NCBI GenBank assembly: GCA_017537745.1
Contig: JAFYKF010000009.1
Span: 1-64,000 of the forward strand
Source of the DNA: Candidatus Saccharimonadota bacterium
GTDB lineage: Bacteria > Patescibacteriota > Saccharimonadia > Saccharimonadales > Saccharimonadaceae
DNA length: 64,000 nt
Direction: 5' to 3'
A model generated the notes under the pieces. The model worked only from the letters and a program-made list of their open reading frames with translations. It did not search any database and was not told the DNA's origin. This document shows positions 1 to 64,000 of the stretch, one piece after another. Both the position numbers and the translations under genes were made by a program. Numbering within the stretch: the stretch's first letter is position 1; every line of letters starts with the position of its first letter.

Positions 1-584
1 GAGCAGCCCGGGTCGAAAATATCTACCACCACCGGTGCATCGCCCGCTACATCTGCATTCACGGTAATATAGTTAAATTGGTAATCGTCGGCATTATATG
101 TGCGGAATTTATCAGGAATTGCTTCAAAAATTTCTCCCCACTCCTCAAACCAACGTCCGGTTGCCTCAAATACATTTTTTGGCTCGTCCTGGTCGATTGA
201 ACACATTTCAGCGCCAAGTGAACAGGCGGAAGGCTTAGTAACATTACATGAGCCAAGCGCCCAGAGAGCAAGTAAAGACTTAACTGCGGTTAGCAGTGCC
301 CAAATTGCCACAATAACAATTATGACTGATAAAACTTCAATAATAGCTGACAAAGGTTTCACCCATTTTGGATGCTTTACAATCACGCGTGACAAAATGG
401 TATTTTTAACATCATCTTTAAATCCGGTCTCGCATTTTTGTAAGCGCACTTTCTTCCAAAGGCAACCCCAAGCCTTTTTGAACATTTTCCAATAAGCTTT
501 GCCAACCGCCGGTTTAAAAATCGAGACAATGGCGACAAATACACCGATTAAAGCTAAAATAATAAAAGCTGCTATACACACCAT
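1..584 (-). CDS. Membrane protein, possible thioredoxin-like domain (C-terminus beyond window)
   Basis: The frame is open from an ATG at 584 to the left edge, so the C-terminus is missing. The N-terminus starts with a hydrophobic segment (MVCIAAFIILALIGVFV), then a basic stretch with WGCLWKK, and a second membrane segment around residues 85-110. The last visible residues, VVVDIFDPGCS, resemble the strand leading into a thioredoxin-fold active site, but the CxxC would lie outside the window, so a thiol-redox role is only a guess. It follows the cysteine desulfurase stop by 18 bases on the same strand and has no clear ribosome binding site, which suggests co-transcription. It could be any two-pass membrane protein with an exported domain. 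Confidence 0.6.
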   Translation of the reverse strand, partial: MVCIAAFIILALIGVFVAIVSIFKPAVGKAYWKMFKKAWGCLWKKVRLQKCETGFKDDVKNTILSRVIVKHPKWVKPLSAIIEVLSVIIVIVAIWALLTAVKSLLALWALGSCNVTKPSACSLGAEMCSIDQDEPKNVFEATGRWFEEWGEIFEAIPDKFRTYNADDYQFNYITVNADVAGDAPVVVDIFDPGC

Positions 585-602
585 AATAAAGCCATTTTAC
601 CA

Positions 603-1766
603 CTAGTTTATTATTTTGCCCAGTACCTTTTTGACTTTTTCAATGTCGCTTGAGCGATTATGAAGGCCCAAAGAAAACCTCACGAGCGGCGGGCATCCTA
701 ACACATGATCCAGATAATAATGTACGCAGAAATACCCAGTTCTTGCCATAATGTCCTCGCGCGACAATGCTTCGCCCAAAAGGTGCGAATCTACGCCCTC
801 TACATAGAATGACATGGTCGGATTTGCTTCTTTATTGATAAGATGAACTTTGGATGAATTATTCAAAAATTCAAATAATTCCTTGGCGTTATTTTCCAGA
901 TTCTGCCAATCGCTTTTTGGTAATTTTTCAATCCAATCAATCGCTGCGCCAAGGCCGATGATTTCGCCCCAGGCTTGCAAACCTGATTCAAACCTAGTGA
1001 ATCTATGTTCCTTGTTGTCCGCCGACAATTGATACGAATCTTTTTTAACATCATCAACCATGCCGCCACCAAGCCAATAAGGCTTCAATACTTTTGCGAG
1101 CTCATCGCTCCAAACAATTACGCCAAGAGATGGTGCATAAAGTTTGTGTGCTGAAAAACAGATTGCGTCCACCTCGACTCCGCGCAAAATATCTACCGAA
1201 TGTGCCATTGCCTGTGCTGCATCGATAATTAAAATCCCGCCGGCCTTGTGTACGGCCTTGCAAACGTCTTTAATATTAAGCAGTTTTCGTCCATCAATAT
1301 TTGAGGCAGCGTTAATAACTACAACTGCGTCGGTAAAATCATATGCGCTTATATCAATCGAGCCATCTTCTTTGCGGACCATCACTTCGCGCGGTAGTCC
1401 AGTTCTTTCAGAAAAAGCAAGAGTTCCAAGGAAAGGCGAATTGTGCTCAATGTCACTCGTCATAACTTTGGCAAATTTAGTTGTATCAATTTGCGACAGT
1501 ATAAGGTTAATTCCATAAGTCGTATTAAGCGTAAAAGAAACAGTATATTTGCGCTCTTTGAGTTTCAAATATTTCAAAACCTTCTCGCGCGCTCCATCGA
1601 CCAAAGCGTCAGTCTCGCGACCCCATCTATATTTAACTCTCTCTCCGCAAGAATTATGTTCGGTATAATATTTATTTAAAGCCTCAATCACTGGCCGCGG
1701 ACGCAAACTTTGACATGCTGCGTCCAAATACACTTCCCCTTCACCTAAATAGTCAAAATCTTCCAT
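603..1766 (-). CDS. Cysteine desulfurase, SufS/class V aminotransferase family
   Basis: 387 residues, close to the usual SufS length. PLP-site features are visible: IDAAQ (Asp182, Gln185) and the Schiff-base lysine in SAHKLYAP (Lys208). The sulfur-accepting cysteine is probably Cys347 in RTGYFCVH, which aligns with the R-x-G-x-x-C pattern of group II desulfurases. The enzyme would remove sulfur from L-cysteine as a persulfide for Fe-S clusters or thio-modified tRNA. No sufU, sufB or sufC is nearby; the neighbour is a membrane protein. A second desulfurase (iscS) lies at 46449-47507. The ATG is preceded after 7 bases by TATAAT (1774-1779 on the minus strand), so the mRNA has almost no leader. 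A related class V enzyme cannot be excluded. Confidence 0.88.
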   Translation of the reverse strand: MEDFDYLGEGEVYLDAACQSLRPRPVIEALNKYYTEHNSCGERVKYRWGRETDALVDGAREKVLKYLKLKERKYTVSFTLNTTYGINLILSQIDTTKFAKVMTSDIEHNSPFLGTLAFSERTGLPREVMVRKEDGSIDISAYDFTDAVVVINAASNIDGRKLLNIKDVCKAVHKAGGILIIDAAQAMAHSVDILRGVEVDAICFSAHKLYAPSLGVIVWSDELAKVLKPYWLGGGMVDDVKKDSYQLSADNKEHRFTRFESGLQAWGEIIGLGAAIDWIEKLPKSDWQNLENNAKELFEFLNNSSKVHLINKEANPTMSFYVEGVDSHLLGEALSREDIMARTGYFCVHYYLDHVLGCPPLVRFSLGLHNRSSDIEKVKKVLGKIIN

Positions 1767-1781
1767 ACCATATATTATACA

Positions 1782-1810
1782 TTGTTTTTTTGAAAAAAGT
1801 ATGATATAAT
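1782..1810 (+). promoter_or_regulatory. Sigma70-type promoter of rplJ-rplL
   Basis: TTGTTT at 1782-1787, a 17-base spacer, then TATAAT at 1805-1810 with an upstream TG (extended -10). Transcription would start near 1817, just before the L10 leader. Confidence 0.8.
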
Positions 1811-1814
1811 TTAA

Positions 1815-1930
1815 TCAGTTACCAAAGACAGTGGCGGTGCTATATGCACTTAATCATGCCACCGAGGCAAATCTTGTATTATTTGGTGACGCTATTTAAC
1901 AATTAGCTAGCTTTTAATATTAAAGATAAC
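1815..1930 (+). ncRNA. Ribosomal protein L10 leader (autoregulatory 5' UTR)
   Basis: Directly upstream of rplJ the sequence carries the hallmark strings of the L10 leader: ACCAAAGACAG, CTTAATCATGCC and CCGAGGCAAATCTTGT. Visible stems are GTGGC (1831-1835) with GCCAC (1858-1862), enclosing GTGC (1837-1840) with GCAC (1846-1849). In other bacteria free L10-L12 complex binds this leader and represses its own operon. Position and motifs agree with that role here; the exact 3' limit is a guess. Confidence 0.82.
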
Positions 1931-1944
1931 CAAAGGAACTTTTT

Positions 1945-2442
1945 ATGGCAATTTCAAAAGATAAAAAGAACACATTGGTTGCTGAACTTACCGAGCTTTT
2001 GAACGACTCCAAAATGGTAGTCTACGCGAAATATCAAGGACTTACTGTTGCAGAGCTCCAAGAGCTACGTAAAATGGCACGCGAGGCGGGTGTTAAGATT
2101 AAAGTAGTGAAGAACCGTTTGGTAAAGGTTGCGATGAAAGAAATCGCTGCCTACAAAGACACGGATGCTTCAAATCTTACCGGTCAATTGCTTTATGCGC
2201 TTGGTACCGATGAAGATTTCGATGCGGCAAAGGTGCTCACTAAATTTGCCAAGACTCATGACAAACTAGAGTTAATTGGTGGTTTTAACGCCGAAGGTGC
2301 TGGTCTTAGCACCGAAGAGGTCAAAACTCTCGGTTCTCTTCCAACCAAGAACGAACTTATCGCACAGGTCGTGGATACACTACTTGGCGGCATCAATGGT
2401 ATCGTGTCTGGCTTGGAAAAGCATGCAGAAAGCAACCAATAA
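1945..2442 (+). CDS. rplJ: 50S ribosomal protein L10
   Basis: 165 residues, normal L10 length. The N-terminus (MAISKDKKNTLVAELTELL) and the core VYAKYQGLTVAELQELR with VKNRLVKVA are typical of L10, which anchors the L12 stalk on 23S rRNA. The C-terminal helix (VVDTLLGGINGIVSGLEKHA) is the part that docks L7/L12 dimers. The start is supported by AAAGGAAC 8 bases upstream. It is the first gene of rplJ-rplL, 21 bases before rplL, under the L10 leader. Confidence 0.97.
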   Translation: MAISKDKKNTLVAELTELLNDSKMVVYAKYQGLTVAELQELRKMAREAGVKIKVVKNRLVKVAMKEIAAYKDTDASNLTGQLLYALGTDEDFDAAKVLTKFAKTHDKLELIGGFNAEGAGLSTEEVKTLGSLPTKNELIAQVVDTLLGGINGIVSGLEKHAESNQ

Positions 2443-2463
2443 TTATTAGAAAGGAATATTAAT

Positions 2464-2838
2464 ATGGCAACTGATATTAAGAAGTTGGCCGAAGAGCTCG
2501 TCAAATTGACTGTCCTCGAGGTTAACGAACTAAAAACTGTCTTAAAAGACGAATATGGCATCGAGCCTGTCGCCGCTGTAGCTGTTGCTGCTGCTGGTGA
2601 TGCGGGTGCTGCTGCCGCTGATGAAAAATCTGAGTACGATGTAATTTTGAAAGAAGCTGGTGCTCAGAAGATTGCAGTCATCAAGGCTGTAAAGGAAGCT
2701 ACTGGACTTGGTCTTGGCGAAGCAAAAGCCATCGTAGATGGTGCTCCTGCTACTGTCAAGGAAAAAGTCGCCAAAGCCGACGCCGAAGCAATGAAAAAAG
2801 CTCTCGAAGAAGCTGGTGCGACCGTCGAACTCGCGTAA
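2464..2838 (+). CDS. rplL: 50S ribosomal protein L7/L12
   Basis: 124 residues. The N-terminal dimerisation helix ([20 protein letters not shown]), an Ala/Gly-rich hinge (around residues 38-56) and the C-terminal domain with [15 protein letters not shown] and [16 protein letters not shown] are all present. L7/L12 forms the flexible stalk that recruits translation GTPases. AGAAAGGAAT lies just before the ATG. The gene ends 24 bases before a strong terminator, closing the operon. Confidence 0.98.
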
Positions 2839-2862
2839 ACACACTAATGCTAGCTATTGTTC

Positions 2863-2892
2863 AAAAAACCACCCAACAAAGGGTGGTTTTTT
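2863..2892. terminator. Bidirectional intrinsic terminator after rplL
   Basis: Perfect hairpin AAAAAACCACCC (2863-2874), six-base loop, GGGTGGTTTTTT (2881-2892). The A and T tracts let it serve rplL and the convergent membrane gene at 2901-3467. Confidence 0.93.
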
Positions 2893-2900
2893 GAGAGCAT

Positions 2901-3467
2901 TTATTCTTCGCCTTGTGTTGTAGCAAACTGTACGATACTACCCAGTGCAGCACCACCAAATAGAAGTGGGAAATAATAAACCGCTGGATCCATTCCGGTT
3001 GCAAAGAACAGTATCAAGGTAGTAAGTGTATAAGAACCAACCAGAGCGGTGGCCAGGATAATTGCTGGCTTGATAAGCATCACTGCCGCACCCGCCAATA
3101 CTATGCCAATTACGGCGCCGATAATAATGGTTTGGACATCCGTACCAAAGTATTGTACGGTTATCATCATGGTCAGGGCAAAAACTGCAACGCTGATGCA
3201 GACTTTTTCGATAGTAAAACCAAACATCGCTAGTAGCAATCCACCGCAGAGTGGTAAAACATTCTGCCAGAAAGTGTCATTTACGATATCTGGCATCACA
3301 TTTGCTAACGCCGGTAAGAAAACTACCACCAAATTGAAACCAATCAAAAACCAAAGAATAAAGAACGCAATCTTTTTAATTTTAAATCCGGCGAATAGGA
3401 GCAACAAGCCCACTATGGCCATCATAATTACTTCTGTTTGATTAAGAAAACTAAAACTTATATTCAT
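2901..3467 (-). CDS. Multi-pass membrane protein (DUF4203-like)
   Basis: 188 residues made almost wholly of hydrophobic segments: about six helices at roughly 12-30, 32-58, 70-90, 92-108, 112-150 and 160-182, with very short loops and an acidic C-terminal end. The small-residue-rich helices (GAVIGIVLAGAAVML, FGGAALGSIVQF) resemble DUF4203/TMEM198-type proteins, whose function is unknown. I assign no activity. The gene is monocistronic, convergent with rplL, and starts from TGTTATAAT placed exactly six bases before the ATG, predicting a leaderless mRNA. Confidence 0.8.
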   Translation of the reverse strand: MNISFSFLNQTEVIMMAIVGLLLLFAGFKIKKIAFFILWFLIGFNLVVVFLPALANVMPDIVNDTFWQNVLPLCGGLLLAMFGFTIEKVCISVAVFALTMMITVQYFGTDVQTIIIGAVIGIVLAGAAVMLIKPAIILATALVGSYTLTTLILFFATGMDPAVYYFPLLFGGAALGSIVQFATTQGEE

Positions 3468-3473
3468 AAAATC

Positions 3474-3482
3474 ATTATAACA
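3474..3482 (-). promoter_or_regulatory. Extended -10 promoter, leaderless, of gene 2901-3467
   Basis: TGTTATAAT on the minus strand, then six bases (3473-3468) to the ATG at 3467. Expected transcription start coincides with the start codon. Confidence 0.7.
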
Positions 3483-3493
3483 TAACTTGAATG

Positions 3494-4423
3494 TTAGTTA
3501 TAAAGATTTTCAATTTCAATCGATGGACCCATAGTCGTAGTAATAAATACACTCTTCACATAGGTGCCCTTAATTGATGCTGGCTTTTGAGATTTTAGTG
3601 AATCAAAGAAAGTATTGGCGTTCTCGAGCAATTTATCTGCGCCAAATGAAACTTTGCCAAGACCAATATGCACGATTGATTGTTTATCAACGCGGTATTC
3701 AACTTTACCGGCCTTTGATTCTTTGACGGCCTTTTCGACATCCATTGTTACGGTACCGGCTTTTGGATTTGGCATCAAACCTTTAGGGCCAAGCAACCTT
3801 GCGTATTTACCAAGTTTTGGCATGTATTGTGGCGTAGAAATAAGGACATCAAAGTCAATCACGCCCTTTTCAAGTTGTTTCAAAAACTCTTCGTCCTCGG
3901 CGATATCTGCACCTGCAGCCTTAGCGGCTTTACAAACATCAAGCGGGGCAAAAACTGCAACACGTACAGTCTTACCGTTACCATTTGGCAAAACAATAGT
4001 AGTGCGAATATTCTGATCAGCCTGGCGTGGATCCACACCAAGTCTAGCGTGAGCTTCTACAGAAGCGTCAAACTTCACCGGGCTAGTCTTAATCGCGAGT
4101 TCCAAAGCGTCTTTAAGATTGTAGATCTTCCCTTTTTCGATTAGTTTGTAAGCTTCTTGATACTTTTTGCCACGACGCTCAATGCGTGGACGAGTAACCG
4201 GCTTTGCACCCTTTGGTTTCTCACCAGCAGCCTCTGCCGCAGCACGCTCAGCCTTACGAGCTTGACGTTCTTCCTCGGCCTTTACTTCCTCGTAGTGTTT
4301 TTTAGATTTTTTACCAGACTTAGCAAAAGTTTCAGGCTCTGTTGTCTCGGTATCTTTAGTTTCGGTCTCAGCTACTTCAGCAGCTTCGACATCATCAAGT
4401 TTTTTGGCTTCATCTTCAGCCAT
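3494..4423 (-). CDS. rplA: 50S ribosomal protein L1 with long charged N-terminal extension
   Basis: The L1 core spans about residues 82-309 (GKKYQEAYKLIEKGKIYNLK; LPNGNGKTVRVAVFA; LLGPKGLMPNPKAGTVT). Compared with ordinary L1 of about 230 residues there are some 80 extra N-terminal residues: an acidic part rich in E/T/A, then a lysine/arginine/alanine-rich part (KAERAAAEAAGEKPKGAKP). L1 forms the mobile stalk at the E site and can repress its own mRNA. The start is fixed by GAAAGGAT before the ATG. It stands alone, divergent from rplK, instead of in the usual rplK-rplA operon. The extension could bind rRNA or be a disordered lineage-specific feature. Confidence 0.96.
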   Translation of the reverse strand: MAEDEAKKLDDVEAAEVAETETKDTETTEPETFAKSGKKSKKHYEEVKAEEERQARKAERAAAEAAGEKPKGAKPVTRPRIERRGKKYQEAYKLIEKGKIYNLKDALELAIKTSPVKFDASVEAHARLGVDPRQADQNIRTTIVLPNGNGKTVRVAVFAPLDVCKAAKAAGADIAEDEEFLKQLEKGVIDFDVLISTPQYMPKLGKYARLLGPKGLMPNPKAGTVTMDVEKAVKESKAGKVEYRVDKQSIVHIGLGKVSFGADKLLENANTFFDSLKSQKPASIKGTYVKSVFITTTMGPSIEIENLYN

Positions 4424-4478
4424 AAATTATCCTTTCTGTGGTACTAACGGGCACAACCCTCCCACGGTTAATTGAATA
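4424..4478 (-). promoter_or_regulatory. Structured 5' leader of rplA, possible L1-binding site
   Basis: The roughly 55-base leader can fold as GTGG..CCAC enclosing GGG-TTGTG-CCC, separated by an asymmetric internal loop. L1 is known in other bacteria to repress by binding an mRNA mimic of its rRNA site. That this leader is such a mimic is inference; I see only the nested stems and the location. Confidence 0.35.
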
Positions 4479-4484
4479 TAATAT

Positions 4485-4493
4485 ATTATACCA
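4485..4493 (-). promoter_or_regulatory. Extended -10 promoter of rplA
   Basis: TGGTATAAT on the minus strand, predicting a start near 4478 and a leader of about 55 bases. Confidence 0.65.
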
Positions 4494-4506
4494 AATTAAT
4501 TAAGAA

Positions 4507-4535
4507 TTGACAAGAGTAGAAAACAGGAGTATAAT
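4507..4535 (+). promoter_or_regulatory. Consensus sigma70 promoter of rplK
   Basis: Perfect TTGACA (4507-4512), 17-base spacer, perfect TATAAT (4530-4535). One of two full-consensus promoters in the window. Confidence 0.9.
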
Positions 4536-4592
4536 AATAGGCGTTACGTAAATGCTTCTAAAATAATAAATTTAAAGAGGATTTTTGCAAAA

Positions 4593-5021
4593 ATGGCAGA
4601 AAAGAAAGTAATCGGGAATCTAAAGCTTAGAATCCCAGGTGGCAAAGCAACAGCTGGGCCTCCGGTCGGTTCCACTCTTGGTCAGTGGGGTCTTAACATG
4701 ATGGATTTCATTAACCCATTTAATGAAAAAACCAAAGAATTCATGGGCAAAAACGTAATTGTCCATATTAAGGTTTATGAAGATCGCACATTCGATTGGA
4801 CTTGTCTCGGTCAGCCAGTTGATGATTTGATTCGCGAAGCAATCAAACTCGACAAAGGCTCCGGCAAACCAAACGTAGACAAAGTTGGTAAAATTACCCG
4901 TGCACAACTCGAAGAAATCGCCCAGAAGAAAATGGATCAGCTCAATGCTGTCGACCTAGAAGGTGCAGTTAAAATTGTTGCTGGTACTGCCCGTTCGATG
5001 GGCGTTACAGTCGAAGAATAA
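4593..5021 (+). CDS. rplK: 50S ribosomal protein L11
   Basis: 142 residues, standard length. The N-terminal domain shows LRIPGGKATAGPPVGSTLGQ and the loop GLNMMDFINPFNEKT; the C-terminal RNA-binding domain shows GSGKPNVDKVGKITRAQLEEIA and GTARSMGVTVE. L11 binds the GTPase-associated centre of 23S rRNA. It is expressed alone from a full-consensus promoter and ends at a strong terminator, so its usual partner rplA is on an independent divergent unit. AAAGAGGA precedes the ATG. Confidence 0.98.
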   Translation: MAEKKVIGNLKLRIPGGKATAGPPVGSTLGQWGLNMMDFINPFNEKTKEFMGKNVIVHIKVYEDRTFDWTCLGQPVDDLIREAIKLDKGSGKPNVDKVGKITRAQLEEIAQKKMDQLNAVDLEGAVKIVAGTARSMGVTVEE

Positions 5022-5034
5022 TAGTTTCGCATTT

Positions 5035-5064
5035 AAAAGCAACGGTCTCGACCGTTGCTTTTTT
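5035..5064 (+). terminator. Intrinsic terminator after rplK
   Basis: Stem AAAAGCAACGGT / ACCGTTGCTTTT with a four-base loop and a T-run to 5064. Confidence 0.93.
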
Positions 5065-5074
5065 GTCGTCTTCA

Positions 5075-5083
5075 TGCTATAAT
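5075..5083 (+). promoter_or_regulatory. Extended -10 promoter with hairpin leader for gene 5142-5603
   Basis: TGCTATAAT followed by a roughly 50-base leader holding a hairpin (TTCCGCC at about 5092 with GGCGGAA near 5110) ahead of the GGGGG ribosome binding site. Confidence 0.65.
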
Positions 5084-5141
5084 AAAAAAATATTCCGCCT
5101 TGTGTGTCGGGCGGAAAATATGAAAGCAGGGGGTTATACCG

Positions 5142-5603
5142 GTGACACAAGAACACTTGCAGGAAGTAGAAGAGATACGAAGAAACAAATTCTTCGAATC
5201 GCCAGAAGACGAAGAGCTTTGGGAAGAATCATTCATGACGGCGATGCAGCTCTGGGAAGATTTTGCCGAAGGATACCGGACGGCGATTATCGAGTACAAA
5301 TTTCTCGCGGCCGAGCGCCGCAAGGCAAAAATTTGTCCGATTTACACCGTGCCGAAAGGCATCATCAGCGAATATCCTTACGTCCAGTTCTTCTTTTGCC
5401 TCGATGAGGTCTCAGCGCGCGAATATCTTAGGGATATCAGCGTAGAAGAACTGCCGGCCAGGACTATGAACTTGATGGATCTGGTTGAGACGAATCATGC
5501 CTACAACAGCATCATCACGCGAGTGAAAGAATTCCGTTACTTGCAAAAACGTGGCAAACACAAAAGCTATTGCTACGGTCTCTCCGCCAAGCTCTCCAAA
5601 TAA
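5142..5603 (+). CDS. Uncharacterised 153-residue protein
   Basis: GTG start chosen because AGGGGG lies about 10 bases upstream; the ATG at 5119 is in another frame. The protein is soluble and charged, with an acidic helical first third (QEVEEIRRNKFFESPEDEELWEESF), a central aromatic segment (EYPYVQFFFCLDEVSAREYL), and a basic C-terminus. No signal peptide or membrane helix. I recognise no family. It is a monocistronic unit with its own promoter, structured leader and strong terminator, and is clearly more GC-rich than rplK and nusG beside it. That pattern recurs in other accessory genes of the window. Confidence 0.72.
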   Translation: MTQEHLQEVEEIRRNKFFESPEDEELWEESFMTAMQLWEDFAEGYRTAIIEYKFLAAERRKAKICPIYTVPKGIISEYPYVQFFFCLDEVSAREYLRDISVEELPARTMNLMDLVETNHAYNSIITRVKEFRYLQKRGKHKSYCYGLSAKLSK

Positions 5604-5619
5604 CTTCTATACTGCAAAA

Positions 5620-5655
5620 GAGGCCGCCCCGTATGGGACGGCCTCCCCCCTTTTT
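5620..5655. terminator. Intrinsic terminator, likely bidirectional
   Basis: Stem GAGGCCG/CGGCCTC extended by CCC/GGG around GTAT, followed by C5T5 on the plus strand and TTTT on the minus strand. It separates gene 5142-5603 from convergent nusG. Confidence 0.88.
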
Positions 5656-5668
5656 AAAGATTTTTAAA

Positions 5669-6217
5669 TTAAGCTAATTGTTTTACTTGCAAAGCATCAA
5701 GCTCAACGGGAGTTTCACGGCCAAACATACTGACCATAACTTTGAGCTTACCCTTCGCGCCGTCAATTTCGGAAACGGTTCCTTCAAAACCTTTGAATGG
5801 TCCATCGGTAATTGACACCACCTCACCAATCTCATACTTGACTGAGAACTTTGGATCTTCTACGCCCATACGCTTCTTAATTTTAGCAATTTCCTTTTCG
5901 GATACTGGAGTTGGTTGTGTGCCAGTACCAATAAAACCAGTTACGCCAGGGGTATTGCGGATGATGTACCAAGTTTCATCAGAAAGCTTCATGTCGACCA
6001 ATACGTAGCCTTGCAAAATTTTACGATCTACCACTTTGCGCTTGCCGTTTTTAATCTCGATTTGCTTTTCTTTTGGTACAATTGCCTCAAAAATCTTACC
6101 CTTCATTTCAGGGGTCTTAACGCGCTGGTTAACCGAATCAGCCACCTTATCCTCATAGCCACTGTAGGTGGAGATTGCGTACCACGCGCGAGTGTCATCA
6201 TATCTGTTTACTGCCAT
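5669..6217 (-). CDS. nusG: Transcription termination/antitermination protein NusG
   Basis: 182 residues, normal NusG length. The N-terminal NGN domain begins RAWYAISTYSGYEDKVADSV and includes GYVLVDMKLSDETWYIIRNTPGV; the C-terminal KOW domain is GEVVSITDGPFKGFEGTVSE. NusG binds the RNA polymerase clamp and links transcription to Rho or ribosomal S10. GAAAGGATT precedes the ATG. It lies 14 bases after secE, the conserved secE-nusG order, but is not followed by rplK-rplA as in most bacteria. Confidence 0.97.
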   Translation of the reverse strand: MAVNRYDDTRAWYAISTYSGYEDKVADSVNQRVKTPEMKGKIFEAIVPKEKQIEIKNGKRKVVDRKILQGYVLVDMKLSDETWYIIRNTPGVTGFIGTGTQPTPVSEKEIAKIKKRMGVEDPKFSVKYEIGEVVSITDGPFKGFEGTVSEIDGAKGKLKVMVSMFGRETPVELDALQVKQLA

Positions 6218-6231
6218 TTATAATCCTTTCT

Positions 6232-6618
6232 TTAATTACCTAATATTAAACCAAATATAAATCTAAAGAATAAATCGAGGAGTAGAATAATTACCATGAA
6301 GAATGCGGTATAAACAAACACGGCAAAAACCATCTTCCAAGTCGCTTTACGATTTGGCCAACGAACTTGGCGAATTTCCTTCCAAGAATCACGTAGATAC
6401 CGGCCAAGCGCCACAAACGGGCGGAATAATATAAATACCTTTTTACCGCTTTTCTGGCTCTTCTTTTCGGCCTTCTTCGCTTTTTTCTGTTCTTTTAGTT
6501 TGGCTTTTTCAGACTTTTTGTCTTGTACGACTACTTTCTTACGGGTAATCGTCGGCTCATCCTGGGCTTCTGGTTTGGTGGGCCCATCACTTGCCTTGAT
6601 TCTGGTAATCTTTGCCAT
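6232..6618 (-). CDS. secE: Preprotein translocase subunit SecE
   Basis: About 128 residues. The C-terminal 65 residues are the SecE core: amphipathic helix (GRYLRDSWKEIRQVRWPNRKATWKMV) and one membrane segment (FVYTAFFMVIILLLDLFFRF). The first 60 residues are a charged, lysine-rich extension. I place the start at the ATG at 6618, preceded by AAAAGGAG, rather than the upstream TTG at 6636, which overlaps the -10 box. SecE clamps SecY in the protein-conducting channel. First gene of secE-nusG. Confidence 0.95.
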   Translation of the reverse strand: MAKITRIKASDGPTKPEAQDEPTITRKKVVVQDKKSEKAKLKEQKKAKKAEKKSQKSGKKVFILFRPFVALGRYLRDSWKEIRQVRWPNRKATWKMVFAVFVYTAFFMVIILLLDLFFRFIFGLILGN

Positions 6619-6635
6619 TGTACTCCTTTTATTCA

Positions 6636-6644
6636 ATTATAACA
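6636..6644 (-). promoter_or_regulatory. Extended -10 promoter of secE-nusG
   Basis: TGTTATAAT on the minus strand, giving a leader of about 11 bases that is just long enough for the AAAAGGAG site. Confidence 0.7.
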
Positions 6645-6712
6645 CATCAAAAAAGTCTGATACCAGACTTGTCAATAGTATAGCGCACTTTCTGAGAAAA
6701 TGCAATAGCTTT

Positions 6713-6744
6713 TGAAAGAAAAACGCCCCGGTTACCAGCCGGGG
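6713..6744 (-). terminator. Terminator whose loop contains the stop codon of gene 6732-7190
   Basis: Stem CCCCGG (6726-6731) with CCGGGG (6739-6744), seven-base loop 6732-6738 (minus strand CTGGTAA) ending in the TAA stop, then CGTTTTTCTTT. Confidence 0.85.
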
Positions 6745-7190
6745 TCTTCGTCATATATAGCGCCTTTTTCTTCTGACATAATGAACGATTGGTCAGCTTC
6801 TTCGATGGCTTCGGCCGCAACCTCGCCATATATCTCCTCAAGATCGTAGCGAAGAAGCGTAAGGCTATTCATACACTTACTCAACATGGTGACTACCTCA
6901 GGATATTCCATGTCGTCCAATCCAGGCAAAGGGAATTCGAATGTTTCTAAATCGTCCCGCCAGGCTGTAAAGGGATATTCGTAAATACTCGGATCAACCT
7001 CTATCCTGGAGAGTATAGACACGCCCCAATCGAGTAGTTGCCATGGGTCAAATTCGAGGATATCGATTATACCTGATCTAGGATTTACGTCCGAGGCTTC
7101 CATCTGATCCGTTACAATTTTGAGCCACTGCATAAATGCCTGAAAAGGGAGAAAATTGAACAGAAAGTCTTGAATGTCCATGTTTGCCAA
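6732..7190 (-). CDS. Uncharacterised acidic protein
   Basis: 152 residues, strongly acidic, rich in aromatic residues and leucine (FLFNFLPFQAFMQWLKIV; FDPWQLLDWGVSILS), probably helical, with an acidic C-terminus (EEADQSFIMSEEKGAIYDEDPGW). No signal peptide, membrane helix or recognisable catalytic motif. GGAGG lies ahead of the ATG. Small acidic proteins beside mobile-element genes sometimes act as inhibitors or DNA mimics; here that is speculation. It lies 50 bases downstream of the DUF1874 gene on the same strand, but a hairpin separates them. Confidence 0.7.
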   Translation of the reverse strand: MANMDIQDFLFNFLPFQAFMQWLKIVTDQMEASDVNPRSGIIDILEFDPWQLLDWGVSILSRIEVDPSIYEYPFTAWRDDLETFEFPLPGLDDMEYPEVVTMLSKCMNSLTLLRYDLEEIYGEVAAEAIEEADQSFIMSEEKGAIYDEDPGW

Positions 7191-7228
7191 ACCTCCAAAT
7201 AATATTTATATATAGGTAATTAAAGCCT

Positions 7229-7259
7229 CGCGATGTACAGCTAGACGCTGTACATCGCG
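7229..7259 (-). terminator. Hairpin whose loop contains the stop codon of the DUF1874 gene
   Basis: Perfect 12-base stem CGCGATGTACAG / CTGTACATCGCG with a seven-base loop (7241-7247) ending, on the minus strand, in the TAG stop. The tract after it (AGGCTTTAATT) is a weak T-run, so termination may be partial. Confidence 0.75.
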
Positions 7260-7585
7260 AATTCGAAGGACGCCGCAGCGACCTCCTCGGGGGTGTACTC
7301 GTGCCGATCGGTGAGCCGCGGCAGGCCGCGTACGCTCATCACGATGACAGAGTCGCCGTGATCAAGGGAGACGATAGGGGGCTTTTCGGGGATGCCGAGG
7401 TTGATGTTGAAACGCTGGCGCATCGCGCTGATGGTGGCGATGTGCGAGGGATTCAGGCAAGGTGTGAGCTTGCCCTGGGCGGCCATCTCGCGAACAGAGT
7501 CCGCGGTCAACGTGGTGCGCCGGATAGAACAATTGCCCAGCTTGGAGAACATGGAATCAGCGACCGCAAAGCCAAAGTAGTTCAT
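7241..7585 (-). CDS. DUF1874 / STIV B116-like protein (AcrIII-1, Crn2-like ring nuclease candidate)
   Basis: 114 residues, the family size. The fold signature is visible: N-terminal MNYFGFAVADSMF, central LTPCLNPSHIATISAM, and GDSVIVMSVRGLPRL followed by an EFAMYSV end. Family knowledge: DUF1874 proteins occur in archaeal viruses, phages and conjugative elements (YddF), and members such as SIRV1 gp29 are AcrIII-1 enzymes degrading cyclic tetra-adenylate, the type III CRISPR messenger, with an active-site His at about residue 47. Here His48 falls in the matching place and Arg86 is near the family's conserved Arg. Whether it cleaves cA4 is inference. It is GC-richer than core genes; AAAGGAG precedes the ATG. 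Confidence 0.75.
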   Translation of the reverse strand: MNYFGFAVADSMFSKLGNCSIRRTTLTADSVREMAAQGKLTPCLNPSHIATISAMRQRFNINLGIPEKPPIVSLDHGDSVIVMSVRGLPRLTDRHEYTPEEVAAASFEFAMYSV

Positions 7586-7773
7586 GAGTAAGTCTCCTTT
7601 AAAATATTATTTTTTGGTCACGCTATATATATTAAAGTGCAAAGCACATTGATTTTTGCTCAACGAAAAATATTATAACATAAAAACAAAAAAATGTAAG
7701 TATTATAACATATAATTTACAAAATACAGGGGTAAAATCATAAAAAAATTGTAAATTCAAGTTTTACAAGTGG
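7586..7773 (-). promoter_or_regulatory. AT-rich intergenic region with two minus-strand -10 boxes
   Basis: On the minus strand TGTTATAAT occurs twice about 32 bases apart, around 7671-7679 and 7703-7711 (plus-strand TATTATAACATA repeats). Either could drive the DUF1874 gene with a leader of 80-110 bases containing the short hairpin GTGC-AAA-GCAC. I see no gene here. Confidence 0.5.
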
Positions 7774-8835
7774 TTATTCTAGCACCAATTCGGAAATATC
7801 CTTGACTACCGTTCCTTGTGTGAAAAGACCATATTTTCCAGTGATTTCAAAAGGCTCCTCGAGCGGCAAAAAGTCTAGGAAAGCAGTATCTTTAGCTTGC
7901 CCATCTTCGCTAACAGAAATCGTGATATGTGGTGTTTCTAGTGCGTCGCAAGCTTGCTGAATAATGGGATCATCTGCCTCGACTTCTACAAGTAAGCCCT
8001 CATTCTTGCCGTCATTGCCATATCCAACTGCATAAATCCTTGCGCTAGAGCCAATTTGCTTTAAATTGATTTGAGATGCTTGCGGCTTAAAGCTAGTAGT
8101 TACATGCGGATCTTTAACCTTCTGGTATAAAGTTGGCTGGATTTTACTATATAATTCGTCCGGTTCAACAAATATTCCGGCATAAACTGTTCGTTGCTTA
8201 GCCAATTCAGTTTTTTTGTCTGATTCGGACATAGAATCGAATGCTCTGGTTTTTTCCCAATCAATCAGGCTTTCGTCATAGATTAAAGCATGAGAATCCC
8301 AAAAATCTTTAGCCTCTTGCTGCTCTTCACGAGATGATATGCCTGGATCCCAAGGCTCCCTTGGGGAGCCCTCGCCAATATAAGCAGTAGTCAGCAAATA
8401 AGTATCTTTATCTTGGGCCAACTGGTCTCTTTTAAGAATTGCTATAACAGAATTGCAGGGATCTGGCGTGCGGTTTTTTACCATCGGGGTTCGCCCATTT
8501 CGTCCTTTTCTGTAAACCATTACAACGTCATCGTCAGAATTGACTTTCACGCAAGTCTGCTCGCCAACTTGATGATCAAATGTCACCTTTTCTTTCAAAA
8601 AGCTTTTACCTTCTGTATCAATCTGTTCAAGAGCTTTTCTCAGTAAATCTACAGTCATGCCACCTTCACTATGAAAATGACTTTCATCCCTGTCATATAC
8701 CTTAGCTCCATCCCTAGTGGTACCGAAAAAAATCCTGCTGCTCGGTTGTTCACTCTCGCCAGTAGCGCCAAGAGCGACAGTCCCCATGGTCTGATTATTA
8801 TGGCTGTTGGCGGGTGCGAGATTAAGTTTTTCCAT
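7774..8835 (-). CDS. 2H phosphoesterase-like protein with unassigned N-terminal domain
   Basis: 353 residues. The C-terminal third has two H-x-T motifs, PHVTTSF (His244) and PHITISV (His303), 59 residues apart and each on a hydrophobic strand: the signature of 2H phosphoesterases (LigT/CPDase), which act on 2',3'-cyclic phosphates or 2'-5' linkages in RNA. Residues about 35-200 form another domain with a His-rich start (ESHFHSEGG) and a conserved-looking YLLTTAYIGEGSPREPWD; I cannot name it, and a small RNase fold is one possibility. No signal peptide. CAGGAG precedes the ATG, one base after the stop of the TrmB-type regulator, so the two are translationally linked. Confidence 0.6.
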   Translation of the reverse strand: MEKLNLAPANSHNNQTMGTVALGATGESEQPSSRIFFGTTRDGAKVYDRDESHFHSEGGMTVDLLRKALEQIDTEGKSFLKEKVTFDHQVGEQTCVKVNSDDDVVMVYRKGRNGRTPMVKNRTPDPCNSVIAILKRDQLAQDKDTYLLTTAYIGEGSPREPWDPGISSREEQQEAKDFWDSHALIYDESLIDWEKTRAFDSMSESDKKTELAKQRTVYAGIFVEPDELYSKIQPTLYQKVKDPHVTTSFKPQASQINLKQIGSSARIYAVGYGNDGKNEGLLVEVEADDPIIQQACDALETPHITISVSEDGQAKDTAFLDFLPLEEPFEITGKYGLFTQGTVVKDISELVLE

Positions 8836-8836
8836 C

Positions 8837-9625
8837 TTATTGCTCCTGTTTAAAATAGTTTTGATAAAAATTCATCATTATTTTGAGAATTTGGCGCATA
8901 GATTCAGCGATAATCGGGCTGGTTATAATTGTGGATATCTGCATCTTATCATATGTAGAAATTGCCACCTTGTCGCCATATACCATAATTTCTGCTGGGG
9001 CAGTATAATCGCCTTCCGGCATCCAAACACGCTGAAAGTTCCAGGCAGAATCTTTTCCGGAACGCATATTTTTTATTGAACGGCTGGTCACGGGTGTCAA
9101 GGCATAGGTATGAATACCCATAATTGCTCTTTGTTCTCGATACTGACTCAGAAAGTCACTCAATTCTTCATCGTCATTCCAAAAAGGGATGTCAGCCACA
9201 GTACGAAGGAAATAGATATCCTTTTTAACACGCAATGTGTCCCTATACACTTCCTTAATTCCCTCTACTCCTTCTAGGGTTCTCGCACCAGGCATTTCAT
9301 TATTGGCATAAAAAATATCCAAAAGCGAAGAAATGTTGTCTTTCACAAATTTTTCATTCTTAGCTAAAACCTTGCGACGTTTTTCAACTAACACTTCAAG
9401 GTTACTCGGATTTAATAATCGATAAGCTATCTTTTTGTCATCAATTTGCTCAACTAGTTCAAGCTCGGCCAATTTTTTTGCTACGGCGTAACAATTTTCG
9501 CGAGATTGACCAGTTTTCTCAGCCAATTCCACAGGAGTAAGAGCACCGTTTTTAAGTAGTGCACTATATACTGCTGCCTGAGCCTCATTCAAGCCAGCTT
9601 TTTTGAGTAAATCTAAGTCTTCCAT
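8837..9625 (-). CDS. TrmB-family transcriptional regulator
   Basis: 262 residues. The N-terminal winged helix (LLKKAGLNEAQAAVYSALLKNGALTPVELAEKTG) is the TrmB pattern; residues 100-255 resemble the phospholipase-D-like effector half of such proteins, ending in a membrane-free helix. TrmB proteins bind promoters and respond to a small ligand, often a sugar in archaea. It heads a two-gene operon with the 2H phosphoesterase-like gene one base downstream, so that gene or its own promoter is the likely target. The mRNA appears leaderless, and the tRNA-Gln promoter fires divergently 30 bases away. Confidence 0.82.
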   Translation of the reverse strand: MEDLDLLKKAGLNEAQAAVYSALLKNGALTPVELAEKTGQSRENCYAVAKKLAELELVEQIDDKKIAYRLLNPSNLEVLVEKRRKVLAKNEKFVKDNISSLLDIFYANNEMPGARTLEGVEGIKEVYRDTLRVKKDIYFLRTVADIPFWNDDEELSDFLSQYREQRAIMGIHTYALTPVTSRSIKNMRSGKDSAWNFQRVWMPEGDYTAPAEIMVYGDKVAISTYDKMQISTIITSPIIAESMRQILKIMMNFYQNYFKQEQ

Positions 9626-9631
9626 AAATTT

Positions 9632-9640
9632 ATTTTAGCA
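9632..9640 (-). promoter_or_regulatory. Extended -10 promoter, leaderless, of the TrmB operon
   Basis: TGCTAAAAT then exactly six bases (9631-9626) to the ATG at 9625 on the minus strand. Confidence 0.65.
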
Positions 9641-9664
9641 TATATGGTATTTGCAGACAAAATA

Positions 9665-9673
9665 TGATATAAT
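9665..9673 (+). promoter_or_regulatory. Extended -10 promoter of tRNA-Gln
   Basis: TGATATAAT ends 12 bases before the mature tRNA 5' end, divergent from the TrmB promoter. Confidence 0.7.
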
Positions 9674-9685
9674 ATACACGACCGT

Positions 9686-9760
9686 TGGGGATTCGCCAAG
9701 TGGTAAGGCAGTGGGTTCTGGTCCCACCATTCGGGGGTTCGAATCCCTCATCCCCAGCCA
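9686..9760 (+). tRNA. tRNA-Gln (anticodon CTG)
   Basis: 75 bases with encoded CCA. Acceptor stem TGGGGAT/ATCCCCA, anticodon stem GTGGG/CCCAC around loop TTCTGGT, and T-loop TTCGAAT. Anticodon CTG reads CAG. Confidence 0.96.
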
Positions 9761-9777
9761 TTGAAAATGTTCGAACC

Positions 9778-9897
9778 AGAAGAAACTAGGAAGGCGAAGC
9801 CTTCCAAAGGATACGAAAAATATAAAAAATCTAGAGCTTGCTCTAGTATTTTTTATATTTTGAGTAGACTGTAGGAGCGCAGCTCCTAGTTTCTTCT
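9778..9897. repeat. 120-base cruciform: three hairpins closed by a 14-bp outer stem
   Basis: Outer arms AGAAGAAACTAGGA (9778-9791) and its exact complement (9884-9897). Inside: hairpin GGAAGGC-GAA-GCCTTCC (9789-9805), a long hairpin 9817-9861 with a 14-bp A/T stem and CTAGAG-CTTG-CTCTAG tip, and TAGGAGC-GCA-GCTCCTA (9872-9888). The outer hairpins compete with the outer stem for a few bases. It has no ORF and sits 18 bases after tRNA-Gln. It could be a terminator array, a processing signal, or the footprint of a mobile or integration element. Confidence 0.8.
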
Positions 9898-10057
9898 TGA
9901 TATACTTTTCTGGCTCGCAGGGGATATAGGGATCCCTATCCATCATCATCAACCTCCCTGCCTCATCCACCACCCCTATCCCACTCTAGCTAAACCACGA
10001 TTAATATGTTATAATAATAGATAGCACATTAACATGACCAGAGGGAGGGAGGATTCT
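9898..10057 (+). promoter_or_regulatory. Upstream region and promoter of the nucleotidyltransferase gene
   Basis: Contains a 14-base palindrome ATAGGGATCCCTAT (about 9925-9938), an extended -10 TGTTATAAT (10007-10015), and the strong site GGGAGGGAGG just before the ATG at 10058. No gene seen. Confidence 0.65.
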
Positions 10058-11242
10058 ATGGTTAAGCTATTAAAACCTGCTATCGAACGTAGGCTTGAAA
10101 AAGCTAGCTCCAGTATAGGAACAAGAAAAAGAATAGCTGAAGACGTTTGCCGTTTTCTCGAAGCGAAACCCGAAGATGCCCGTAATATGCCGCTCGAACG
10201 AGAACACTTTTACAGTGCTTGCGAAAGTTTACTAGAAGACAGAGACTACAGGAGGATTCTGTTATATCTACCGCTAGGGCTTTTAGAATATGCTCCGGCT
10301 GCGTTTAAAGAAACTTATCTCCATGCATGGTTCCAGCTTTTGGGTGTGAGTGATGTTCGCGAGAACTTCCACTTTGGTGATTGTTTTGAACTCGATGCTA
10401 GACCGCTCTGTGGGCTAGATCGTGTTGTCAAATGCGCACACCTTACGCCGTGGCTACTGAAGTTCGGGTACATCAGCGCGAGGCAGCTTCAGCGTGCCCT
10501 CGAACATCTTTCCGATGACGAAGTTCTACTCCAAAGTTTTAAAGACACCTGGGAGTACATCCGGAAGCGCCAGATTCTCGACGCCCCCGATCTACTCAGG
10601 CTCACATCGTTAACCGATCTCTTGCCCGAAAGAAAAAGACAAGAACCGCTCTACGTTTCGAAGAAGCGACTGGATTGGCTTAACGAGCCAAAGAAGAAAG
10701 TAGAGCTTTTGACCCCCACGGCCAAGCTCGAGGGGCCATTCTCGGATAACATACCAGCATTCGAGGACAAGTTGCAAAAAATCATAGCGCAACTCGCCTC
10801 GTCCGAAATTGTTCTCGTCGGCGGCTCTCAGCTCAAAGGTTATGGCGCAACAGATTCTGATCTTGATATTTGGCACCTTGATAGCCTAAAAGAAGACTCT
10901 GCCTTTAGACCCGGTAGCCCCCACGCTGTCCACGTTTATTTCAACACGATATGGCTTGGTGGAAGAGCCATAGTAGACAAATTGGAGGATATAGCAAACG
11001 ATATAACAAGCATTTACACTGATTCGGAAATGTACAATTCGCGGTCGGAATTCAGGCGCCAAGCAATTGAGCGTCTGGAGAGTGATTTGCTCTTATACAG
11101 ACTTCTGCACAAAGGATTTTCCAGATTTACTGGCAAAACAGAATACTCAGTCCCGTCTGAAATGGATGGTGACTGCCCATTCTACTCTGACGAGTATCGT
11201 AGAATTGCGACTATGCTCTACGCAAAATATGTCTGGCTATAA
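10058..11242 (+). CDS. Nucleotidyltransferase-fold protein, accessory
   Basis: 394 residues from the ATG at 10058, chosen because GGGAGGGAGG precedes it by 7 bases; an ATG at 10034 would include that site. Residues about 250-275 carry EIVLVGGSQLKGYGATDSDL, the GGS plus DxD pattern of the polymerase-beta superfamily (acidic residues about 266, 268 and 270). The first 240 residues are helical with no family I recognise. Such proteins transfer nucleotides to RNA, protein or small molecules, and many accessory ones are antitoxins, toxins or resistance enzymes; which applies here is unknown. Monocistronic, convergent with the four-gene operon, closed by a strong terminator, GC-richer than core genes. 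Confidence 0.72.
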   Translation: MVKLLKPAIERRLEKASSSIGTRKRIAEDVCRFLEAKPEDARNMPLEREHFYSACESLLEDRDYRRILLYLPLGLLEYAPAAFKETYLHAWFQLLGVSDVRENFHFGDCFELDARPLCGLDRVVKCAHLTPWLLKFGYISARQLQRALEHLSDDEVLLQSFKDTWEYIRKRQILDAPDLLRLTSLTDLLPERKRQEPLYVSKKRLDWLNEPKKKVELLTPTAKLEGPFSDNIPAFEDKLQKIIAQLASSEIVLVGGSQLKGYGATDSDLDIWHLDSLKEDSAFRPGSPHAVHVYFNTIWLGGRAIVDKLEDIANDITSIYTDSEMYNSRSEFRRQAIERLESDLLLYRLLHKGFSRFTGKTEYSVPSEMDGDCPFYSDEYRRIATMLYAKYVWL

Positions 11243-11250
11243 GGTCATGG

Positions 11251-11280
11251 AAAAGGGCCCCCCGCGGGGGACCCTTTTTT
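11251..11280. terminator. GC-rich bidirectional terminator
   Basis: AAAAGGG-CCCCCC-GC-GGGGG-A-CCCTTTTTT: nested stem with A and T tracts. It ends the nucleotidyltransferase gene and, in reverse, the four-gene operon. Confidence 0.93.
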
Positions 11281-11294
11281 AATGTGCGTCGGTT

Positions 11295-12497
11295 TTACAG
11301 AACGCGCTTGCCGGTCAGGCCGGTCATGCCGGCGACGTCGCCGCCGCCGAGCTCGCCCCAGTTGATCTGGGTGCCCAGCTGCCACAGAGCCACGAAATAG
11401 TTGACTTCCACGTCGGAGGTAACCGTATCGTGCTTGGCGAAGGCCAGAACGTACTTGACCAGGTTCTGCTCCAGACGAACGTAGTTGCTGGAGACACTGG
11501 CGCCGATCTTCTTGAGCATCATCTCGCGGTTCTTTACGCCAACCATGGACGGCAGGCGCGGATCCTCGAGCGTGTTGCGAATGGTGTTCGCGTCATAGGC
11601 CATGGCGGCCGCAACCTGAACACCGGTGCCGCGGAAGACGCGGTTGATGGAGTCGACCAGCGTATCGCCAGCGTCGTGCAGCTGAGCGGTGTCGGGCGGA
11701 GTAATCATACTCATGCCGGCTGCTCCGCCGCCAAAACCGCCACTGATGGCGGCGATCAGCATGGAGGGATCGGAAAAGCTTGCGCGCCAGGTCTGATACC
11801 AGCCATCCAGCGTACGGTAGCTTTCGGCAATGGCCGGCCAGAGCGTTTCGCGGATGCGGCTCAAGAACTCCTTGCGACGGGCCTCCGTGATGAAAGTGCC
11901 GTCGAGGCCGTCGATAGCGGCGAAGATGTCGCCGTAGGCGCGACGGGTCAGAGACTTGCGCAGAGCGTAGAAAGTCGGGTCGACCTGTTCTTCGGTCTCG
12001 TCAGCGTATTTTTCCATCGCCTTCGCCAGAGCATCAGGAATGGCATAGAGACCAGCCCGATCGGCCAGGGCCGCCCGGATGGCAGCGATGTAGGACGATT
12101 CGTCCACTTTCAGGATACCGCCGGTCTTCAGGGCGTTCAGCCAAGAATCATCGGTCGGGATCGAGGGCAGCAGAGACTCGAACTGGGTCTGAATGGCACG
12201 AGTTTCCGCAGCGGCAACCGCCGGAGCGGGCTTGCTGGCGTTCTTCAGCTCAGCGACGAGCTTGCGCGCTTTCGCGAGTTTCATGCCAGCACCGGTGAGG
12301 TCGGATACTTCGAGAGAAGCCAAGTCTTCAAGGCTTTCGACGCCAAGATCTTCCATGATTTTCAGAGCGTCAAGTCGGCCAAGACCATACTCAGTGAGCT
12401 TAGCAAAGACCTCATTCTCCATGGGATTCGGCACGGAATTTGCCGGAGTGGGTTCAGCGGTGATTTTGGCGGTAGCGTTCTTCATTTCTTCAGCCAT
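11295..12497 (-). CDS. Uncharacterised protein with helix-hairpin-helix-like N-terminus (operon gene 4)
   Basis: 400 residues. After a low-complexity start, residues about 33-85 (LTEYGLGRLDALKIMEDLGV; LEDLASLEVSDLTGAGMKLA) look like a tandem HhH/SAM-like nucleic-acid or protein-binding module. Residues about 105-400 are mostly helical, with a glycine-rich loop (GGFGGGAAGMSMI) and no motif I can name. No signal peptide. AAGGAGG precedes the ATG; the gene begins 13 bases after the PurA-like gene, so it is the last gene of the operon. It is the most GC-rich stretch of the island, which suggests recent transfer or different codon selection. Confidence 0.72.
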   Translation of the reverse strand: MAEEMKNATAKITAEPTPANSVPNPMENEVFAKLTEYGLGRLDALKIMEDLGVESLEDLASLEVSDLTGAGMKLAKARKLVAELKNASKPAPAVAAAETRAIQTQFESLLPSIPTDDSWLNALKTGGILKVDESSYIAAIRAALADRAGLYAIPDALAKAMEKYADETEEQVDPTFYALRKSLTRRAYGDIFAAIDGLDGTFITEARRKEFLSRIRETLWPAIAESYRTLDGWYQTWRASFSDPSMLIAAISGGFGGGAAGMSMITPPDTAQLHDAGDTLVDSINRVFRGTGVQVAAAMAYDANTIRNTLEDPRLPSMVGVKNREMMLKKIGASVSSNYVRLEQNLVKYVLAFAKHDTVTSDVEVNYFVALWQLGTQINWGELGGGDVAGMTGLTGKRVL

Positions 12498-12510
12498 GAT
12501 TTTGTCCTCC

Positions 12511-13824
12511 TTATTCTGAATAGATTTTATTCTTTTCTGTGGGTCCGGCTGAAAGGATTTTTAGCGGGACTTTTAGAAGACCTTCGAGGATTTTGCCGAC
12601 GAAATCGAATAACTCGCGTACGGCAATGGGGTTTTTGATGACGGTTTCGGGAATGATGGGTTCGGCTCTACTCAAAAAGTCGACATACGATTCGTTGCCG
12701 TTTCGCACGTACTTGTAATCGACACAAATCGGCCAAGTTCGTTTGTTGGCTAAGATTTGATCAAACCAAGTAAGGGCGAGACCATCAAAATCTATCTCGT
12801 TGCTTACATCCAATGCGTATTTCACAAGGTTTAAGTCGAGGGGGCCGGCGCGAACGGCGCCTTGCCAGCGATTTTCATCCTTGTGGCTGCCAGGAAGCAT
12901 GCGTGCGGTAAATTCAGGGTCATAGGTCGGCATGGGGCCGGCGCCATGACGGATTTCGTAGGCACGATGAACGGCGTAGTTGATAATCTTGCCATCGTAC
13001 CCGGCACTCTTAAGCATTTCGTTTGCGAAGATTGGCAGAGTTCGGATGGCGCTGACGTGGGGTTTTAAGCCCATTTCAGCGTCGGTTAAAACTCCGTGCG
13101 AGCACTCGACGATTGCTGTGCCGTCGCCTTTTAGTACCTCATCAAGACTTTTAAACGAAAGTTTTTTACCTATTCTGTCAAATAAATCGATAATATAGTT
13201 AAAATAATCTTCGTCATGAAGAAGCAAGATGAGGTTGGCGGCGTAGCTATGGAAATCGTCGGGTAAAAAAGCATCTCGAGTGATGTTATCATACCGCTCA
13301 AAGTAATAATCGTATTGTCTTTGAAGCTTCGAGCGGATAATCCGACGATTCGTGAGGTCGCGGGCTCGGATTGTCATCTCTTCGCCTAAGGAAGTCATGC
13401 GATAGGCTTGTCCAACGCCCGTTCCGACGGTGCCGCGCGGCTTATCTTTTAAGAGTAGCTCTTCAAACTGAGAAGCGATTCTATGATAAGGCGTGGCGAC
13501 GATGCAGGACGGGTCGCAGGTGAGAAGTTTGAACGGGTCGAATATTCCGAGTTTTTTGAGGGCTTCTGATTCATTATCAAGCCCAACAGGTGAAATGACC
13601 ATTTGCTCGGACAGAAAAGTCGGTACACCTTCAAGCGTTCCGCATCCCCACTGAGAAAAGTTGAAACTCTCTCCTAGGGAAGTGCGTACGCCATGAGAAC
13701 CTTGTGCGCCACCGCGTTTGATAATGAGATTAGCGTCGGTTTTGCACGAAAGTGCATGCACTATGCTACCTTTTCCGCCGTCGCCTGGACCGAGGTCGGT
13801 GATAACGTAGATTTCGTTGAACAC
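12511..13824 (-). CDS. Adenylosuccinate synthetase (PurA) family protein, divergent (operon gene 3)
   Basis: 437 residues, PurA length, alignable throughout: GPGDGGKGS (catalytic-type Asp15, Lys18), GGAQGSHGV (His44), EGVPTFLSEQMVISP, GTVGTGVGQAY (131-141), VECSHGVLTDAEMG, and DGLALTWFDQI near the end. Catalytic Asp and His are kept, but several IMP contacts differ from normal PurA: the Asn before the catalytic His is Gln41, the Arg of the GTTGRG motif is Thr, and the Gln of the EGAQG loop is His. PurA joins IMP and aspartate; these changes and the absence of purB or other purine genes suggest another substrate or a regulatory role. GTG start with AAGAGGTG upstream. PurZ-like activity is an alternative. 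Confidence 0.82.
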   Translation of the reverse strand: MFNEIYVITDLGPGDGGKGSIVHALSCKTDANLIIKRGGAQGSHGVRTSLGESFNFSQWGCGTLEGVPTFLSEQMVISPVGLDNESEALKKLGIFDPFKLLTCDPSCIVATPYHRIASQFEELLLKDKPRGTVGTGVGQAYRMTSLGEEMTIRARDLTNRRIIRSKLQRQYDYYFERYDNITRDAFLPDDFHSYAANLILLLHDEDYFNYIIDLFDRIGKKLSFKSLDEVLKGDGTAIVECSHGVLTDAEMGLKPHVSAIRTLPIFANEMLKSAGYDGKIINYAVHRAYEIRHGAGPMPTYDPEFTARMLPGSHKDENRWQGAVRAGPLDLNLVKYALDVSNEIDFDGLALTWFDQILANKRTWPICVDYKYVRNGNESYVDFLSRAEPIIPETVIKNPIAVRELFDFVGKILEGLLKVPLKILSAGPTEKNKIYSE

Positions 13825-13874
13825 ATTACACCTCTTAGCAGACTGTAAACCAAATTGTTAATGAATCTTGATTA

Positions 13875-15041
13875 CTACAGGTATTCGATGTGGTCCGGAG
13901 CTTCCATTGGCGTATCTTCGGCGTCTTCTTCGCCAGACTGAATCGGCCAAAGGTCGCCTTTGTTCCTGAAGATGTCACCAGCTTTGGGAACTGGATGCGG
14001 CAACGCGTGGCGAAGCTTTGCCTGCGCACCGATGTCGATGCTGGAAAGCTGCTTAATTAAATCATAGTCGAAAACCAGACGAGTGTCGAAAGTGACACGA
14101 TACTTCGCCGGCGGGAAGTAGGTTCCTCTAGAAAGTCGTGCAGCAAGCGGGTCGTCGTATTTCCTTCTTGGGTAATCAAAGCTAGTAATATCCATTGTTC
14201 CCTCGGTCAGACCGATGATGGCGGAAATGACCGCCGGCAGTTGTCGAGTGGAATCAATTTCGATTACCGACTTTTCGCCACAGAGTTCACGCCAGTCGTC
14301 GGCGGCGCTAGGTGCTTTAACTACCAAAATAAACTGGTGGGTCTTGTCTTTAAGGTCACTAACCATCTGTTTCATCGTGGGAATCTTCGTCATATCTTTA
14401 AGCTCATTATCAAAGACTTCTTCGCCAAAAATATGCTTGATGTTCTCACGTTTAAGATGACGATGGCAGGTCGCGTCGGTCACGATGAAGTGATAGCCCT
14501 TAAGACCAATGCGGTTAGTGTAAGCATCGGTCAGATAAGCGCGCGCAAACATGGCATATTGCGGATCTTCGGGTATATCACCACCATCACGCTGAGGCGC
14601 CATCTCCTTAAGATAGTTTACGATTTTGGGTGCTTCCATCTCAAATTGAGGGCGACACATTGCGAACTTGTCTTGGCAATCACCAAAGATACCGAGGCAA
14701 AGCTGCGGGTCGTAGCCCGGAAGTACCTTAGCTACCGCTTCATAGAGGTCCGGCAGGACTTTCATTTCCGTGTCAACTTCGCCACCCATCGAGCCAGTAG
14801 TATCGCAACTAACTTCGATGTCCATCGGACAGCCGACGGTTGCAATCCACTTTTTCTGGTGAGGGTCAAGCCGAATCAGAGACCTTCGAATCGGATTAAT
14901 GGCTGGGTCAACGATTTCGCTGAGGCGCCCGGTTTCCTGGGCGCGCCGCTCGGCGACCTTGGTGACGTCAGCATCGTGTGTTACGCCGTAGTCTTCGCGA
15001 GCTTTTTTATAGCTTTCAACCGAGAATACATTCCTACCCAT
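13875..15041 (-). CDS. von Willebrand factor A domain protein (operon gene 2)
   Basis: 388 residues. The vWA domain covers about residues 70-290. It has an intact MIDAS start DTTGSMGG (80-87), a GGDIPED loop (153-159) and the strand FIVTDATCHR with Asp189, so metal-dependent ligand binding is likely. The C-terminal 100 residues are proline- and acid-rich. No signal peptide or membrane helix: cytoplasmic. GAAAGGGGAG precedes the ATG, which overlaps the end of the kinase-like gene by 8 bases, so the two are translationally coupled. vWA proteins in such operons commonly act as scaffolds for kinases, AAA+ ATPases or phosphatases, as in TerY-type systems. Confidence 0.82.
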   Translation of the reverse strand: MGRNVFSVESYKKAREDYGVTHDADVTKVAERRAQETGRLSEIVDPAINPIRRSLIRLDPHQKKWIATVGCPMDIEVSCDTTGSMGGEVDTEMKVLPDLYEAVAKVLPGYDPQLCLGIFGDCQDKFAMCRPQFEMEAPKIVNYLKEMAPQRDGGDIPEDPQYAMFARAYLTDAYTNRIGLKGYHFIVTDATCHRHLKRENIKHIFGEEVFDNELKDMTKIPTMKQMVSDLKDKTHQFILVVKAPSAADDWRELCGEKSVIEIDSTRQLPAVISAIIGLTEGTMDITSFDYPRRKYDDPLAARLSRGTYFPPAKYRVTFDTRLVFDYDLIKQLSSIDIGAQAKLRHALPHPVPKAGDIFRNKGDLWPIQSGEEDAEDTPMEAPDHIEYL

Positions 15042-15837
15042 TTTTACTCCCCTTTCTTTTCCAAGCTACCGTACCGCGTTCGCGATAAGTGAAAGGATAA
15101 TAAGAAATCCCCCAGAGTTTTTTTACTAAATCGTAGAGATCCTTATGCGCCAGTTCAAACGAATCGCGACCATGTTCTGAAAAATCTTTCACCAACTGAT
15201 AGTACTCAAGCTCATGGGAATCGTCTTCTAATTCGATCCAACCAAGCATAAATGTGGCAATTGATTTGACAAAATCGTAGGCCACGACGTCAGCTATGTC
15301 GTCAGTGAAATTGTAGTAAACCAGCCGATGTTTTTCTGGACTAATGAGATAATCGTCGGGCGAAAAGATCGGATATCTGACTATGGGACTGTCTCCGCCA
15401 GCTGCGATAAGCTCAAAAAAGCCGTAGAGCTTAAAGAGACGTCCCATGATCCAGACACTAGTGCGAGCGTCGATTGTGACATTTGCATGAAGTTTTGCAA
15501 GCGGGGTTAGCTCACTGAGGTCGATATCGGGCATCGTGAGTACGTTGATGCGCCGGTCGTCTTGAGTGGGTTCCATAAACGAAGTTTCAATTTTGGCAAA
15601 GAGCCAGTTGTAGCTTGTTTTTGTACTACCCTCCTTTTTCTCGAATTGCTCAATTTCGTCTGCGAGTAGGCTCATTTGGTAGAGCTTGGCAGATTCTTTG
15701 GCCAGGACATCACCATCTTCGAATGTCTTTGCCACCTTCAGAATCACCGAGTGCCCATCGTCCATCTTGCCAAGGTAAATGCGGAATTTAGAGGATTCGC
15801 CGATGCGATTCCCCACTTCGATATCCCTGACTTTCAA
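15034..15837 (-). CDS. Protein-kinase-fold protein, probably a pseudokinase (operon gene 1)
   Basis: 267 residues from a TTG chosen because AAGGAAGTGGT lies 3-4 bases upstream; a GTG at 15846 is an alternative. The N-lobe is kinase-like: glycine-rich loop IGESSKFRIYLG, Lys34 in VILKVAK and a Glu48 helix. The C-lobe is degenerate: where HxDxxxxN should be there is YPIFSPDDYL, and DFG is replaced by NFT (176-178). It could bind ATP without normal phosphotransfer, or use a non-canonical mechanism. First gene of the operon, transcribed from a promoter at 15917-15925 with a leader of about 70 bases. Confidence 0.65.
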   Translation of the reverse strand: MKVRDIEVGNRIGESSKFRIYLGKMDDGHSVILKVAKTFEDGDVLAKESAKLYQMSLLADEIEQFEKKEGSTKTSYNWLFAKIETSFMEPTQDDRRINVLTMPDIDLSELTPLAKLHANVTIDARTSVWIMGRLFKLYGFFELIAAGGDSPIVRYPIFSPDDYLISPEKHRLVYYNFTDDIADVVAYDFVKSIATFMLGWIELEDDSHELEYYQLVKDFSEHGRDSFELAHKDLYDLVKKLWGISYYPFTYRERGTVAWKRKGSKNG

Positions 15838-15916
15838 TTCAACCACTTCCTTTCCCCAAATAGAATCAAGTTTTAAAAAAACATGCTCCGTGCATTTGGC
15901 ACGGTGCACCACTGCT

Positions 15917-15925
15917 ATTATAACA
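15917..15925 (-). promoter_or_regulatory. Extended -10 promoter of the four-gene operon
   Basis: TGTTATAAT on the minus strand. The leader that follows contains GTGCACCGTGCC...GCACGG, able to form a small hairpin before the ribosome binding site. Confidence 0.6.
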
Positions 15926-15974
15926 TACTTATAGAGAAAAACAAAAAGCGACAAGAGCTGACGCGCTGAAAATT

Positions 15975-15996
15975 ATCCGTGTTACATGACACGGAT
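15975..15996 (-). terminator. Terminator of the giant FISUMP gene
   Basis: ATCCGTGT-TACATG-ACACGGAT hairpin followed on the minus strand by AATTTTC. Confidence 0.65.
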
Positions 15997-16013
15997 ATTT
16001 TCTGACGGCATTT

Positions 16014-19000
16014 TCAATCTCCAGTTCCAGAATGGATCATGCCATCATATACACTATTAAACGGCAACGACTCCCCAGCTGCGGCATTGTTTTCGTTATT
16101 ATTTATGTTATTGGACGGCAACAGTTCTTCAGTTACATCATTATTTTCGCCACCATTCATGTCGTTAGACGGCGACGCTTCCTCAATTACGGCGTTATTT
16201 TCATCATTATTGGTATCGTTAGACGGCGACGCCTCCTCCTCAACTATAACATTATTTTCATTATTATTAATATTATTAGATGGTACCGCTTCTCCAGTCA
16301 CCGTCAAGGTGGAACTACCTGTAATAATGTAGGTCGTTGGATTAGTATTATTAGATCCCAGTGAACCATTCGATGCGGTAGCATAGCTTACAAATCTATA
16401 GCCAGCTCCGTCTAACTCCGTAGTAACAGTATAAGATACGCCGTGTCTCAGAGTGACAGTATCGCCGCTACTTGTTATAGTTTGGGTGTCATAAGCCGGG
16501 TGCGAAATAGTGACGCTAGAAATACCTGACCCGGCAAAGTTGATGGTAGTAGTATAAGTAGGAGTCTCAAGTATACATCTTATAGCTGAGGCATAATTAT
16601 GAGTAAGGCTATTACTCGTCACCATCGTATTTTGCCTTACAAGGAATTGTTGTGGGTTTGAGGAGGTATCTCTTGTCGAAGTCCAAAGATCACCTTGGAA
16701 AGTTGGATCGCTGTTTAAATAACCAGAGAAGAATGTCCCTGCAAAAGGAATAGAGGTTTTGTATTGTACGCTAGAAGGAGAACTTGCATTTCTATAGCTA
16801 TAATAATTGTAGAGACCGTAGAAATCGCCAGCTACATTACCAGTCGGCACATGCCAGCCAGCTGGACAAATATCTCCATCAAGGTCGTAGTAGGAAGATG
16901 GGTTAGAATCTGATTCCGGGATATTGGTTTTATTTGTGCCGTTGCCATAGCAGTACGTACCCGCAGAGAGGGCGCAGTAGTTATATAGAACACCCATTTT
17001 TCCGCTACCATTTCCATAGACGGTGACTGTAGAATTTTTGTCCCATTGAGTGCTACTTTCATTTACGCAAGAACCTGGATAGAGACAAGTGCCAGAGGAG
17101 ACCGACATTGGTACGCTGTAGTAGTCCTGGCTACTACTGGTCCAAGCCTCGCTGTTTAAGGCAGCAGTAGGATATTGGTCGTTTACGGTACCACCGCCGT
17201 TCTTGAGATAATTAAGTGCCGTAGCGGAGGCGTTGGTATTTGATGCGGTCACATTAGCCAGTGTATTGCTATCACCTAGGTCTAGCCTCAAATTATCTAG
17301 CATCCAAAGACGACCGTCGGCTAGTTTAGAAACACAATAAGGCTCACCATCACGAGAATCTCGTAAGTAATAAGGTTGTTCAGTAATTAATGTGCCTAGA
17401 ACAGTAGTATAGTTGCTGGTATTAATTTCTTGCATATACGTAATATTCGGAACCGGAGTACTGCAAGACGCTGGTGGATCTGGCCCTAAGTAAGCTTGGC
17501 TAGTGACGCTAAGCTCCGCAGCGCCACTAATCGAATAGGTAGTTGTAGCGCTTGAAGTGGACCCTAAATTACCATTTGCAGAAGTAGACCAGCTACTAAA
17601 TGTGTAATCAACGGAGAAACTAGACGCAATAGTATAATTGACACCGCCATACAAGTTTATAGTGACCGTTGCGGTGCCGTCCCCATTATTATTATTGTTG
17701 GTAACTGTCTCGGTACCATAATCTTCGTGATAGAAGCTAACACTAGACGTGTTAGCGTCAAGATTTACTGTGACCGCATAGGTAGTAGCTTGGCTCACGG
17801 AAAGTGTAAGGGTAGTGTCGTCAACGATAGCAAAAGTAGTAGGATTCTGGTTGGAATTTCCTATGGTGCCACTAGTTCCAGCAGTCCAGGCATCTAATAT
17901 GTAGCCTTGTGAAAAATTGGCTGTTATGGTATACGTAGCGCCTTTAGCTAAACTGACAGTATTATTTGCCGTCGTTGCGGTTACGGTACCGAAATTATTG
18001 CTAGTAAATGTAACTTTACTTACATTTTGTGGGAATGTCACTGTGACACTATTATAGACTGTAGCGGTACCATTAAAGACACATCTGACTGCGAAACCCT
18101 CCCACTTATTGTAAGGATTTACGCTCGCTTGCAATAGCCCATCTGTGTATCCTAATTGATGGGCCCTGCCATTGTCTTTCGTTGTCGCAGTCCACATCAT
18201 TCCATTAGAAAAACTCGAACTCCTTTTATTGCTGTTGTATTCACCAGACCAGACAAAATTGTTTGGATATGCACGCCAGATGAGATCCGAACTGTCTGAA
18301 TTATTATTGATGGTTGCGTTTAATGTGTTATATTCGCCACCACTGCCACCGGTTGGCAAATGCCAGTCAGTGGGACAAATATCCCCAGCAACCACGCCAT
18401 CATGGTTTGGACCACTTTGCTCCGTAGTGCTAAAGACACCATTCCCGGCAGTGGCAGTATACCAGTTATAGTAAACGCCATAAGAATACCATCCGCTTGT
18501 CGCATCGTCATTGGTGTAAGATTGCGTCAAAGTCCTATCTAGGTTATTTGCGTTATATTGAATTTGATCTAAGCAATCAGGACTTCTGACATTACAAAGT
18601 GTATTTAAGGACTGAGTATTGCTATCATTCGAAGCTGATACGAAACCGGCAACTGGGTTGTTGGTATTCTGAGCGGTAATAGTGGCTGTTCCAGGATCGA
18701 GGCGGAGATTTTCGACAATCCAGCATCTATCATCACCTAGTTTAGCTACGGCGTAAGTTTGATTGTCGCGAGTATCCGTTAATGCTATTACGTCATTCTG
18801 GACCATCGAATTACAACCAGTCCAACTCTGAAGATTGCCAGAAGAAGGTACCCACTTAGCATATAGTTTCAACCCTGAAGAACTAAGGTCGCCAGTCGAA
18901 ATGGTGGCATTTGGGCCATAAACCACATCTCCAGTTTCTGTAGTCCAACCAGCAAACCCATAACCTGTTCTTGAGAAGTTAGGCGGAACAAGCGTGGCAG

Positions 19001-22000
19001 TGCTATTAGATGTAGCGGATTGGTTTGCCATAGTGCTGATGCCTCCATTTGCGCCATTTTCAAAGTAGCAAATGTATCCTGCTGGACAAGTGTCTTCTTG
19101 GAAAACGACGTAAATCGTCTTGGTGGTGGATTGTCCAGAGCTATTAACCGTAATAGTACTCGGAGTAAAGGTGCCAGTAGCGGCATCATAGGCATAATCC
19201 GGAGTAGTTTCACCACTAGCATCGCTGTAGCCAAGGAACGTGTAACCATTGAGAGAAGGAATTGTGCTAGTAGAAATAGTGAATTCATAGGAATTGTTTT
19301 TGCTGTTCGTAGTTTCGTCTTCCGGAATAACGACCGAGTAAGTATCAGCGTCATAATCGAGAATATATTCCAACTGTACGATGGATGAACCTGGGTAAAT
19401 GCAACGTACGGCGAAAGCATCCCACTTCTTAAATGATCCCGCAGGTGTAGGGTTGCCAGAAACGATGCCGAGCCGGTAGGCATTAAGATTGCCGTCAGGC
19501 GTGGCGCTCCAATAACGACCATAACTATTGCGCCCACCCGGTGTATTATAATTGTAGTCACCAGAATAAATAAAGTTATCGGGAAATTTTACCAACCCAC
19601 TATCTGAAGTCGTAGAACCACCGTTGGCTAAATTATTTAGGTTTACAAATTCACCATTCTCGCCACCAGTCGGCAAGCGCCATCCGGCTGGACAGATATC
19701 ACCGGCTACATCAGTACTGCTTGTATTATAAGTGCCATTGCCAGCCGAAGCAGTATACCAATTATACATCACACCATAGCTATACCAAGATCTATCTACG
19801 CTATTATTGTTGTGCGCCGGAGTAAGGTTGCGGTTTAGTGCATTTGTATTGAAGCGGATTGTGTCTATACAGGTGTCATTATCACCATTGCATAGCGTAT
19901 TGGAACTAGCAGAATTTTGGGCAGCCGTAATAAAGTCGGCAGTAGGTGAATTGGTATTACTACTAGTAAAGGTGGTAGTGGAAGGATCAAGACGAAGATT
20001 CTCTGTCATCCAGCAATTTCCATCTTCTAGTCTGGTCACAGAATATACGTTATTATCACGTATATCTCTGAGTGCAATAAACTCACCAAATTCCATATTT
20101 TCACATTGAGCCGAACCGAATGACTGCATTGTGTAATTAGTATCTGCTGGCAACCATACTGCATAGAAAGTGATTTGGTTATTTTGATCAGCATTTGCGA
20201 GAAAGTTGCTATCGACGGTGATGGCCTGATTTGGCCCATAAATTGTCACTGCCTGGCCGTTTAATAGCTTGGCACCAGCACCACTATCTAGGCTCCAGCC
20301 CGCAAATCCATAGCCAGTGCGGGAGTAATTAGAAGATACCAATGTTCTTTGGCCCAATTCCAAATTATAGACCGTAGCGTTTGTCATAGTGCCAGCATCA
20401 GAGCCATTGCCATCATAAACCAAACTATATACTGAACGCCAAGTGGCGTACAAAGTGAGGGTTTGACCTTCGGCAATACCCATTCGATCAGCGGCAGTAG
20501 CTACCGAACCACCCTCGTCCACAACAACACCAGTGCCATCAGCGGCAGTATTCCAGCCAACGAACTGATAATGCGTTCTTGTGTATGCATTATTTGCGGC
20601 TAGCGCAGTGTTGAAATCAACATTGGTTTCGTCCGACATCGTGCCGGTGCCGCCGTTGGCATCATAATGAATGTTGCCGATGACATGATATCCTGGATTA
20701 AATAAACAACGCACAGTCTGTCCACGCACTTTTGCTGTACCGTTAGAATTCATGTTGACGCCATCAGGTTTTAACCAAAGGTTGACAGTGTTAGATGCGC
20801 TAACTACATTAGTAGTAGCATAGCTGCTAGAAGTACCACGATTATAACCAGCTTCACTCCGATATTCACCACTAAGAATGAAGTTATAAGGATAGGTGCG
20901 CCAACGCTTCGAAGCGGCTAGACCGCCTGAAGAATCAGAGGGTTGGTTGGTACCATTTCCACCCATAGTAACATCAAGAATCGCCAAATCGCCGACATTG
21001 CCATAGCCAGACGGTAGTCGCCAATTGGCTGGACAAATATCGCCAGCGGCAGACGCACCCGCAGTACTTAGGCCGTAAGTGCCATTTCCGGCAGTAGCAG
21101 TATACCAGTTGTAATAATGCCCATAAGAATACCAAGAAGCGGAGTTAGTGTTTGCATTGTACGAAGCAGTCAAGTTACGATTTGTATTATTAGTATTAAA
21201 CTTTATCTGATTATTGCAAGTAGCGTTATTATTGGTGCAAAAACTATTTGAAGACGCAGGATGATTGGTGTTGACCGCTGTCGAAAAATCTGCGGATGGC
21301 TTATTGGTGTTCAAATTCGTAATCGACAAATTCTGATTATTTAAATCTAGACGCAAATTCTCAATCATCCAACATTGATTGTCGGCAAATTTAACTACAG
21401 CATATGTGTTCTGGTCACGAGTATCCGTAAGAGCAGTAATACTATTCCGAGCCATAATCAAATCACCGGTGACATCATCATAGCGAATAGCCGTCATGTC
21501 GTTGCAGCCATTCCAGCCTTGTAGGTTCCCTGAGGAACGTATCCAACGAGCATAAAGCTGTAGTCCCCTAACAGAAAGATCTCCAGTGGTAATTGTTTGG
21601 TTTGGACCATAATTAGTGCCTGAACCATCCGGCTCGGTGTTCCAGCCTGCAAAACCATAACCTGGGCGAGAGAAATTGGAAGCCAATAAGTTGATATCTG
21701 AGTTTGAACTAGCAGATTGATCCGCCATTGCTCCAGTATCATCATCATAGTTGCCGTCATAGCAAATGCTATTTGCTGGGCAAGGCACAACGTTTGCCGT
21801 GATGGCAATTTCAAAAGTGTTGCTGTAACTACCAGGTTGAGTCAAAGCAGGAACTTTAACGCCGAAAGTCAGTGTATGGCTATTGCTGCCAGAAGTTGAA
21901 GTTTGGAATAACACGGCGGGGGCCTCAAGGGGTTCTGGCACCGGTAAATAGTTCGCTCCACCATCTACGCTGTACCCATAGCCGTCACTAATTGAACCAA

Positions 22001-22310
22001 CTGGGATGCTAGATGAACCACTCGGCAAGGTGAAAGTAGGAATGGTTTTTGTATTATCTTGCTCATGAACCAAAGCAGAAGAATCGCCAATGGTGATTAA
22101 TCCGATTTTATATCCAATCGAATTGGAAGTAGAAGCAGTGATGGTCTGGCTCTCGGTGCCAAATTGATTTACGGCAAGGCTCAGTTGAACAGAATTAGAA
22201 GAAAGCGAAATCGATAAATTCGAGTCAGCAAAAACCGCCTGACTGGTGAAAAGTAGGCTGACAAATGAGAGTACAATTAAAATTATTAGTTTTTTTATCG
22301 GACCCCTCAC
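16014..22310 (-). CDS. Giant secreted FISUMP / InlB-repeat surface protein
   Basis: About 2098 residues. I choose GTG at 22310, after GGAGAGAGG and overlapping the stop of a 9-codon upstream ORF. A signal peptide follows (KKLIILIVLSFVSLLFTSQAVFA). Then come an N-terminal beta domain, several Listeria-Bacteroides (InlB B) repeats such as FSRPGYGFAGW and YARW, and four FISUMP domains marked by DTRDQNTYAVVKFADNQCWM, RDNNVYSVTRLEDGNCWM and variants, each with a WRLP or WHLP motif after CPA or CP. Three divergent InlB-type repeats with FSQGYILDAW-like motifs also occur. The C-terminus is a five-unit acidic N/E/S repeat with no membrane anchor. Probably an extracellular adhesin or host-contact protein; binding partner unknown. 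Confidence 0.85.
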   Translation of the reverse strand: MRGPIKKLIILIVLSFVSLLFTSQAVFADSNLSISLSSNSVQLSLAVNQFGTESQTITASTSNSIGYKIGLITIGDSSALVHEQDNTKTIPTFTLPSGSSSIPVGSISDGYGYSVDGGANYLPVPEPLEAPAVLFQTSTSGSNSHTLTFGVKVPALTQPGSYSNTFEIAITANVVPCPANSICYDGNYDDDTGAMADQSASSNSDINLLASNFSRPGYGFAGWNTEPDGSGTNYGPNQTITTGDLSVRGLQLYARWIRSSGNLQGWNGCNDMTAIRYDDVTGDLIMARNSITALTDTRDQNTYAVVKFADNQCWMIENLRLDLNNQNLSITNLNTNKPSADFSTAVNTNHPASSNSFCTNNNATCNNQIKFNTNNTNRNLTASYNANTNSASWYSYGHYYNWYTATAGNGTYGLSTAGASAAGDICPANWRLPSGYGNVGDLAILDVTMGGNGTNQPSDSSGGLAASKRWRTYPYNFILSGEYRSEAGYNRGTSSSYATTNVVSASNTVNLWLKPDGVNMNSNGTAKVRGQTVRCLFNPGYHVIGNIHYDANGGTGTMSDETNVDFNTALAANNAYTRTHYQFVGWNTAADGTGVVVDEGGSVATAADRMGIAEGQTLTLYATWRSVYSLVYDGNGSDAGTMTNATVYNLELGQRTLVSSNYSRTGYGFAGWSLDSGAGAKLLNGQAVTIYGPNQAITVDSNFLANADQNNQITFYAVWLPADTNYTMQSFGSAQCENMEFGEFIALRDIRDNNVYSVTRLEDGNCWMTENLRLDPSTTTFTSSNTNSPTADFITAAQNSASSNTLCNGDNDTCIDTIRFNTNALNRNLTPAHNNNSVDRSWYSYGVMYNWYTASAGNGTYNTSSTDVAGDICPAGWRLPTGGENGEFVNLNNLANGGSTTSDSGLVKFPDNFIYSGDYNYNTPGGRNSYGRYWSATPDGNLNAYRLGIVSGNPTPAGSFKKWDAFAVRCIYPGSSIVQLEYILDYDADTYSVVIPEDETTNSKNNSYEFTISTSTIPSLNGYTFLGYSDASGETTPDYAYDAATGTFTPSTITVNSSGQSTTKTIYVVFQEDTCPAGYICYFENGANGGISTMANQSATSNSTATLVPPNFSRTGYGFAGWTTETGDVVYGPNATISTGDLSSSGLKLYAKWVPSSGNLQSWTGCNSMVQNDVIALTDTRDNQTYAVAKLGDDRCWIVENLRLDPGTATITAQNTNNPVAGFVSASNDSNTQSLNTLCNVRSPDCLDQIQYNANNLDRTLTQSYTNDDATSGWYSYGVYYNWYTATAGNGVFSTTEQSGPNHDGVVAGDICPTDWHLPTGGSGGEYNTLNATINNNSDSSDLIWRAYPNNFVWSGEYNSNKRSSSFSNGMMWTATTKDNGRAHQLGYTDGLLQASVNPYNKWEGFAVRCVFNGTATVYNSVTVTFPQNVSKVTFTSNNFGTVTATTANNTVSLAKGATYTITANFSQGYILDAWTAGTSGTIGNSNQNPTTFAIVDDTTLTLSVSQATTYAVTVNLDANTSSVSFYHEDYGTETVTNNNNNGDGTATVTINLYGGVNYTIASSFSVDYTFSSWSTSANGNLGSTSSATTTYSISGAAELSVTSQAYLGPDPPASCSTPVPNITYMQEINTSNYTTVLGTLITEQPYYLRDSRDGEPYCVSKLADGRLWMLDNLRLDLGDSNTLANVTASNTNASATALNYLKNGGGTVNDQYPTAALNSEAWTSSSQDYYSVPMSVSSGTCLYPGSCVNESSTQWDKNSTVTVYGNGSGKMGVLYNYCALSAGTYCYGNGTNKTNIPESDSNPSSYYDLDGDICPAGWHVPTGNVAGDFYGLYNYYSYRNASSPSSVQYKTSIPFAGTFFSGYLNSDPTFQGDLWTSTRDTSSNPQQFLVRQNTMVTSNSLTHNYASAIRCILETPTYTTTINFAGSGISSVTISHPAYDTQTITSSGDTVTLRHGVSYTVTTELDGAGYRFVSYATASNGSLGSNNTNPTTYIITGSSTLTVTGEAVPSNNINNNENNVIVEEEASPSNDTNNDENNAVIEEASPSNDMNGGENNDVTEELLPSNNINNNENNAAAGESLPFNSVYDGMIHSGTGD
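16066..16294 (-). repeat. Five imperfect tandem repeats at the 3' end of the giant FISUMP gene
   Basis: Units of about 50-54 bases encode variations on SPSNDxNxxENNxVxEE. The repeat number may vary between strains by slippage. Confidence 0.8.
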
Positions 22311-22336
22311 AGGCCCTCTCTCCAATACTCTCGCAT
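22307..22336 (-). CDS. Nine-codon upstream ORF coupled to the giant FISUMP gene
   Basis: ATG at 22336 sits exactly six bases after TGCTATAAT, the leaderless spacing seen at other genes. It encodes MREYWREGL and ends in TGA at 22309-22307, which overlaps the GTG start (22310-22308) of the 2098-residue protein. A ribosome ending here could restart directly. It may be a chance ORF. Confidence 0.45.
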   Translation of the reverse strand: MREYWREGL

Positions 22337-22342
22337 AAATCT

Positions 22343-22351
22343 ATTATAGCA
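22343..22351 (-). promoter_or_regulatory. Extended -10 promoter of the giant FISUMP gene
   Basis: TGCTATAAT on the minus strand, six bases before the ATG of the nine-codon ORF. Confidence 0.7.
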
Positions 22352-22433
22352 TAATCACAATAAAAAAATCAATGGTATTACAATTAATTAATCTATTCTC
22401 TTGCCAAAAATTGGTATTTATAAGGGTATAACA

Positions 22434-22442
22434 TGGTATAAT
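22434..22442 (+). promoter_or_regulatory. Extended -10 promoter of the spermidine-synthase-like gene
   Basis: TGGTATAAT, seven bases before the ATG at 22450; near-leaderless. Confidence 0.65.
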
Positions 22443-22449
22443 CTTGGAT

Positions 22450-23970
22450 ATGAAGCGAAGTATTGCTAGAATCAGAGAACATTTTAGGAATAAAATCGAC
22501 TATATAATCTTATTTGTACTAAATTCTGCAGAAATGATATTAGAACTAGTAGCCGCCCGTTTGTTATCACCGTATTTTGGTAACAGTAATTTTGTTTGGA
22601 CTGCCATCATTGGCATTATATTACTAGCCACAAGTCTTGGGAACGTCGTCGGTGGCAAAATTGCTTCATGGAAAAATCCTAAATTTTGGGTAGGTTCCAT
22701 TTTGCTTCTCGCTTCCATTTACATATCGTTTACACCAATAATTGACGCACCAATTTTGCAATCAATCAAAGACGTAGAAATGGGCGTACAAATTTCGTCA
22801 ATCGTGGGCAGCATAATTTTCTTCCTAATACCATCTATTATTCTTGGCACCATCACACCAGTTATTATGAAAGAAAGAATCGGCAACAGTAAAGATAAAG
22901 GCAAAGAATCTGGCCGCATCACGGCAACGATAGCAATAGGCAGTCTCGCAGGGACATTCTTAGGCGGTTTTCTGCTAATTCCGGCCTTAGGGACAAAATT
23001 GATTTTTTCTCTGCTCGGTGCAATAATTATTCCAGCGGTTATTCTCTTGAGGCCTCTGCGTGGCGTAAAAATCAAAAAATACAAAATTAGTTTTACTACG
23101 ATATTATTTATAGCCATAATGACGAGCGTGATTTCGGTTGTGGTGGCAAACTTCGGCACCAAATATGACGCAATAAGTATCGATACAGAATATGGCAGAA
23201 TCATCATCGAAGACGGCCAATCCGACGGAGAGGACATAAGATATTACCGGCAAAGCGGAGCATATTCATCTGCTACTTATTTAGATGAAGAACGCAAATT
23301 CGAATTAGTATTTGATTATCTTAAAAAATACGATATGATGTTTGATTATCTTGATGTCAAACAGGTGGCAATGATTGGTGGCGCAGCATACCAATATCCG
23401 AAATATTTTATCTCACACTATCTAGATAAAAAAATGGATGTGATCGAAATAGATCCAGTATCTACGGAAATTGCGAAAAAATATTTCTACTTAGATGATT
23501 TAATCAGTACTTACGGCGAAGAGCGTCTTGGGCTTTATAATGATGATGGCAGAGTATTTTTGTCAAATATTAATAAAAAGTATGACGCCATCTTAAATGA
23601 TGCTTTTTCGGGCGAAGTTCCAGTTGGCATCTTAGCCACATTGGAGGCTGCTGAGACAATCAAACAACAATTAAACCCCGACGGTGTCTATATGTCGAAT
23701 ATTTTAAGCGCAATAGAAGGTGATGGCGGCAGATTCTTGCGCGCTGAGATAAAAACTCTAAAGAAGGTTTTTAAGCATGTTTACGTAGTGCAAGTAAATG
23801 AAGGTACAACGAGAAAAGATTTTACCAACTGGATGGTGATTGCTACAGATAATGACAAACACCAGCCAGAAACAATTATCGAAGTCGATTTAAGCGATGA
23901 TGATATAGTATTGACGGACGATTATAACCCAATTGATAGTTTGATTTCGACAAGATATCACGATAATTAG
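22450..23970 (+). CDS. Membrane-fused spermidine-synthase-like protein
   Basis: 506 residues from ATG 22450, preferred to TTG 22444 because of the promoter spacing. Residues about 15-240 hold seven or so membrane helices (MFS-like, with SLAGTFLGGFLLIPALGTK). Residues 250-500 form a Rossmann methyltransferase-like domain of the spermidine synthase family: VAMIGGAAYQYPKYF, VIEIDPVSTEIAKKYF, NDDGRVFL and YDAILNDAFSG. Soluble SpeE transfers aminopropyl groups from decarboxylated S-adenosylmethionine; membrane-fused homologues are widespread and mostly untested. The usual GGGDG nucleotide loop is GGAAY here, so activity is uncertain. It lies between two giant surface-protein genes, divergent from one and convergent with the other. 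Confidence 0.82.
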   Translation: MKRSIARIREHFRNKIDYIILFVLNSAEMILELVAARLLSPYFGNSNFVWTAIIGIILLATSLGNVVGGKIASWKNPKFWVGSILLLASIYISFTPIIDAPILQSIKDVEMGVQISSIVGSIIFFLIPSIILGTITPVIMKERIGNSKDKGKESGRITATIAIGSLAGTFLGGFLLIPALGTKLIFSLLGAIIIPAVILLRPLRGVKIKKYKISFTTILFIAIMTSVISVVVANFGTKYDAISIDTEYGRIIIEDGQSDGEDIRYYRQSGAYSSATYLDEERKFELVFDYLKKYDMMFDYLDVKQVAMIGGAAYQYPKYFISHYLDKKMDVIEIDPVSTEIAKKYFYLDDLISTYGEERLGLYNDDGRVFLSNINKKYDAILNDAFSGEVPVGILATLEAAETIKQQLNPDGVYMSNILSAIEGDGGRFLRAEIKTLKKVFKHVYVVQVNEGTTRKDFTNWMVIATDNDKHQPETIIEVDLSDDDIVLTDDYNPIDSLISTRYHDN

Positions 23971-23977
23971 TCAAAAG

Positions 23978-26900
23978 TTAACGCGCTACACAACGTACAG
24001 AATTGCCAGCAACATGAGCACGGTCGTTGAGGTATGCCACGTTATCATTTCTTAAGAAGAATTCAATTGCCATAGTGTCACTTTCAGTTCTGGAAGACCA
24101 GAGGTAGCCGTCGATACCAATACTTTGTTTACTGCCATACCAATAACGACCATTTAGCGAGAGATATAGTGGGCTTCCCCACAGTTCATAACTTCCGGTC
24201 ATTTCGTTGGTGCTTGAATCCCAACCGTACTGAGAAAGTAAATAGTAAATCGAGCCACTTGTGGTTACATTCAGCCCATCTTTTGGTAGCGTCCAACCCG
24301 CTGGACAGATGGACTGATCAGCGTCCTGGTTTAAGTCCGTGTAACCGGAAGAATCGTTCATGGCGACAGCTGCGGTCCAGTTATAGTAGTTACCAAGATG
24401 ATAATGGTTGCCACTTTGATTGCAGGCGGCTGTTACGCCATCATTGGGTGTGCCACTCCAACAATAATCGCCTGGATTGTATGATTCAGGGCTAGACTCT
24501 GTGCCAACCCAAGTTGTATCACCAGTACTATAAGTAGCGGTACTCGCTGTCCACATAGTCCCAATGTATGGTGTAGAATCATGGCCGATGTCAGTATTGT
24601 CATAAGTGTAAAAATTCTCAGTAGTCACAATATCGTGGTCTAGATTTTGTGTCATCCAAACATTACCATCCGCAAGCTTAGCGATAGTATATATTTTATT
24701 GTCGCGATTGTCACTAAGCTCATATTGTTGGTTTAGAGTCATAGAATTTAGTACCGCACTCTTTTCGCTAGGAGATAAAATGTTAAAATCCTGCATGTAC
24801 GTGAGGTCGGAAATATTAGAAATTAGCTCTGCTCCATTATTGTCTGTGCGAGCCACACAACGTACGGAATTACCGTCATTGCGATCATCATTACTCCGAG
24901 GGATAACGACACCATTATTATTGAAATAAATATTGTGCGCATAATCATCATCGGAAACTAAGGAGGTCCAGAAAATACCATATGTGCCGATATTGAATGA
25001 CGAACCGCCCCAAAAACCACTATACACGAGATAAGCGGGTGCATCATGGATATTTCCGGAATTGCCACTGGTCAGATTAAGCTGCGAAACTAAATTATCA
25101 AAAGATTTGTTGTCGCTATAAGTAGGCAGCATCCAACCAGCTGGGCAAATAGATTGATCAACATTCGTTAAATTCGTAATGTAACTTGAAGAGTCATTCA
25201 TCGCTACGGCTGCAGTCCAGTTATAATAGTTGCCAATATGATGATGCTTATCCTCTCCGCAAGCGACGGTACCGTCTACTATATGATAATGGCCAAATGC
25301 GCCATTCCAGCAAATATCACCTGGATCATAGGATTCCGGCTCATCCACTGTATTGGTCCAAGTGGTATCATTTGTAGCAAAGGTCGCACTACTGGCGGTC
25401 CACGTCGCAGAAGTGTTAGGCGTAGCACCGTGGCCTATATCAGTGTTAGCATATGTATAGAAACCTTCAGTAGTTACGATATCGTGGTCCAAATTCTGAG
25501 TCATCCAAATATTGCCATCCGCAAGCTTAGCGACGGTGTATGTTTTGTTATCACGGTTATCTACAAGCGTAGCTGTGGTACCCACTGGTGTAAGTGCGAC
25601 AGTTTCTGGTGTCATATCCTGCATGTAGTCAATGTCGCTAAGGCCAGGTTCCTTGGTGCGAGCTACACAACGTACAGAAATATTAAAGTTACGAAGACCG
25701 TCGTATTGATGAGTTATGTCACCCTGGTAGTTGAAATTAAATTCAAATGCATGTTCGGCATCACTAACCATAGAAGACCAGTAACCACCACTACCGCCGA
25801 CATTTGCAGAAGAGCCAACCCAAATACCCCCGTAAACGAAATTAACCGGCGCATTTTGGACGTTACCAGAAGTGCTGCTAGTGAGGTTGAGTGTTGCTAT
25901 TAAACCATTGTATGATTCGTTGCCGCTAGGAACAGGCAATCTCCAACCAGCAGGACAAATAGATTGATTTACATCAGTAGTATCAGCGGTATAGAAACTA
26001 CTATTATTCATTGCTACCGCCGCAGTCCAGTTATAATAGTTGCCTATGTGGTATTTTTTATCCTCGCCACAAGCCACAGTATAAGCATTAAGTGTGCCAG
26101 TATAATCCGACGCAAAAACACCATTCCAGCAAAGGTCACCCGGATCATAAGATTCTGGCTCATCTGGCGTATCGTTCCACGTAGTATCATCAGTCGCATA
26201 AGTAGCAGTACTCGCCGTCCATTTAGCAGTTGTATCCCGCATAGAACCATGACCGATATCCGTATTCGCATAAGTATAGAAATCCTCAGTAGTCACAATA
26301 TCATGATCTAAGTTTTGTGTCATCCAAACATTGCCGTCCGCAAGCTTAGCTATATAGTATATTTTACCATCACGGTTATCCTTTAGTTGGTACTGCTGGT
26401 TTAATGTCATAGAAGCAAGTACGTTATTATACTCAGCATAGCTCAAGCTCGAAAAATCCTGCATATAATTAAGATTTGAAATCGTCGGCAAAGCCCCACT
26501 CGGATTGGCAAAATTAGGATGGACCAAAGTGAACTTTACCTTGCCAACATAAGTATCTGCTGCTTGAGCCGCGCTAACTCCAAATGCAAAAGTTGCCGTG
26601 AATTGCGAGGAGGAAGAAGCACTAGTGCCATTTGGCCGCGTCGCAACCTTTGTGTTGATGCTAGGAATCGTGTGGTAAGAAGTAAATGGGCCTTCATTAT
26701 CACTTAACATGGTGGGCGTGTAAGTACCACTCACAGCAGTAAGTTTCATTGCCCAGTTAGAAGCTGAAGCATCTGTCACAAGACCGGTCGGAATTGTAAG
26801 GCCACTACTAACACCTATCATCGAAGAAACACCATCTTCGTTGCCACTATAGCCAATAGCGTACACGCTAAAACCCTCGCCATCATTGCAAATTACACTA

Positions 26901-27172
26901 ATAGTTGTTTCTCCAACATCCGCAAGATAATTTCCATTACTCATTTCGGCAGAGTGCTCATCGCCTGATTCTGTCGTACCGGTAATGGTGCAAACACTAG
27001 CTACCGTAACTGCAATAGGAGTATTTGAATCCGCAGCATGTGCCCGCTCAAAATTGGGATTTCTAGACAATATTATTGCAGAAATAGCAGTAATTCCAAT
27101 CAAACAAAAAATCAACAATAAAACCGCCCAATCATGGCGCACACGAAGCCGAATATTACCTCTGTTCTTCAC
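23978..27172 (-). CDS. Secreted protein with three FISUMP domains
   Basis: About 1064 residues from GTG 27172, preferred because an upstream TTG at 27199 overlaps the -10 box and AAGGGAAG precedes the GTG. A basic N-terminus and signal segment (WAVLLLIFCLIGITAISAIIL) lead to a beta-rich domain of about 200 residues. Three copies of one roughly 270-residue module follow, each with YMQD, a DNRD..Y.IAKLADGNVWMTQNLDHDIVTTE variant, HxGNYYNWTAAVAMN, QSICPAGWxLP and a C-terminal SVRCVAR. The modules are close at DNA level, pointing to internal duplication. No C-terminal anchor. Likely an extracellular host-interaction protein. Its stop is 7 bases from the convergent spermidine-synthase-like gene. 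Confidence 0.85.
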   Translation of the reverse strand: MKNRGNIRLRVRHDWAVLLLIFCLIGITAISAIILSRNPNFERAHAADSNTPIAVTVASVCTITGTTESGDEHSAEMSNGNYLADVGETTISVICNDGEGFSVYAIGYSGNEDGVSSMIGVSSGLTIPTGLVTDASASNWAMKLTAVSGTYTPTMLSDNEGPFTSYHTIPSINTKVATRPNGTSASSSSQFTATFAFGVSAAQAADTYVGKVKFTLVHPNFANPSGALPTISNLNYMQDFSSLSYAEYNNVLASMTLNQQYQLKDNRDGKIYYIAKLADGNVWMTQNLDHDIVTTEDFYTYANTDIGHGSMRDTTAKWTASTATYATDDTTWNDTPDEPESYDPGDLCWNGVFASDYTGTLNAYTVACGEDKKYHIGNYYNWTAAVAMNNSSFYTADTTDVNQSICPAGWRLPVPSGNESYNGLIATLNLTSSTSGNVQNAPVNFVYGGIWVGSSANVGGSGGYWSSMVSDAEHAFEFNFNYQGDITHQYDGLRNFNISVRCVARTKEPGLSDIDYMQDMTPETVALTPVGTTATLVDNRDNKTYTVAKLADGNIWMTQNLDHDIVTTEGFYTYANTDIGHGATPNTSATWTASSATFATNDTTWTNTVDEPESYDPGDICWNGAFGHYHIVDGTVACGEDKHHHIGNYYNWTAAVAMNDSSSYITNLTNVDQSICPAGWMLPTYSDNKSFDNLVSQLNLTSGNSGNIHDAPAYLVYSGFWGGSSFNIGTYGIFWTSLVSDDDYAHNIYFNNNGVVIPRSNDDRNDGNSVRCVARTDNNGAELISNISDLTYMQDFNILSPSEKSAVLNSMTLNQQYELSDNRDNKIYTIAKLADGNVWMTQNLDHDIVTTENFYTYDNTDIGHDSTPYIGTMWTASTATYSTGDTTWVGTESSPESYNPGDYCWSGTPNDGVTAACNQSGNHYHLGNYYNWTAAVAMNDSSGYTDLNQDADQSICPAGWTLPKDGLNVTTSGSIYYLLSQYGWDSSTNEMTGSYELWGSPLYLSLNGRYWYGSKQSIGIDGYLWSSRTESDTMAIEFFLRNDNVAYLNDRAHVAGNSVRCVAR
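24000..26450 (-). repeat. Three tandem FISUMP modules, near-repeats at DNA level
   Basis: Blocks such as CATCCAAACATTACCATCCG (about 24654, 25501 and 26321 in slightly varied form) recur every 800-850 bases, as do AACCAGCTGGACAAAT-type blocks. Recombination between copies could change module number. Confidence 0.7.
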
Positions 27173-27198
27173 GTACTTCCCTTGCTTATGCTTATTCA

Positions 27199-27207
27199 AT
27201 TATAGCA
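27199..27207 (-). promoter_or_regulatory. Extended -10 promoter of the three-FISUMP gene
   Basis: TGCTATAAT on the minus strand, leader of about 20 bases to the GTG at 27172. Confidence 0.6.
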
Positions 27208-27254
27208 CGTTTAATGAGAAAATTTAACGATTTTTTAAAAATGGAAGCCACGTA

Positions 27255-28172
27255 TTATAGTTTCTTTGTTCCGACAATCCGATTGTATTGGTGGATGTTT
27301 CTCCCATCAAAAGTAAGTGGCATTAGCCAGCCGGCAATACTGTTCATAGTTGCATCACGCGGAATAGTAGCTTTCAAAAATCTTAGTAGTGCAGGATGAT
27401 TAAAATAATACCCCGATAGACGTTCCAGCCGCAAAAGGCTGGGTCTAATCTGCTTTGTTAAATCTGTAACTTCAATCTGTGAAAAACCAGATTTAGCCAG
27501 AATCTTTTTCATATCACCTATATACTGTCCAACATCCGTTACCCGCATCGAGGCAAGCGTAAAAGAAGAAACCCGTTTTTCAAAATCGGTCATCTTTTTG
27601 CGTGGTTTTGGCTCGTAAACATCGAAAATAATCAGTTTTCCACCAGGCTTTAAGACTCGCGATAATTCTTTTATAGTTCGACTCTTATCTTCACTGTGGC
27701 AAATAGTCTCTACGCCAAAAACAAAATCAAAACTCCCTTCTTCAAAATCAGATAGATCATTAAAATCACCCTCGCAAAGAGTAATGTTCGCCGGGACTTT
27801 ATTCTTTTTAAAGCTTCGATGTGGCAAATCCAGCGCAGTGAAAGAAATGGATGGATGCTTCATTGCAAGATATTTAGAATTCGCCACTTTGCCGGCTCCA
27901 ACTTCCAAGACCTTCTCTGTTTTATCATTAATTAAGCCATCAATAAAGCGTGCCTGTTCTAGAAAATCATCTTTGCGAAATGTCCCATCATCAGATAAAC
28001 CCATATGGATGTTTCCGCCACCCCTAGAATGAATCAAATTATAAAAAAAATCAGATTTCCTATAATACTTCGCTACTGCTTTTTTATCAGTCTTCTCGGA
28101 CAACAACTTATCGACATTATAATATCTATTGATTATATCAATACGCTTTTTTAGCTCTTGCTCAGCATCCAT
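27255..28172 (-). CDS. Class I SAM-dependent methyltransferase
   Basis: 305 residues. SAM-binding motif I is VLEVGAGKVANSKYL (about residues 87-101). Further hallmarks are the acidic strand end FTALDLP, CEGDFNDL, FDFVFGVETICH and the post-motif VLKPGGKLIIFDVYEPK, as in the UbiE/MenG and sterol or phosphoethanolamine methyltransferase group. The 80-residue N-terminal helical region and the C-terminal 90 residues would set substrate choice; a lipid or small molecule is plausible but unproven. AATAGGTT precedes the ATG. It lies upstream of the three-FISUMP gene, which has its own promoter, and is divergent from the acyltransferase pair. Confidence 0.85.
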   Translation of the reverse strand: MDAEQELKKRIDIINRYYNVDKLLSEKTDKKAVAKYYRKSDFFYNLIHSRGGGNIHMGLSDDGTFRKDDFLEQARFIDGLINDKTEKVLEVGAGKVANSKYLAMKHPSISFTALDLPHRSFKKNKVPANITLCEGDFNDLSDFEEGSFDFVFGVETICHSEDKSRTIKELSRVLKPGGKLIIFDVYEPKPRKKMTDFEKRVSSFTLASMRVTDVGQYIGDMKKILAKSGFSQIEVTDLTKQIRPSLLRLERLSGYYFNHPALLRFLKATIPRDATMNSIAGWLMPLTFDGRNIHQYNRIVGTKKL

Positions 28173-28328
28173 TGAATTAACCTATTTTTTACAAAACAAT
28201 ACCTATATTTAATAAAAATTTAGCCAAAAAATCAAGGGAAAAAATCCCAACAAAAATGCACCGATATTACAAATGTGCTAATATAGAATTATCATTATAT
28301 GATTTAGAATTAAAAGAATAGGAAGATT
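28173..28328. promoter_or_regulatory. AT-rich divergent intergenic region
   Basis: Between the methyltransferase and acyltransferase-like genes. TGCTAATATAGAAT near 28277 is a plausible plus-strand -10 region and AGGAAG at 28320 is the ribosome binding site. I see no gene. Confidence 0.4.
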
Positions 28329-29198
28329 ATGTCAAAAAAATACGGCGGAGCCCATCGGGTCAAAGTACCCGGCCTAAATCAAATTAGTATCGATTTAAAG
28401 CCACATCGCAGTGTCAGCGATGTCTTTATTAATCAGAAGATGGATTTAACAGAGCTAGTTAAGTACATTAATGAGAAGAAGAAAGACGGAGAAAGTATTA
28501 CACTATTTCATGCATTCATTACGGCAATTGGCAAGACGATTTATAATCGTCCAAAACTAAACTATTTTGTAGCAAATCGTCACCTCTGGGAACACGAGAA
28601 AATAGTAATATCGTTCGTGGCTAAAGTAAGCTTTGATGATCACTCTGAAGAGATGATGGTGATGGTCCCCATCGAAAAAAATGACACCATCTACACTATT
28701 AGTAAAAAAGTCCACGAGAAAGTCGAAAGTTTTCGCAGCAAAAAAGCCAAAAAAGTCAACAAAGAGGGTGCCAATTCTGCTATTGACGTACTTGGAAAAC
28801 TCCCGAATTTTATTCGCGTACCTCTAATCGGCCTTCTTAAATGGATGGACAAAAAAGGTATTTTACCGAGCTCGCTTGCCAAAGACAACCTTTATTATAG
28901 CTCCGTAATCGTTTCAAATCTTGGTTCAATTGGCTGCGGAGCAATTTTCCATAATATCACAGACTTCGGTAATTCGTCTTCCCTCCTTACTATGGGAGAA
29001 ATCAAGGATGAAGAAGTGATAACGGGTAAAAAACGCGAAGTCCGCAAAACCTGTGAATGGGGCATGAATTTTGACGAACGTATCGCAGACGGATATTATT
29101 TTGCCAAATCGGCCAAAGTATTGCAACACCTGTTGTCGAATCCAGAACTCTTAGAAAAACCCGCCAGCGAAAAAATCGATACGGCAGAGCTTCGTTAA
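28329..29198 (+). CDS. CAT/E2-fold acyltransferase-like protein, catalytic His replaced
   Basis: 289 residues resembling the catalytic domain of 2-oxoacid dehydrogenase E2 and chloramphenicol acetyltransferase: TLFHAFITAIGKTI, YFVANRHLWEHEKIVISFVAK, YSSVIVSNLGSIGCGAIFHNI, and the C-terminal FDERIADGYYFAK. In active enzymes that last motif is DHRxxDG or HHxxxDG; here the catalytic His is Glu, so ordinary CoA acyl transfer is doubtful. There is no lipoyl domain and no E1 or E3 nearby, so a pyruvate dehydrogenase role is unlikely. AGGAAG precedes the ATG. The next gene, an acyltransferase-like protein, is on the same strand but has its own promoter. Confidence 0.72.
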   Translation: MSKKYGGAHRVKVPGLNQISIDLKPHRSVSDVFINQKMDLTELVKYINEKKKDGESITLFHAFITAIGKTIYNRPKLNYFVANRHLWEHEKIVISFVAKVSFDDHSEEMMVMVPIEKNDTIYTISKKVHEKVESFRSKKAKKVNKEGANSAIDVLGKLPNFIRVPLIGLLKWMDKKGILPSSLAKDNLYYSSVIVSNLGSIGCGAIFHNITDFGNSSSLLTMGEIKDEEVITGKKREVRKTCEWGMNFDERIADGYYFAKSAKVLQHLLSNPELLEKPASEKIDTAELR

Positions 29199-29205
29199 AA
29201 AGCTA

Positions 29206-29214
29206 TGCTATAAT
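29206..29214 (+). promoter_or_regulatory. Extended -10 promoter of gene 29225-30184
   Basis: TGCTATAAT, 10 bases before the ATG at 29225. Confidence 0.6.
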
Positions 29215-29224
29215 AATAGATGTT

Positions 29225-30184
29225 ATGAACAAGAAAGTATTCTCCGAAAAGCAATTAAAGACCTTATCAGCAGAAGAAATCATTGATAAACTTCAGCACG
29301 ATAATTATTCCCTACTCAAATCTCTCGGCGCCGAAAAATTACGCAAAGAAATGGTGCCAGTTGGAAAAATCTGTAATGCTGCCATTAACTACGTTCTCGG
29401 TTCCACCAAAAAAAGCTCAAAAATAGATGAGAAAGAGCGCATCAAAAAAGCGCGCGCAAAACTACTCAAACACTTAAAAAGACTTACTCCTGGCACCTAC
29501 GAAGGCTTTCCAAAAGACTCCAAAAATGGTCTCGTTATTGGTTTTAACCATCCATCACTTGGTGAAATTGCTAGAATTTTAATGATGAAAATCGACGTCA
29601 TGGGTGACAAACCAATGCTATTCCCAGTGAATTTACCTTGGTACGAAGCACTCGCTCCAAATTATGAGCGTATCAAAGAACTGGGCATCATTATCACTCC
29701 GACCATCACCCCATCCACATGGGCCAAAATCAATCTCGAAAAAGGTTCCGAGCTCTACGAAGCCGGCAATAAAATCAAGCACGAATTTAGAGATTTATAC
29801 ACCAAGCTTAGCCACGACATTATGAAGGACGGCGGTGTAATTTTTGTCGCGCCCGCGGCCACGCGTCAAGCTACAGTCTTTAAAACCAAAGAAATATATG
29901 ATAAAAAAGAACCAATTATCCCTACGATGTCGGTACTTGCAATTGAACTTTATAAAGATCCTAAAATCAACTGTGATTTCCTCCCGATAGCCGTCCTCCC
30001 ACCCGAAAATTACAAACGCAACCTCAATTTTTTCAAAAATTATCAATTAATTCCTGGTAAACCATTTACCGCTACCGAGATTCGTAAAAAATATATCAAG
30101 AAAAACGCCACCAAACTGCCAGAATTCGACTATGATTTTCATCTACGAATCGCTGAACTATTGCCCAAAAAATTCAAATATTAA
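29225..30184 (+). CDS. PlsC/LPLAT-like acyltransferase candidate
   Basis: 319 residues. The segment NGLVIGFNHPSLGEIARIL resembles the N-H-x4-D block of glycerolipid acyltransferases with Glu in place of Asp. Downstream VIFVAPAATRQATVF sits where the FPEGTRS block would be. The N-terminal 80 residues are helical and basic. If active it would move an acyl group onto a lipid or sugar acceptor at the membrane. Such organisms usually lack fatty-acid synthesis, so a lipid-salvage role is attractive but inferred. The neighbouring acyltransferase-like gene supports a shared acyl-handling function. I am not certain of the family. Confidence 0.55.
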   Translation: MNKKVFSEKQLKTLSAEEIIDKLQHDNYSLLKSLGAEKLRKEMVPVGKICNAAINYVLGSTKKSSKIDEKERIKKARAKLLKHLKRLTPGTYEGFPKDSKNGLVIGFNHPSLGEIARILMMKIDVMGDKPMLFPVNLPWYEALAPNYERIKELGIIITPTITPSTWAKINLEKGSELYEAGNKIKHEFRDLYTKLSHDIMKDGGVIFVAPAATRQATVFKTKEIYDKKEPIIPTMSVLAIELYKDPKINCDFLPIAVLPPENYKRNLNFFKNYQLIPGKPFTATEIRKKYIKKNATKLPEFDYDFHLRIAELLPKKFKY

Positions 30185-30188
30185 AGAG

Positions 30189-33100
30189 TTATTCGCTTCT
30201 CAGTGCTTCCACTGGGTCTTTCTTTGCAGCTGCACGGGCTGGAATTAATCCGCCAATCAGCGTCAAAATCACGCTAAGAATAATCAGCAGTAATGCGCTA
30301 ATTGGCGCCAATGCTGCATTCAAAGGAATATCGCCAGTGAAATGATGTAAAATCATGTTGATAATTGGAATCAGAATATAAGTGACGCCAATTCCAAACA
30401 ATCCAGATAACAAACCCACAATAAATGTTTCGGCGTTGAAGATGGAAGAAATATTGCGTTTACTGGCACCAATCGCACGCAGAATCCCAATCTCTTTCGT
30501 CCTTTCATAAACCGAAATGTAAGTAATAATACCAATCATAATCGACGAAACAATTAACGAAATCGACACGAACGCAATCAAGACATAGCTTACTGCATCC
30601 ACAATTGTCTTGACCGACGACATCAAAACACCAGTCGTGTCGCTGTACTCAATCACCTTACTATCTTGATTATACTCACGCATCAAATCATTATAATGGT
30701 CCAAAAAATCCATAAAATGTGTCTTGCCGTCAAACGAATTGAAATAAAAAGCCAACTCCATTGGATCATTCAAATCTTGATACCCTAGTAACGCCAAGTT
30801 AGTATTATAAGTAGCATCCTTTTCGTTAAACATCGCCGAAACTACCCGCGCTAGCTCATCTTCACTAAAATTCAGGGTAAATGCGCCAATCAGAGCGTCA
30901 GTATCCAAACCAAAAGCATCGGTGAACGACGAGGTAAGATAAGAAGTTAGCCCCATAACTTTATCTACTACGCCCATTTGCACCTTAAATTCAGTAATTC
31001 TAATAGCAAGATTGTTAAATGTGGCCTCCACTTCCGCCGAGCCCATCAAACCATCAACAATTGTATCGGCAATTGCAGACGGCATCATTACTGGGTCTGT
31101 AGCTAAATCATATTCTGGGTTGTATTGTTTAATGTTTTCAGCGTACTGAGCAGCATATCCGTTTAACATTCCGCCAAGGATGCTGCCATAAATTGATTCG
31201 AATTGCTCCTTTCCTAGCAAATAATTATCACCCATCTCAGCCAATTTATGAGAATCAGCTTCGATTACATGTGCCACGATAGCGTCGATGTCACCATACA
31301 TAAATGTCCCCATCGCCGCATCGCCCACAATATCAGCAATCGTTGCACGCGCCAACGATTCTAGTTCTTCCATTAAGGCCGTTTGCACTGGCTCCACGTC
31401 GGCCGTCACCTCACCGGCAATTTCCTTCATGTATTCTTCAGTTTTAGCCGCGACCGCATTTTGATCAATATTAACCTGAACCGCATTGGCAATTTTTGAT
31501 TCATCCACACTGACGAAATCCGAAAATTCGAAATTAAACTTATTTTGTTTGTCACCAAATTTTGTGTTAGAAAAGATATCGATTGTTGGGTTTGCAATTT
31601 GCTTCTGTACAATTTCTGTCTTGGAAGATTCGTCGATAATGTGAGTGGTAAGACTTGGCAAATAGAGAATTCCACTACCTACCGCCATCAAACTATCTTC
31701 CATTGTTACAACGCCTACGATTTTTAGTTTTTCTGACTTATTATTGTAGACATTCCACATAAAATCTGCGTTGCTGGACATGTCCTCATACACTTCATAT
31801 TTCTCATTATATTGATATGTATCGGCTGGTATCAACAATCGAAGATCTACATTTAATAAATCGTCATAAGTTAGTTCTAGCGGGTCACGCTTGATATTGA
31901 CCTTTTCCCCACCCATAATCTTTGTGATAATTTCACTCAATTCGTCAGTATCATGAAAACCTAATGAATAGGTCAAAAGCTCTGATACTTCCCCAGGATT
32001 AGATAAATAAATCACCATTTCATTGTATTTTTCTGGATAGCGTCCAGCTAACAACTTTGTATCATTTTGCAAATTTGTTGAATCGTATTGGCGAAATACC
32101 GAAGTCATACTTGAATATGAATTAAGTAAAGAATTGCTGCCCAGAATCGTCGTGAATAGGCTACTTGGGTTAAGTTTTGCAAGCTCGCCAGTCGCATCAA
32201 CGGTATAAATCATTGGGTCAACATTGTATTCGTATTCAACTAGCCGCACATCATCTTCTAGTTCGTCTTTATGATTTTCATAATATTTCATAAAACTATC
32301 AAGATCGTTATGCGTTACGCTCCCAAGCGAAGAAGTTAAAACCTGATTTTCCACCAACTTTCCATCCGAATCGTTATTATTCCCGCCGGTCAAACTCAAA
32401 AGAATACCCGTAACATTGGTTGAATCACGCATGATGGCCAGAGGATAAGAAGTCAAAGTATCGTGTTCGATCGTGTCAATATAGTTTTGAAAGCCAGTTG
32501 AAACAGCCAGAATTAAAGCAATTCCAATAATGCCAATTGAACCAGCGAAAGCCACCATGACCGTGCGACCTTTTTTGGTCAGTAAATTTTTGAGCGAGAG
32601 TGAAAGCGCGGTAAAAAACGACATTTTAGTGTGACGACCCTTATTATTGGCGTCAGCTTTTTTGAGGGTAGTTCGAATTTTACCATCATATGGATCCGAA
32701 TCTGAAGTAATTTTTCCGTCTCTCAAAGTCACAATCCGTGTAGCATATTTTTCGGCCAATTCTGGGTTGTGTGTCACCATAATGACCAACCTATCGCGTG
32801 CCACTTCTTTTAAAATATCCATAATTTGAACGCTAGTATCAGTGTCGAGCGCTCCAGTTGGCTCATCGGCCAATAAGATTTCCGGGTCATTTACTAAAGC
32901 TCGCGCAATCGCTACCCTCTGCATTTGCCCACCAGATAGTTGGTTGGGCTTTTTGTTGACATGTTCTGCTAAACCGACAGCAATCAATGCATTTTTAGCA
33001 CGCTTTACAGCTTCACGCTTAGAAATGCCAGATAACGTAAGTGCAAGCCGCACATTGTTTAAAACGGTTTGATGCGGAATCAAATTATAGTTTTGAAAAA

Positions 33101-33362
33101 CAAAACCAATCCGGTGGTTGCGATACGCATCCCAATCTTTATCGCGAAACTTTAAAGTCGAAACTTCGTTAATTCTAATATTACCAGAAGTGTAGTGATC
33201 GAGACCACCGATAATATTAAGAAGCGTAGTTTTCCCAGAGCCGGATGGACCTAAAATTGCCACAAATTCATTGGCACGAAAATTAATTGACAAATGGTCA
33301 AGCGCGGCATGCTTTAACCCACCGGTCTCATAAACCTTAGTAACACCCCTTAACTCCAACAT
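30189..33362 (-). CDS. MacB-like ABC transporter, fused ATPase and permease
   Basis: 1057 residues. ATPase domain at residues 1-225: Walker [10 protein letters not shown], signature [14 protein letters not shown], Walker [13 protein letters not shown], and H-loop VTHNPEL. A membrane helix near 265-290 ([18 protein letters not shown]) follows, then an extracytoplasmic region of about 630 residues. Three C-terminal helices ([20 protein letters not shown] onward) carry the FtsX fold motif [19 protein letters not shown]. MacB-type proteins are mechanotransmitters for export or lipoprotein and peptide handling. The external domain is far larger than in MacB. The promoter is TGCTATAAT eight bases before the ATG, back-to-back with that of the VTC gene. 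Confidence 0.93.
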
Positions 33363-33370
33363 ACACTACC

Positions 33371-33398
33371 ATTATAGCACAAAAACGCATGATATAAT
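33371..33398. promoter_or_regulatory. Divergent pair of extended -10 promoters
   Basis: Minus-strand TGCTATAAT (33379-33371) faces the ABC transporter (gap 8 to ATG). Plus-strand TGATATAAT (33390-33398) faces the VTC gene (gap 6 to ATG). The start codons are only 42 bases apart, so each -35 region overlaps the opposite promoter. Confidence 0.7.
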
Positions 33399-33404
33399 AA
33401 TGTT

Positions 33405-34154
33405 ATGGAAGACGAAAAAATCTTTAATCGTACCGAAAAAAAATACGTCATTTCGCGGAGTGAATATAACTATCTCGTCAAAGCTATTAAAAACCACATG
33501 AAAAAGGATGGCTATTATAAATCTGGTATCTACAATATTTATTTTGATAACGACAACTACGACTTAATCATTCAGTCAATTGATCATCCGGTTTTTAAAC
33601 AGAAACTCCGCGCCCGTTCATATAGAGGATATAATAAAGTTTTTTTCGAAATTAAAACGAAGATAAATCGCAATTATACCGACGATAGTGATGAAAATCT
33701 TGGCTATAAACGACGGGTATTAATCACAAAAAAAGATTACGCAGACTACATTAAAAATAAGGCGGACTTTATGACCATCGTACAACGTGATAGCGAACAA
33801 AAGACCGATATTCAAATCGCGAAAGAAATTGACTATATGATCAAGCACTTTGATCTAAAACCAAAAATTCTCGTCATGTATGACCGCGAATCATACGTGG
33901 GGGACGATGAACTCCGTGTTACTTTTGATACACACCTCAAATACCGTACTGCAAACTTAAAATTTTCTAAAAATTCAGCCGATAAGCCCTACTTCAATGA
34001 TAAAAAATGTATTATAATGGAAATAAAGGCGAAAGGATATCTGCCGCTTTGGTTGGTACACGCCTTATCAGAGAAAAATATATATCCGCAAAGATTTAGC
34101 AAAATTGGTAATATTTACAAAAAAATAAGAAAGGAACAAGATGCTCTTCAATAG
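33405..34154 (+). CDS. VTC-domain protein (polyphosphate polymerase-like)
   Basis: 249 residues covering one VTC domain of the triphosphate-tunnel superfamily: RTEKKYVISRSEY at the start, YNIYFDNDNYDLI, FKQKLRARSY, VFFEIKTKINR, MYDRESYVG, and IIMEIKAKGYLPLW. The alternating basic and acidic residues line the tunnel that makes polyphosphate from ATP in yeast Vtc4. Bacterial homologues next to DUF4956 genes are common and mostly untested. It overlaps the DUF4956 gene by 14 bases. The mRNA appears leaderless. A role in polyphosphate or in surface-protein phosphorylation is inference. Confidence 0.88.
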   Translation: MEDEKIFNRTEKKYVISRSEYNYLVKAIKNHMKKDGYYKSGIYNIYFDNDNYDLIIQSIDHPVFKQKLRARSYRGYNKVFFEIKTKINRNYTDDSDENLGYKRRVLITKKDYADYIKNKADFMTIVQRDSEQKTDIQIAKEIDYMIKHFDLKPKILVMYDRESYVGDDELRVTFDTHLKYRTANLKFSKNSADKPYFNDKKCIIMEIKAKGYLPLWLVHALSEKNIYPQRFSKIGNIYKKIRKEQDALQ

Positions 34155-34815
34155 TATATTTGACAATACCTCAGCAGGGCTAGAAATCACTACTGCGCTC
34201 ATTTCTGCAGGCGTCGCATTGGTACTTGGTATTGCGCTCGCAATCACACATGCTAAGACCTCACAAACTACCAAAGGGATGATGATTACGCTCGCTCTTC
34301 TTCCACTCTTAGTAATGGCAGTGATGATCATGATTAATGGTAACCTCGGTACCTCTATCGCGATTCTCGGTGCTTTCTCATTGATCCGTTTTCGTTCGAT
34401 TGCTGGCCGCGCCAAAGATTTGTTGGCAATATTTGCCTCGATGATGATCGGCCTCGCTCTTGGCATGGGTCACGTACTGTTTGCGACTGTTATTATGATT
34501 ATTTATATCATCGCTATTGTATTATTTTCATATACACATTTGCTCGAGCCAGATCGCCACGAACGTGTCCTTAAGATTGTTATACCTGAAGACTTAGATT
34601 ACGAAGATGTCTTTGAGGATGTATTTAAAGAATACACCACGCGCCACTATCTAGTTAAAATGAAAACCATGAACATGGGTAGTTTATATAAATTAACCTA
34701 CGATGTTAAACTACGCAGTAAAGTCAAAGAAAAAGATTTTCTCGATGCTATTCGCGTCAAAAACATGAATTTAAAAGTATTATTATCAGAGCCTTGCTGC
34801 GAAGAAGAAGTTTAA
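34141..34815 (+). CDS. DUF4956 membrane protein
   Basis: 224 residues. Four or so helices in the first 135 residues (ISAGVALVLGIALAITHA; MITLALLPLLVMAVMIMI; LLAIFASMMIGLALGMG; ATVIMIIYIIAIVLF) enclose the family signature LGAFSLIRFRSIAGRAKDL. The C-terminal 80 residues are a cytosolic alpha/beta domain. Function unknown; the family is recurrently linked to VTC-domain genes, as here, suggesting a membrane partner or channel for the VTC product. AAAGGAAC lies before the ATG inside the VTC gene. Confidence 0.88.
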   Translation: MLFNSIFDNTSAGLEITTALISAGVALVLGIALAITHAKTSQTTKGMMITLALLPLLVMAVMIMINGNLGTSIAILGAFSLIRFRSIAGRAKDLLAIFASMMIGLALGMGHVLFATVIMIIYIIAIVLFSYTHLLEPDRHERVLKIVIPEDLDYEDVFEDVFKEYTTRHYLVKMKTMNMGSLYKLTYDVKLRSKVKEKDFLDAIRVKNMNLKVLLSEPCCEEEV

Positions 34816-34855
34816 AAAAGCGCGGTACAATTATTCAAAGAATTGGTATTTTTTA

Positions 34856-34864
34856 TGCTATAAT
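34856..34864 (+). promoter_or_regulatory. Extended -10 promoter of the 7TM gene
   Basis: TGCTATAAT with a short leader carrying AAAGGAGG (34873-34880) before ATG 34887. Confidence 0.7.
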
Positions 34865-34886
34865 ATAAGCATAAAGGAGGTACACA

Positions 34887-35837
34887 ATGCAACTTGTTGC
34901 GATATTACTTATTACCGTGTCAGTCTTGACGTTGTTATCAGGTCTGGCTGTTTTACTTGGCGCAAAAAAAGGCGATCGCTTGCGCTCAGCCTGGTTCTTC
35001 GCGGCAACTGCATTTGCAACCATTTGGATGGTGACTATTTCCCTATTCTTGATTGCCAAACCAGATTGGGAACCAAATATGGCCGGGTTGGTTGATGCCA
35101 CTTTTCTAAGTGCCATATTTATCGACATTGCATTACTTGGCTATATCAGTTGGCGCAAAAAAAGTGGCCGCATCACAACGCTGATATTCTTTACACTTGG
35201 TATTATTTATGCCGTTGCCTTTATTTGCAAACCAGACCTACTATATACAGATATTGTACTTGCAAACACAGGCAATTCGCTTGTATTAAACGTAGGGCCA
35301 TTCTTTTATACATACGTCGCATTCTTCTGCGCGTTGGTGCCGGCAGTAATTCTAACACTTTTGCAGCAAATATTTAAGTCGTCATCTGACCGCATTAAAA
35401 ATGGCGACGTAGTATTATTAATTGGCTTTGCCATCTCTGGTACCATGTCACTAATATTCAATCTAATTCTTCCATTCTGGACTTGGCATCTTGTTTGGAT
35501 TGGCCCACTAGCGATTTCAACTACCATCATTGCATTCTATATTACAATTCTACGTTTTCGTGCCCTCGCCCTTGAATCACATTGGCTAAAACTACTATCA
35601 TATATTGTAATTTTGGCGTCAATCGCCGTATTGTATATGGTAGTATTCTATATTATATTTACCGCCATGTTCCGCGGCGCACAGCCATCCACGGAGGTAA
35701 TTGTCTTGAATTTTGTCATGGTGCTCTTCTTCTTATTATTGATGCCAGCCATGAACGAATTATTGACTTTTGTCCGTTCGTTGATATCTAGCCAAAGTAA
35801 AACCGAAAAAACAAATAACACTAAAAAGGAAGCTTAA
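34887..35837 (+). CDS. Seven- or eight-helix membrane protein, histidine-kinase-7TM-like
   Basis: 316 residues with helices spread along its length (for example LLITVSVLTLLSGLAVLLGA, FFAATAFATIWMVTISLFLI, TTLIFFTLGIIYAVAFI, IVILASIAVLYMVVFYIIF) and a charged cytosolic tail (SQSKTEKTNNTKKEA). The order and loop spacing resemble the 7TM sensor region found N-terminal to some histidine kinases, but no kinase domain follows. It may be a stand-alone receptor or transport protein. It is one base from the CAP gene, so the two are co-transcribed. Confidence 0.72.
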   Translation: MQLVAILLITVSVLTLLSGLAVLLGAKKGDRLRSAWFFAATAFATIWMVTISLFLIAKPDWEPNMAGLVDATFLSAIFIDIALLGYISWRKKSGRITTLIFFTLGIIYAVAFICKPDLLYTDIVLANTGNSLVLNVGPFFYTYVAFFCALVPAVILTLLQQIFKSSSDRIKNGDVVLLIGFAISGTMSLIFNLILPFWTWHLVWIGPLAISTTIIAFYITILRFRALALESHWLKLLSYIVILASIAVLYMVVFYIIFTAMFRGAQPSTEVIVLNFVMVLFFLLLMPAMNELLTFVRSLISSQSKTEKTNNTKKEA

Positions 35838-35838
35838 A

Positions 35839-36795
35839 ATGCCAGAACAACCGCCAAAGAATCGAAAGATGACAGTGCTTTTGTCCATCAATGCGGCAGT
35901 CATTTTGGTGGTTGGCGTAATGATAACAAGCGCCATCTGGCTAAATGGTGGAGTTGATTTTCGTGTTGTAGGTGAGCGCTCAGACATTGTCGAAGATAAT
36001 ATTGGGGAGATGGAGCTCTTGGAGTCAGTTACCGATTCGGATATCAAACCAATTGATTATGTCACCGGCAATGACGATTACATCTCTACGACAAGCCACG
36101 AATTTGATAGCTCAGAAGTCGCATCGGGTGAACTTTGGAACGAAACCGCAATCACAATCTATGCTACACCAGACATCGATATCTGCGTGGGTGGTGGGCT
36201 TACCGATCTTGGCGAAATGTACTGGCAGACATCAGACCCAAGCGTAATCGAAGGATTCTATGACTCTTCGCGTACTTGGTTAGGCTATAGTAGTGAAACT
36301 TGTCGTTACCCGGTCATAAAGAACACCGGTACAACCATAATTACTGCAGGAACTTACGATGGTAAGCGCAAAGACAGCATTATTGTTACCGTTGTAGCGC
36401 CACCAACCGAACAATGGGAGCATGAGGTGCTGACTTTAGTTAATAAAATTCGAACCAAGAATAATCTCGGCACCCTTTCGTGGGGCACCACTTGTGAAGA
36501 TGCGGCGCTTACTCGTGCATATGAAACTATCTCACTCTATAGTCACACCCGCCCGGATGGTTCTAACTGGTCTACCGCTTGCCCTACGCCAGATTCTGGT
36601 GGTAGCAGTGGCGAAAACCTAGCCATGGGCAACGCTGCGGTATCGCCAGCCAGTGTAGTGGCACTTTGGATGAGCTCCGACTCGCACCGCGCCAATATAC
36701 TAAACCCAGTTTACACCAAGCTCGCTGTTGGCTTTATCTTCGACCCGGACGAAACCTACCGAACTCACTGGTCACAGTTATTTAGTACGTATTAA
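35839..36795 (+). CDS. CAP (SCP/PR1) domain exported protein
   Basis: 318 residues. One N-terminal membrane segment (VLLSINAAVILVVGVMITSAIWL) acts as signal anchor. Residues 50-190 form a beta-rich linker domain, and the C-terminal 125 residues form a CAP domain: VLTLVNKIRTKNNLG, His in SHTRPDG, GENLAMG and SDSHRANILNP. Bacterial CAP proteins are extracellular, with roles in sporulation, adhesion or unknown; the cavity His and Glu residues are retained. AAAAAGGAAG precedes the ATG. The stop overlaps the stop of the convergent CapA-like gene by four bases. Confidence 0.88.
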   Translation: MPEQPPKNRKMTVLLSINAAVILVVGVMITSAIWLNGGVDFRVVGERSDIVEDNIGEMELLESVTDSDIKPIDYVTGNDDYISTTSHEFDSSEVASGELWNETAITIYATPDIDICVGGGLTDLGEMYWQTSDPSVIEGFYDSSRTWLGYSSETCRYPVIKNTGTTIITAGTYDGKRKDSIIVTVVAPPTEQWEHEVLTLVNKIRTKNNLGTLSWGTTCEDAALTRAYETISLYSHTRPDGSNWSTACPTPDSGGSSGENLAMGNAAVSPASVVALWMSSDSHRANILNPVYTKLAVGFIFDPDETYRTHWSQLFSTY

Positions 36796-38276
36796 TCCTC
36801 AGGTCTTTCACTAGCGAGTCGTTCAAGATACCAAGCCTTTGTTTCTTCATCCATCAAACTGGTTTGGAAGCTATCATCATAAACCGTTGGTACAATCTCA
36901 GTTTGCAACAACTTGCCATCATAAAAATGATGCACCAATATTAAACTACGTGTGGTGCCAGGCCACCTATATTGGTCAAAGAAAAGATTCCCCAAGCCAT
37001 AATAAATAACGCCGTTACCGTATAATTCAAAAGTCTGCGGTTGATGTGCGCTCGTCCCAACTATTACATCGGCGCCCAAATCAATCAAATGGCGAAAGAA
37101 ACCAATTTCGTCACCTGGTGTTGCCCAAGCATAATCACAAGTTGGATCCTCGTAATCAGCTACGTAGGCACTACATTCGTAGTATTGCATATCGACAATC
37201 ACAAAATCGCCGCGTTCTTTTGCGTTAGTAATTTGTGCAGCAGCCGTTTCCTCATAATACTGATTTGCTCCCGGCGTATCGCCATAAGTAGCTCCGCCGG
37301 TAGATTCGTTAAAAGCCAGCATTGTGATATTTGTCCCCTTCTTACCAAAATTAAGTGGTGATGCGGCGGAATCAGCATCCTTGCCACCACCCACTATCAT
37401 AATCTGATTAGCATTATATATATCGATAGTGTTGTTGGCAGCTTCTATTCCACAATCTAGATTATGATTACCAGTTAGTTCCACAATATCTAACCCAATA
37501 GTATTAAGCGTATCAATAAAACGTAAATCCGAGCAAATTGGCGTACCGGTTGCCCCAGAAGTTGGCGCCCAGTCCGAAAAAGATGCCTCATTCGATGTAT
37601 GTGTAAAATCATACTTAGACAGATATCGCGCTAAGCCTTCCGCAAAATACTCACCCGAATCAACCTCATTCATTTTGGCGTTCATGAGCCTAGAGAACGC
37701 CGTCACGCCAGTTTGAGCAAAAGTCATGACGTTAGACTCAGTTGGAAATTGTTTGTTAGATAGTTGAGCGATCAGAGGTTTAATCTCCTCATCAAATTTT
37801 TGAGAATCAAATTTCAAAATTCTAAACACTGCACCACTTCTGAAAGTATCAAGATAGTATTCACCATTAATTTTAAGGAGTTTGTTACCAAAGGCTAAAT
37901 CATTTACATCGATCAGTGTATATGTGCAATCTAAACAATTGTTAAACAGCTCGTCCACGCGCTCAACATCAATATTTGTTTCTGTGCTGTAAAAATCCGT
38001 AACCGGTACAGAAACGCTATATAGTATTTCATTTGATTCTAAATTTGGCAACGATAATTCATTGCGCGCCGAGATTGCCACATCTTTTTTTAACACCAAA
38101 TCTTCTTTCTGAAAAATGCCATCAAGAACCGCAATTTCTTCGTTTAGTAAGCTATCCTCATAAATAACTTCACCTGGTTTGGCAAAAACACCCACTTTTA
38201 GAATGAATTGTGCACCAAAAAACACACCTAAACCAACAACTATGCAACAAAACATTCCAATGCAAATCTTTTTCAT
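36792..38276 (-). CDS. CapA/PgsA-like calcineurin-fold exported protein
   Basis: 494 residues. A short signal or anchor (ICIGMFCCIVVGLGVFFGAQF) precedes a region of about 200 unassigned residues and then the PGA_cap metallophosphoesterase-like domain: VELTGNHNLDCG, VIVDMQYYE, DLGADVIVGTSAHQPQTFEL and VIYYGLGNLFFDQ. The family is named for poly-gamma-glutamate capsule synthesis, but many members lack that context, as here. AGGAGTTT precedes the ATG. Acts outside the membrane, probably on envelope polymers. Confidence 0.86.
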   Translation of the reverse strand: MKKICIGMFCCIVVGLGVFFGAQFILKVGVFAKPGEVIYEDSLLNEEIAVLDGIFQKEDLVLKKDVAISARNELSLPNLESNEILYSVSVPVTDFYSTETNIDVERVDELFNNCLDCTYTLIDVNDLAFGNKLLKINGEYYLDTFRSGAVFRILKFDSQKFDEEIKPLIAQLSNKQFPTESNVMTFAQTGVTAFSRLMNAKMNEVDSGEYFAEGLARYLSKYDFTHTSNEASFSDWAPTSGATGTPICSDLRFIDTLNTIGLDIVELTGNHNLDCGIEAANNTIDIYNANQIMIVGGGKDADSAASPLNFGKKGTNITMLAFNESTGGATYGDTPGANQYYEETAAAQITNAKERGDFVIVDMQYYECSAYVADYEDPTCDYAWATPGDEIGFFRHLIDLGADVIVGTSAHQPQTFELYGNGVIYYGLGNLFFDQYRWPGTTRSLILVHHFYDGKLLQTEIVPTVYDDSFQTSLMDEETKAWYLERLASERPED

Positions 38277-38322
38277 TTTAAACTCCTATCTCTGCACTTA
38301 TAATAACACGCAGTATCACGTT

Positions 38323-38868
38323 TTACAATCCAGGGGAAAGCATTTTGAGCTTTTTCTCATGATTCTTATAAAACTTATCGTGCGATGCGACTTCCGCCCA
38401 AAAAGCAGCAGAATGATCCATATGATTAAGGTGGGCTAACTCGTGTATAATTACATAGTCACGCAAAGCCTCAGGAACCTTCATCAAACCAATGTTAAGC
38501 GATATGGTACGACGTGACGAGCATGACCCCCAGCGTGTATTCGCGTGGGTCAATCGACACTTATCGTATGTATAGCCGTACAACTTGGCAAAATATTCCA
38601 AACGATATGGTAAATATTCACGTGCTTTTTTCATCATAATTTTCTTCTGGTAATCTCGAGTTCTCTGTTCACGGGGGTCTTTGATCGGTAATTTCTCACG
38701 AATCATATCCCGACTCGAATTGAGGTACTTCTTAATCAAAAAATTCGGCGTGTGCGCCGGTACACTCATTGATAGCCGCCCAGACGTCGAAACACTAAAT
38801 CTGACGCCACGTGCTAAACCGTTCCGCCGCACGACCACCTCGCCAAATTCGGGGTCAGTAAGAATCAT
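38323..38868 (-). CDS. YgjP-type (DUF45/M48-like) zinc metallopeptidase
   Basis: 181 residues. RWGSCSSRRTISLNIGLMKV is followed by VIIHELAHLNHMDHSAAFW, giving the HELAH zinc motif plus a third His; this is the YgjP/DUF45 signature. Cytosolic; substrates of the family are little known. Its ATG overlaps the stop of the upstream P-loop kinase gene (ATGA), so the two are translationally coupled. Confidence 0.88.
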   Translation of the reverse strand: MILTDPEFGEVVVRRNGLARGVRFSVSTSGRLSMSVPAHTPNFLIKKYLNSSRDMIREKLPIKDPREQRTRDYQKKIMMKKAREYLPYRLEYFAKLYGYTYDKCRLTHANTRWGSCSSRRTISLNIGLMKVPEALRDYVIIHELAHLNHMDHSAAFWAEVASHDKFYKNHEKKLKMLSPGL

Positions 38869-39368
38869 TTCTTCTTTTTATCGTTGATTGCAAGACCTGC
38901 AAGTACATGTTTAACTTGGGTATCAAATGTATGTTTGCCAGACAAAATAATCGGATTCTCATAGTCGGCCGGGGCCTCCATTGATTCAACGGACGATTCG
39001 TAAATCTCCTTCGCCTTGGCTATGGAGCGATATTTATTTTTCATACGTGTACGAATTGTCGAAATATCAGTTTGAATCCAAATCAAAGAAGGATCATATC
39101 CGCCGTTACGTAGAGCGTTCCGGATTTCAGTACGGTCTTTTTCAGTGTTAAGACAACCCTCTACCATGATAGTTTTATTGGTACGAGACAGTAGTTCGAT
39201 GAACAAATAAATGTATTTATTAGATAGATGATATTTATCACGTAATTCTTCAAAATCGTAACACGCCAAATCGAATCTATCTGCAAATTTTTTTGCAAAT
39301 GTAGTTTTGCCACTACAAGGCGCTCCGAATACCAGTAACGCACGTGGTCTAGATTTCTTACCTTCCAT
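38865..39368 (-). CDS. Small P-loop kinase
   Basis: 167 residues. Walker A GAPCSGKTTFAKKFA starts at about residue 15. A TIMVEGCLNTEKDRTEIRNAL stretch and an arginine-rich lid (RTRMKNKYRS) fit the zeta-toxin/AAA_33 or adenylate-kinase-like group. The phosphorylated substrate is not evident; nucleotide, sugar or RNA ends are possible. Promoter TGATATAAT is nine bases before the ATG. Coupled to the YgjP-type peptidase. Confidence 0.78.
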   Translation of the reverse strand: MEGKKSRPRALLVFGAPCSGKTTFAKKFADRFDLACYDFEELRDKYHLSNKYIYLFIELLSRTNKTIMVEGCLNTEKDRTEIRNALRNGGYDPSLIWIQTDISTIRTRMKNKYRSIAKAKEIYESSVESMEAPADYENPIILSGKHTFDTQVKHVLAGLAINDKKKK

Positions 39369-39377
39369 AATAACCCC

Positions 39378-39386
39378 ATTATATCA
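39378..39386 (-). promoter_or_regulatory. Extended -10 promoter of the kinase-YgjP operon
   Basis: TGATATAAT on the minus strand, gap of nine bases to ATG 39368. Confidence 0.6.
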
Positions 39387-39414
39387 TATAAAAAGATAAA
39401 ATACCGAAAAATAT

Positions 39415-40425
39415 TTAATTATTTACGCCGTGGTGAGCAGTAAACGAATTAGCGTCCAGACGTGCGAAGGTATAGCCGTTACTTAAACCATAGTTAATGA
39501 TTCGTTCCACTGCGGCAACCGAAAAATCCTTTACATCGTGTTGTAAAACAACTGATGAGCCACCATCTTTTAGGGCATATACGACATTTTCAAACACAGC
39601 ATCCGCAGAGTACGCGCCACCAGCGTCGCCGGATGAGATATTCCAATCAAAGTAAGTAAAACCCCTTGCTTCGACTTCGTCAACCAAAGTAGACATGATA
39701 CGAGAGCCACCATCATAATTCATACTCACCATATTGGAACTACCACCAGGAAAACGCATTAAATAAACAGTTTCGCCAGTGATATTTTTAACGCGATCTT
39801 GCACAGCATATAAATCGTCAAAGTAACTTGCCACACTACTATAAATATAGCTATAATTATGGGAACAAGTATGAAGCGCAACAGTATGTCCCTCATTATA
39901 CTCCCTTAGAATCAAATCATCATCTCCGCCACAAGTAACGAAAAAAGTAGCCTTCACGTCATATTTTGCTAAAATATCCAATAGTTCGGCAGTGTATACA
40001 AAGGGCCCATCATCAAAAGTAAGGTAAACTGTGCCACGCGGGTTAATGACGCGTACCAAACGCGAAATTTCGCCAGTTTTACCAGATTCAGTGGAACCTT
40101 TGTAAGTTAAAGTATAATTCCCAACGGTATTTGTATCTACACTACCTTCAACATCTACATTAATGTGCTCACATCCATCACTATCTTCCACACCGGGGTC
40201 TAAGTAATCCTGCCCAATAATCACCGAAATATCAGCTTCATCAATTAAGGATAATTCAAGCGGCTCGCTTGCAATACTTTGGCAAAAACTAATTGGCTCT
40301 TCGCCTATATCATATCTATAAGTATCACTAGCCAAGACCAAACCAAGTGTAAAAAGAGACAAAACCACCAATAGCCCCACCAAAACATACCTCAAATAGC
40401 GTCTTCTACGTCGGGGTAGTTGCAT
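39415..40425 (-). CDS. Membrane-anchored polysaccharide deacetylase
   Basis: 336 residues. A basic start and membrane anchor (YLRYVLVGLLVVLSLFTLGLVLA) lead to an Ig-like segment of DUF5011 type (VIIGQDYLDPGVEDSDGCEH onward) and then a NodB domain: TFDDGP, HTCSHN, RFPGGSS, and a C-terminal VVLQHD. The Asp-His-His metal site is complete, so it should remove acetyl groups from peptidoglycan or another N-acetyl glycan outside the cell, often conferring lysozyme resistance. Leaderless promoter TGTTATAAT-N6-ATG, part of which comes from a duplicated tRNA 3' flank. Confidence 0.93.
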   Translation of the reverse strand: MQLPRRRRRYLRYVLVGLLVVLSLFTLGLVLASDTYRYDIGEEPISFCQSIASEPLELSLIDEADISVIIGQDYLDPGVEDSDGCEHINVDVEGSVDTNTVGNYTLTYKGSTESGKTGEISRLVRVINPRGTVYLTFDDGPFVYTAELLDILAKYDVKATFFVTCGGDDDLILREYNEGHTVALHTCSHNYSYIYSSVASYFDDLYAVQDRVKNITGETVYLMRFPGGSSNMVSMNYDGGSRIMSTLVDEVEARGFTYFDWNISSGDAGGAYSADAVFENVVYALKDGGSSVVLQHDVKDFSVAAVERIINYGLSNGYTFARLDANSFTAHHGVNN

Positions 40426-40431
40426 AGCTTA

Positions 40432-40440
40432 ATTATAACA
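40432..40440 (-). promoter_or_regulatory. Extended -10 promoter, leaderless, of the deacetylase gene
   Basis: TGTTATAAT, six bases before ATG 40425; its TGT lies in the tRNA-derived repeat 40438-40477. Confidence 0.7.
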
Positions 40441-40477
40441 CAAAAAAATGGTAGGGGTGGCAAGACTTGAACTCGCG
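40438..40477 (-). repeat. Partial duplicate of the tRNA-Trp 3' end and flank
   Basis: Forty bases match 40525-40564 with one mismatch. They cover the T-arm, acceptor 3' strand, an ACCA end (GCCA in the gene), and the T7 tract. GAACTCGCG (40469-40477) also has an exact inverse at 40496-40504. No complete tRNA can be formed. Confidence 0.88.
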
Positions 40478-40535
40478 TTTACCCCTTGGGACGTTCGCGA
40501 GTTCCTGGCTAGCTAAAATTTACTACACAAAAAAA

Positions 40536-40611
40536 TGGCAGGGGTGGCAAGACTTGAACTCGCGACACCTGGTTTTGGAGACCAGTGCTCTACCAACTGA
40601 GCTACACCCCT
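40536..40611 (-). tRNA. tRNA-Trp (anticodon CCA)
   Basis: 76 bases with encoded CCA. Acceptor AGGGGTG/CACCCCT, anticodon stem CTGGT/ACCAG around CTCCAAA, T-loop TTCAAGT. A T7 tract follows directly as terminator. Confidence 0.96.
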
Positions 40612-40661
40612 ATATCGAGCGCTTCCTAAATAAGTTACATTTCAATTCTAACATACCGGAA

Positions 40662-40693
40662 CAAAAAAATAAATCCCCTTTCGGGGACTTATT
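40662..40693 (-). terminator. Terminator overlapping the rpmG stop codon
   Basis: Stem AATAAGTCCCC / GGGGATTTATT on the minus strand with a short loop, then TTTTTTTG. The TAA stop of rpmG is at the stem base. Confidence 0.85.
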
Positions 40694-40901
40694 AGCGTTT
40701 CTTTTCCTTAACTTCGTTGCGACCAAGGTTTTTCTTAGTCTCCACAAACAAGACATGTTTACGAAGCACTGGATCGTACTTCTTGAGGCTCAATTTATCA
40801 GGAGTGTTCATCGTGTTTTTCTTGGTATAGTATGCACGCACCCCAGACTCTTCAGAGACGAGACCAACAAGTTTTCGCTTAGTATTATTCTTCTTTGCCA
40901 T
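40692..40901 (-). CDS. rpmG: 50S ribosomal protein L33
   Basis: 69 residues, slightly longer than the usual 50-55 because of a basic C-terminal tail ([12 protein letters not shown]). The L33 core is clear: [20 protein letters not shown] and [17 protein letters not shown]. It lacks the zinc-binding cysteines, so it is a C-minus form. Located between tRNA-Trp and a small zinc-ribbon gene; TGGTAAAAT lies 10 bases before the ATG. Confidence 0.95.
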
Positions 40902-40986
40902 GATTAGAATTATTTTACCATATTATTCCTAAAAATACAATAGATTAATCAAACAATAATAACTCAATATAAAATTAGATTAGAAA

Positions 40987-41008
40987 GGGCGGGGCCAAAG
41001 CCCCGCCC
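40987..41008 (-). terminator. GC-rich terminator after the zinc-ribbon gene
   Basis: Perfect nine-base stem GGGCGGGGC / GCCCCGCCC, four-base loop, then TTTCTAAT on the minus strand. Confidence 0.8.
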
Positions 41009-41023
41009 AAGGAGAACTTACGC

Positions 41024-41206
41024 TTACGATTGCTTGTAACCGCTGCCATTGCAGTAGGGACATTTTACGTGGTCATAGTCGTAGCCACGCCCGTCACAAT
41101 AGATGCATTTGCTAGGCGTATAGCTGAGCCCGCATTTCCCCTGGTGCCGGTCCCTTTCGGCTTCAGTCAGAAACGGTTTCCCGCATCTTGCACAACTGTA
41201 AGTCAC
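41024..41206 (-). CDS. Small double zinc-ribbon protein
   Basis: 60 residues from GTG 41206; GGGGTGG lies upstream. Two metal sites are visible: a C2H2-like finger (CARCGKPFLTEAERDRHQGKC) and a DnaJ-type C-x2-C-x-G-x-G pair (CIYCDGRGY; CPYCNGSGY). Zinc-ribbon micro-proteins of this kind bind nucleic acid or protein partners; no target is evident. Monocistronic, GC-richer than rpmG, with its own strong terminator. Confidence 0.72.
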   Translation of the reverse strand: MTYSCARCGKPFLTEAERDRHQGKCGLSYTPSKCIYCDGRGYDYDHVKCPYCNGSGYKQS

Positions 41207-41271
41207 TCATTTCACCACCCCTCATTATAATATGACTGCTCCCAATAGAATGAACAATCCCACAAAGTATA

Positions 41272-44200
41272 CTATTTTTTACTACTTTTTGCAAGCAAAA
41301 GCTCAATGAATTTCTTAATATCAGCTAGCTTTATATTTTCATCAGGAGATACAAATACCTCAGGGTCATCCATAAAACTTAAATCAGAAATTAATCCATA
41401 CACCGCCACTAGAAGCTTACGAAATTCGACTTCTTCATCACTGTTATATATATATTCCTTATCATACACCGTACCGTCATTATCCGGTGTGACGAAAAGA
41501 ATATGCGCTTTTTCTACGCGATATTTATTAAATCTCGGCGACAAATTCAATAACATCTTGTAGAATATTAGCTGCAACATGTATTTATAGAGCGTTGAAT
41601 GGCTTTGCCACTTCTCTTTGTGAAACGGCCCAGTTTTAAAATCATAAACTTCAATCGTCTTAGAACCTTCGTCGATTACTATATGATCAATTTTACCAGT
41701 CACTGGTACGCCATCAATTGATAGCTTGTCAACTGCGAAATTAACCTCCGCTTTACCGTTTTCAAGAACCGGACGAAATTCTGCTAAGGCCACAGCAAGG
41801 TCTGCCGGTCCTTTTTCACGCAGTTTCTTTCGTACGGCAACTTCTAAATCTTTCTTATCAAGTTCAGCCAAATAAAAGTCAATCGCTTGCTCGTCAGTTA
41901 GCGCCTCATTCGTGACAGCTTCAAAAGTTTTGTGAATTAAATCTCCCACTGCTAGCGCTTCGGTCTCTGGTTCACGTGGTGCTTGTAAAATATATGATTT
42001 AAAGAACGATTCTGGTCCAGCATAAACAATATCGATAAATGAAGTCAAAGCCGAAGCGGACATCCAGAGTTTTTGCGCACGTTCTAAGTAGATTGCTCGC
42101 ATGTCGGGGTTAAGAGTAACATACGAAGACAACCAATTTTTGAGGTTTTCGCCACATTTTTCCAAAGATTCCATCGCATAGTGAAGCTCCGCCTTTTTCC
42201 CTGGTACAAACGGTGAAATTACCTCGTCATTTTCGACATATTCATCAAAGTATTCCAAACGCTCAGGAGACTTACCGTTAAAATCATATAGAGAGTTGGT
42301 AACATACAAACACTTCTTCGCTCGTGTCATGGCCACATACAGAATACGTAGCTTTTCCCCGTCCGTGGTACCAGTATGGCGAATTTGCATCATGTTCTTC
42401 GGCAGAGAAAGTAAATTATTATTCCCTTTTCCCTTACCCCAAGCTGTATGGTCGGCTGAAATGATAAAAACATATTCAAACTCCAACCCTTTCGCTTTAT
42501 GCGCTGTTAAAATCTGCACTGCATCATCAGCATCTTTGTATGGGCTAGTGACCGTTAATGCCATCCCAGCTGCTTCGTAATCATCCAGCATTTCAATCAA
42601 ATCACTTAATTTTAGAGCCTTTTCGCCAAAATGTCGTGCTAATCTACCCTTTAGGGCAGCTAGATTCTCATAGAAACGAAAGCGTTCATATGGTTCCAAC
42701 TTCTCCGCGCCGAACTTTTTGATGATTTTATCTAAGACAAATTCCAAAGGTTCAGTCAAAGCACATTTTACTAAATCAGCCAAGAATTCTGCGACCTCCT
42801 TGATTGCAGCGCACTCCGACTCTGCCAAAGTATCAAACACGGCTTTTTTGCCGAATCTTGCTTGCCCCACCGCTTTTAATACTTCTACCATTGGCAAATC
42901 AAAGCACGGATAAGCCAATATTTCCAAAATCGATACCGATGGTCGTTTCTCTTGAGCAAGTTCATGGGTATAGCGACAAAGGGTAAATATTTCATGCATC
43001 TTCTCATCTTCAAATAGATTATCGCGCTTTTCGTAGGCAATCTTTATTTCCTCATGAGACTTCAAATATGGTAGCAGCGGCTCAAAGTATTTTGATTTAT
43101 ACGAAATAACCGCAATTTCGCTTTGACGTACCCCAGAATGTATTAACTCAACAATTTTATTTGCTATAAATCCGTATTCCGCATCCGAAGCATTAAATTC
43201 GCAACGATGAATACCGGTAGAATCCAAAGGCTTCTTGTGAGAAGTGAGCAGCTTCTCGCCGAATCGATCAGGCGCCTGCGCAATGATGTCGTGGGCAAAA
43301 TCCAAAATTTCTTGTGTACTTCGGTAATTATCAACCAAAGCAATAACTTCCGCTTCATAATGTGATTGAAAGTCTTGCAAATTTGAACTCATCGCCCCCT
43401 GGAATTCATAAATCGCCTGGTCGTCGTCACCTACAGCCATAATGAGAGGTTTTTCATAATCGGTGAGAAGTTTCACGATTTCAAATTGCGATGGGTTAGT
43501 GTCCTGGAACTCATCAAGCATAATAAACTGATAACGTTCTTGTAAACTTAATTTAAAGCCGTCGTCAGTTTTTAGAGCCTTGACGGCCTCCTCAATCATA
43601 TCATCAAAATCAAACAGGCCATTCTCACGCAAATATTTATCGTACTTCTCCATAATGTTGGACAATGAGAGAAGCTTTTTATTCGCCACACGATCTTTCA
43701 AACGATAATTTCCGGCCGCATCTTTTTCAAAATAATTATCTTTCCATGCGCTAAGAGGTTTAATTTTTTGGCTAGACTCCGCCTCCGCGATAGCGTCTCG
43801 TAAATCACGCGTAAGACCAACAATCGAACGCTCAACTTTTGGAATAATCGGCGCTGCATTTTCATAATCTTTCAAAATCTCATAAATTGGCCGGTATGCT
43901 CGCTCGTAAGAGTCTTTAAATACCCTCGGTACAATGTTTTCTAAATAAGGTGCAATCACCTCAGACAGAACTTTCGAATCCTCTAAATTCTGCTCGGCAA
44001 CCTTTCGCAAATCGTTATAATTCATATTTGCCGACTTAGCTTCAGAAATCACGCTGATAATATCTCGTACATTGTCACCACGCAGAATATCAGTACCGGG
44101 CAAAGAATCTTGGATATTATTCACAATTTTATATTGCGTCACTTCATCAATAGCATTATCAAGCCGACGGTCGTAATTCTCGGCGTAATTCTTGTATTGC

Positions 44201-44475
44201 GCCAAAATATCTTGCCCAAAAGCATGGTATGTGCCAATATTGACTTTCGCCGCATCACGTCCAATCATGGTTTTTAGTCTTTCGCGCATGTTTTTTGCGC
44301 CGGTATCGGTGAAAGTCAGGCATAGAATATTTTCAGCATTAGTGTCAGTATTTTCTAGAACGTACGCCACTTTATTAGATAAAAGCTGTGTCTTACCAGT
44401 GCCTGGTCCCGCAAGCACCAGTAACGGCCCATCCAAATACTCTACCGCCTGTTTTTGTTTCTCATTTAATTGCAT
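41272..44475 (-). CDS. UvrD/AddA-like helicase with C-terminal RecB-type nuclease
   Basis: About 1067 residues from ATG 44475 (GAGAGAGG upstream). The SF1 helicase has Walker A LAGPGTGKTQLL, LTFTDTGAKNMRERL, DEFQDTNPSQFEIV, VGDDDQAIYEFQGA, LTAHKAKGLEFEYVFI and VAMTRAKKCLYVTN. The last 220 residues add a PD-(D/E)XK domain (GKIDHIVIDEGSKTIEVYDFKTG), as in AddA or RecB. Such fusions resect double-strand breaks or degrade invading DNA. No addB or recC is adjacent, so it may act alone or with a distant partner. Confidence 0.93.
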   Translation of the reverse strand: MQLNEKQKQAVEYLDGPLLVLAGPGTGKTQLLSNKVAYVLENTDTNAENILCLTFTDTGAKNMRERLKTMIGRDAAKVNIGTYHAFGQDILAQYKNYAENYDRRLDNAIDEVTQYKIVNNIQDSLPGTDILRGDNVRDIISVISEAKSANMNYNDLRKVAEQNLEDSKVLSEVIAPYLENIVPRVFKDSYERAYRPIYEILKDYENAAPIIPKVERSIVGLTRDLRDAIAEAESSQKIKPLSAWKDNYFEKDAAGNYRLKDRVANKKLLSLSNIMEKYDKYLRENGLFDFDDMIEEAVKALKTDDGFKLSLQERYQFIMLDEFQDTNPSQFEIVKLLTDYEKPLIMAVGDDDQAIYEFQGAMSSNLQDFQSHYEAEVIALVDNYRSTQEILDFAHDIIAQAPDRFGEKLLTSHKKPLDSTGIHRCEFNASDAEYGFIANKIVELIHSGVRQSEIAVISYKSKYFEPLLPYLKSHEEIKIAYEKRDNLFEDEKMHEIFTLCRYTHELAQEKRPSVSILEILAYPCFDLPMVEVLKAVGQARFGKKAVFDTLAESECAAIKEVAEFLADLVKCALTEPLEFVLDKIIKKFGAEKLEPYERFRFYENLAALKGRLARHFGEKALKLSDLIEMLDDYEAAGMALTVTSPYKDADDAVQILTAHKAKGLEFEYVFIISADHTAWGKGKGNNNLLSLPKNMMQIRHTGTTDGEKLRILYVAMTRAKKCLYVTNSLYDFNGKSPERLEYFDEYVENDEVISPFVPGKKAELHYAMESLEKCGENLKNWLSSYVTLNPDMRAIYLERAQKLWMSASALTSFIDIVYAGPESFFKSYILQAPREPETEALAVGDLIHKTFEAVTNEALTDEQAIDFYLAELDKKDLEVAVRKKLREKGPADLAVALAEFRPVLENGKAEVNFAVDKLSIDGVPVTGKIDHIVIDEGSKTIEVYDFKTGPFHKEKWQSHSTLYKYMLQLIFYKMLLNLSPRFNKYRVEKAHILFVTPDNDGTVYDKEYIYNSDEEVEFRKLLVAVYGLISDLSFMDDPEVFVSPDENIKLADIKKFIELLLAKSSKK

Positions 44476-44714
44476 TTTAACCTCTCTCAAAATAATTACT
44501 ATATATAATTATACAATATAGCGGTGTATCCAAGAACAAAAAAGTGGCCGTAGGCCTCCCGCTATCCAGCACGAGGTCGGGCCACCATAAAAAGAATATA
44601 ACACAAAATAGTAGAACATTCAATCCTCACCTATGAATCGGAGACTTAGGAAAGGTGGGAGAGTGGGAGACTACGGAGGAGGACTAAGGAAAAACAGGGC
44701 GTACGCTGAGAGGG
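44476..44714 (-). terminator. Intergenic region with a branched terminator at 44537-44585
   Basis: On the minus strand GTGGCC...GGCCAC (44585-44544) encloses CCTC/GAGG and ends in TTTTTT. It lies about 130 bases after the FISUMP3 stop. The stretch between (44590-44714) is purine-rich in the plus sense; no gene seen. Confidence 0.7.
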
Positions 44715-45983
44715 CTACTGGCGGACGCAGCGAATATAGTACCCGCCGAGCCTGCTGACGGTGCCGGTACCCAGGCTACTGCCATTGTAGCCCAGGCGGT
44801 AGCAACCCGTGGCAGTGATGGTGACAGACGACGACCACCAGTAACCGTTGCCGGGATTGCCGATACTAATGCCGTTGTAGAAGCCGCCGGTAACCGGGGA
44901 GAAGTAATCCTTATCCGGCAAATCAAGTAAGCTATTAATAGAACCAGCTGGCTTAGTCGTATCATAGCTTGGTAAGTGCCATCCGGCAGGGCAGATATCC
45001 TCAGTGGCGTCCGTGCTGTTACTGTCTCCCGTGATGGTTCCAGCCGAAGCTGAAGCGTAGTTGTACCACACGCCCGTTTCAGTGCTTCCCGAATCATGGC
45101 ATCTTGCTTCATCGTAAGTGTTGCCTGCGGTTAACTCGTCCACGCATGGGTTAAAGGTAGGATTAGTACTAAAGTTTGAATATTGTGAGCTTACTGTATT
45201 GGTTAGTCTTAGGTTTTGCGTCATCCAGCAAGCGCCTTGGATGTAGCGGACGGTGTAGGTATTACCATCACGAGCATCGGTGAGGGTTACAGGAGCGTCT
45301 GAAGCTTGAGCTTCACACATATCAGCCGTAAAAGTTTGCATGCAGGTTTCTACGGAACTACATTCACCTGGCGCTACAATTACGATATTTGCCACCGCAG
45401 TGAAATTAACCACGTTAGTATAAGTCCCAGCCACCTGTGTATCAGTAGCGTAGGCGCCAACCCGGAAAGTTGTTTCAGCCGTACCGCGATAGCCGGTAGC
45501 CGCTGTACCAGCGGCATCAGTTGTTTGATTGATAACTGCAGGAGTGCCAGAATATAGCGGAAGTGACTGGAAATTCGAACTCACCGTAGCATTACTATCA
45601 AAAGAAACGCCCCACTTTCCAGGAGTTAAGGTGGTGGTAGAATCTACCATTGCAAAACTATTGCTATTACCATCGCCAAGGATGTTAGAATTAAAACACC
45701 CGTCGCCATCAGCACAGCCTACTGTAGCAGACAATACATATCCTGCGACGTTATTCGTGCTGACCGTAATAGTATAGTCACCACTACTAATAATGCTATT
45801 CCCAGGCGTAAGATTTGGTATTGAGATATTACCATCAGTAGATAGAGTGAGAATACTATTTAGAGTAAACTCAATTGGTATGGGGTTGGTAGTAAATTCT
45901 AGCGCACTAACACAACCCGACACGGATAAAATACAAAATGACCCAAACAGCACCAAAACCGTACTACGCACAAACCTCTTCAT
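44715..45983 (-). CDS. Secreted single-FISUMP protein
   Basis: 422 residues. Signal peptide RSTVLVLFGSFCILSVSGCVSA; the Cys near residue 24 might be a lipobox, though its context is weak. A beta domain (residues 30-205, IPNLTPGNSIISSGDYTITV) resembles the N-terminal domain of the 2098-residue protein. One FISUMP domain follows, with LTDARDGNTYTVRYIQGACWMTQNLRLTN, ICPAGWHLPSYDT, and a final YYIRCVRQ. Extracellular, function unknown, third paralogue of this type in the window. Leaderless promoter TGCTATGAT-N6-ATG. Confidence 0.85.
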   Translation of the reverse strand: MKRFVRSTVLVLFGSFCILSVSGCVSALEFTTNPIPIEFTLNSILTLSTDGNISIPNLTPGNSIISSGDYTITVSTNNVAGYVLSATVGCADGDGCFNSNILGDGNSNSFAMVDSTTTLTPGKWGVSFDSNATVSSNFQSLPLYSGTPAVINQTTDAAGTAATGYRGTAETTFRVGAYATDTQVAGTYTNVVNFTAVANIVIVAPGECSSVETCMQTFTADMCEAQASDAPVTLTDARDGNTYTVRYIQGACWMTQNLRLTNTVSSQYSNFSTNPTFNPCVDELTAGNTYDEARCHDSGSTETGVWYNYASASAGTITGDSNSTDATEDICPAGWHLPSYDTTKPAGSINSLLDLPDKDYFSPVTGGFYNGISIGNPGNGYWWSSSVTITATGCYRLGYNGSSLGTGTVSRLGGYYIRCVRQ

Positions 45984-45989
45984 ACTACC

Positions 45990-45998
45990 ATCATAGCA
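45990..45998 (-). promoter_or_regulatory. Extended -10 promoter, leaderless, of the single-FISUMP gene
   Basis: TGCTATGAT then six bases to ATG 45983 on the minus strand. Confidence 0.6.
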
Positions 45999-46024
45999 CG
46001 AGCATAATCATTATGCAATAAAAA

Positions 46025-46438
46025 TTAGGAAGATTTTTTTCGGAAATTCTCAATTGCTTCTTTTAATGCATCGTGACCAAGCACCGAACAATGAAACTTA
46101 TGTTTAGGCAAATTGCCAAGATAGTCATCGATATCCTTTGCGCCAATTTTTAAAGCCGCGTCAAGCGCGCGCCCTTTACAAAGCTCAGATAGAGCTGATG
46201 TTGAAGCGATAGCTGAAGCGCAACCGTAGGTCTTCCAACGTACATCTTCAATTATTTCGCGACCTTTTTTATCTCGTCCTACTTTAATATACATTCTCAT
46301 TTGATCACCACAAATCGGATTGCCTACCTGCCCTACCGCATCATAATCAAATTTTGATTCATCACCCATCAAAAAGTTACGCGGATTTAAAAAATGATCC
46401 TTCACCTTATCTGAATAAACCCAATCTTGCCCTTCCAT
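46025..46438 (-). CDS. iscU: Iron-sulfur cluster scaffold IscU/NifU-N
   Basis: 137 residues, IscU size. The three cluster cysteines are present in GNPICGDQM, KTYGCASAIASTS and KFHCSVLG. The scaffold receives sulfur from IscS and builds 2Fe-2S or 4Fe-4S clusters. GAGAGGAC precedes the ATG, 10 bases after iscS. Last gene of the nrdD-nrdG operon, so cluster assembly is tied to the radical-SAM activase. Confidence 0.95.
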   Translation of the reverse strand: MEGQDWVYSDKVKDHFLNPRNFLMGDESKFDYDAVGQVGNPICGDQMRMYIKVGRDKKGREIIEDVRWKTYGCASAIASTSALSELCKGRALDAALKIGAKDIDDYLGNLPKHKFHCSVLGHDALKEAIENFRKKSS

Positions 46439-46448
46439 ACTGTCCTCT

Positions 46449-47507
46449 CTAACTCCTTTTTATAGTACTAATCTTTTGTAATCTGTCGATAACACCAGGC
46501 AAAACGTCCATCACTCGCTCCACATCCGCCATCGTATTATCAAGGCCAAACGAAAATCTTACCGACGAATGCGCAATCTCGGCGTCACCAGTTTTGGCCA
46601 TCAAAACATGTGATGGCTTGCCATCTCCAGCCGCACAAGCCGAACCAGTTGAAACTACCACACCCTCCGCATCCAAATATAGCTGTATCGATTCACCCTC
46701 TGCCGCTTCAAAAGAAACATTTAAGATATTAGGCAAACTCTCACCATGCGAAACATCAGTATTCAAACTACTACCAGGAATCTCCGCCAAAATACGCTTG
46801 GCCAATGCGTCGCGCAATTTACGAACAGACTGATTATAGATATCCCAAGTTTTATTGTCGCGTGCATATTGCAAAGCTGCAAGAAAACCGGCAATCGCGA
46901 CAGTATTGTACGTCCCACCACGACGTTTATGTTCCTGATTTCCACCCACCAACAAAGGTTTAAAAAGCATACCGTTACGTACATAGAGTGCACCCACGCC
47001 GATCGGACCACCAATCTTATGCGCTGAGAAAGTCGCATAATCCAAACCTAAGTCTTTAACATTTATTGCAACCTTGCCCAAAGTCTGAGTCAAATCTGAA
47101 TGTACAAATGACGAATCGTCCCTAACCGGTAGCTCAAGCTTTTCACCGGTTTCATTATTATATAACATATAAGAATATAACTTCGGTAATTTATCGCCAT
47201 GATATAATCTTGCAGCTTCAAGGATAGAATGATGCTCCATCGGCGAGCATTCAATTACGTGTCCTTCAAAAGTCCTGATGACAGTATTGTTAGACTCCGT
47301 AGCCCCAGAAGTAAAGATAATCTCCCCTGGTTCCGCCCCAATCATTTCAGCCAAAACAACGCGGCACTCTTCTATCTTGTTCATTGCCAGATGACCAGGG
47401 GTATGAAGGGCTGAAGCATTAGCAAAGAATTTTTCCTCTGCTTCATGCATTGCCTTACGCACAGAAGGCAACAATGGCACCGTAGCTGCATTATCAAGAT
47501 AAACCAT
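46449..47507 (-). CDS. iscS: Cysteine desulfurase IscS/NifS
   Basis: 352 residues from the ATG at 47507, whose A is also the last base of the preceding TGA stop. Motifs: GATESNNTVIR, the PLP lysine in FSAHKIGGPIG, NNETGE, and the active cysteine loop VVSTGSACAAGDGKPSHVL. Slightly shorter than E. coli IscS at the C-terminus. It supplies persulfide sulfur to IscU encoded 10 bases on. Confidence 0.95.
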   Translation of the reverse strand: MVYLDNAATVPLLPSVRKAMHEAEEKFFANASALHTPGHLAMNKIEECRVVLAEMIGAEPGEIIFTSGATESNNTVIRTFEGHVIECSPMEHHSILEAARLYHGDKLPKLYSYMLYNNETGEKLELPVRDDSSFVHSDLTQTLGKVAINVKDLGLDYATFSAHKIGGPIGVGALYVRNGMLFKPLLVGGNQEHKRRGGTYNTVAIAGFLAALQYARDNKTWDIYNQSVRKLRDALAKRILAEIPGSSLNTDVSHGESLPNILNVSFEAAEGESIQLYLDAEGVVVSTGSACAAGDGKPSHVLMAKTGDAEIAHSSVRFSFGLDNTMADVERVMDVLPGVIDRLQKISTIKRS

Positions 47508-48358
47508 CAAAATACCATCCGTTTCTTGCGATGTCTATGAATCGTGCCAATAATTCCGCCGATTATAGTTCCAAGCGTCAAAATTACGAGCGCCAAAAAC
47601 CATAGCGGACACATAATCATCACTTTAGCATTATGAGCATTTTCAACGTTACCAAGATAAGAAACATCCTGTGTAACCTCAAAAACACCCAAAGCAGGCA
47701 AAGAAGTTAGTTGTCTTGTGGCAAAACGCGTGCTCTCTGGCATGACAACCTCATTAAAAACACCATTTTCATCACCATTTGGAAAAATAACGTCCTGAGT
47801 TAATAAATTAACGATTTTTATAGTGATCTGAGCTGATTCATGGACATTACCGTTATTGGTTAGTGTCGCACTTACATTTGGCTGGCCATTCGTCACAAAA
47901 CCGGGGATAGAATTACTTATTATTGTTCCTTCATGACGAGTCTCACCCGCCACTCGAGCATAAATAATACTTGCAAGTTCAAAGACGTTATTAATAGCAA
48001 TTCCAGAACTTTCTGAATTATTATTGTCCGAGCGCACTTCGAGCATTGCATATTGTCCACCAGACGGAGCATCAACAGGTACATTAACAGTGTATGAGAC
48101 TTCTTTCACGCCATTTGGTGCAACGATACCACTTGGCTCTAAAATTTCAATCCAATCCACAATCTGCGAACGATTGGAAGTTGTCACGAAATCCACAGTG
48201 TATTCATCATCGATAATGCTATATGGCGAAACCGAAATCGAATAATGTAAATCTTCCGTAGCATTAGCTGGATTAGAAATTCGAATCGAACCCTGATAAA
48301 TCTCGCCAGGTTGCAAATCAATCTCTTCACTCATCGGCATTACTGAAAACGCCTGCAT
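47507..48358 (-). CDS. DUF916/WxL-type surface protein lacking a signal peptide
   Basis: 283 residues. The beta-sandwich region (LQPGEIYQGSIRISNPANAT; EVSYTVNVPVDAPSGGQYAML; LTNNGNVHESAQI) resembles exported WxL-interacting or DUF916 proteins, and a C-terminal membrane helix (WFLALVILTLGTIIGGIIGTI) ends in HRHRKKR. It starts MQAFSVMPMSEEI, like a mature protein after signal cleavage. Upstream in frame there is no other start before a stop, and nrdG ends 14 bases away. Either export is lost or it is tail-anchored. Its stop overlaps the iscS start. Confidence 0.75.
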   Translation of the reverse strand: MQAFSVMPMSEEIDLQPGEIYQGSIRISNPANATEDLHYSISVSPYSIIDDEYTVDFVTTSNRSQIVDWIEILEPSGIVAPNGVKEVSYTVNVPVDAPSGGQYAMLEVRSDNNNSESSGIAINNVFELASIIYARVAGETRHEGTIISNSIPGFVTNGQPNVSATLTNNGNVHESAQITIKIVNLLTQDVIFPNGDENGVFNEVVMPESTRFATRQLTSLPALGVFEVTQDVSYLGNVENAHNAKVMIMCPLWFLALVILTLGTIIGGIIGTIHRHRKKRMVF

Positions 48359-48372
48359 AAAACCAAACTCCG

Positions 48373-48924
48373 TTATTCTATGCTAATTATTTTACCAGTT
48401 GGCCTCTCTAAGTGCAAGAGTCTTTGGTTTTTAGAACCTCTGTATTTAAGGCCTAAATCTTTTTGGCTCAAGATGAATGGCCCATCAATAAGCGCATCAA
48501 GTGACTTTAAGAACTCCCAAGGCTCACCACCGAATTCTTTGATGATTTCATAAGTAAAACCCGAAAAACTCCATACATTCCAACCCAATTCTTTGCGCAC
48601 GCGTTCGGCAATCTCGCGACAAGCCTTCGCCTGCACAAATGGCTCTCCACCGCAAAATGTCAAACCAGCCTGACCTTTAAATTGAGAAAGACGCTCAATA
48701 ATTTCATCAATCGGTACCAACATACCAGCTTCATAATCCCAAGTTTCAGGGTTCTGGCAGCCGTGACAATGATTCGGGCAACCTTGCGTCCAAAGCACCG
48801 CCCTCAAACCATCGCCATTCACGATATTGTCATGCTCAAGAGGACCAGAGACCCGGATGTATCCATCCGGAATCTCCTCCTGTTTGGCAAGTTTTTCAAG
48901 TGAGATCTTATGCCAATCGGTCAT
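48373..48924 (-). CDS. nrdG: Anaerobic ribonucleotide reductase activating protein
   Basis: 183 residues. Radical-SAM cluster motif TQGCPNHCHGCQNPETWD (C-x3-C-x2-C) and FCGGEPFVQ are present. NrdG uses a 4Fe-4S cluster and SAM to put a glycyl radical on NrdD. Its start overlaps the nrdD stop (TAATG), so synthesis is coupled. Next in the operon come the DUF916-like gene, iscS and iscU. Confidence 0.95.
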   Translation of the reverse strand: MTDWHKISLEKLAKQEEIPDGYIRVSGPLEHDNIVNGDGLRAVLWTQGCPNHCHGCQNPETWDYEAGMLVPIDEIIERLSQFKGQAGLTFCGGEPFVQAKACREIAERVRKELGWNVWSFSGFTYEIIKEFGGEPWEFLKSLDALIDGPFILSQKDLGLKYRGSKNQRLLHLERPTGKIISIE

Positions 48925-51119
48925 TATTCACCTTTCGTACAGCCACAAACCTTTTCAAATGGTACGTCGCCTTCCAAACGACCACAATGTGGGCATCTTT
49001 CACCTTTAATGATACCAGAATATCCACAAACTGGGTCACGATCTACCGGATGGTTAACAGAGCCGTAACCAATACCAGCATCGTGCATCTTGCGAATCAC
49101 CGCTTCAAATGCCGCAATGTTTTGTGACGGATCACCATCGAGCTCAATATAGGTAATATGTCCAGCATTACAAAGGTTATGATACGGAGCCTCGATGTCA
49201 ATCTTATCAAAGGCTGAAATCGGATAATATACCGGCACATGGAACGAATTAGTATAGAATTCCCTGTCAGTCACGCCTTTGATTTTACCGTATTCCTTAC
49301 GGTCAATCTTAGTAAAGCGTCCTGCAATACCTTCAGCTGGTGTAGCAAGCAATGAGAAATTCAATTTATATTTCTTGCAATATTCATCACACTTTTCACG
49401 CATGTGAGTAACAATATCAAGGCCAAGTTCTCTTGAATCTTCATCTTCACCATGATGCTTGCCAGTCATCGCCACCAAAGTTTCAGCTAGACCGATAAAA
49501 CCAATTGAGAGTGTGCCATGCTTAATTACGTCACGAAGTTTGTCATTCCAACCAAGTTTTTCAGAACCAAACCAGTTCCCTTGTCCCATCAAAAACGGGA
49601 AGTTACGCACGTGCTGATTGGCCTGGAATTCAAATCTCTCCAAGAGTTCATCTTTTACAAGATCCATTTTTTCATCAAGCTCTTTGTAGAATCCGTCCCA
49701 ATCAGCCTCTTTACGTTCACCAGTGCAAATTCCATGTTTAATACCGATGCGTACTAGATTAATAGTTGTAAATGACAAATTACCACGACCAGTTACAATG
49801 CCATCCGACTCCGGGAACACTGAAGCAAAGACCCTTGTTCTACACCCCATCGTTGCAATTTCAGTACGATAGTCACCCTTTTTATAATATTTAAGGTTGT
49901 ATGGCGCATCAACAAAACAGAAATTCGGGAACAATCTTTTAGCGGACACCTCCATCGATTTTTTAAACAAATCATAGTTTGGATCATCTGGCTCATAGTT
50001 TATACCAGACTTGACTTTAAAGATCGAAATTGGGAAAATCGGCGTTTCACCAAGACCAAGACCATTTTCAGTAGCTTGAAGCAAAGTCATAGATACCAAG
50101 CGACCAGCTGGTGAAGTATCAGTACCAAAGTTAATTGAGGTAAATGGCACCTGCGCACCCGCACGTGAATGCATGGTGTTAAGATTATGCACAAACCCTT
50201 CCATGGCTTGCAAAGTTTCGCGTTCAACATCTTCATTGGAAGTTGCAATCACTTCTTTTGGCCACTTTGCCTTCTTGAGCTTGTCGTCATCGCCGTAATC
50301 AATCTTATCATCAACCTTCAAATCCAACTTTTTGCCGGTGAATTTATTGTATTTCTCGAGATTACGCTTTAAGGCTTTGCGAAACGATTTATTGACACCC
50401 GGAGCCATCGCGTAATCAAAGTTTGGAATAGACTGACCACCGTGCTGCTCGTTTTGATTGGCCTGCAAAAGGATTGCCGCAAGTGCGCCGTAAGAACTAA
50501 TCGAATTTGGTGTTCGAAGATGGCCATGTCCAGTATTGAAGCCGCCATTTTCAAATAACACAAATGGGTCAGACTGACAGCAAGTAAGCGTACCAGTTGC
50601 ATAAAAATCCAAATCATGGATATGAATATCACCATTATCGTGGGCTGCCGCAATATCTGGGCGAATTAACAAAGTCTTGGCAAAAACCTTTGAACCTTCT
50701 GCACCAAACTGGAGCATCTTACCCATTGCAGAGTTACCATCTACATTTGCATTTGAACGTTTGATATCCGAATCTTCTGAAGCATCTGCCTGGCTAATCG
50801 TTCGATAAATATTCATGAGATCAGACTTAGCTTCACGTCGACGAGATCTTTCTTGTCGATATTGAATATATTCCTTCGCAGTCCTTTTAAAACTAGATTC
50901 CATCAAAACATTTTCAACGATATCTTGGATCTGCTCTACATGTGGGGTTCTCTGCTTGATTTCTTCTTCAGCACGCTTCAAAACCTTATCGCAAAGTGCC
51001 TTTGCTCTATCATATTTGAACTCTTCAGTCACAAGCCCTGCCTTCGCAATAGCATTTGTGATTTTTTCTGGGTCGAATTTAACGATTTTCCCGTCGCGCT
51101 TGATAATTCTTTTGAACAT
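48924..51119 (-). CDS. nrdD: Anaerobic ribonucleoside-triphosphate reductase
   Basis: 731 residues from ATG 51119, chosen for AGGAGG eight bases upstream. An N-terminal ATP-cone (KRIIKRDGKIVKFDPEKITNAI), catalytic barrel segments, and the C-terminal glycyl-radical motif PVCGYSGI followed by zinc cysteines CPHCG and VCGC are visible. It reduces NTPs to dNTPs without oxygen, indicating an anaerobic or microaerobic life. First gene of the operon; dyad-symmetric sequences at 51234-51255 may hold an operator. Confidence 0.96.
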   Translation of the reverse strand: MFKRIIKRDGKIVKFDPEKITNAIAKAGLVTEEFKYDRAKALCDKVLKRAEEEIKQRTPHVEQIQDIVENVLMESSFKRTAKEYIQYRQERSRRREAKSDLMNIYRTISQADASEDSDIKRSNANVDGNSAMGKMLQFGAEGSKVFAKTLLIRPDIAAAHDNGDIHIHDLDFYATGTLTCCQSDPFVLFENGGFNTGHGHLRTPNSISSYGALAAILLQANQNEQHGGQSIPNFDYAMAPGVNKSFRKALKRNLEKYNKFTGKKLDLKVDDKIDYGDDDKLKKAKWPKEVIATSNEDVERETLQAMEGFVHNLNTMHSRAGAQVPFTSINFGTDTSPAGRLVSMTLLQATENGLGLGETPIFPISIFKVKSGINYEPDDPNYDLFKKSMEVSAKRLFPNFCFVDAPYNLKYYKKGDYRTEIATMGCRTRVFASVFPESDGIVTGRGNLSFTTINLVRIGIKHGICTGERKEADWDGFYKELDEKMDLVKDELLERFEFQANQHVRNFPFLMGQGNWFGSEKLGWNDKLRDVIKHGTLSIGFIGLAETLVAMTGKHHGEDEDSRELGLDIVTHMREKCDEYCKKYKLNFSLLATPAEGIAGRFTKIDRKEYGKIKGVTDREFYTNSFHVPVYYPISAFDKIDIEAPYHNLCNAGHITYIELDGDPSQNIAAFEAVIRKMHDAGIGYGSVNHPVDRDPVCGYSGIIKGERCPHCGRLEGDVPFEKVCGCTKGE

Positions 51120-51282
51120 TATACCTCCTGTCAGCTGTTCAACCTTATTTTTATATGACCTTATTTTGAGGGCAACTAGTGGTAATGCTTGTTTTAGCAC
51201 CCTACATTTAGCGTCTTATTACTATAATACACCACCACATGTAGTATTACAATACTTTTATGCTAAAATTGTAAAAAATACA
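51120..51282 (-). promoter_or_regulatory. nrdD upstream region with two overlapping palindromes
   Basis: ACCACATGTAGT (51234-51245, one mismatch between half-sites) and GTATT-AC-AATAC (51244-51255) overlap. A weak minus-strand -10 TATTAT follows near 51231-51226. The layout suits an operator such as NrdR, but the classical NrdR box is not matched, so the regulator is unknown. Confidence 0.35.
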
Positions 51283-51322
51283 ACAAAAAAAGAGTGGCCC
51301 CGCACCACAAGGGTGCAGGGCC
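51283..51322 (-). terminator. Strong terminator of gene 51336-52019
   Basis: GGCCCTGCACC-CTTGT-GGTGCGGGGCC on the minus strand with one mismatch, then ACTCTTTTTTTG. Confidence 0.9.
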
Positions 51323-51335
51323 GATTTGCCGATTG

Positions 51336-52019
51336 TCAGTCGAGACTGTATGTCTCAAGAAACTCCGCACGACGGATGCAGTAGAACCACATCTCGTCAT
51401 CACCGCCGCCAGTGTCGCTCTCGTCGAGAACGAGGAAATCGCCCACATTGAGCTGGGTCGCCTCGGCATTGCCGAATGGATCAGTCGTAGCGTAGGAGTC
51501 GACGCAGGCCATGAGGCCGGCGTCATAAAGCCTCTGAGTCACCTCCACGCAGAGCCGCTTCTCAGCCGGCGAGGTCACAAGCAGCAGATCCTTGTTGAAG
51601 TTGCAGAACATGTCCGCAAACATCAACTGCTCGTCGTGATCGGTGATGAGACTGAGCACCTCGGAGAGGTTCAGCACCGCCGAAGCGGAGTTTGTGCCGA
51701 TCAGGCGAACTTTGCTGGGATCGCTGAGGGACTTCGCCACCTTGCTGTGGGTCCAGGTATAGGCGTCAGGCCGTCCACCCGTCATAAGCACGTGACCGTT
51801 GATCACTCGCATAACCACCTGAAAAGTGGCCTCGTCGTAATCGCAGCCGGCAGGCTGTTCCTTGGTCTTCACCTTCATGGCCATCACCATTCCGAGCAGC
51901 CCCAGATCGCTCCACTTGGGGAAAACGATATTGTCGAGCTGAAGCTTGGTGCAGGGCCGAAGATAGTTCTGAACCATCCCACGGATCGCAAAGTTGGTGT
52001 TCTTTTTGTTGAGTTTCAT
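51336..52019 (-). CDS. Uncharacterised GC-rich orphan protein
   Basis: 227 residues from ATG 52019, preceded by a GGGGGTAAGAG site. Soluble, alpha/beta-looking, with strands such as VVMRVINGHVLMTGG and DLLLVTSPAEKRLCVEV, and an acidic glycine loop near the end (DESDTGGGDDEMW). No signal peptide; no family recognised. It is flanked by a full-consensus promoter and a strong terminator, and its GC content is far above the nrdD and HExxH genes beside it, like the genes near 5.1, 7.2 and 11.3 kb. Probably a high-expression accessory gene. Confidence 0.72.
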   Translation of the reverse strand: MKLNKKNTNFAIRGMVQNYLRPCTKLQLDNIVFPKWSDLGLLGMVMAMKVKTKEQPAGCDYDEATFQVVMRVINGHVLMTGGRPDAYTWTHSKVAKSLSDPSKVRLIGTNSASAVLNLSEVLSLITDHDEQLMFADMFCNFNKDLLLVTSPAEKRLCVEVTQRLYDAGLMACVDSYATTDPFGNAEATQLNVGDFLVLDESDTGGGDDEMWFYCIRRAEFLETYSLD

Positions 52020-52162
52020 GTCTCTTACCCCCGTTTTATGTTTAGAGCCTTTATCAGCTCGTTCTGACTGCTTAGATAAGTAATCAAGACGAGCCAATAA
52101 AGATGAAACTATTACAATCGGTTTTAAATGTACAATATTGCATTTATCGTAATAACCTTATA
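52020..52162 (-). promoter_or_regulatory. About 135-base structured leader of gene 51336-52019
   Basis: Holds a stem GCTCGT...ACGAGC near 52057-52096 and a second GAGC...GCTC pair near 52044-52060. Function unknown; length and pairing suggest post-transcriptional control. Confidence 0.4.
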
Positions 52163-52191
52163 ATTATAGCACACTTTTGAAATCTTGTCAA
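52163..52191 (-). promoter_or_regulatory. Full-consensus sigma70 promoter of gene 51336-52019
   Basis: On the minus strand TTGACA (52191-52186), 17-base spacer ending in TGC, TATAAT (52168-52163): both consensus boxes plus extended -10. Confidence 0.92.
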
Positions 52192-52284
52192 GAGAATAAG
52201 ATATGAAGGCAAAAGTATTATAAATATGACAATAGCCCACAATTCTCAAAAAAATGATAAAATAAATAGAAATAGGAGGCTAGC

Positions 52285-53991
52285 ATGAACGGCGAAAATC
52301 TAGACAGTACAGTTAGAATCACCCCGTGGGATTCTCTTGCCGAGGCACCGAAAGCCAGCATTTTTGAAAAATGGAGTAGAGGCTTAGAGCACATAAAGAA
52401 AGCGCACGACAACCCCTTCGAAGTAGATCTTCAAGAGTTCTTAGACGAAAAAGAGCTGAGAGCGGCCACTGCCGATAAATCTCCCGCCGAAGTAGCAGAA
52501 ATCGAAGCCAAAAACCTTGAAGCGCTTCAACATAATAATGAAGAATTTAGTAAATTGGACGAAAAAATAATTGATATATCCGAATTACCACAGGAAGAAC
52601 GAGACGCACTATACCAAGCAGAAGACACGCCAGATTCAGTCAGGGCCATCATCGCCTGCATAGATATTATAAATATGCCCGACACCGAAATGACAGACGA
52701 TGATAGAACGAAGCTACATCATGTCATGGCTTTAGAAATGGCACACTATGGTCTTAAAATCGTCAGCGCACGAAAACAATTAGCCGAAAGTGGTGCTCAC
52801 TTCAAAATTTTAACCAAAAAAGAACGCGAAGCAGTCGAACCGGGCTCATTGGAAGATATAGCTTCGGCAGCCTTAGAATCATTTGTAATGAATCCAAACT
52901 ATGGTCCTGAACGCATTGTAGAATATGACGATTATCTCAACAGAATAAAACTAGACTGCACAAAAAGAAGAATCGTTAAAGAAAAAGGGGTCAGAAAAGT
53001 AGAAGGAGAGGTCGACCTCGAAGAATTCCAAGAACGCGCAACGGAATCAATGAGTGAATATCTATTAGATGCGAACAGTTTATCTGAAGAAAAATTATTT
53101 ACACAATCAGAATTCGCTGCCATACAAGGTAGAGTGGCAGAATTCGAAGCCAAAAAGAAATCTGGGCACCACTTTGAAACAAACGCAGAAAGAGACGGCA
53201 ATAGGGTGCAAGTAATTAACGAAAAAGAAAGAAGAATCGAACGAAAAGGACTGAACCGTCGCGCAGAAGGGTTTCGAGAGGAAGTTGCAAAAAGAATTCA
53301 ATCAGCAAACCGAGCTATTTTTAAATACAACAAAAAAATAGCAAAAATTGAAGTAAAACCATGGGCAGAGAAGATAGATTTAAGTCACATTGAAGAAATA
53401 AATAAAGATGAGAACCTGCCTTACGAAGAAAAATGCAAACGAATAGTAAGCTATTTGCAAGAAGTATTTGATATTCATAATAAAAAAAGGGACGGCAGTA
53501 GCGAACCAATCGGATTAAAATGGTTTAAATATAGAAAAGAAGGAGAAGAGTCAACTTCGAACGAGATTAAAGATGAAGACGGCGAAGATGATGGATTACC
53601 AGTCAAAGATAGAAAAACTCTAGGTTATTATAAAGATTCCGAAAAAAGCATCTTTTTACCTAAACAAGATGAAACGGTGCGTACCCTGCATCCAGACACA
53701 ATAGGTACAATTATACATGAGATGTGGCATGCTAAACAATATGACTTAGTTCAAAACGCTCAGCAAACCCGAATTCCGCAAGACGAACTTAAAGCACACT
53801 ATTATACTATGAATAAAGAAGCATATATTACATCAGGCAAGACCAAAAAGGATTGGAAAAAATACTATCAGCAAATCATGGAAATTGAGGCTTTCACGAT
53901 AGACAATATATTTACCGAACATCTCAAGAGAACCCAAAATGCCAGAAGCGGAAGAAAAGTATTACAAGCATTTTTTCACAGACAACGTTAA
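52285..53991 (+). CDS. Large cytosolic-looking protein with C-terminal HExxH zincin motif
   Basis: 568 residues, highly charged, rich in Glu/Lys, mostly helical with coiled-coil-like stretches. Near the C-terminus IIHEMWHAKQY (HEMWH at 478-482) gives a zinc metallopeptidase motif, with a possible third ligand in EIEAFTIDN about 51 residues later. No signal peptide or membrane helix. I cannot name a family; a secreted effector exported by a non-Sec route, or an intracellular protease, are both possible. GGAGG lies before the ATG. Monocistronic, followed by convergent tRNA-Val. Confidence 0.75.
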   Translation: MNGENLDSTVRITPWDSLAEAPKASIFEKWSRGLEHIKKAHDNPFEVDLQEFLDEKELRAATADKSPAEVAEIEAKNLEALQHNNEEFSKLDEKIIDISELPQEERDALYQAEDTPDSVRAIIACIDIINMPDTEMTDDDRTKLHHVMALEMAHYGLKIVSARKQLAESGAHFKILTKKEREAVEPGSLEDIASAALESFVMNPNYGPERIVEYDDYLNRIKLDCTKRRIVKEKGVRKVEGEVDLEEFQERATESMSEYLLDANSLSEEKLFTQSEFAAIQGRVAEFEAKKKSGHHFETNAERDGNRVQVINEKERRIERKGLNRRAEGFREEVAKRIQSANRAIFKYNKKIAKIEVKPWAEKIDLSHIEEINKDENLPYEEKCKRIVSYLQEVFDIHNKKRDGSSEPIGLKWFKYRKEGEESTSNEIKDEDGEDDGLPVKDRKTLGYYKDSEKSIFLPKQDETVRTLHPDTIGTIIHEMWHAKQYDLVQNAQQTRIPQDELKAHYYTMNKEAYITSGKTKKDWKKYYQQIMEIEAFTIDNIFTEHLKRTQNARSGRKVLQAFFHRQR

Positions 53992-54025
53992 TTCGCAACT
54001 AATTCAAGATGTCACCAACAAAAAA

Positions 54026-54102
54026 TGGTGGATTCTACAGGATTCGAACCTGTGACCTCACGAATGTGAATCGTGCGCTCTAGCCAACTGAGCTAAGAAT
54101 CC
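54026..54102 (-). tRNA. tRNA-Val (anticodon CAC)
   Basis: 77 bases with encoded CCA. Acceptor GGATTCT/AGAATCC, anticodon stem CACGA/TCGTG around TTCACAT, T-loop TTCGAAT. Confidence 0.94.
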
Positions 54103-54115
54103 ATCATCAAAAGTA

Positions 54116-54124
54116 TGTTATAAT
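54116..54124 (+). promoter_or_regulatory. Extended -10 promoter, leaderless, of prfA-prmC
   Basis: TGTTATAAT then six bases to ATG 54131. Confidence 0.7.
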
Positions 54125-54130
54125 TATACC

Positions 54131-55168
54131 ATGGATTTAGAAAAAACAAAAGAAGAGCTCGCTACAATTGAAGATTTTTTGGCTCGTCCAGATAGCTATA
54201 GCAACCCAAGTTTCGCAGCTAAAGCCAAACGTGCATCAACTCTCCGCGAGATTATTGAATTAGACGCCAAGATTAAAGCTGACGAAAAGAGTCTAGCTGA
54301 AGCCGAAGCACTTGTAGACGACCCAGATCTAAGCGAAATCGCCAAGGCCGACGTCGAAACACTCAAGGTAGCTATCCCCGAATTAAAAGCTAGATTAGAG
54401 GAACTCCTAATTCCCCGCGACCCCGAAGACGACAAGCCAGCCATTTTTGAAATTCGCGCCGGAGCCGGCGGTGACGAAGCATCGCTCTTTGCCAGTGAAC
54501 TGTATCGCTTATATCTAAAATATGCCGAAAGACATGAACTAAAATTTGAGTTAATGTCACAAAATGAAAATGAAGCCGGCGGCATGAAAGAAGTGATTTT
54601 TAAAATCAGCGGTGACAATGCCTATGGCCGACTCAAATTCGAAGGCGGCGTACATCGCGTCCAACGCGTACCAGTCACCGAATCACAGGGCCGAATTCAT
54701 ACTAGTACTGCTACCGTCGCCGTCCTTCCTGAAGCAGCCGAAGAAGACCTCGAAATTAAACCAGAAGACCTCCGTATTGACATTTACCGCTCTGGCGGAC
54801 ATGGCGGTCAAGGTGTTAACACTACCGATTCCGCCGTACGCATTACTCATATTCCTACCGGCATAGTTGTCGCGATGCAAGACGAACGCTCCCAACAACA
54901 AAACCGCGTCAAAGCTATGAATATTCTCCGTTCCCGCCTGCTCGAGCGCAAAAAAGAAGAAGAAACGAAAAATGCCAGCGAAGCGCGCAAATCCCTCATC
55001 GGTACCGGCGATCGCAGCGAAAAAATCCGCACCTATAATTTCCCTCGAGACCGCGTCACCGACCACCGCATCCACTACTCGCGCAGCAATATAAATGCAG
55101 TCATGGATGGTGATATTGATGATATAATTTCCGAACTAATTAAGCATGAACGAAGCCTCTCAAACTAA
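54131..55168 (+). CDS. prfA: Peptide chain release factor 1
   Basis: 345 residues. RF1 features: GGQ loop in [20 protein letters not shown], the P-x-T anticodon-like tripeptide PVT in [15 protein letters not shown], and the acidic [11 protein letters not shown] stretch. It releases peptides at UAA and UAG. Slightly short at the N-terminus. The next gene, prmC, which methylates the GGQ glutamine, overlaps by 23 bases. Confidence 0.96.
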
Positions 55169-55796
55169 AGATTTTTATGGACGTGATTTTTTGATAACAC
55201 CAGATGTCTTAATTCCCCGTCCCGAAACAGAACAGTTAATCGATCAGGTTTTAATTCTCGCGGGGAAACCTTACCTGCCAGGAGTTAAGTCAACAAAAAG
55301 AGTTTTACCACAAAAACCAATTATTATAGATGTTGGCACCGGCTCCGGCTGTATTGCTATAACCATCAAAAAAGAACTACCTAATGCAGAAGTTTATGCT
55401 ACAGACATCTCAGAAAAAGCCCTCAAAATAGCACAAAAAAACGCCGAAAATCTCGACGCGCCTATAAATACCATTATATCATATTTACTCGAAAAAGTAA
55501 AGAGTAGGGAGCTCCCCACCCCTGATTTAGTTGTCGCAAACCTCCCATATGTTGATAAAAACTGGGACTGGCTCGACAAAGAATCACTTTCCAAAGAACC
55601 AGAATTTGCACTCTATGCTGAAGATAAAGGTCTCAAATTGATCAAAGAACTAATTAAAGAAGTGGTGGAACTAAAAATAAAACATCTCATCCTCGAAGCC
55701 GACCCCTGCCAACATGAAGAAATCAAACAATACGCCAAAAAAGCGGGCCTCCAATTTAAAGAGACCCGCGGGTTTATCATCTATTTCTCAGTGTAA
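55146..55796 (+). CDS. prmC: Release factor glutamine methyltransferase, N-terminally short
   Basis: 216 residues against about 280 in most PrmC. The N-terminal helical domain is missing and the protein begins at [23 protein letters not shown] motif [13 protein letters not shown] and [10 protein letters not shown] are normal, but the substrate motif NPPY reads NLPY. The context next to prfA makes the role clear. The first Pro of NPPY is usually conserved, so efficiency may differ. The 3' end overlaps convergent htrA by 16 bases. Confidence 0.9.
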
Positions 55797-56965
55797 GCAC
55801 CAAGTGTAATATTAATCGCAATTTCCTTACCTTCACGAATAACAGTTAGCTGCACCGTGTCACCTGGCTGATATTCGCCAATCAACGATGAAAGTGAGCC
55901 TCTAGTACCAATCTTAACACCATTTATAGCTGTAATTATATCTTTATTTTTCAACCCTGCCTTTTCGGCTGGACTGCCAGAAATTACAGCCGAATAAGCC
56001 GATGAATTATAAAGATAGACACCCTCACTTACTGGCAAATTATAAGTTTTCATCACCTCAGGTGTTATTTCTATGCTATAAACACCAACGTAGGCGCGCG
56101 AGGCCTTACCAGACTCTTTAAGCTGTGTCAGCATACCTTTTACAGAAGAAATTGGAATTGCGAAACCCATATTCTCAGCTGAAGAAGAAGTAGCAGTGTT
56201 AATGCCAATTACTTCACCAGCCGCATTTACAAGTGGGCCACCAGAATTACCTGAATTAATCGCTGCGTCTGTTTGAATCATATCAGTTAATTGCTCGCTC
56301 ATTGAACCGGTGGAATCAGTAGCCGTCAAACTACGACCAGTACCAGAGATAATACCCGAAGTTACAGAATTTTGATACTGACCAAGCGCATTACCAATTG
56401 CAATCACTTGCTGACCAACCGAAATAGTCTTTGAATCACCCAGGGTAGCAGCTTTTAAATCAGACACGTCTTTAACCTTCAAAAAAGCGACATCATTCAA
56501 AGGATCCACAGCGGAAACTTCGACGTCTTTATAAGTCGTACCGTCATCTAAGACCACTGAAATAGTTTTTGCACCATCAATGACGTGTTTATTAGTCAAA
56601 ATATATCCATCCTCAGTCACAATAATGCCAGTACCAGCAGCTTCAGAAGTATAACTCTGCCCAAAATAGCTAGTAGACACCACGGAAGTTACAATAGAGA
56701 CAACGCTCTCGCTAACCTTATCAACAATATCAGCTACCGAACCTTCAACAAAACTTGCCATATTTCCATCTACGCCGCTAGCACTAAGAATAGTCAAAGG
56801 TGTATTAGCTTTTTCATAGCTAAGATAAGAAAACACACCACTTGCGCCACTCAGAGCAACCGCCACGCAAGACAAAGTAATAGCTAGAGTATTTCCGTTG
56901 GACTTTTTTTCAACTTTCACCTCCTTGTTTTCTTCCGCTTCAACATTTTTAGGTTGTTTTACCAT
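55781..56965 (-). CDS. HtrA/DegP-like serine protease, membrane-anchored
   Basis: 394 residues. N-terminal anchor (LAITLSCVAVALSGASGVFSYL); trypsin-like domain with triad His in TNKHVID, Asp in PLNDVAFLKV and Ser in NSGNSGGPLV; one C-terminal PDZ domain (AGLKNKDIITAINGVKIG). Degrades or refolds misfolded exported proteins; with several giant secreted proteins here its load is likely high. AGGAGG-like site before the ATG. Confidence 0.95.
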   Translation of the reverse strand: MVKQPKNVEAEENKEVKVEKKSNGNTLAITLSCVAVALSGASGVFSYLSYEKANTPLTILSASGVDGNMASFVEGSVADIVDKVSESVVSIVTSVVSTSYFGQSYTSEAAGTGIIVTEDGYILTNKHVIDGAKTISVVLDDGTTYKDVEVSAVDPLNDVAFLKVKDVSDLKAATLGDSKTISVGQQVIAIGNALGQYQNSVTSGIISGTGRSLTATDSTGSMSEQLTDMIQTDAAINSGNSGGPLVNAAGEVIGINTATSSSAENMGFAIPISSVKGMLTQLKESGKASRAYVGVYSIEITPEVMKTYNLPVSEGVYLYNSSAYSAVISGSPAEKAGLKNKDIITAINGVKIGTRGSLSSLIGEYQPGDTVQLTVIREGKEIAINITLGAYTEK

Positions 56966-56982
56966 CTTACCTCCTTTTTTAC

Positions 56983-57765
56983 TTAAATATTAAATATCGG
57001 ATTGCTGAAGAATAGAACAATAATACCGATCAAAATCACGCCGAATAATACCGGCCCCACAATGTCACGAAAACGAAAATCATCTTGATATTTTATCATT
57101 GCCTGGCGCGCGTAATTATATACAAAAGCAAATATCGTCAAGATAATCGCAACCTGCGGAATACGAATTCCAGTACGTCCAAACGTATAAATTATTCCCC
57201 ATGCATTACACATCCAGGCGACCTCAGCAAATATCAAACCACAAATTAAGGTAGTTAAAGTATAATCCCTGTCACTTGTTTGCGATAAAACGTGGCGACT
57301 TGCAGCATAACCAACTAAGAAAGAAAGCACCACGGCCACAATTGAGTTTAAACTAGCAGACATGATTGTGACAGCCGAAATACCCAAGAAAACCGCTATC
57401 AATGATTGTGCCAAAGTGGCTGCCTCGCTGGACATAGGTTTAATAATTATCAGCCAAATCACATATATAATCATCAAAATGAAATGTACCGGCAATAATG
57501 CGCTACCAGCGTAATAAGAGAGCAAAACAATCGAAAGACCAACTAGCAAATCAACAAGATTGGATTTAATATTTAGCCACAAATACCGTCGACGTACGGC
57601 AAAAATACGCCATTTCGAAACTAGAACCAACAAGATGCCGAGCACCGGATTCCCGCTGAACACAGTCATAAGCACCGCGCTAATCCCAAGCATTATATTT
57701 AGAAAAACGTGCACCGCATTAGATGCAATATTTCTTGATTTACGTACAAATACAAAATCTGCCAT
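56983..57765 (-). CDS. Multi-pass membrane protein
   Basis: About 260 residues. Eight or so hydrophobic segments (VFLNIMLGISAVLMTVFSG, VDLLVGLSIVLLSYYAGSALL, FILMIIYVIWLIII, VVLSFLVGYAAS, LFGVILIGIIVLFFSNPIF). No family recognised. Start set at ATG 57765, nine bases after TGATATAAT; a GTG two codons upstream is too close to the -10. It lies 17 bases before htrA on the same strand, so the two may be co-transcribed. Confidence 0.75.
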   Translation of the reverse strand: MADFVFVRKSRNIASNAVHVFLNIMLGISAVLMTVFSGNPVLGILLVLVSKWRIFAVRRRYLWLNIKSNLVDLLVGLSIVLLSYYAGSALLPVHFILMIIYVIWLIIIKPMSSEAATLAQSLIAVFLGISAVTIMSASLNSIVAVVLSFLVGYAASRHVLSQTSDRDYTLTTLICGLIFAEVAWMCNAWGIIYTFGRTGIRIPQVAIILTIFAFVYNYARQAMIKYQDDFRFRDIVGPVLFGVILIGIIVLFFSNPIFNI

Positions 57766-57774
57766 ATACACTAT

Positions 57775-57783
57775 ATTATATCA
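57775..57783 (-). promoter_or_regulatory. Extended -10 promoter of the membrane protein-htrA pair
   Basis: TGATATAAT on the minus strand, gap of nine to ATG 57765. Confidence 0.6.
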
Positions 57784-57840
57784 AAAATCTGAAATAAATC
57801 TTAAAAAACCGATTTAGCTTATTTTTTAAAAACAAAATCG

Positions 57841-57849
57841 TGTTATAAT
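57841..57849 (+). promoter_or_regulatory. Extended -10 promoter, leaderless, of lepB
   Basis: TGTTATAAT then six bases to ATG 57856. Confidence 0.7.
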
Positions 57850-57855
57850 AAAAGA

Positions 57856-58539
57856 ATGAATCCGACATTTTTTCAAAAACACCCATTACTAAAAGACATC
57901 TTTAGCCTAGGTGCTTTTGTGGTCGCAATCGTAATTGGTACGCTAATATTAAATACTTATATCTATCGCTCATACAATGTTGTAGGTAAAAGTATGGAAA
58001 ACACACTACACGATGAAGACCGCGTAATTGTCAACCGTGCCGCAGTGTCTTGGGCGCATTTCTTAGGGCAAGAATACATCCCCGAACGAGGGCAAATTAT
58101 CGTATTTATGAACGAAGATAGCGAAGCCGTCGAAGCTTATAAACAAAATGGGGTCCAAAACCCCGTTACCTGTACCGTCCCGAGCAATGCCAAAGACCAA
58201 TACATTATTAAGCGCGTAATCGCCTTTCCAGGCGAACGCGTTGTAGTAAAAGATGGCATCATGACCATCTATCAATGGGATGAAGAAAAGAATGATTGGA
58301 ATGAAGGCACAATTTACGACAACGAATGGCGCCTCTCCGACACTGAAGGCCCCAAAGAACACACTTCCGGCGAAGTCGATACCGTCGTACCAAAAGGTGA
58401 ATTATTTGTATCAGGTGATAATCGCGAAGGCTCAAACTCCTGGGATTCACGCAACGGACTTGGCACTATTCCATACTGCCGCGTAATTGGTCCAGTTGTC
58501 CTTAGACTTTTCCCATTTGATAAAATCCGTAGCTTCTAA
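57856..58539 (+). CDS. lepB: Signal peptidase I
   Basis: 227 residues. One N-terminal membrane helix (FSLGAFVVAIVIGTLILNTYI), the catalytic Ser in VVGKSMENTLHDEDRV, the catalytic Lys in YIIKRVIAFPGERV, and the conserved GDNREGSNSWDSR box. Cleaves signal peptides of Sec substrates such as the giant FISUMP proteins. Leaderless promoter. Confidence 0.96.
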   Translation: MNPTFFQKHPLLKDIFSLGAFVVAIVIGTLILNTYIYRSYNVVGKSMENTLHDEDRVIVNRAAVSWAHFLGQEYIPERGQIIVFMNEDSEAVEAYKQNGVQNPVTCTVPSNAKDQYIIKRVIAFPGERVVVKDGIMTIYQWDEEKNDWNEGTIYDNEWRLSDTEGPKEHTSGEVDTVVPKGELFVSGDNREGSNSWDSRNGLGTIPYCRVIGPVVLRLFPFDKIRSF

Positions 58540-58562
58540 CTAGCAATTAACTTCAAAATTAA

Positions 58563-59732
58563 TTAATCGGATATCTCACCAATCATTTTTACCGACTCGG
58601 CTTCTGGCAATTCTTCTACATCACGAAGCTTGCGCTCAATCGTGCGCGAAGTAGTTTTAGCAGACTCAATCTTACTCGCAGATTCAACTAGTTTCTTCTG
58701 TACACCTTCAAGCAAATCAGAAAACTTGCCAAATTGTGTTTTAACAGCACCGAGAGTCTGCCACACTTCAGCCGAGCGTTTCTCGATAGCCACAGTCTTA
58801 AAGCCCATCAAAAGACCATTTAAAGCCACCGGCAAAGTCGAAGGGCTCGCAACAGAAACGTGATATTTCTGCCTTAATTCGTCAGACAAACCCGGAATCC
58901 GCAATATTTCAGCATATAAAGATTCCGTCGGCACAAACATCATACCAAAATCAGTTGTCATTGGTGGATCAAGATATTTTGTAGAAATCTTTTTAGCTTG
59001 TTCTTTAACGTCAGCCGCCAAAGCTTTTGAGTATTTCTCAATTTCTGCTTTGTCACCATTATCATAAGCCGCAATCAATCTAGAATAATTTTCTACCGGG
59101 AATTTACTATCAATTGGTAAATAAACCAAATTATCTGCATCTTTACCCGGCATTTTAATTGCAAATTCAACACGATCACTACTTCCCTTTTTCGTAGCCA
59201 CGTTTTCTTCGTATTGTGATTTATTCAAAATATCCTGAATGATAGCACCGAGCTGAACTTCACCATAGATTCCACGAGTTTTAACGCCCTCCATGACTTT
59301 TTTGAGACTACCGACTTCCGAAGTCATATTCCTAACTTCGCCCAAACCTTGGTAAACTTGCGTAAGTTGCGCCGAAATAGACTTAAAACTCTCATTAAAG
59401 CGTTTTTCAACCGAAGCCTTCAATTTTTCATCCACGGTCTCCCGCATTTCCTCAAGTTTCTTCTCGTTACTGCTCCTCACCTGTTCAAGACTCTTCTCGT
59501 TGCTAGTTTGCATCCTTTCAAGATTTTCAGCGATTTCTTTGCGATTTTCACGAAAGTTACGATCAATCGCAGGGTTAATTTTGCCAACCTCACCTTCGAC
59601 ACGAATTAACCGCTCTTCCATCGATTTAAAATCCGTAGCATTTTGCCCACTAGACTTGCGAAGCAACAAAACAATTACTATTATTAATAAAATAATTATT
59701 ATAACCCCCACAACACCTAAAATTATATCCAT
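58563..59732 (-). CDS. rmuC: DNA recombination protein RmuC
   Basis: 389 residues. N-terminal membrane helix (GVVGVIIIILLIIVIVLLL), a long coiled coil (residues 35-130), then the RmuC nuclease-like domain: GVKTRGIYGEVQLGAII, VEFAIKMPG, YLPIDSKFPVENYSRL and FGMMFVPTESLYAE. RmuC limits inversions between short repeats in E. coli; the core is PD-(D/E)XK-like. Leaderless promoter TGTTAGAAT-N6-ATG. Confidence 0.93.
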   Translation of the reverse strand: MDIILGVVGVIIIILLIIVIVLLLRKSSGQNATDFKSMEERLIRVEGEVGKINPAIDRNFRENRKEIAENLERMQTSNEKSLEQVRSSNEKKLEEMRETVDEKLKASVEKRFNESFKSISAQLTQVYQGLGEVRNMTSEVGSLKKVMEGVKTRGIYGEVQLGAIIQDILNKSQYEENVATKKGSSDRVEFAIKMPGKDADNLVYLPIDSKFPVENYSRLIAAYDNGDKAEIEKYSKALAADVKEQAKKISTKYLDPPMTTDFGMMFVPTESLYAEILRIPGLSDELRQKYHVSVASPSTLPVALNGLLMGFKTVAIEKRSAEVWQTLGAVKTQFGKFSDLLEGVQKKLVESASKIESAKTTSRTIERKLRDVEELPEAESVKMIGEISD

Positions 59733-59738
59733 AAACTT

Positions 59739-59747
59739 ATTCTAACA
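59739..59747 (-). promoter_or_regulatory. Extended -10 promoter, leaderless, of rmuC
   Basis: TGTTAGAAT then six bases to ATG 59732 on the minus strand. Confidence 0.6.
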
Positions 59748-59767
59748 CATTTCGTAAAATATGAAAA

Positions 59768-62700
59768 TTATTCATCAATTCGTTTACGGAGACCAACATA
59801 AGCCATCGTAGAAGCACCAGCCATCGCCGCTAGCCCTGCCATTGCAGCTAATCCACTATTAGAAGAAGAGTCAATAACTAAAGAATTATTGGAATCATCA
59901 GAAACATATTTGGAAACACCTAAAGGAGCAACGTAACCACCAGAGGTGTCGCTTGCCTGCTCAACAACTGGCTCGGAGCTCGGCTCAACAATCTCATTTT
60001 CGACCGAAGAGGTCTGCGCCACAGGCGCATAGCTTGGCGCAGCTGCTGGAGTAGAAGAAGTAATATTTACCATTGCCGTCCTAAACTGTTGGACCAAACT
60101 TGCATTAGCGTTTGGATTAGCCATATACCAGTTATATATATCTTGCGCGGTAAGTACATAATCCATCATAAAGACAAATTTCAAAGCATTATTTGCAGCT
60201 TTTTGCTTGTAATACCTCGTTCTATCATAAAGACCAGAGAGGTGTGTCAAAGAATATTCTTCATATCTGGCTTCATCGGGCACACCAAGCAAACCTTCAA
60301 GTAGATAAGCTACCGTACCAGTCCTATCTGCACCAACCCTACAATGGAAATAGATGCTATTATTATTCACCACATCTGTCATTATGTCGGTAACAGCAGC
60401 CCAAGCCTTCATATAGTTACTATCGGCTGTTAAGTCAACATCGAAATTATAATGCACAACGGTATCTTGTTGATATTGCGACAATCTCACATCACCGCCA
60501 AGCTCTGTCCCACCACTCAAATCATATTCCTTTGTAATACCCAAATTAGTCAATTCAGTCGCATTCGCAGCCGCAGACCACAATCTTTCACCACGGAAGA
60601 GTTTGCCATATTCCAGCGTACCAGTAATTGTATTATTATTGGCATCAGTATATGTCACTGGCAAACCACCAAGATCACGTGTATTCCTAATCTGACCCGT
60701 ATCTACCCAACGCCGACCATTAGGTGAAGTGGCGGTCACGTAACCGTAAACCGTACTATCGCTAGCCTTTTCCCAATAATAAGTCTGGCCCGGGATCATA
60801 TTATGTATTATGCCATCGTCCGCCTTAGCATAGGCTACTTGCGAACCCAGAGTTGAATTGTCTAAATCATAAAGATAGACGTCGAGAGCTGCGCCAATTC
60901 TCGTATCGTAGGCATCAGGCTTTGAACAGTCAACTAGACCGTTTGACCACGCAGTTGAATTTACGGTTGTAGTTGCAGCATCACCATAACTTGGTATCAT
61001 ACATTGATTTGTCTCAAAATTAGATTTTAGACCAGACCAGAAACCAGCCTCAGATAATTGCGTTGTATCTCCCCAAGTAGAGGTATTGATGGGCGAATTC
61101 TCATTAAAAGTAGTAATATTAATTGGATTCTGCACCCAATTATTGATAATTGTTTGATATCCACGCGTCGCGTCATTCGATACATCAAACAAAACGGGGA
61201 TATTTGAAGAAGTGTAATTCCAATGAGCAACATAAGTCTTATGGCTATCAGGTACAGTGGAAGACGACACCGCAACTGCAGGAGTAACCGATTCGTCATA
61301 CCATGCGTCAAAAGTATAATTTGAATTCGGGGGTGTTGGAGTTGGTAAAGTTCCAAGCGGATCATCAATCGTAACCGTAAAGCTAGTTGGGCTCACAGTA
61401 CCACCATTAGAATCAAGATTAATTAAATATTCCGTATCAGCACCGAGTCTAACATACATATCAGTCAACGTCCCCACGAGCGGCCGCTGTGAAGAAGTAC
61501 CATTTGACTGCACACTAGCACCGAACCATACTTTTGTGTCAAAGTATAATCTAGTTATATTGGTTATATCTTGTAAATCAGTGAGGGCCCCACCATTAAT
61601 CGAATAATACATCTTTGTAACTGGCGTACCGTTATCGTCATACGTACGACGCATGATGCGCACGCTTTTAGTAGTTGCAGAAGGAAATTGCAATGAGACT
61701 CCATCGTTCCCAGACCATTTCTCAGTGATCTCTATAGTAGTCAAATTTGTATAGCGACGAACCACAAATCCAGGATAATTATTGGTTTTATTCTCCTGTT
61801 TAGAGTTTACGAATGTAGCCTGATTATTATTGGAAGCGGGCGTATATTCAACAATTGTAAATCCAACCTCGAAATCTTTATCGTAATTAGCCTGAGTAAA
61901 TAATTGGATACCGGTATCAATGTAAGATTTAACTTTATTAGAGGCTGAGCAATACGTACCAGAAACATTCCCCGAGCCAAAAGTACAAGCATTAACCTCT
62001 GACCAGACTATTGGGAAGTTAGTAGTATCTTCAACCCATTTAGCATAGAAAGTCACATCAGACGTAATAACAGTATCTGGCGTTACTTCTTGGAAGAATG
62101 TACCATCATCGATATACCAACCAAAGAATTTATAGTTAGTTCTTGTTGCATTTGGCAAGCTACTCACTGCATCGCCAGAATCCACCTGAGCCGAATCATA
62201 TTCTGAAGAACCGCCGTTAGCATTATAAGTTACAGTATATTGTACCGGTGGAGTTGCCAAAACGTCAACGGGAAGGGAGTATGTTAAACCAGACTGCGTA
62301 CCAGTCATTATAATCGTAGTAGTACCAACCGAAACACCAGTAATCACACCAGTATTAGCATCGATAGAAGCAATATTTGAATCGCTTGAAGAGAAAGCGT
62401 ACGGTTCGAGGCTTGCCGAATTACTCACCACTACAGTAATTTGACTACCTTCAGTCAAAGTTAAATCATTGTCTGCAATAATAGCTTGCTGCACATTCAA
62501 TTTCCATTGAGCATAATAAGTATCATTGCCAGTTGGAACAGTCGAGCTAGTCACCAAAGTACCGCCACTTGACTGAGTGTACCAACCCTGGAATACATGA
62601 TCAGTATAAGTAGGATCAGGAGAAGGATAATTCATGTCCAGGCTATCACCAAATATAATATATACCGGTGAAATTACAGATGAACCGCCTTGTGAATCAA

Positions 62701-64000
62701 ATGTTATTTCATATGTAGTACTCGAATCCAATACACTAATATTAATTGTCTGCGTATCATGAGAATCAGTACCAGTCATCGTGATAGTTGTTGCTCCTAC
62801 CGCTACACCAGTAACTACGCCAGTCGTTGAATCAACAGTGGCAACTGTAGTGTCATTTGAAGTAAACGTATAAGGTTCAAGTTCGGCAGAATTTACAACA
62901 CCAACAGTAATCGTATTGCCATCAGTAACAGTAAGATTACTATTGGCAATCTGCGCCAAAGCAACAGATTTCTTCCACTGTGCATGATATGTTAGATCAC
63001 CATCTGGCACCGTAGCGCTAGTTACCAAAGTACCACCGGTTTCAGCAGTGTACCAACCTTGGAATACATAATTGGCATAAGTCGGATCAGTCGAAGGATA
63101 ATTGGACCCCAAAGCTTGGCCAGCAGTCACAGAAACGCTAGTGTTTGTCTCACCATTATGACGATTAAAGGTTATCGTATATGTTGTTGGTGGAGCAGAC
63201 CAAGGTTCAACGTACTCAATTGGTACTTCAATTGTGGCGCGAGCAGTATTGGCCGTAGTATTACTGGTAATTTGACGAGTTCCAGTCTGAATACGATATT
63301 TAGTCGAGCCCTCCATTGCTAGCCAAATGCCATTTCTTCTAGTCGTAGTAGTATAATTCGACTGTTCCAAAAGATAAACACAATTCCCACCATTACCAAT
63401 ATTCGTTACGGTAAGCGAGCCAGCATTACAAACCGTCTGAACTTCAGCCCTAGTCATAAACCTAGCTACACGCGTACCTTGAATAATAACGAGATTTGTA
63501 TTAGTCCAAGTGGATGTAGTCGGAAGCGCAGCGATTGCCGGATCATATTCCAAATCGCTCGTTTGTTGAGTACTTCTATAGTATACAAATTTCGCGTTAT
63601 TGCCATTCATGCCAATATAATAAAATCTTTCATCAGCCGAATCCCAAACACCATTAGCATTCACATCGCAGTTATAAGCATCGCCATATCGCATTGTCGC
63701 CGAATCCGGAATTGTGCCAAAAGTGACATCGCCAAGATAAGAATATCCTGTGCCATTTGCGTTACACCCATATCCATCATTTCTTGAACAAGTTTCCTGA
63801 TGCAAAGAATCCGCCGGAGCAATTTTACAAACGTACGAAGATGAAACCCAATAGGCATAGTATTGAGTTGGCGTATTTGAATCAAATACCGTCGAAGTAG
63901 TAAGCTTAGTGCCTGAACCATTTGTGCCGCTATACCACCCATCAAGCGCATAGTCAGTCTTGGTAGATCTTGGAAGCTCGCTAATCGTCCCGCCTTCAGC
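59768..64000 (-). CDS. Giant surface protein with InlB repeats, Ig-like domains and tyrosine-phosphatase domain (N-terminus beyond window)
   Basis: At least 1410 residues; the frame stays open to the right edge, so the N-terminus is missing. Visible from N to C: InlB B repeats (YALDGWYSGTNG; VFQGWYTAETGG), two Big_2-type Ig-like domains (SNDTTVATVDSTTGVVTGVA; SSDSNIASIDANTGVITGVS), and a lectin/laminin-like region near 61.5-62 kb. A phosphatase domain follows with signature HCRVGADRTGT (DNA about 60317-60346), as in the DSP/Y_phosphatase3 group. Then come a Pro/Ser/Glu-rich linker and a C-terminal membrane helix (LAAMAGLAAMAGASTMAYVGL) with RKR tail. It should be anchored with the phosphatase near the cell surface, acting on external phosphoproteins, phosphoinositides or sugars. 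Confidence 0.88.
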   Translation of the reverse strand, partial: AEGGTISELPRSTKTDYALDGWYSGTNGSGTKLTTSTVFDSNTPTQYYAYWVSSSYVCKIAPADSLHQETCSRNDGYGCNANGTGYSYLGDVTFGTIPDSATMRYGDAYNCDVNANGVWDSADERFYYIGMNGNNAKFVYYRSTQQTSDLEYDPAIAALPTTSTWTNTNLVIIQGTRVARFMTRAEVQTVCNAGSLTVTNIGNGGNCVYLLEQSNYTTTTRRNGIWLAMEGSTKYRIQTGTRQITSNTTANTARATIEVPIEYVEPWSAPPTTYTITFNRHNGETNTSVSVTAGQALGSNYPSTDPTYANYVFQGWYTAETGGTLVTSATVPDGDLTYHAQWKKSVALAQIANSNLTVTDGNTITVGVVNSAELEPYTFTSNDTTVATVDSTTGVVTGVAVGATTITMTGTDSHDTQTINISVLDSSTTYEITFDSQGGSSVISPVYIIFGDSLDMNYPSPDPTYTDHVFQGWYTQSSGGTLVTSSTVPTGNDTYYAQWKLNVQQAIIADNDLTLTEGSQITVVVSNSASLEPYAFSSSDSNIASIDANTGVITGVSVGTTTIIMTGTQSGLTYSLPVDVLATPPVQYTVTYNANGGSSEYDSAQVDSGDAVSSLPNATRTNYKFFGWYIDDGTFFQEVTPDTVITSDVTFYAKWVEDTTNFPIVWSEVNACTFGSGNVSGTYCSASNKVKSYIDTGIQLFTQANYDKDFEVGFTIVEYTPASNNNQATFVNSKQENKTNNYPGFVVRRYTNLTTIEITEKWSGNDGVSLQFPSATTKSVRIMRRTYDDNGTPVTKMYYSINGGALTDLQDITNITRLYFDTKVWFGASVQSNGTSSQRPLVGTLTDMYVRLGADTEYLINLDSNGGTVSPTSFTVTIDDPLGTLPTPTPPNSNYTFDAWYDESVTPAVAVSSSTVPDSHKTYVAHWNYTSSNIPVLFDVSNDATRGYQTIINNWVQNPINITTFNENSPINTSTWGDTTQLSEAGFWSGLKSNFETNQCMIPSYGDAATTTVNSTAWSNGLVDCSKPDAYDTRIGAALDVYLYDLDNSTLGSQVAYAKADDGIIHNMIPGQTYYWEKASDSTVYGYVTATSPNGRRWVDTGQIRNTRDLGGLPVTYTDANNNTITGTLEYGKLFRGERLWSAAANATELTNLGITKEYDLSGGTELGGDVRLSQYQQDTVVHYNFDVDLTADSNYMKAWAAVTDIMTDVVNNNSIYFHCRVGADRTGTVAYLLEGLLGVPDEARYEEYSLTHLSGLYDRTRYYKQKAANNALKFVFMMDYVLTAQDIYNWYMANPNANASLVQQFRTAMVNITSSTPAAAPSYAPVAQTSSVENEIVEPSSEPVVEQASDTSGGYVAPLGVSKYVSDDSNNSLVIDSSSNSGLAAMAGLAAMAGASTMAYVGLRKRIDE

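Follow-up and report, generated by a model that had tools for sequence, protein, structure and literature searches.

A cassette of five genes, coding for a pseudokinase, a vWA-like protein, an adenylosuccinate synthetase (AdSS)-like protein, an HhH/SAM-like protein and a convergently transcribed nucleotidyltransferase (NTase)-like protein, is conserved in Patescibacteria and is present in the stretch of DNA analysed here (64,000 nucleotides, referred to as the window). The first three genes form a core triad, which large phages and bacterial plasmids carry too. As judged from residue alignments, the AdSS-like proteins constitute a subfamily in which the P-loop/GTP residues are kept, as are the catalytic residues Asp and His, but the L-aspartate loop and the clamp for the 5'-phosphate of IMP are lost. 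We tentatively regard the window as carrying, in its Patescibacteria form, a mobile stress or conflict module that appears to be undescribed and in which an AdSS-derived enzyme would act on an altered purine substrate together with vWA and pseudokinase partners; we give this reading slightly less than an even chance.

PurA is among the most conserved metabolic enzymes. A widespread PurA subfamily that lacks the amino-acid-binding loop and travels, in company with vWA and pseudokinase genes, between phages, plasmids and ultra-small bacteria implies either a GTP switch or a purine chemistry not known so far, and many phage and plasmid genes labelled "adenylosuccinate synthetase" would need re-annotation. 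The immune repertoire of Patescibacteria is thin, and the module would supply them with a candidate native conflict system. Bxz1-group mycobacteriophages grow on M. smegmatis, and the presence of the core triad in these phages provides a convenient model for testing.

Layout and conservation of the locus

The initial annotation described four genes on one strand. On re-reading the sequence they were found where it had placed them (Table 1), genes 1 and 2 overlapping by 8 bases and the following ones being spaced by 50 and 13 bases. The fifth gene was overlooked there; in its homologues the start codon corresponds to ATG 10058. The GTG start of gene 1 (MVELKVRD...) is probable from homology with L032.

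Table 1. Features of the module in the 64,000-nucleotide window.
Feature	Position	Strand	Basis or remark
Gene 1, pseudokinase	15034..15846	-	probable start GTG 15846; TTG 15837 used in the initial annotation
Gene 2, vWA-like	13875..15041	-	MIDAS motif; match to phage gp254
Gene 3, PurA-like (AdSS-like)	12511..13824	-	PF00709, residue map, loop comparison, tree
Gene 4, all-helical, N-terminal HhH/SAM-like	11295..12497	-	profile matches, low-confidence AF2 model
Gene 5, nucleotidyltransferase-like	10034..11242	+	convergent to gene 4; synteny, alignment
G+C-rich hairpin and T tract	11251..11280		between genes 4 and 5
Candidate -10 hexamer TATAAT	15917..15922	-	sequence; weak -35 TTGTTT

The promoter proposed for the operon at 15917–15925 holds in part: its -10 hexamer is perfect, but the -35 element is weak and the site is absent from the list of a consensus scan, in which the number of promoter-like matches was not above chance. 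The terminator proposed downstream of gene 4 is confirmed in the sequence as a G+C hairpin with a T tract; the consensus scan lists its stem at 11258–11270, the count of such sites being not above chance. The hairpin separates the converging genes 4 and 5 and hence probably terminates transcription from both sides.

The genes co-occur far above chance. In a set of 52 loci from Patescibacteria, the vWA gene lies beside the PurA-like gene in 47 of 48 cases, the kinase-like gene in 45 of 46 and the HhH/SAM-like gene in 48 of 50, so the four genes do recur together elsewhere. The convergent NTase-like gene was present at all ten loci of a first count and at 40 of 44 in a later one.

The AdSS-like protein and its partners

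The product of gene 3 matches PF00709 at 3e-34 over nearly its full length, whereas it scores 79–92 bits against NCBIfam PurA equivalog cut-offs of 396–402. It shares with canonical PurA the equivalents of K16 (P-loop Lys), D13 and H41 (catalytic Asp and His) and D333 (guanine-contact Asp). In residue maps of 52 CPR homologues and 69 viral members, D13, K16 and H41 occur in every aligned CPR member (51/51 ungapped) and in all viral members, the latter also keeping Q224 and D333 (69/69). The initial annotation had pointed to changed IMP-contact positions next to the retained catalytic residues, and the maps bear this out: T129 of the 5'-phosphate clamp is V or I in CPR and C elsewhere (61/69 viral members), R143 is not conserved, and N38 and V273 are replaced by Q and H, respectively, each in 69 of 69 viral members. 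In most members outside CPR, Q224 and T239 are retained, so that the IMP site survives there in part.

The most telling change, overlooked in the initial annotation, is the loss of the whole L-aspartate-binding loop (T300/T301/R303/R305). Canonical TTGRxRR is replaced by WQGxVR in gene 3 and by [WYFH]QGxxR across the subfamily; R303 is deleted in all 52 CPR and all 69 viral members, and T301 is Q in 63 of the 69 viral ones. In a tree with midpoint rooting only, the canonical PurA rows (n = 10, seven of them from CPR) fall on one side of a 100/100 branch. By tree and loop, the PurA-like protein is thus a clean subfamily outside canonical PurA.

Gene 1 codes for a kinase-fold protein, and the disruption of the catalytic loop that had been described for it is found throughout: the HRD Asp is lost in every homologue checked, the CPR alignment included, HxD is absent from 46 of 46 viral homologues, and in the clade of the window copy the loop Asn and the DFG-type Asp are lost as well. 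Gene 1 matches phage gp253 at 3e-21, and gp253 lies above the Pfam Pkinase cut-off; a PDB profile search with the kinase alignment returned nothing significant. By these residues the product of gene 1 is a pseudokinase. Gene 2 carries a DxTGS MIDAS motif (D80-T82-S84) and, further on, an Asp (D189), all four residues being invariant in CPR homologues, and a conserved N-terminal MGxxxFSxxxY. It has common homology with gp254 at 2e-19, and its MIDAS region aligns weakly with E. coli ViaA; there was no Pfam match, and a PDB profile search with the vWA alignment gave nothing significant. Motif and weak profile matches together suggest the designation vWA-like.

The HhH-like start of gene 4 agrees with profile matches to HHH_5 (1.7e-4, window protein) and SAM_TNK (2.7e-5, a homologue), the HhH/SAM-like part covering about residues 38–85. 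The N-terminus of its AF2 model, which is of low confidence (pLDDT 66), resembles the RAD51 N-terminal domain. The model is too uncertain for comparison with the PDB (best matches E > 0.1), and a PDB profile search with the HhH/SAM alignment yielded nothing significant. Since identity is 49–51% for gene 4 where it is 78–84% for the other four module genes, gene 4 is, by this comparison, swapped between modules. Gene 5 contains the motif GGSxLKGYGxxxSDxD, of which GGSxxKGY and SDxD are conserved, and has no evident third carboxylate. Its Pfam NTase matches are sub-threshold only; its AF2 model is confident (pLDDT 92) and has no significant fold match in the PDB or viral libraries searched with Foldseek.

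These properties also allow a reading without catalysis, in which the AdSS-like protein is a non-enzymatic GTP switch or a building block of a complex with the vWA-like protein, the pseudokinase and the HhH/SAM-like protein, and acts mechanically (complex or filament assembly, protein sequestration) and not via a small molecule. Both substrate sites are altered while the P-loop and guanine-contact residues are retained, and suitable partners for an assembly would be at hand in the pseudokinase, the vWA-like protein and a possible oligomerisation domain of SAM type. It speaks against this, however, that the catalytic Asp and His are kept in every viral and every aligned CPR member and that Q38, H273 and the QG loop are newly invariant, which suggests that the active site has been re-tuned and has not decayed. 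We consider the switch rather unlikely, but worth keeping in mind.

Spread among phages and plasmids

The pair of vWA and PurA-like genes recurs in both CPR and phages. Bxz1-group mycobacteriophages carry the core triad, and so do large viral contigs, of which about 80 were sampled. On 78 of 80 contigs the vWA and AdSS-like genes are adjacent; in the other two the locus is cut off near a contig end. At least 289 viral loci match; the count of Mycobacterium phages is 189. The triad is also found on plasmids of Rhodococcus, Tsukamurella, Variovorax, Agrobacterium and Acetobacter. Beside some copies there are genes for an NrtR-type Nudix protein, NAMPT or NADAR, of which NAMPT and NADAR are near phage copies; all these links are outside the Saccharibacteria loci, the NrtR gene at G488 belonging to another Patescibacteria group. 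Large phages have other reasons, too, for carrying NAD genes. A repeat-like string in a translation had raised the suspicion of a CRISPR array next to the G488 module, but no repeats were found.

Within the order, the module is present in 10 of 198 genomes, and most congeners lack the AdSS-like gene. Its GC3 is 48–72% versus 34–44% for seven other genes of the window. High expression as the reason for the high GC3 of gene 4 was ruled out, for rplA in the same window has a GC3 of 34.5%; the value points to a foreign origin instead. By distribution and composition, the module genes are scattered, of foreign character and subject to exchange between genera. Comparison with congeners showed no clean empty site, and the flanking genes are patchy themselves.

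The large number of viral loci and the NAMPT, NADAR and Nudix neighbours would also fit a phage-derived nucleotide or NAD cassette that serves infection in large phages (via a modified nucleotide, NAD/ADP-ribose repair or counter-defence), the Patescibacteria copies being domesticated or provirus-borne. Indeed, one Saccharibacteria-type copy is on a viral contig together with GH25 lysin and ParB-methylase genes. On the other hand, the NTase and HhH/SAM genes were in none of the sampled phages (viral-contig scan, n = 80), no phage genes were seen beside the window copy, and the triad also occurs on bacterial plasmids with a regulator. Such an origin is unlikely in our estimate, at perhaps one chance in several.

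Proposed function and comparison with known systems

The initial annotation had proposed a stress or defence role. A stress or conflict role is favoured because the module is patchy, foreign in composition, exchanged between genera, carried by large phages and in places accompanied by NrtR, NAMPT or NADAR genes; defence itself we only infer. In a stress or conflict module of this kind, GTP would still activate a purine 6-oxygen (an inferred chemistry), and either the nucleophile would be other than free aspartate or the purine substrate would be larger, e.g., of the NAD/ADP-ribose type or protein-linked. The vWA protein and the J-domain/pseudokinase could be a chaperone-like regulatory pair presenting or gating the AdSS-like enzyme. 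In Patescibacteria, the HhH/SAM-like protein may serve as a scaffold or effector that can be exchanged, and the product of gene 5 may make or transfer a nucleotide, or regulate; in other hosts the NrtR-type Nudix factor probably ties expression to ADP-ribose. It is conceivable, although we would not expect it, that Patescibacteria share with large phages and other bacteria a new class of immune or counter-immune system. Its AdSS-derived enzyme, driven by GTP and independent of aspartate, would make or repair a purine compound, plausibly in NAD/ADP-ribose metabolism, under vWA-pseudokinase control; Patescibacteria would add a nucleotidyltransferase and an HhH/SAM effector that can be exchanged.

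That gene 3 codes for a diverged but ordinary adenylosuccinate synthetase of purine salvage or synthesis is highly improbable: the nearly full-length PF00709 match and its being the sole PurA homologue in the genome stand against bit scores far from the cut-offs near 400, the lost Asp loop and R143/T129, absence of the gene from most congeners and linkage to vWA and pseudokinase instead of pur genes. The earlier statement that no other purine genes are present is correct for PurB and a second PurA, the only two covered genome-wide; a host genome without PurB makes a canonical purine role very unlikely, and on loop, tree and PurB absence we reject it. A PurZ-type enzyme for 2-aminoadenine or another modified DNA base has just as slight a chance. 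The best PHROG match is a family named 2-aminooxy adenylosuccinate synthetase, and phage PurZ (S-2L, phiVC8) is likewise a phage-linked AdSS paralogue with an altered purine site, but in S-2L PurZ the catalytic Asp is replaced (GSTGKG) and the TTxT Asp-loop kept, the reverse of the AdSS-like subfamily (PMC8342488), a direct comparison on which PurZ/Z-genome identity was rejected. DatZ, MazZ and DpoZ are not annotated beside the triad at the annotated phage and plasmid loci L093, L094, L097 and L098.

As in TerY-type triads, a vWA gene adjoins one for a kinase-fold protein, here without the catalytic Asp. The affiliation with Ter systems suggested initially is not supported, since TerD is encoded in none of 11 module genomes; no Ter gene and no MoxR ATPase was recognised beside the triad, and PP2C phosphatase was not among the module neighbours scanned with Pfam. 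Ter and other vWA-centred conflict systems, e.g., the vWA-MoxR ternary system, resemble the module in being mobile and modular with vWA and kinase-type partners, but an AdSS-like core is not mentioned for them (PMC7159879). The NrtR-type Nudix, NADAR and NAMPT genes near several copies recall NAD/ADP-ribose conflict networks, in a survey of which AdSS is not mentioned (PMC9503650); the module differs from these in that no ADP-ribosyltransferase or glycohydrolase was recognised in it. With its recurrent synteny and no match to a named system, the module appears to be undescribed, as had been suspected. In PADLOC-DB 2.0.0 the window proteins matched no component and their relatives showed only generic kinase-domain similarity, and searches of open-access PMC text found no AdSS/vWA/kinase system, although a subscription paper could exist.

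The closest likeness is with Bixzunavirus mycobacteriophages, in which three window genes have direct homologues. These are annotated singly, the AdSS-like gene as "PurA-like adenylosuccinate synthetase", and no description as a system was found. In LRRHood (gp253-gp256), for example, the order kinase-like, vWA-like, (small gene), AdSS-like is the same; the Bixzunavirus copies differ in lacking the HhH/SAM and NTase genes and in that their kinase-like protein carries a J-domain.

Gene set and its conservation

The host genome has 838 kb and is 98% complete, and the module-carrying contigs of its order are labelled Candidatus Saccharibacteria. The four minus-strand genes of the initial annotation, for a kinase-like (gene 1), a vWA-like (gene 2), a PurA-like (gene 3) and an HhH-like protein (gene 4), lie where it had placed them, with the 8-base overlap and the gaps of 13–50 bases. 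A fifth gene for an NTase-like protein, present in 10 of the 10 first loci (window counted), is part of the module. Phage genes were not recognised beside the window copy. The two giant neighbouring proteins are likely surface adhesins of the epibiont. The TrmB-type regulator and its 353-aa neighbour occur together also in one other genome (G568) and are absent from most congeners.

Module genes and further features of the window and of other loci
Feature	Position	Strand	Remarks
Genes 1–4	window 11295–15837	-	
Gene 5, NTase-like	window 10034–11242	+	nucleotidyltransferase-like motif; convergent to gene 4
Hairpin	window 11251–11280		between genes 4 and 5
Giant protein, Fib_succ_major (FISUMP) domains	window 16014–22325	-	directly adjoining module; also Listeria-Bacteroides repeats
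Giant protein, FISUMP domains	window 23978–27199	-	directly adjoining module
TrmB-type regulator	window 8837–9625	-	
353-aa protein	window 7774–8835	-	no known family
ORF	L078 (Uhrbacteria) 4057–5202		weak HhH/SAM-type match
Second vWA-like and 775-aa kinase-domain proteins	L109 (G488:C3) 4757–8396		downstream of module; kinase catalytic Asp kept
HAD phosphatase, ComF-like PRTase_3, NMN adenylyltransferase/Nudix genes	L097 (Rhizobium phage RHph_TM30) 948–3275		upstream of vWA/PurA-like pair; reminiscent of nucleotide-signal operons
Met-rich protein	L097 4783–5574		just upstream of vWA
Met-rich protein	L098 (Vibrio phage) 5229–5942		just upstream of vWA
AbiEii-type toxin nucleotidyltransferase	L105 (Acetobacter persici plasmid) 1944–2651		1.2 kb from core triad

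Among 198 genomes of the order, close homologues of the PurA-like protein (46–72% identity) were found in 10, the window's own included, and in others only distant canonical PurA (about 25% identity). The kinase-like, vWA, PurA-like and HhH-like genes stand in unchanged order in all nine other full loci. A wider search, in which each bacterial and archaeal species was represented by a single genome, yielded 52 loci; where a taxon is given, they are from Saccharibacteria and Falkow-, Moran-, Wildermuth-, Uhr- and other Paceibacteria-type bacteria. Leaving aside loci cut by a contig end, the PurA-like gene is preceded by a vWA gene in 47/48 and a kinase-like gene in 45/46 loci, and followed by an HhH/SAM-like gene in 48/50 and a convergent NTase-like gene in 40/44. 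The four genes therefore do co-occur elsewhere, and the initial proposal survives this check. The sole locus without any module partner holds a lone degenerate PurA-like paralogue. The lone module-family paralogue L030/L079 (G121:C9), with GNSGKG for GDGGKG and the RHGAGP...WQG segment missing, has no vWA or kinase neighbour, is followed by a 408-aa protein of no known family and is possibly a decayed or repurposed copy. In L078, gene 4 is missing between the PurA-like and NTase genes.

Partner proteins

The gene 1 protein itself has no Pfam match; it matches gp253 of mycobacteriophage LRRHood (Bxz1 group) at 3e-21. This phage protein scores above the Pfam kinase cut-off and shows a weak DnaJ match with an HPD motif. 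Because the HRD catalytic Asp is missing in 46 of 46 viral homologues and throughout the alignment from Patescibacteria (CPR), the family is one of pseudokinases, in agreement with the broken catalytic loop described initially; the window clade lacks, in addition, the Asn of the loop and the DFG-type Asp. Like the gene set and its conservation, this assignment is well established as far as sequence goes. In gene 2, which has no Pfam match, DxTGS and a later Asp are invariant; a vWA fold is likely, not proven, since its best external support comes from E. coli ViaA, which aligns over a short stretch surrounding the MIDAS.

Gene 4 has an N-terminal HhH/SAM-like domain, in line with the HhH-like start described initially, followed by an all-helical C-terminus of unassigned fold. 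Some Parcubacteria-type loci retain this N-terminus, with the C-terminal part swapped for unrelated Met-rich sequence. The alternative gene 4 downstream of the PurA-like gene in L058, L067, L076 and L077 joins an HhH/SAM-like start to an unrelated C-terminal half with a Met-rich GGDMDLSSMMP motif, and this half resembles, by eye, the Met-rich phage proteins of the table. The predicted model of gene 5 is confident (pLDDT 92), and a structure search gave no significant neighbour; GGS and SDxD are conserved, and NTase activity is uncertain because a third carboxylate is not evident.

The PurA-like protein

Gene 3 aligns over nearly its full length to PF00709, with 79–92 bits versus equivalog cut-offs near 400. 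On E. coli PurA numbering, the 52 CPR members retain D13, K16, H41, D333 and S414; they show E14→G, N38→Q, G40→S, T129→V/I, Q224→H and V273→H, have lost R143 and have an aspartate loop shortened to a QG type. All 69 viral members retain D13, K16, H41, Q224 and D333, with N38→Q, V273→H and R303 deleted, and most show T301→Q (63/69) and T129→C (61/69). Both maps support the earlier description of a PurA homologue with catalytic Asp and His kept and IMP contacts altered. None of 10 canonical PurA proteins (7 from Patescibacteria) has module-type changes, and all fall together on the same side of a branch supported at 100/100; because the loop and residue changes and this branch set canonical PurA apart, gene 3 does not group inside it. 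Judged by these residues, the active site is altered, not decayed. In the PurZ of cyanophage S-2L, compared directly (PMC8342488), the catalytic Asp is replaced and the aspartate loop kept; the module protein is the reverse. A PurB homologue was not found in the host genome by a search positive in 14/14 control genomes, which would leave any adenylosuccinate that is made without a known outlet.

We tentatively prefer, with somewhat less than even confidence, an AdSS-derived enzyme. With D13, H41, K16 and D333 retained, it would keep the GTP-dependent activation of the purine 6-oxygen, no longer use free L-aspartate and clamp a simple 5'-monophosphate differently than PurA does; vWA and pseudokinase may gate or present it, and the HhH/SAM-like protein may be an exchangeable scaffold or effector. 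The leading alternative, in which the same protein would be a non-enzymatic GTP switch, is conceivable, if on the unlikely side.

Relatives, horizontal movement and neighbours

A phage tblastn gave PurA-like matches in 189 Mycobacterium, 10 Rhizobium and 6 Vibrio phages, and a vWA homologue in the identical groups and numbers. In LRRHood the order is gp253 (kinase-like), gp254 (vWA-like), a small gene and gp256 (PurA-like). The core triad of kinase-like, vWA and PurA-like genes also lies on plasmids of Rhodococcus, Tsukamurella, Variovorax, Agrobacterium vitis, Acetobacter and Rhizobium. Of at least 289 relatives from a viral-contig scan, 80 contigs were fetched: vWA is ≤3.5 kb away in 73, slightly further in 5, and in the remaining 2 the locus is close to the contig end; HhH/SAM or NTase genes occur in 0/80. 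A mainly phage-serving role, overlapping in part with the enzyme reading, is improbable.

Within the genus the module is patchy (3/15 genomes), with a GC3 of 48–72% versus 34–44% in seven other window genes. The module of L021, a locus from a different genus, is 78–84% identical to those of two congeners of the window, versus 60–75% for the window itself, yet L021 gene 4 is only about 50% identical to the same two; the module thus moves between genera, and gene 4 is exchanged separately. Such horizontal movement is well documented by sequence comparison. GH25 lysin and ParB-methylase genes accompany one copy, which is carried by a viral contig.

The proposed TerY/Ter affiliation is not borne out: Ter stress systems bear TerD, whereas TerD is missing from all 11 module genomes examined. 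No window protein matched a PADLOC component, and adenylosuccinate synthetase is not mentioned in the open-access conflict-system and jumbo-phage surveys examined. The individual folds are known; we found no description of the gene system in the open-access literature, and it is apparently undescribed, as suspected initially. What would be new is the gene system, whose function is putative.

The distant Patescibacteria genome G488 is intermediate, with an NrtR-type Nudix factor, pseudokinase, vWA, PurA-like and HhH/SAM-like proteins, and then a further vWA-like protein and a kinase; because of the last two, it may hold an enlarged system. The triad has an NrtR-type Nudix regulator next to it in G488, A. 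vitis and, scored more weakly, Rhodococcus. Of 76 non-redundant loci from phages, plasmids and G488, 7 have a recurring Nudix family, 7 NAMPT and 4 NADAR. Since such NrtR regulators are ADP-ribose sensors (PMC9503650), these neighbours outside Saccharibacteria lead us to favour a putative link of the module to the NAD/ADP-ribose state.
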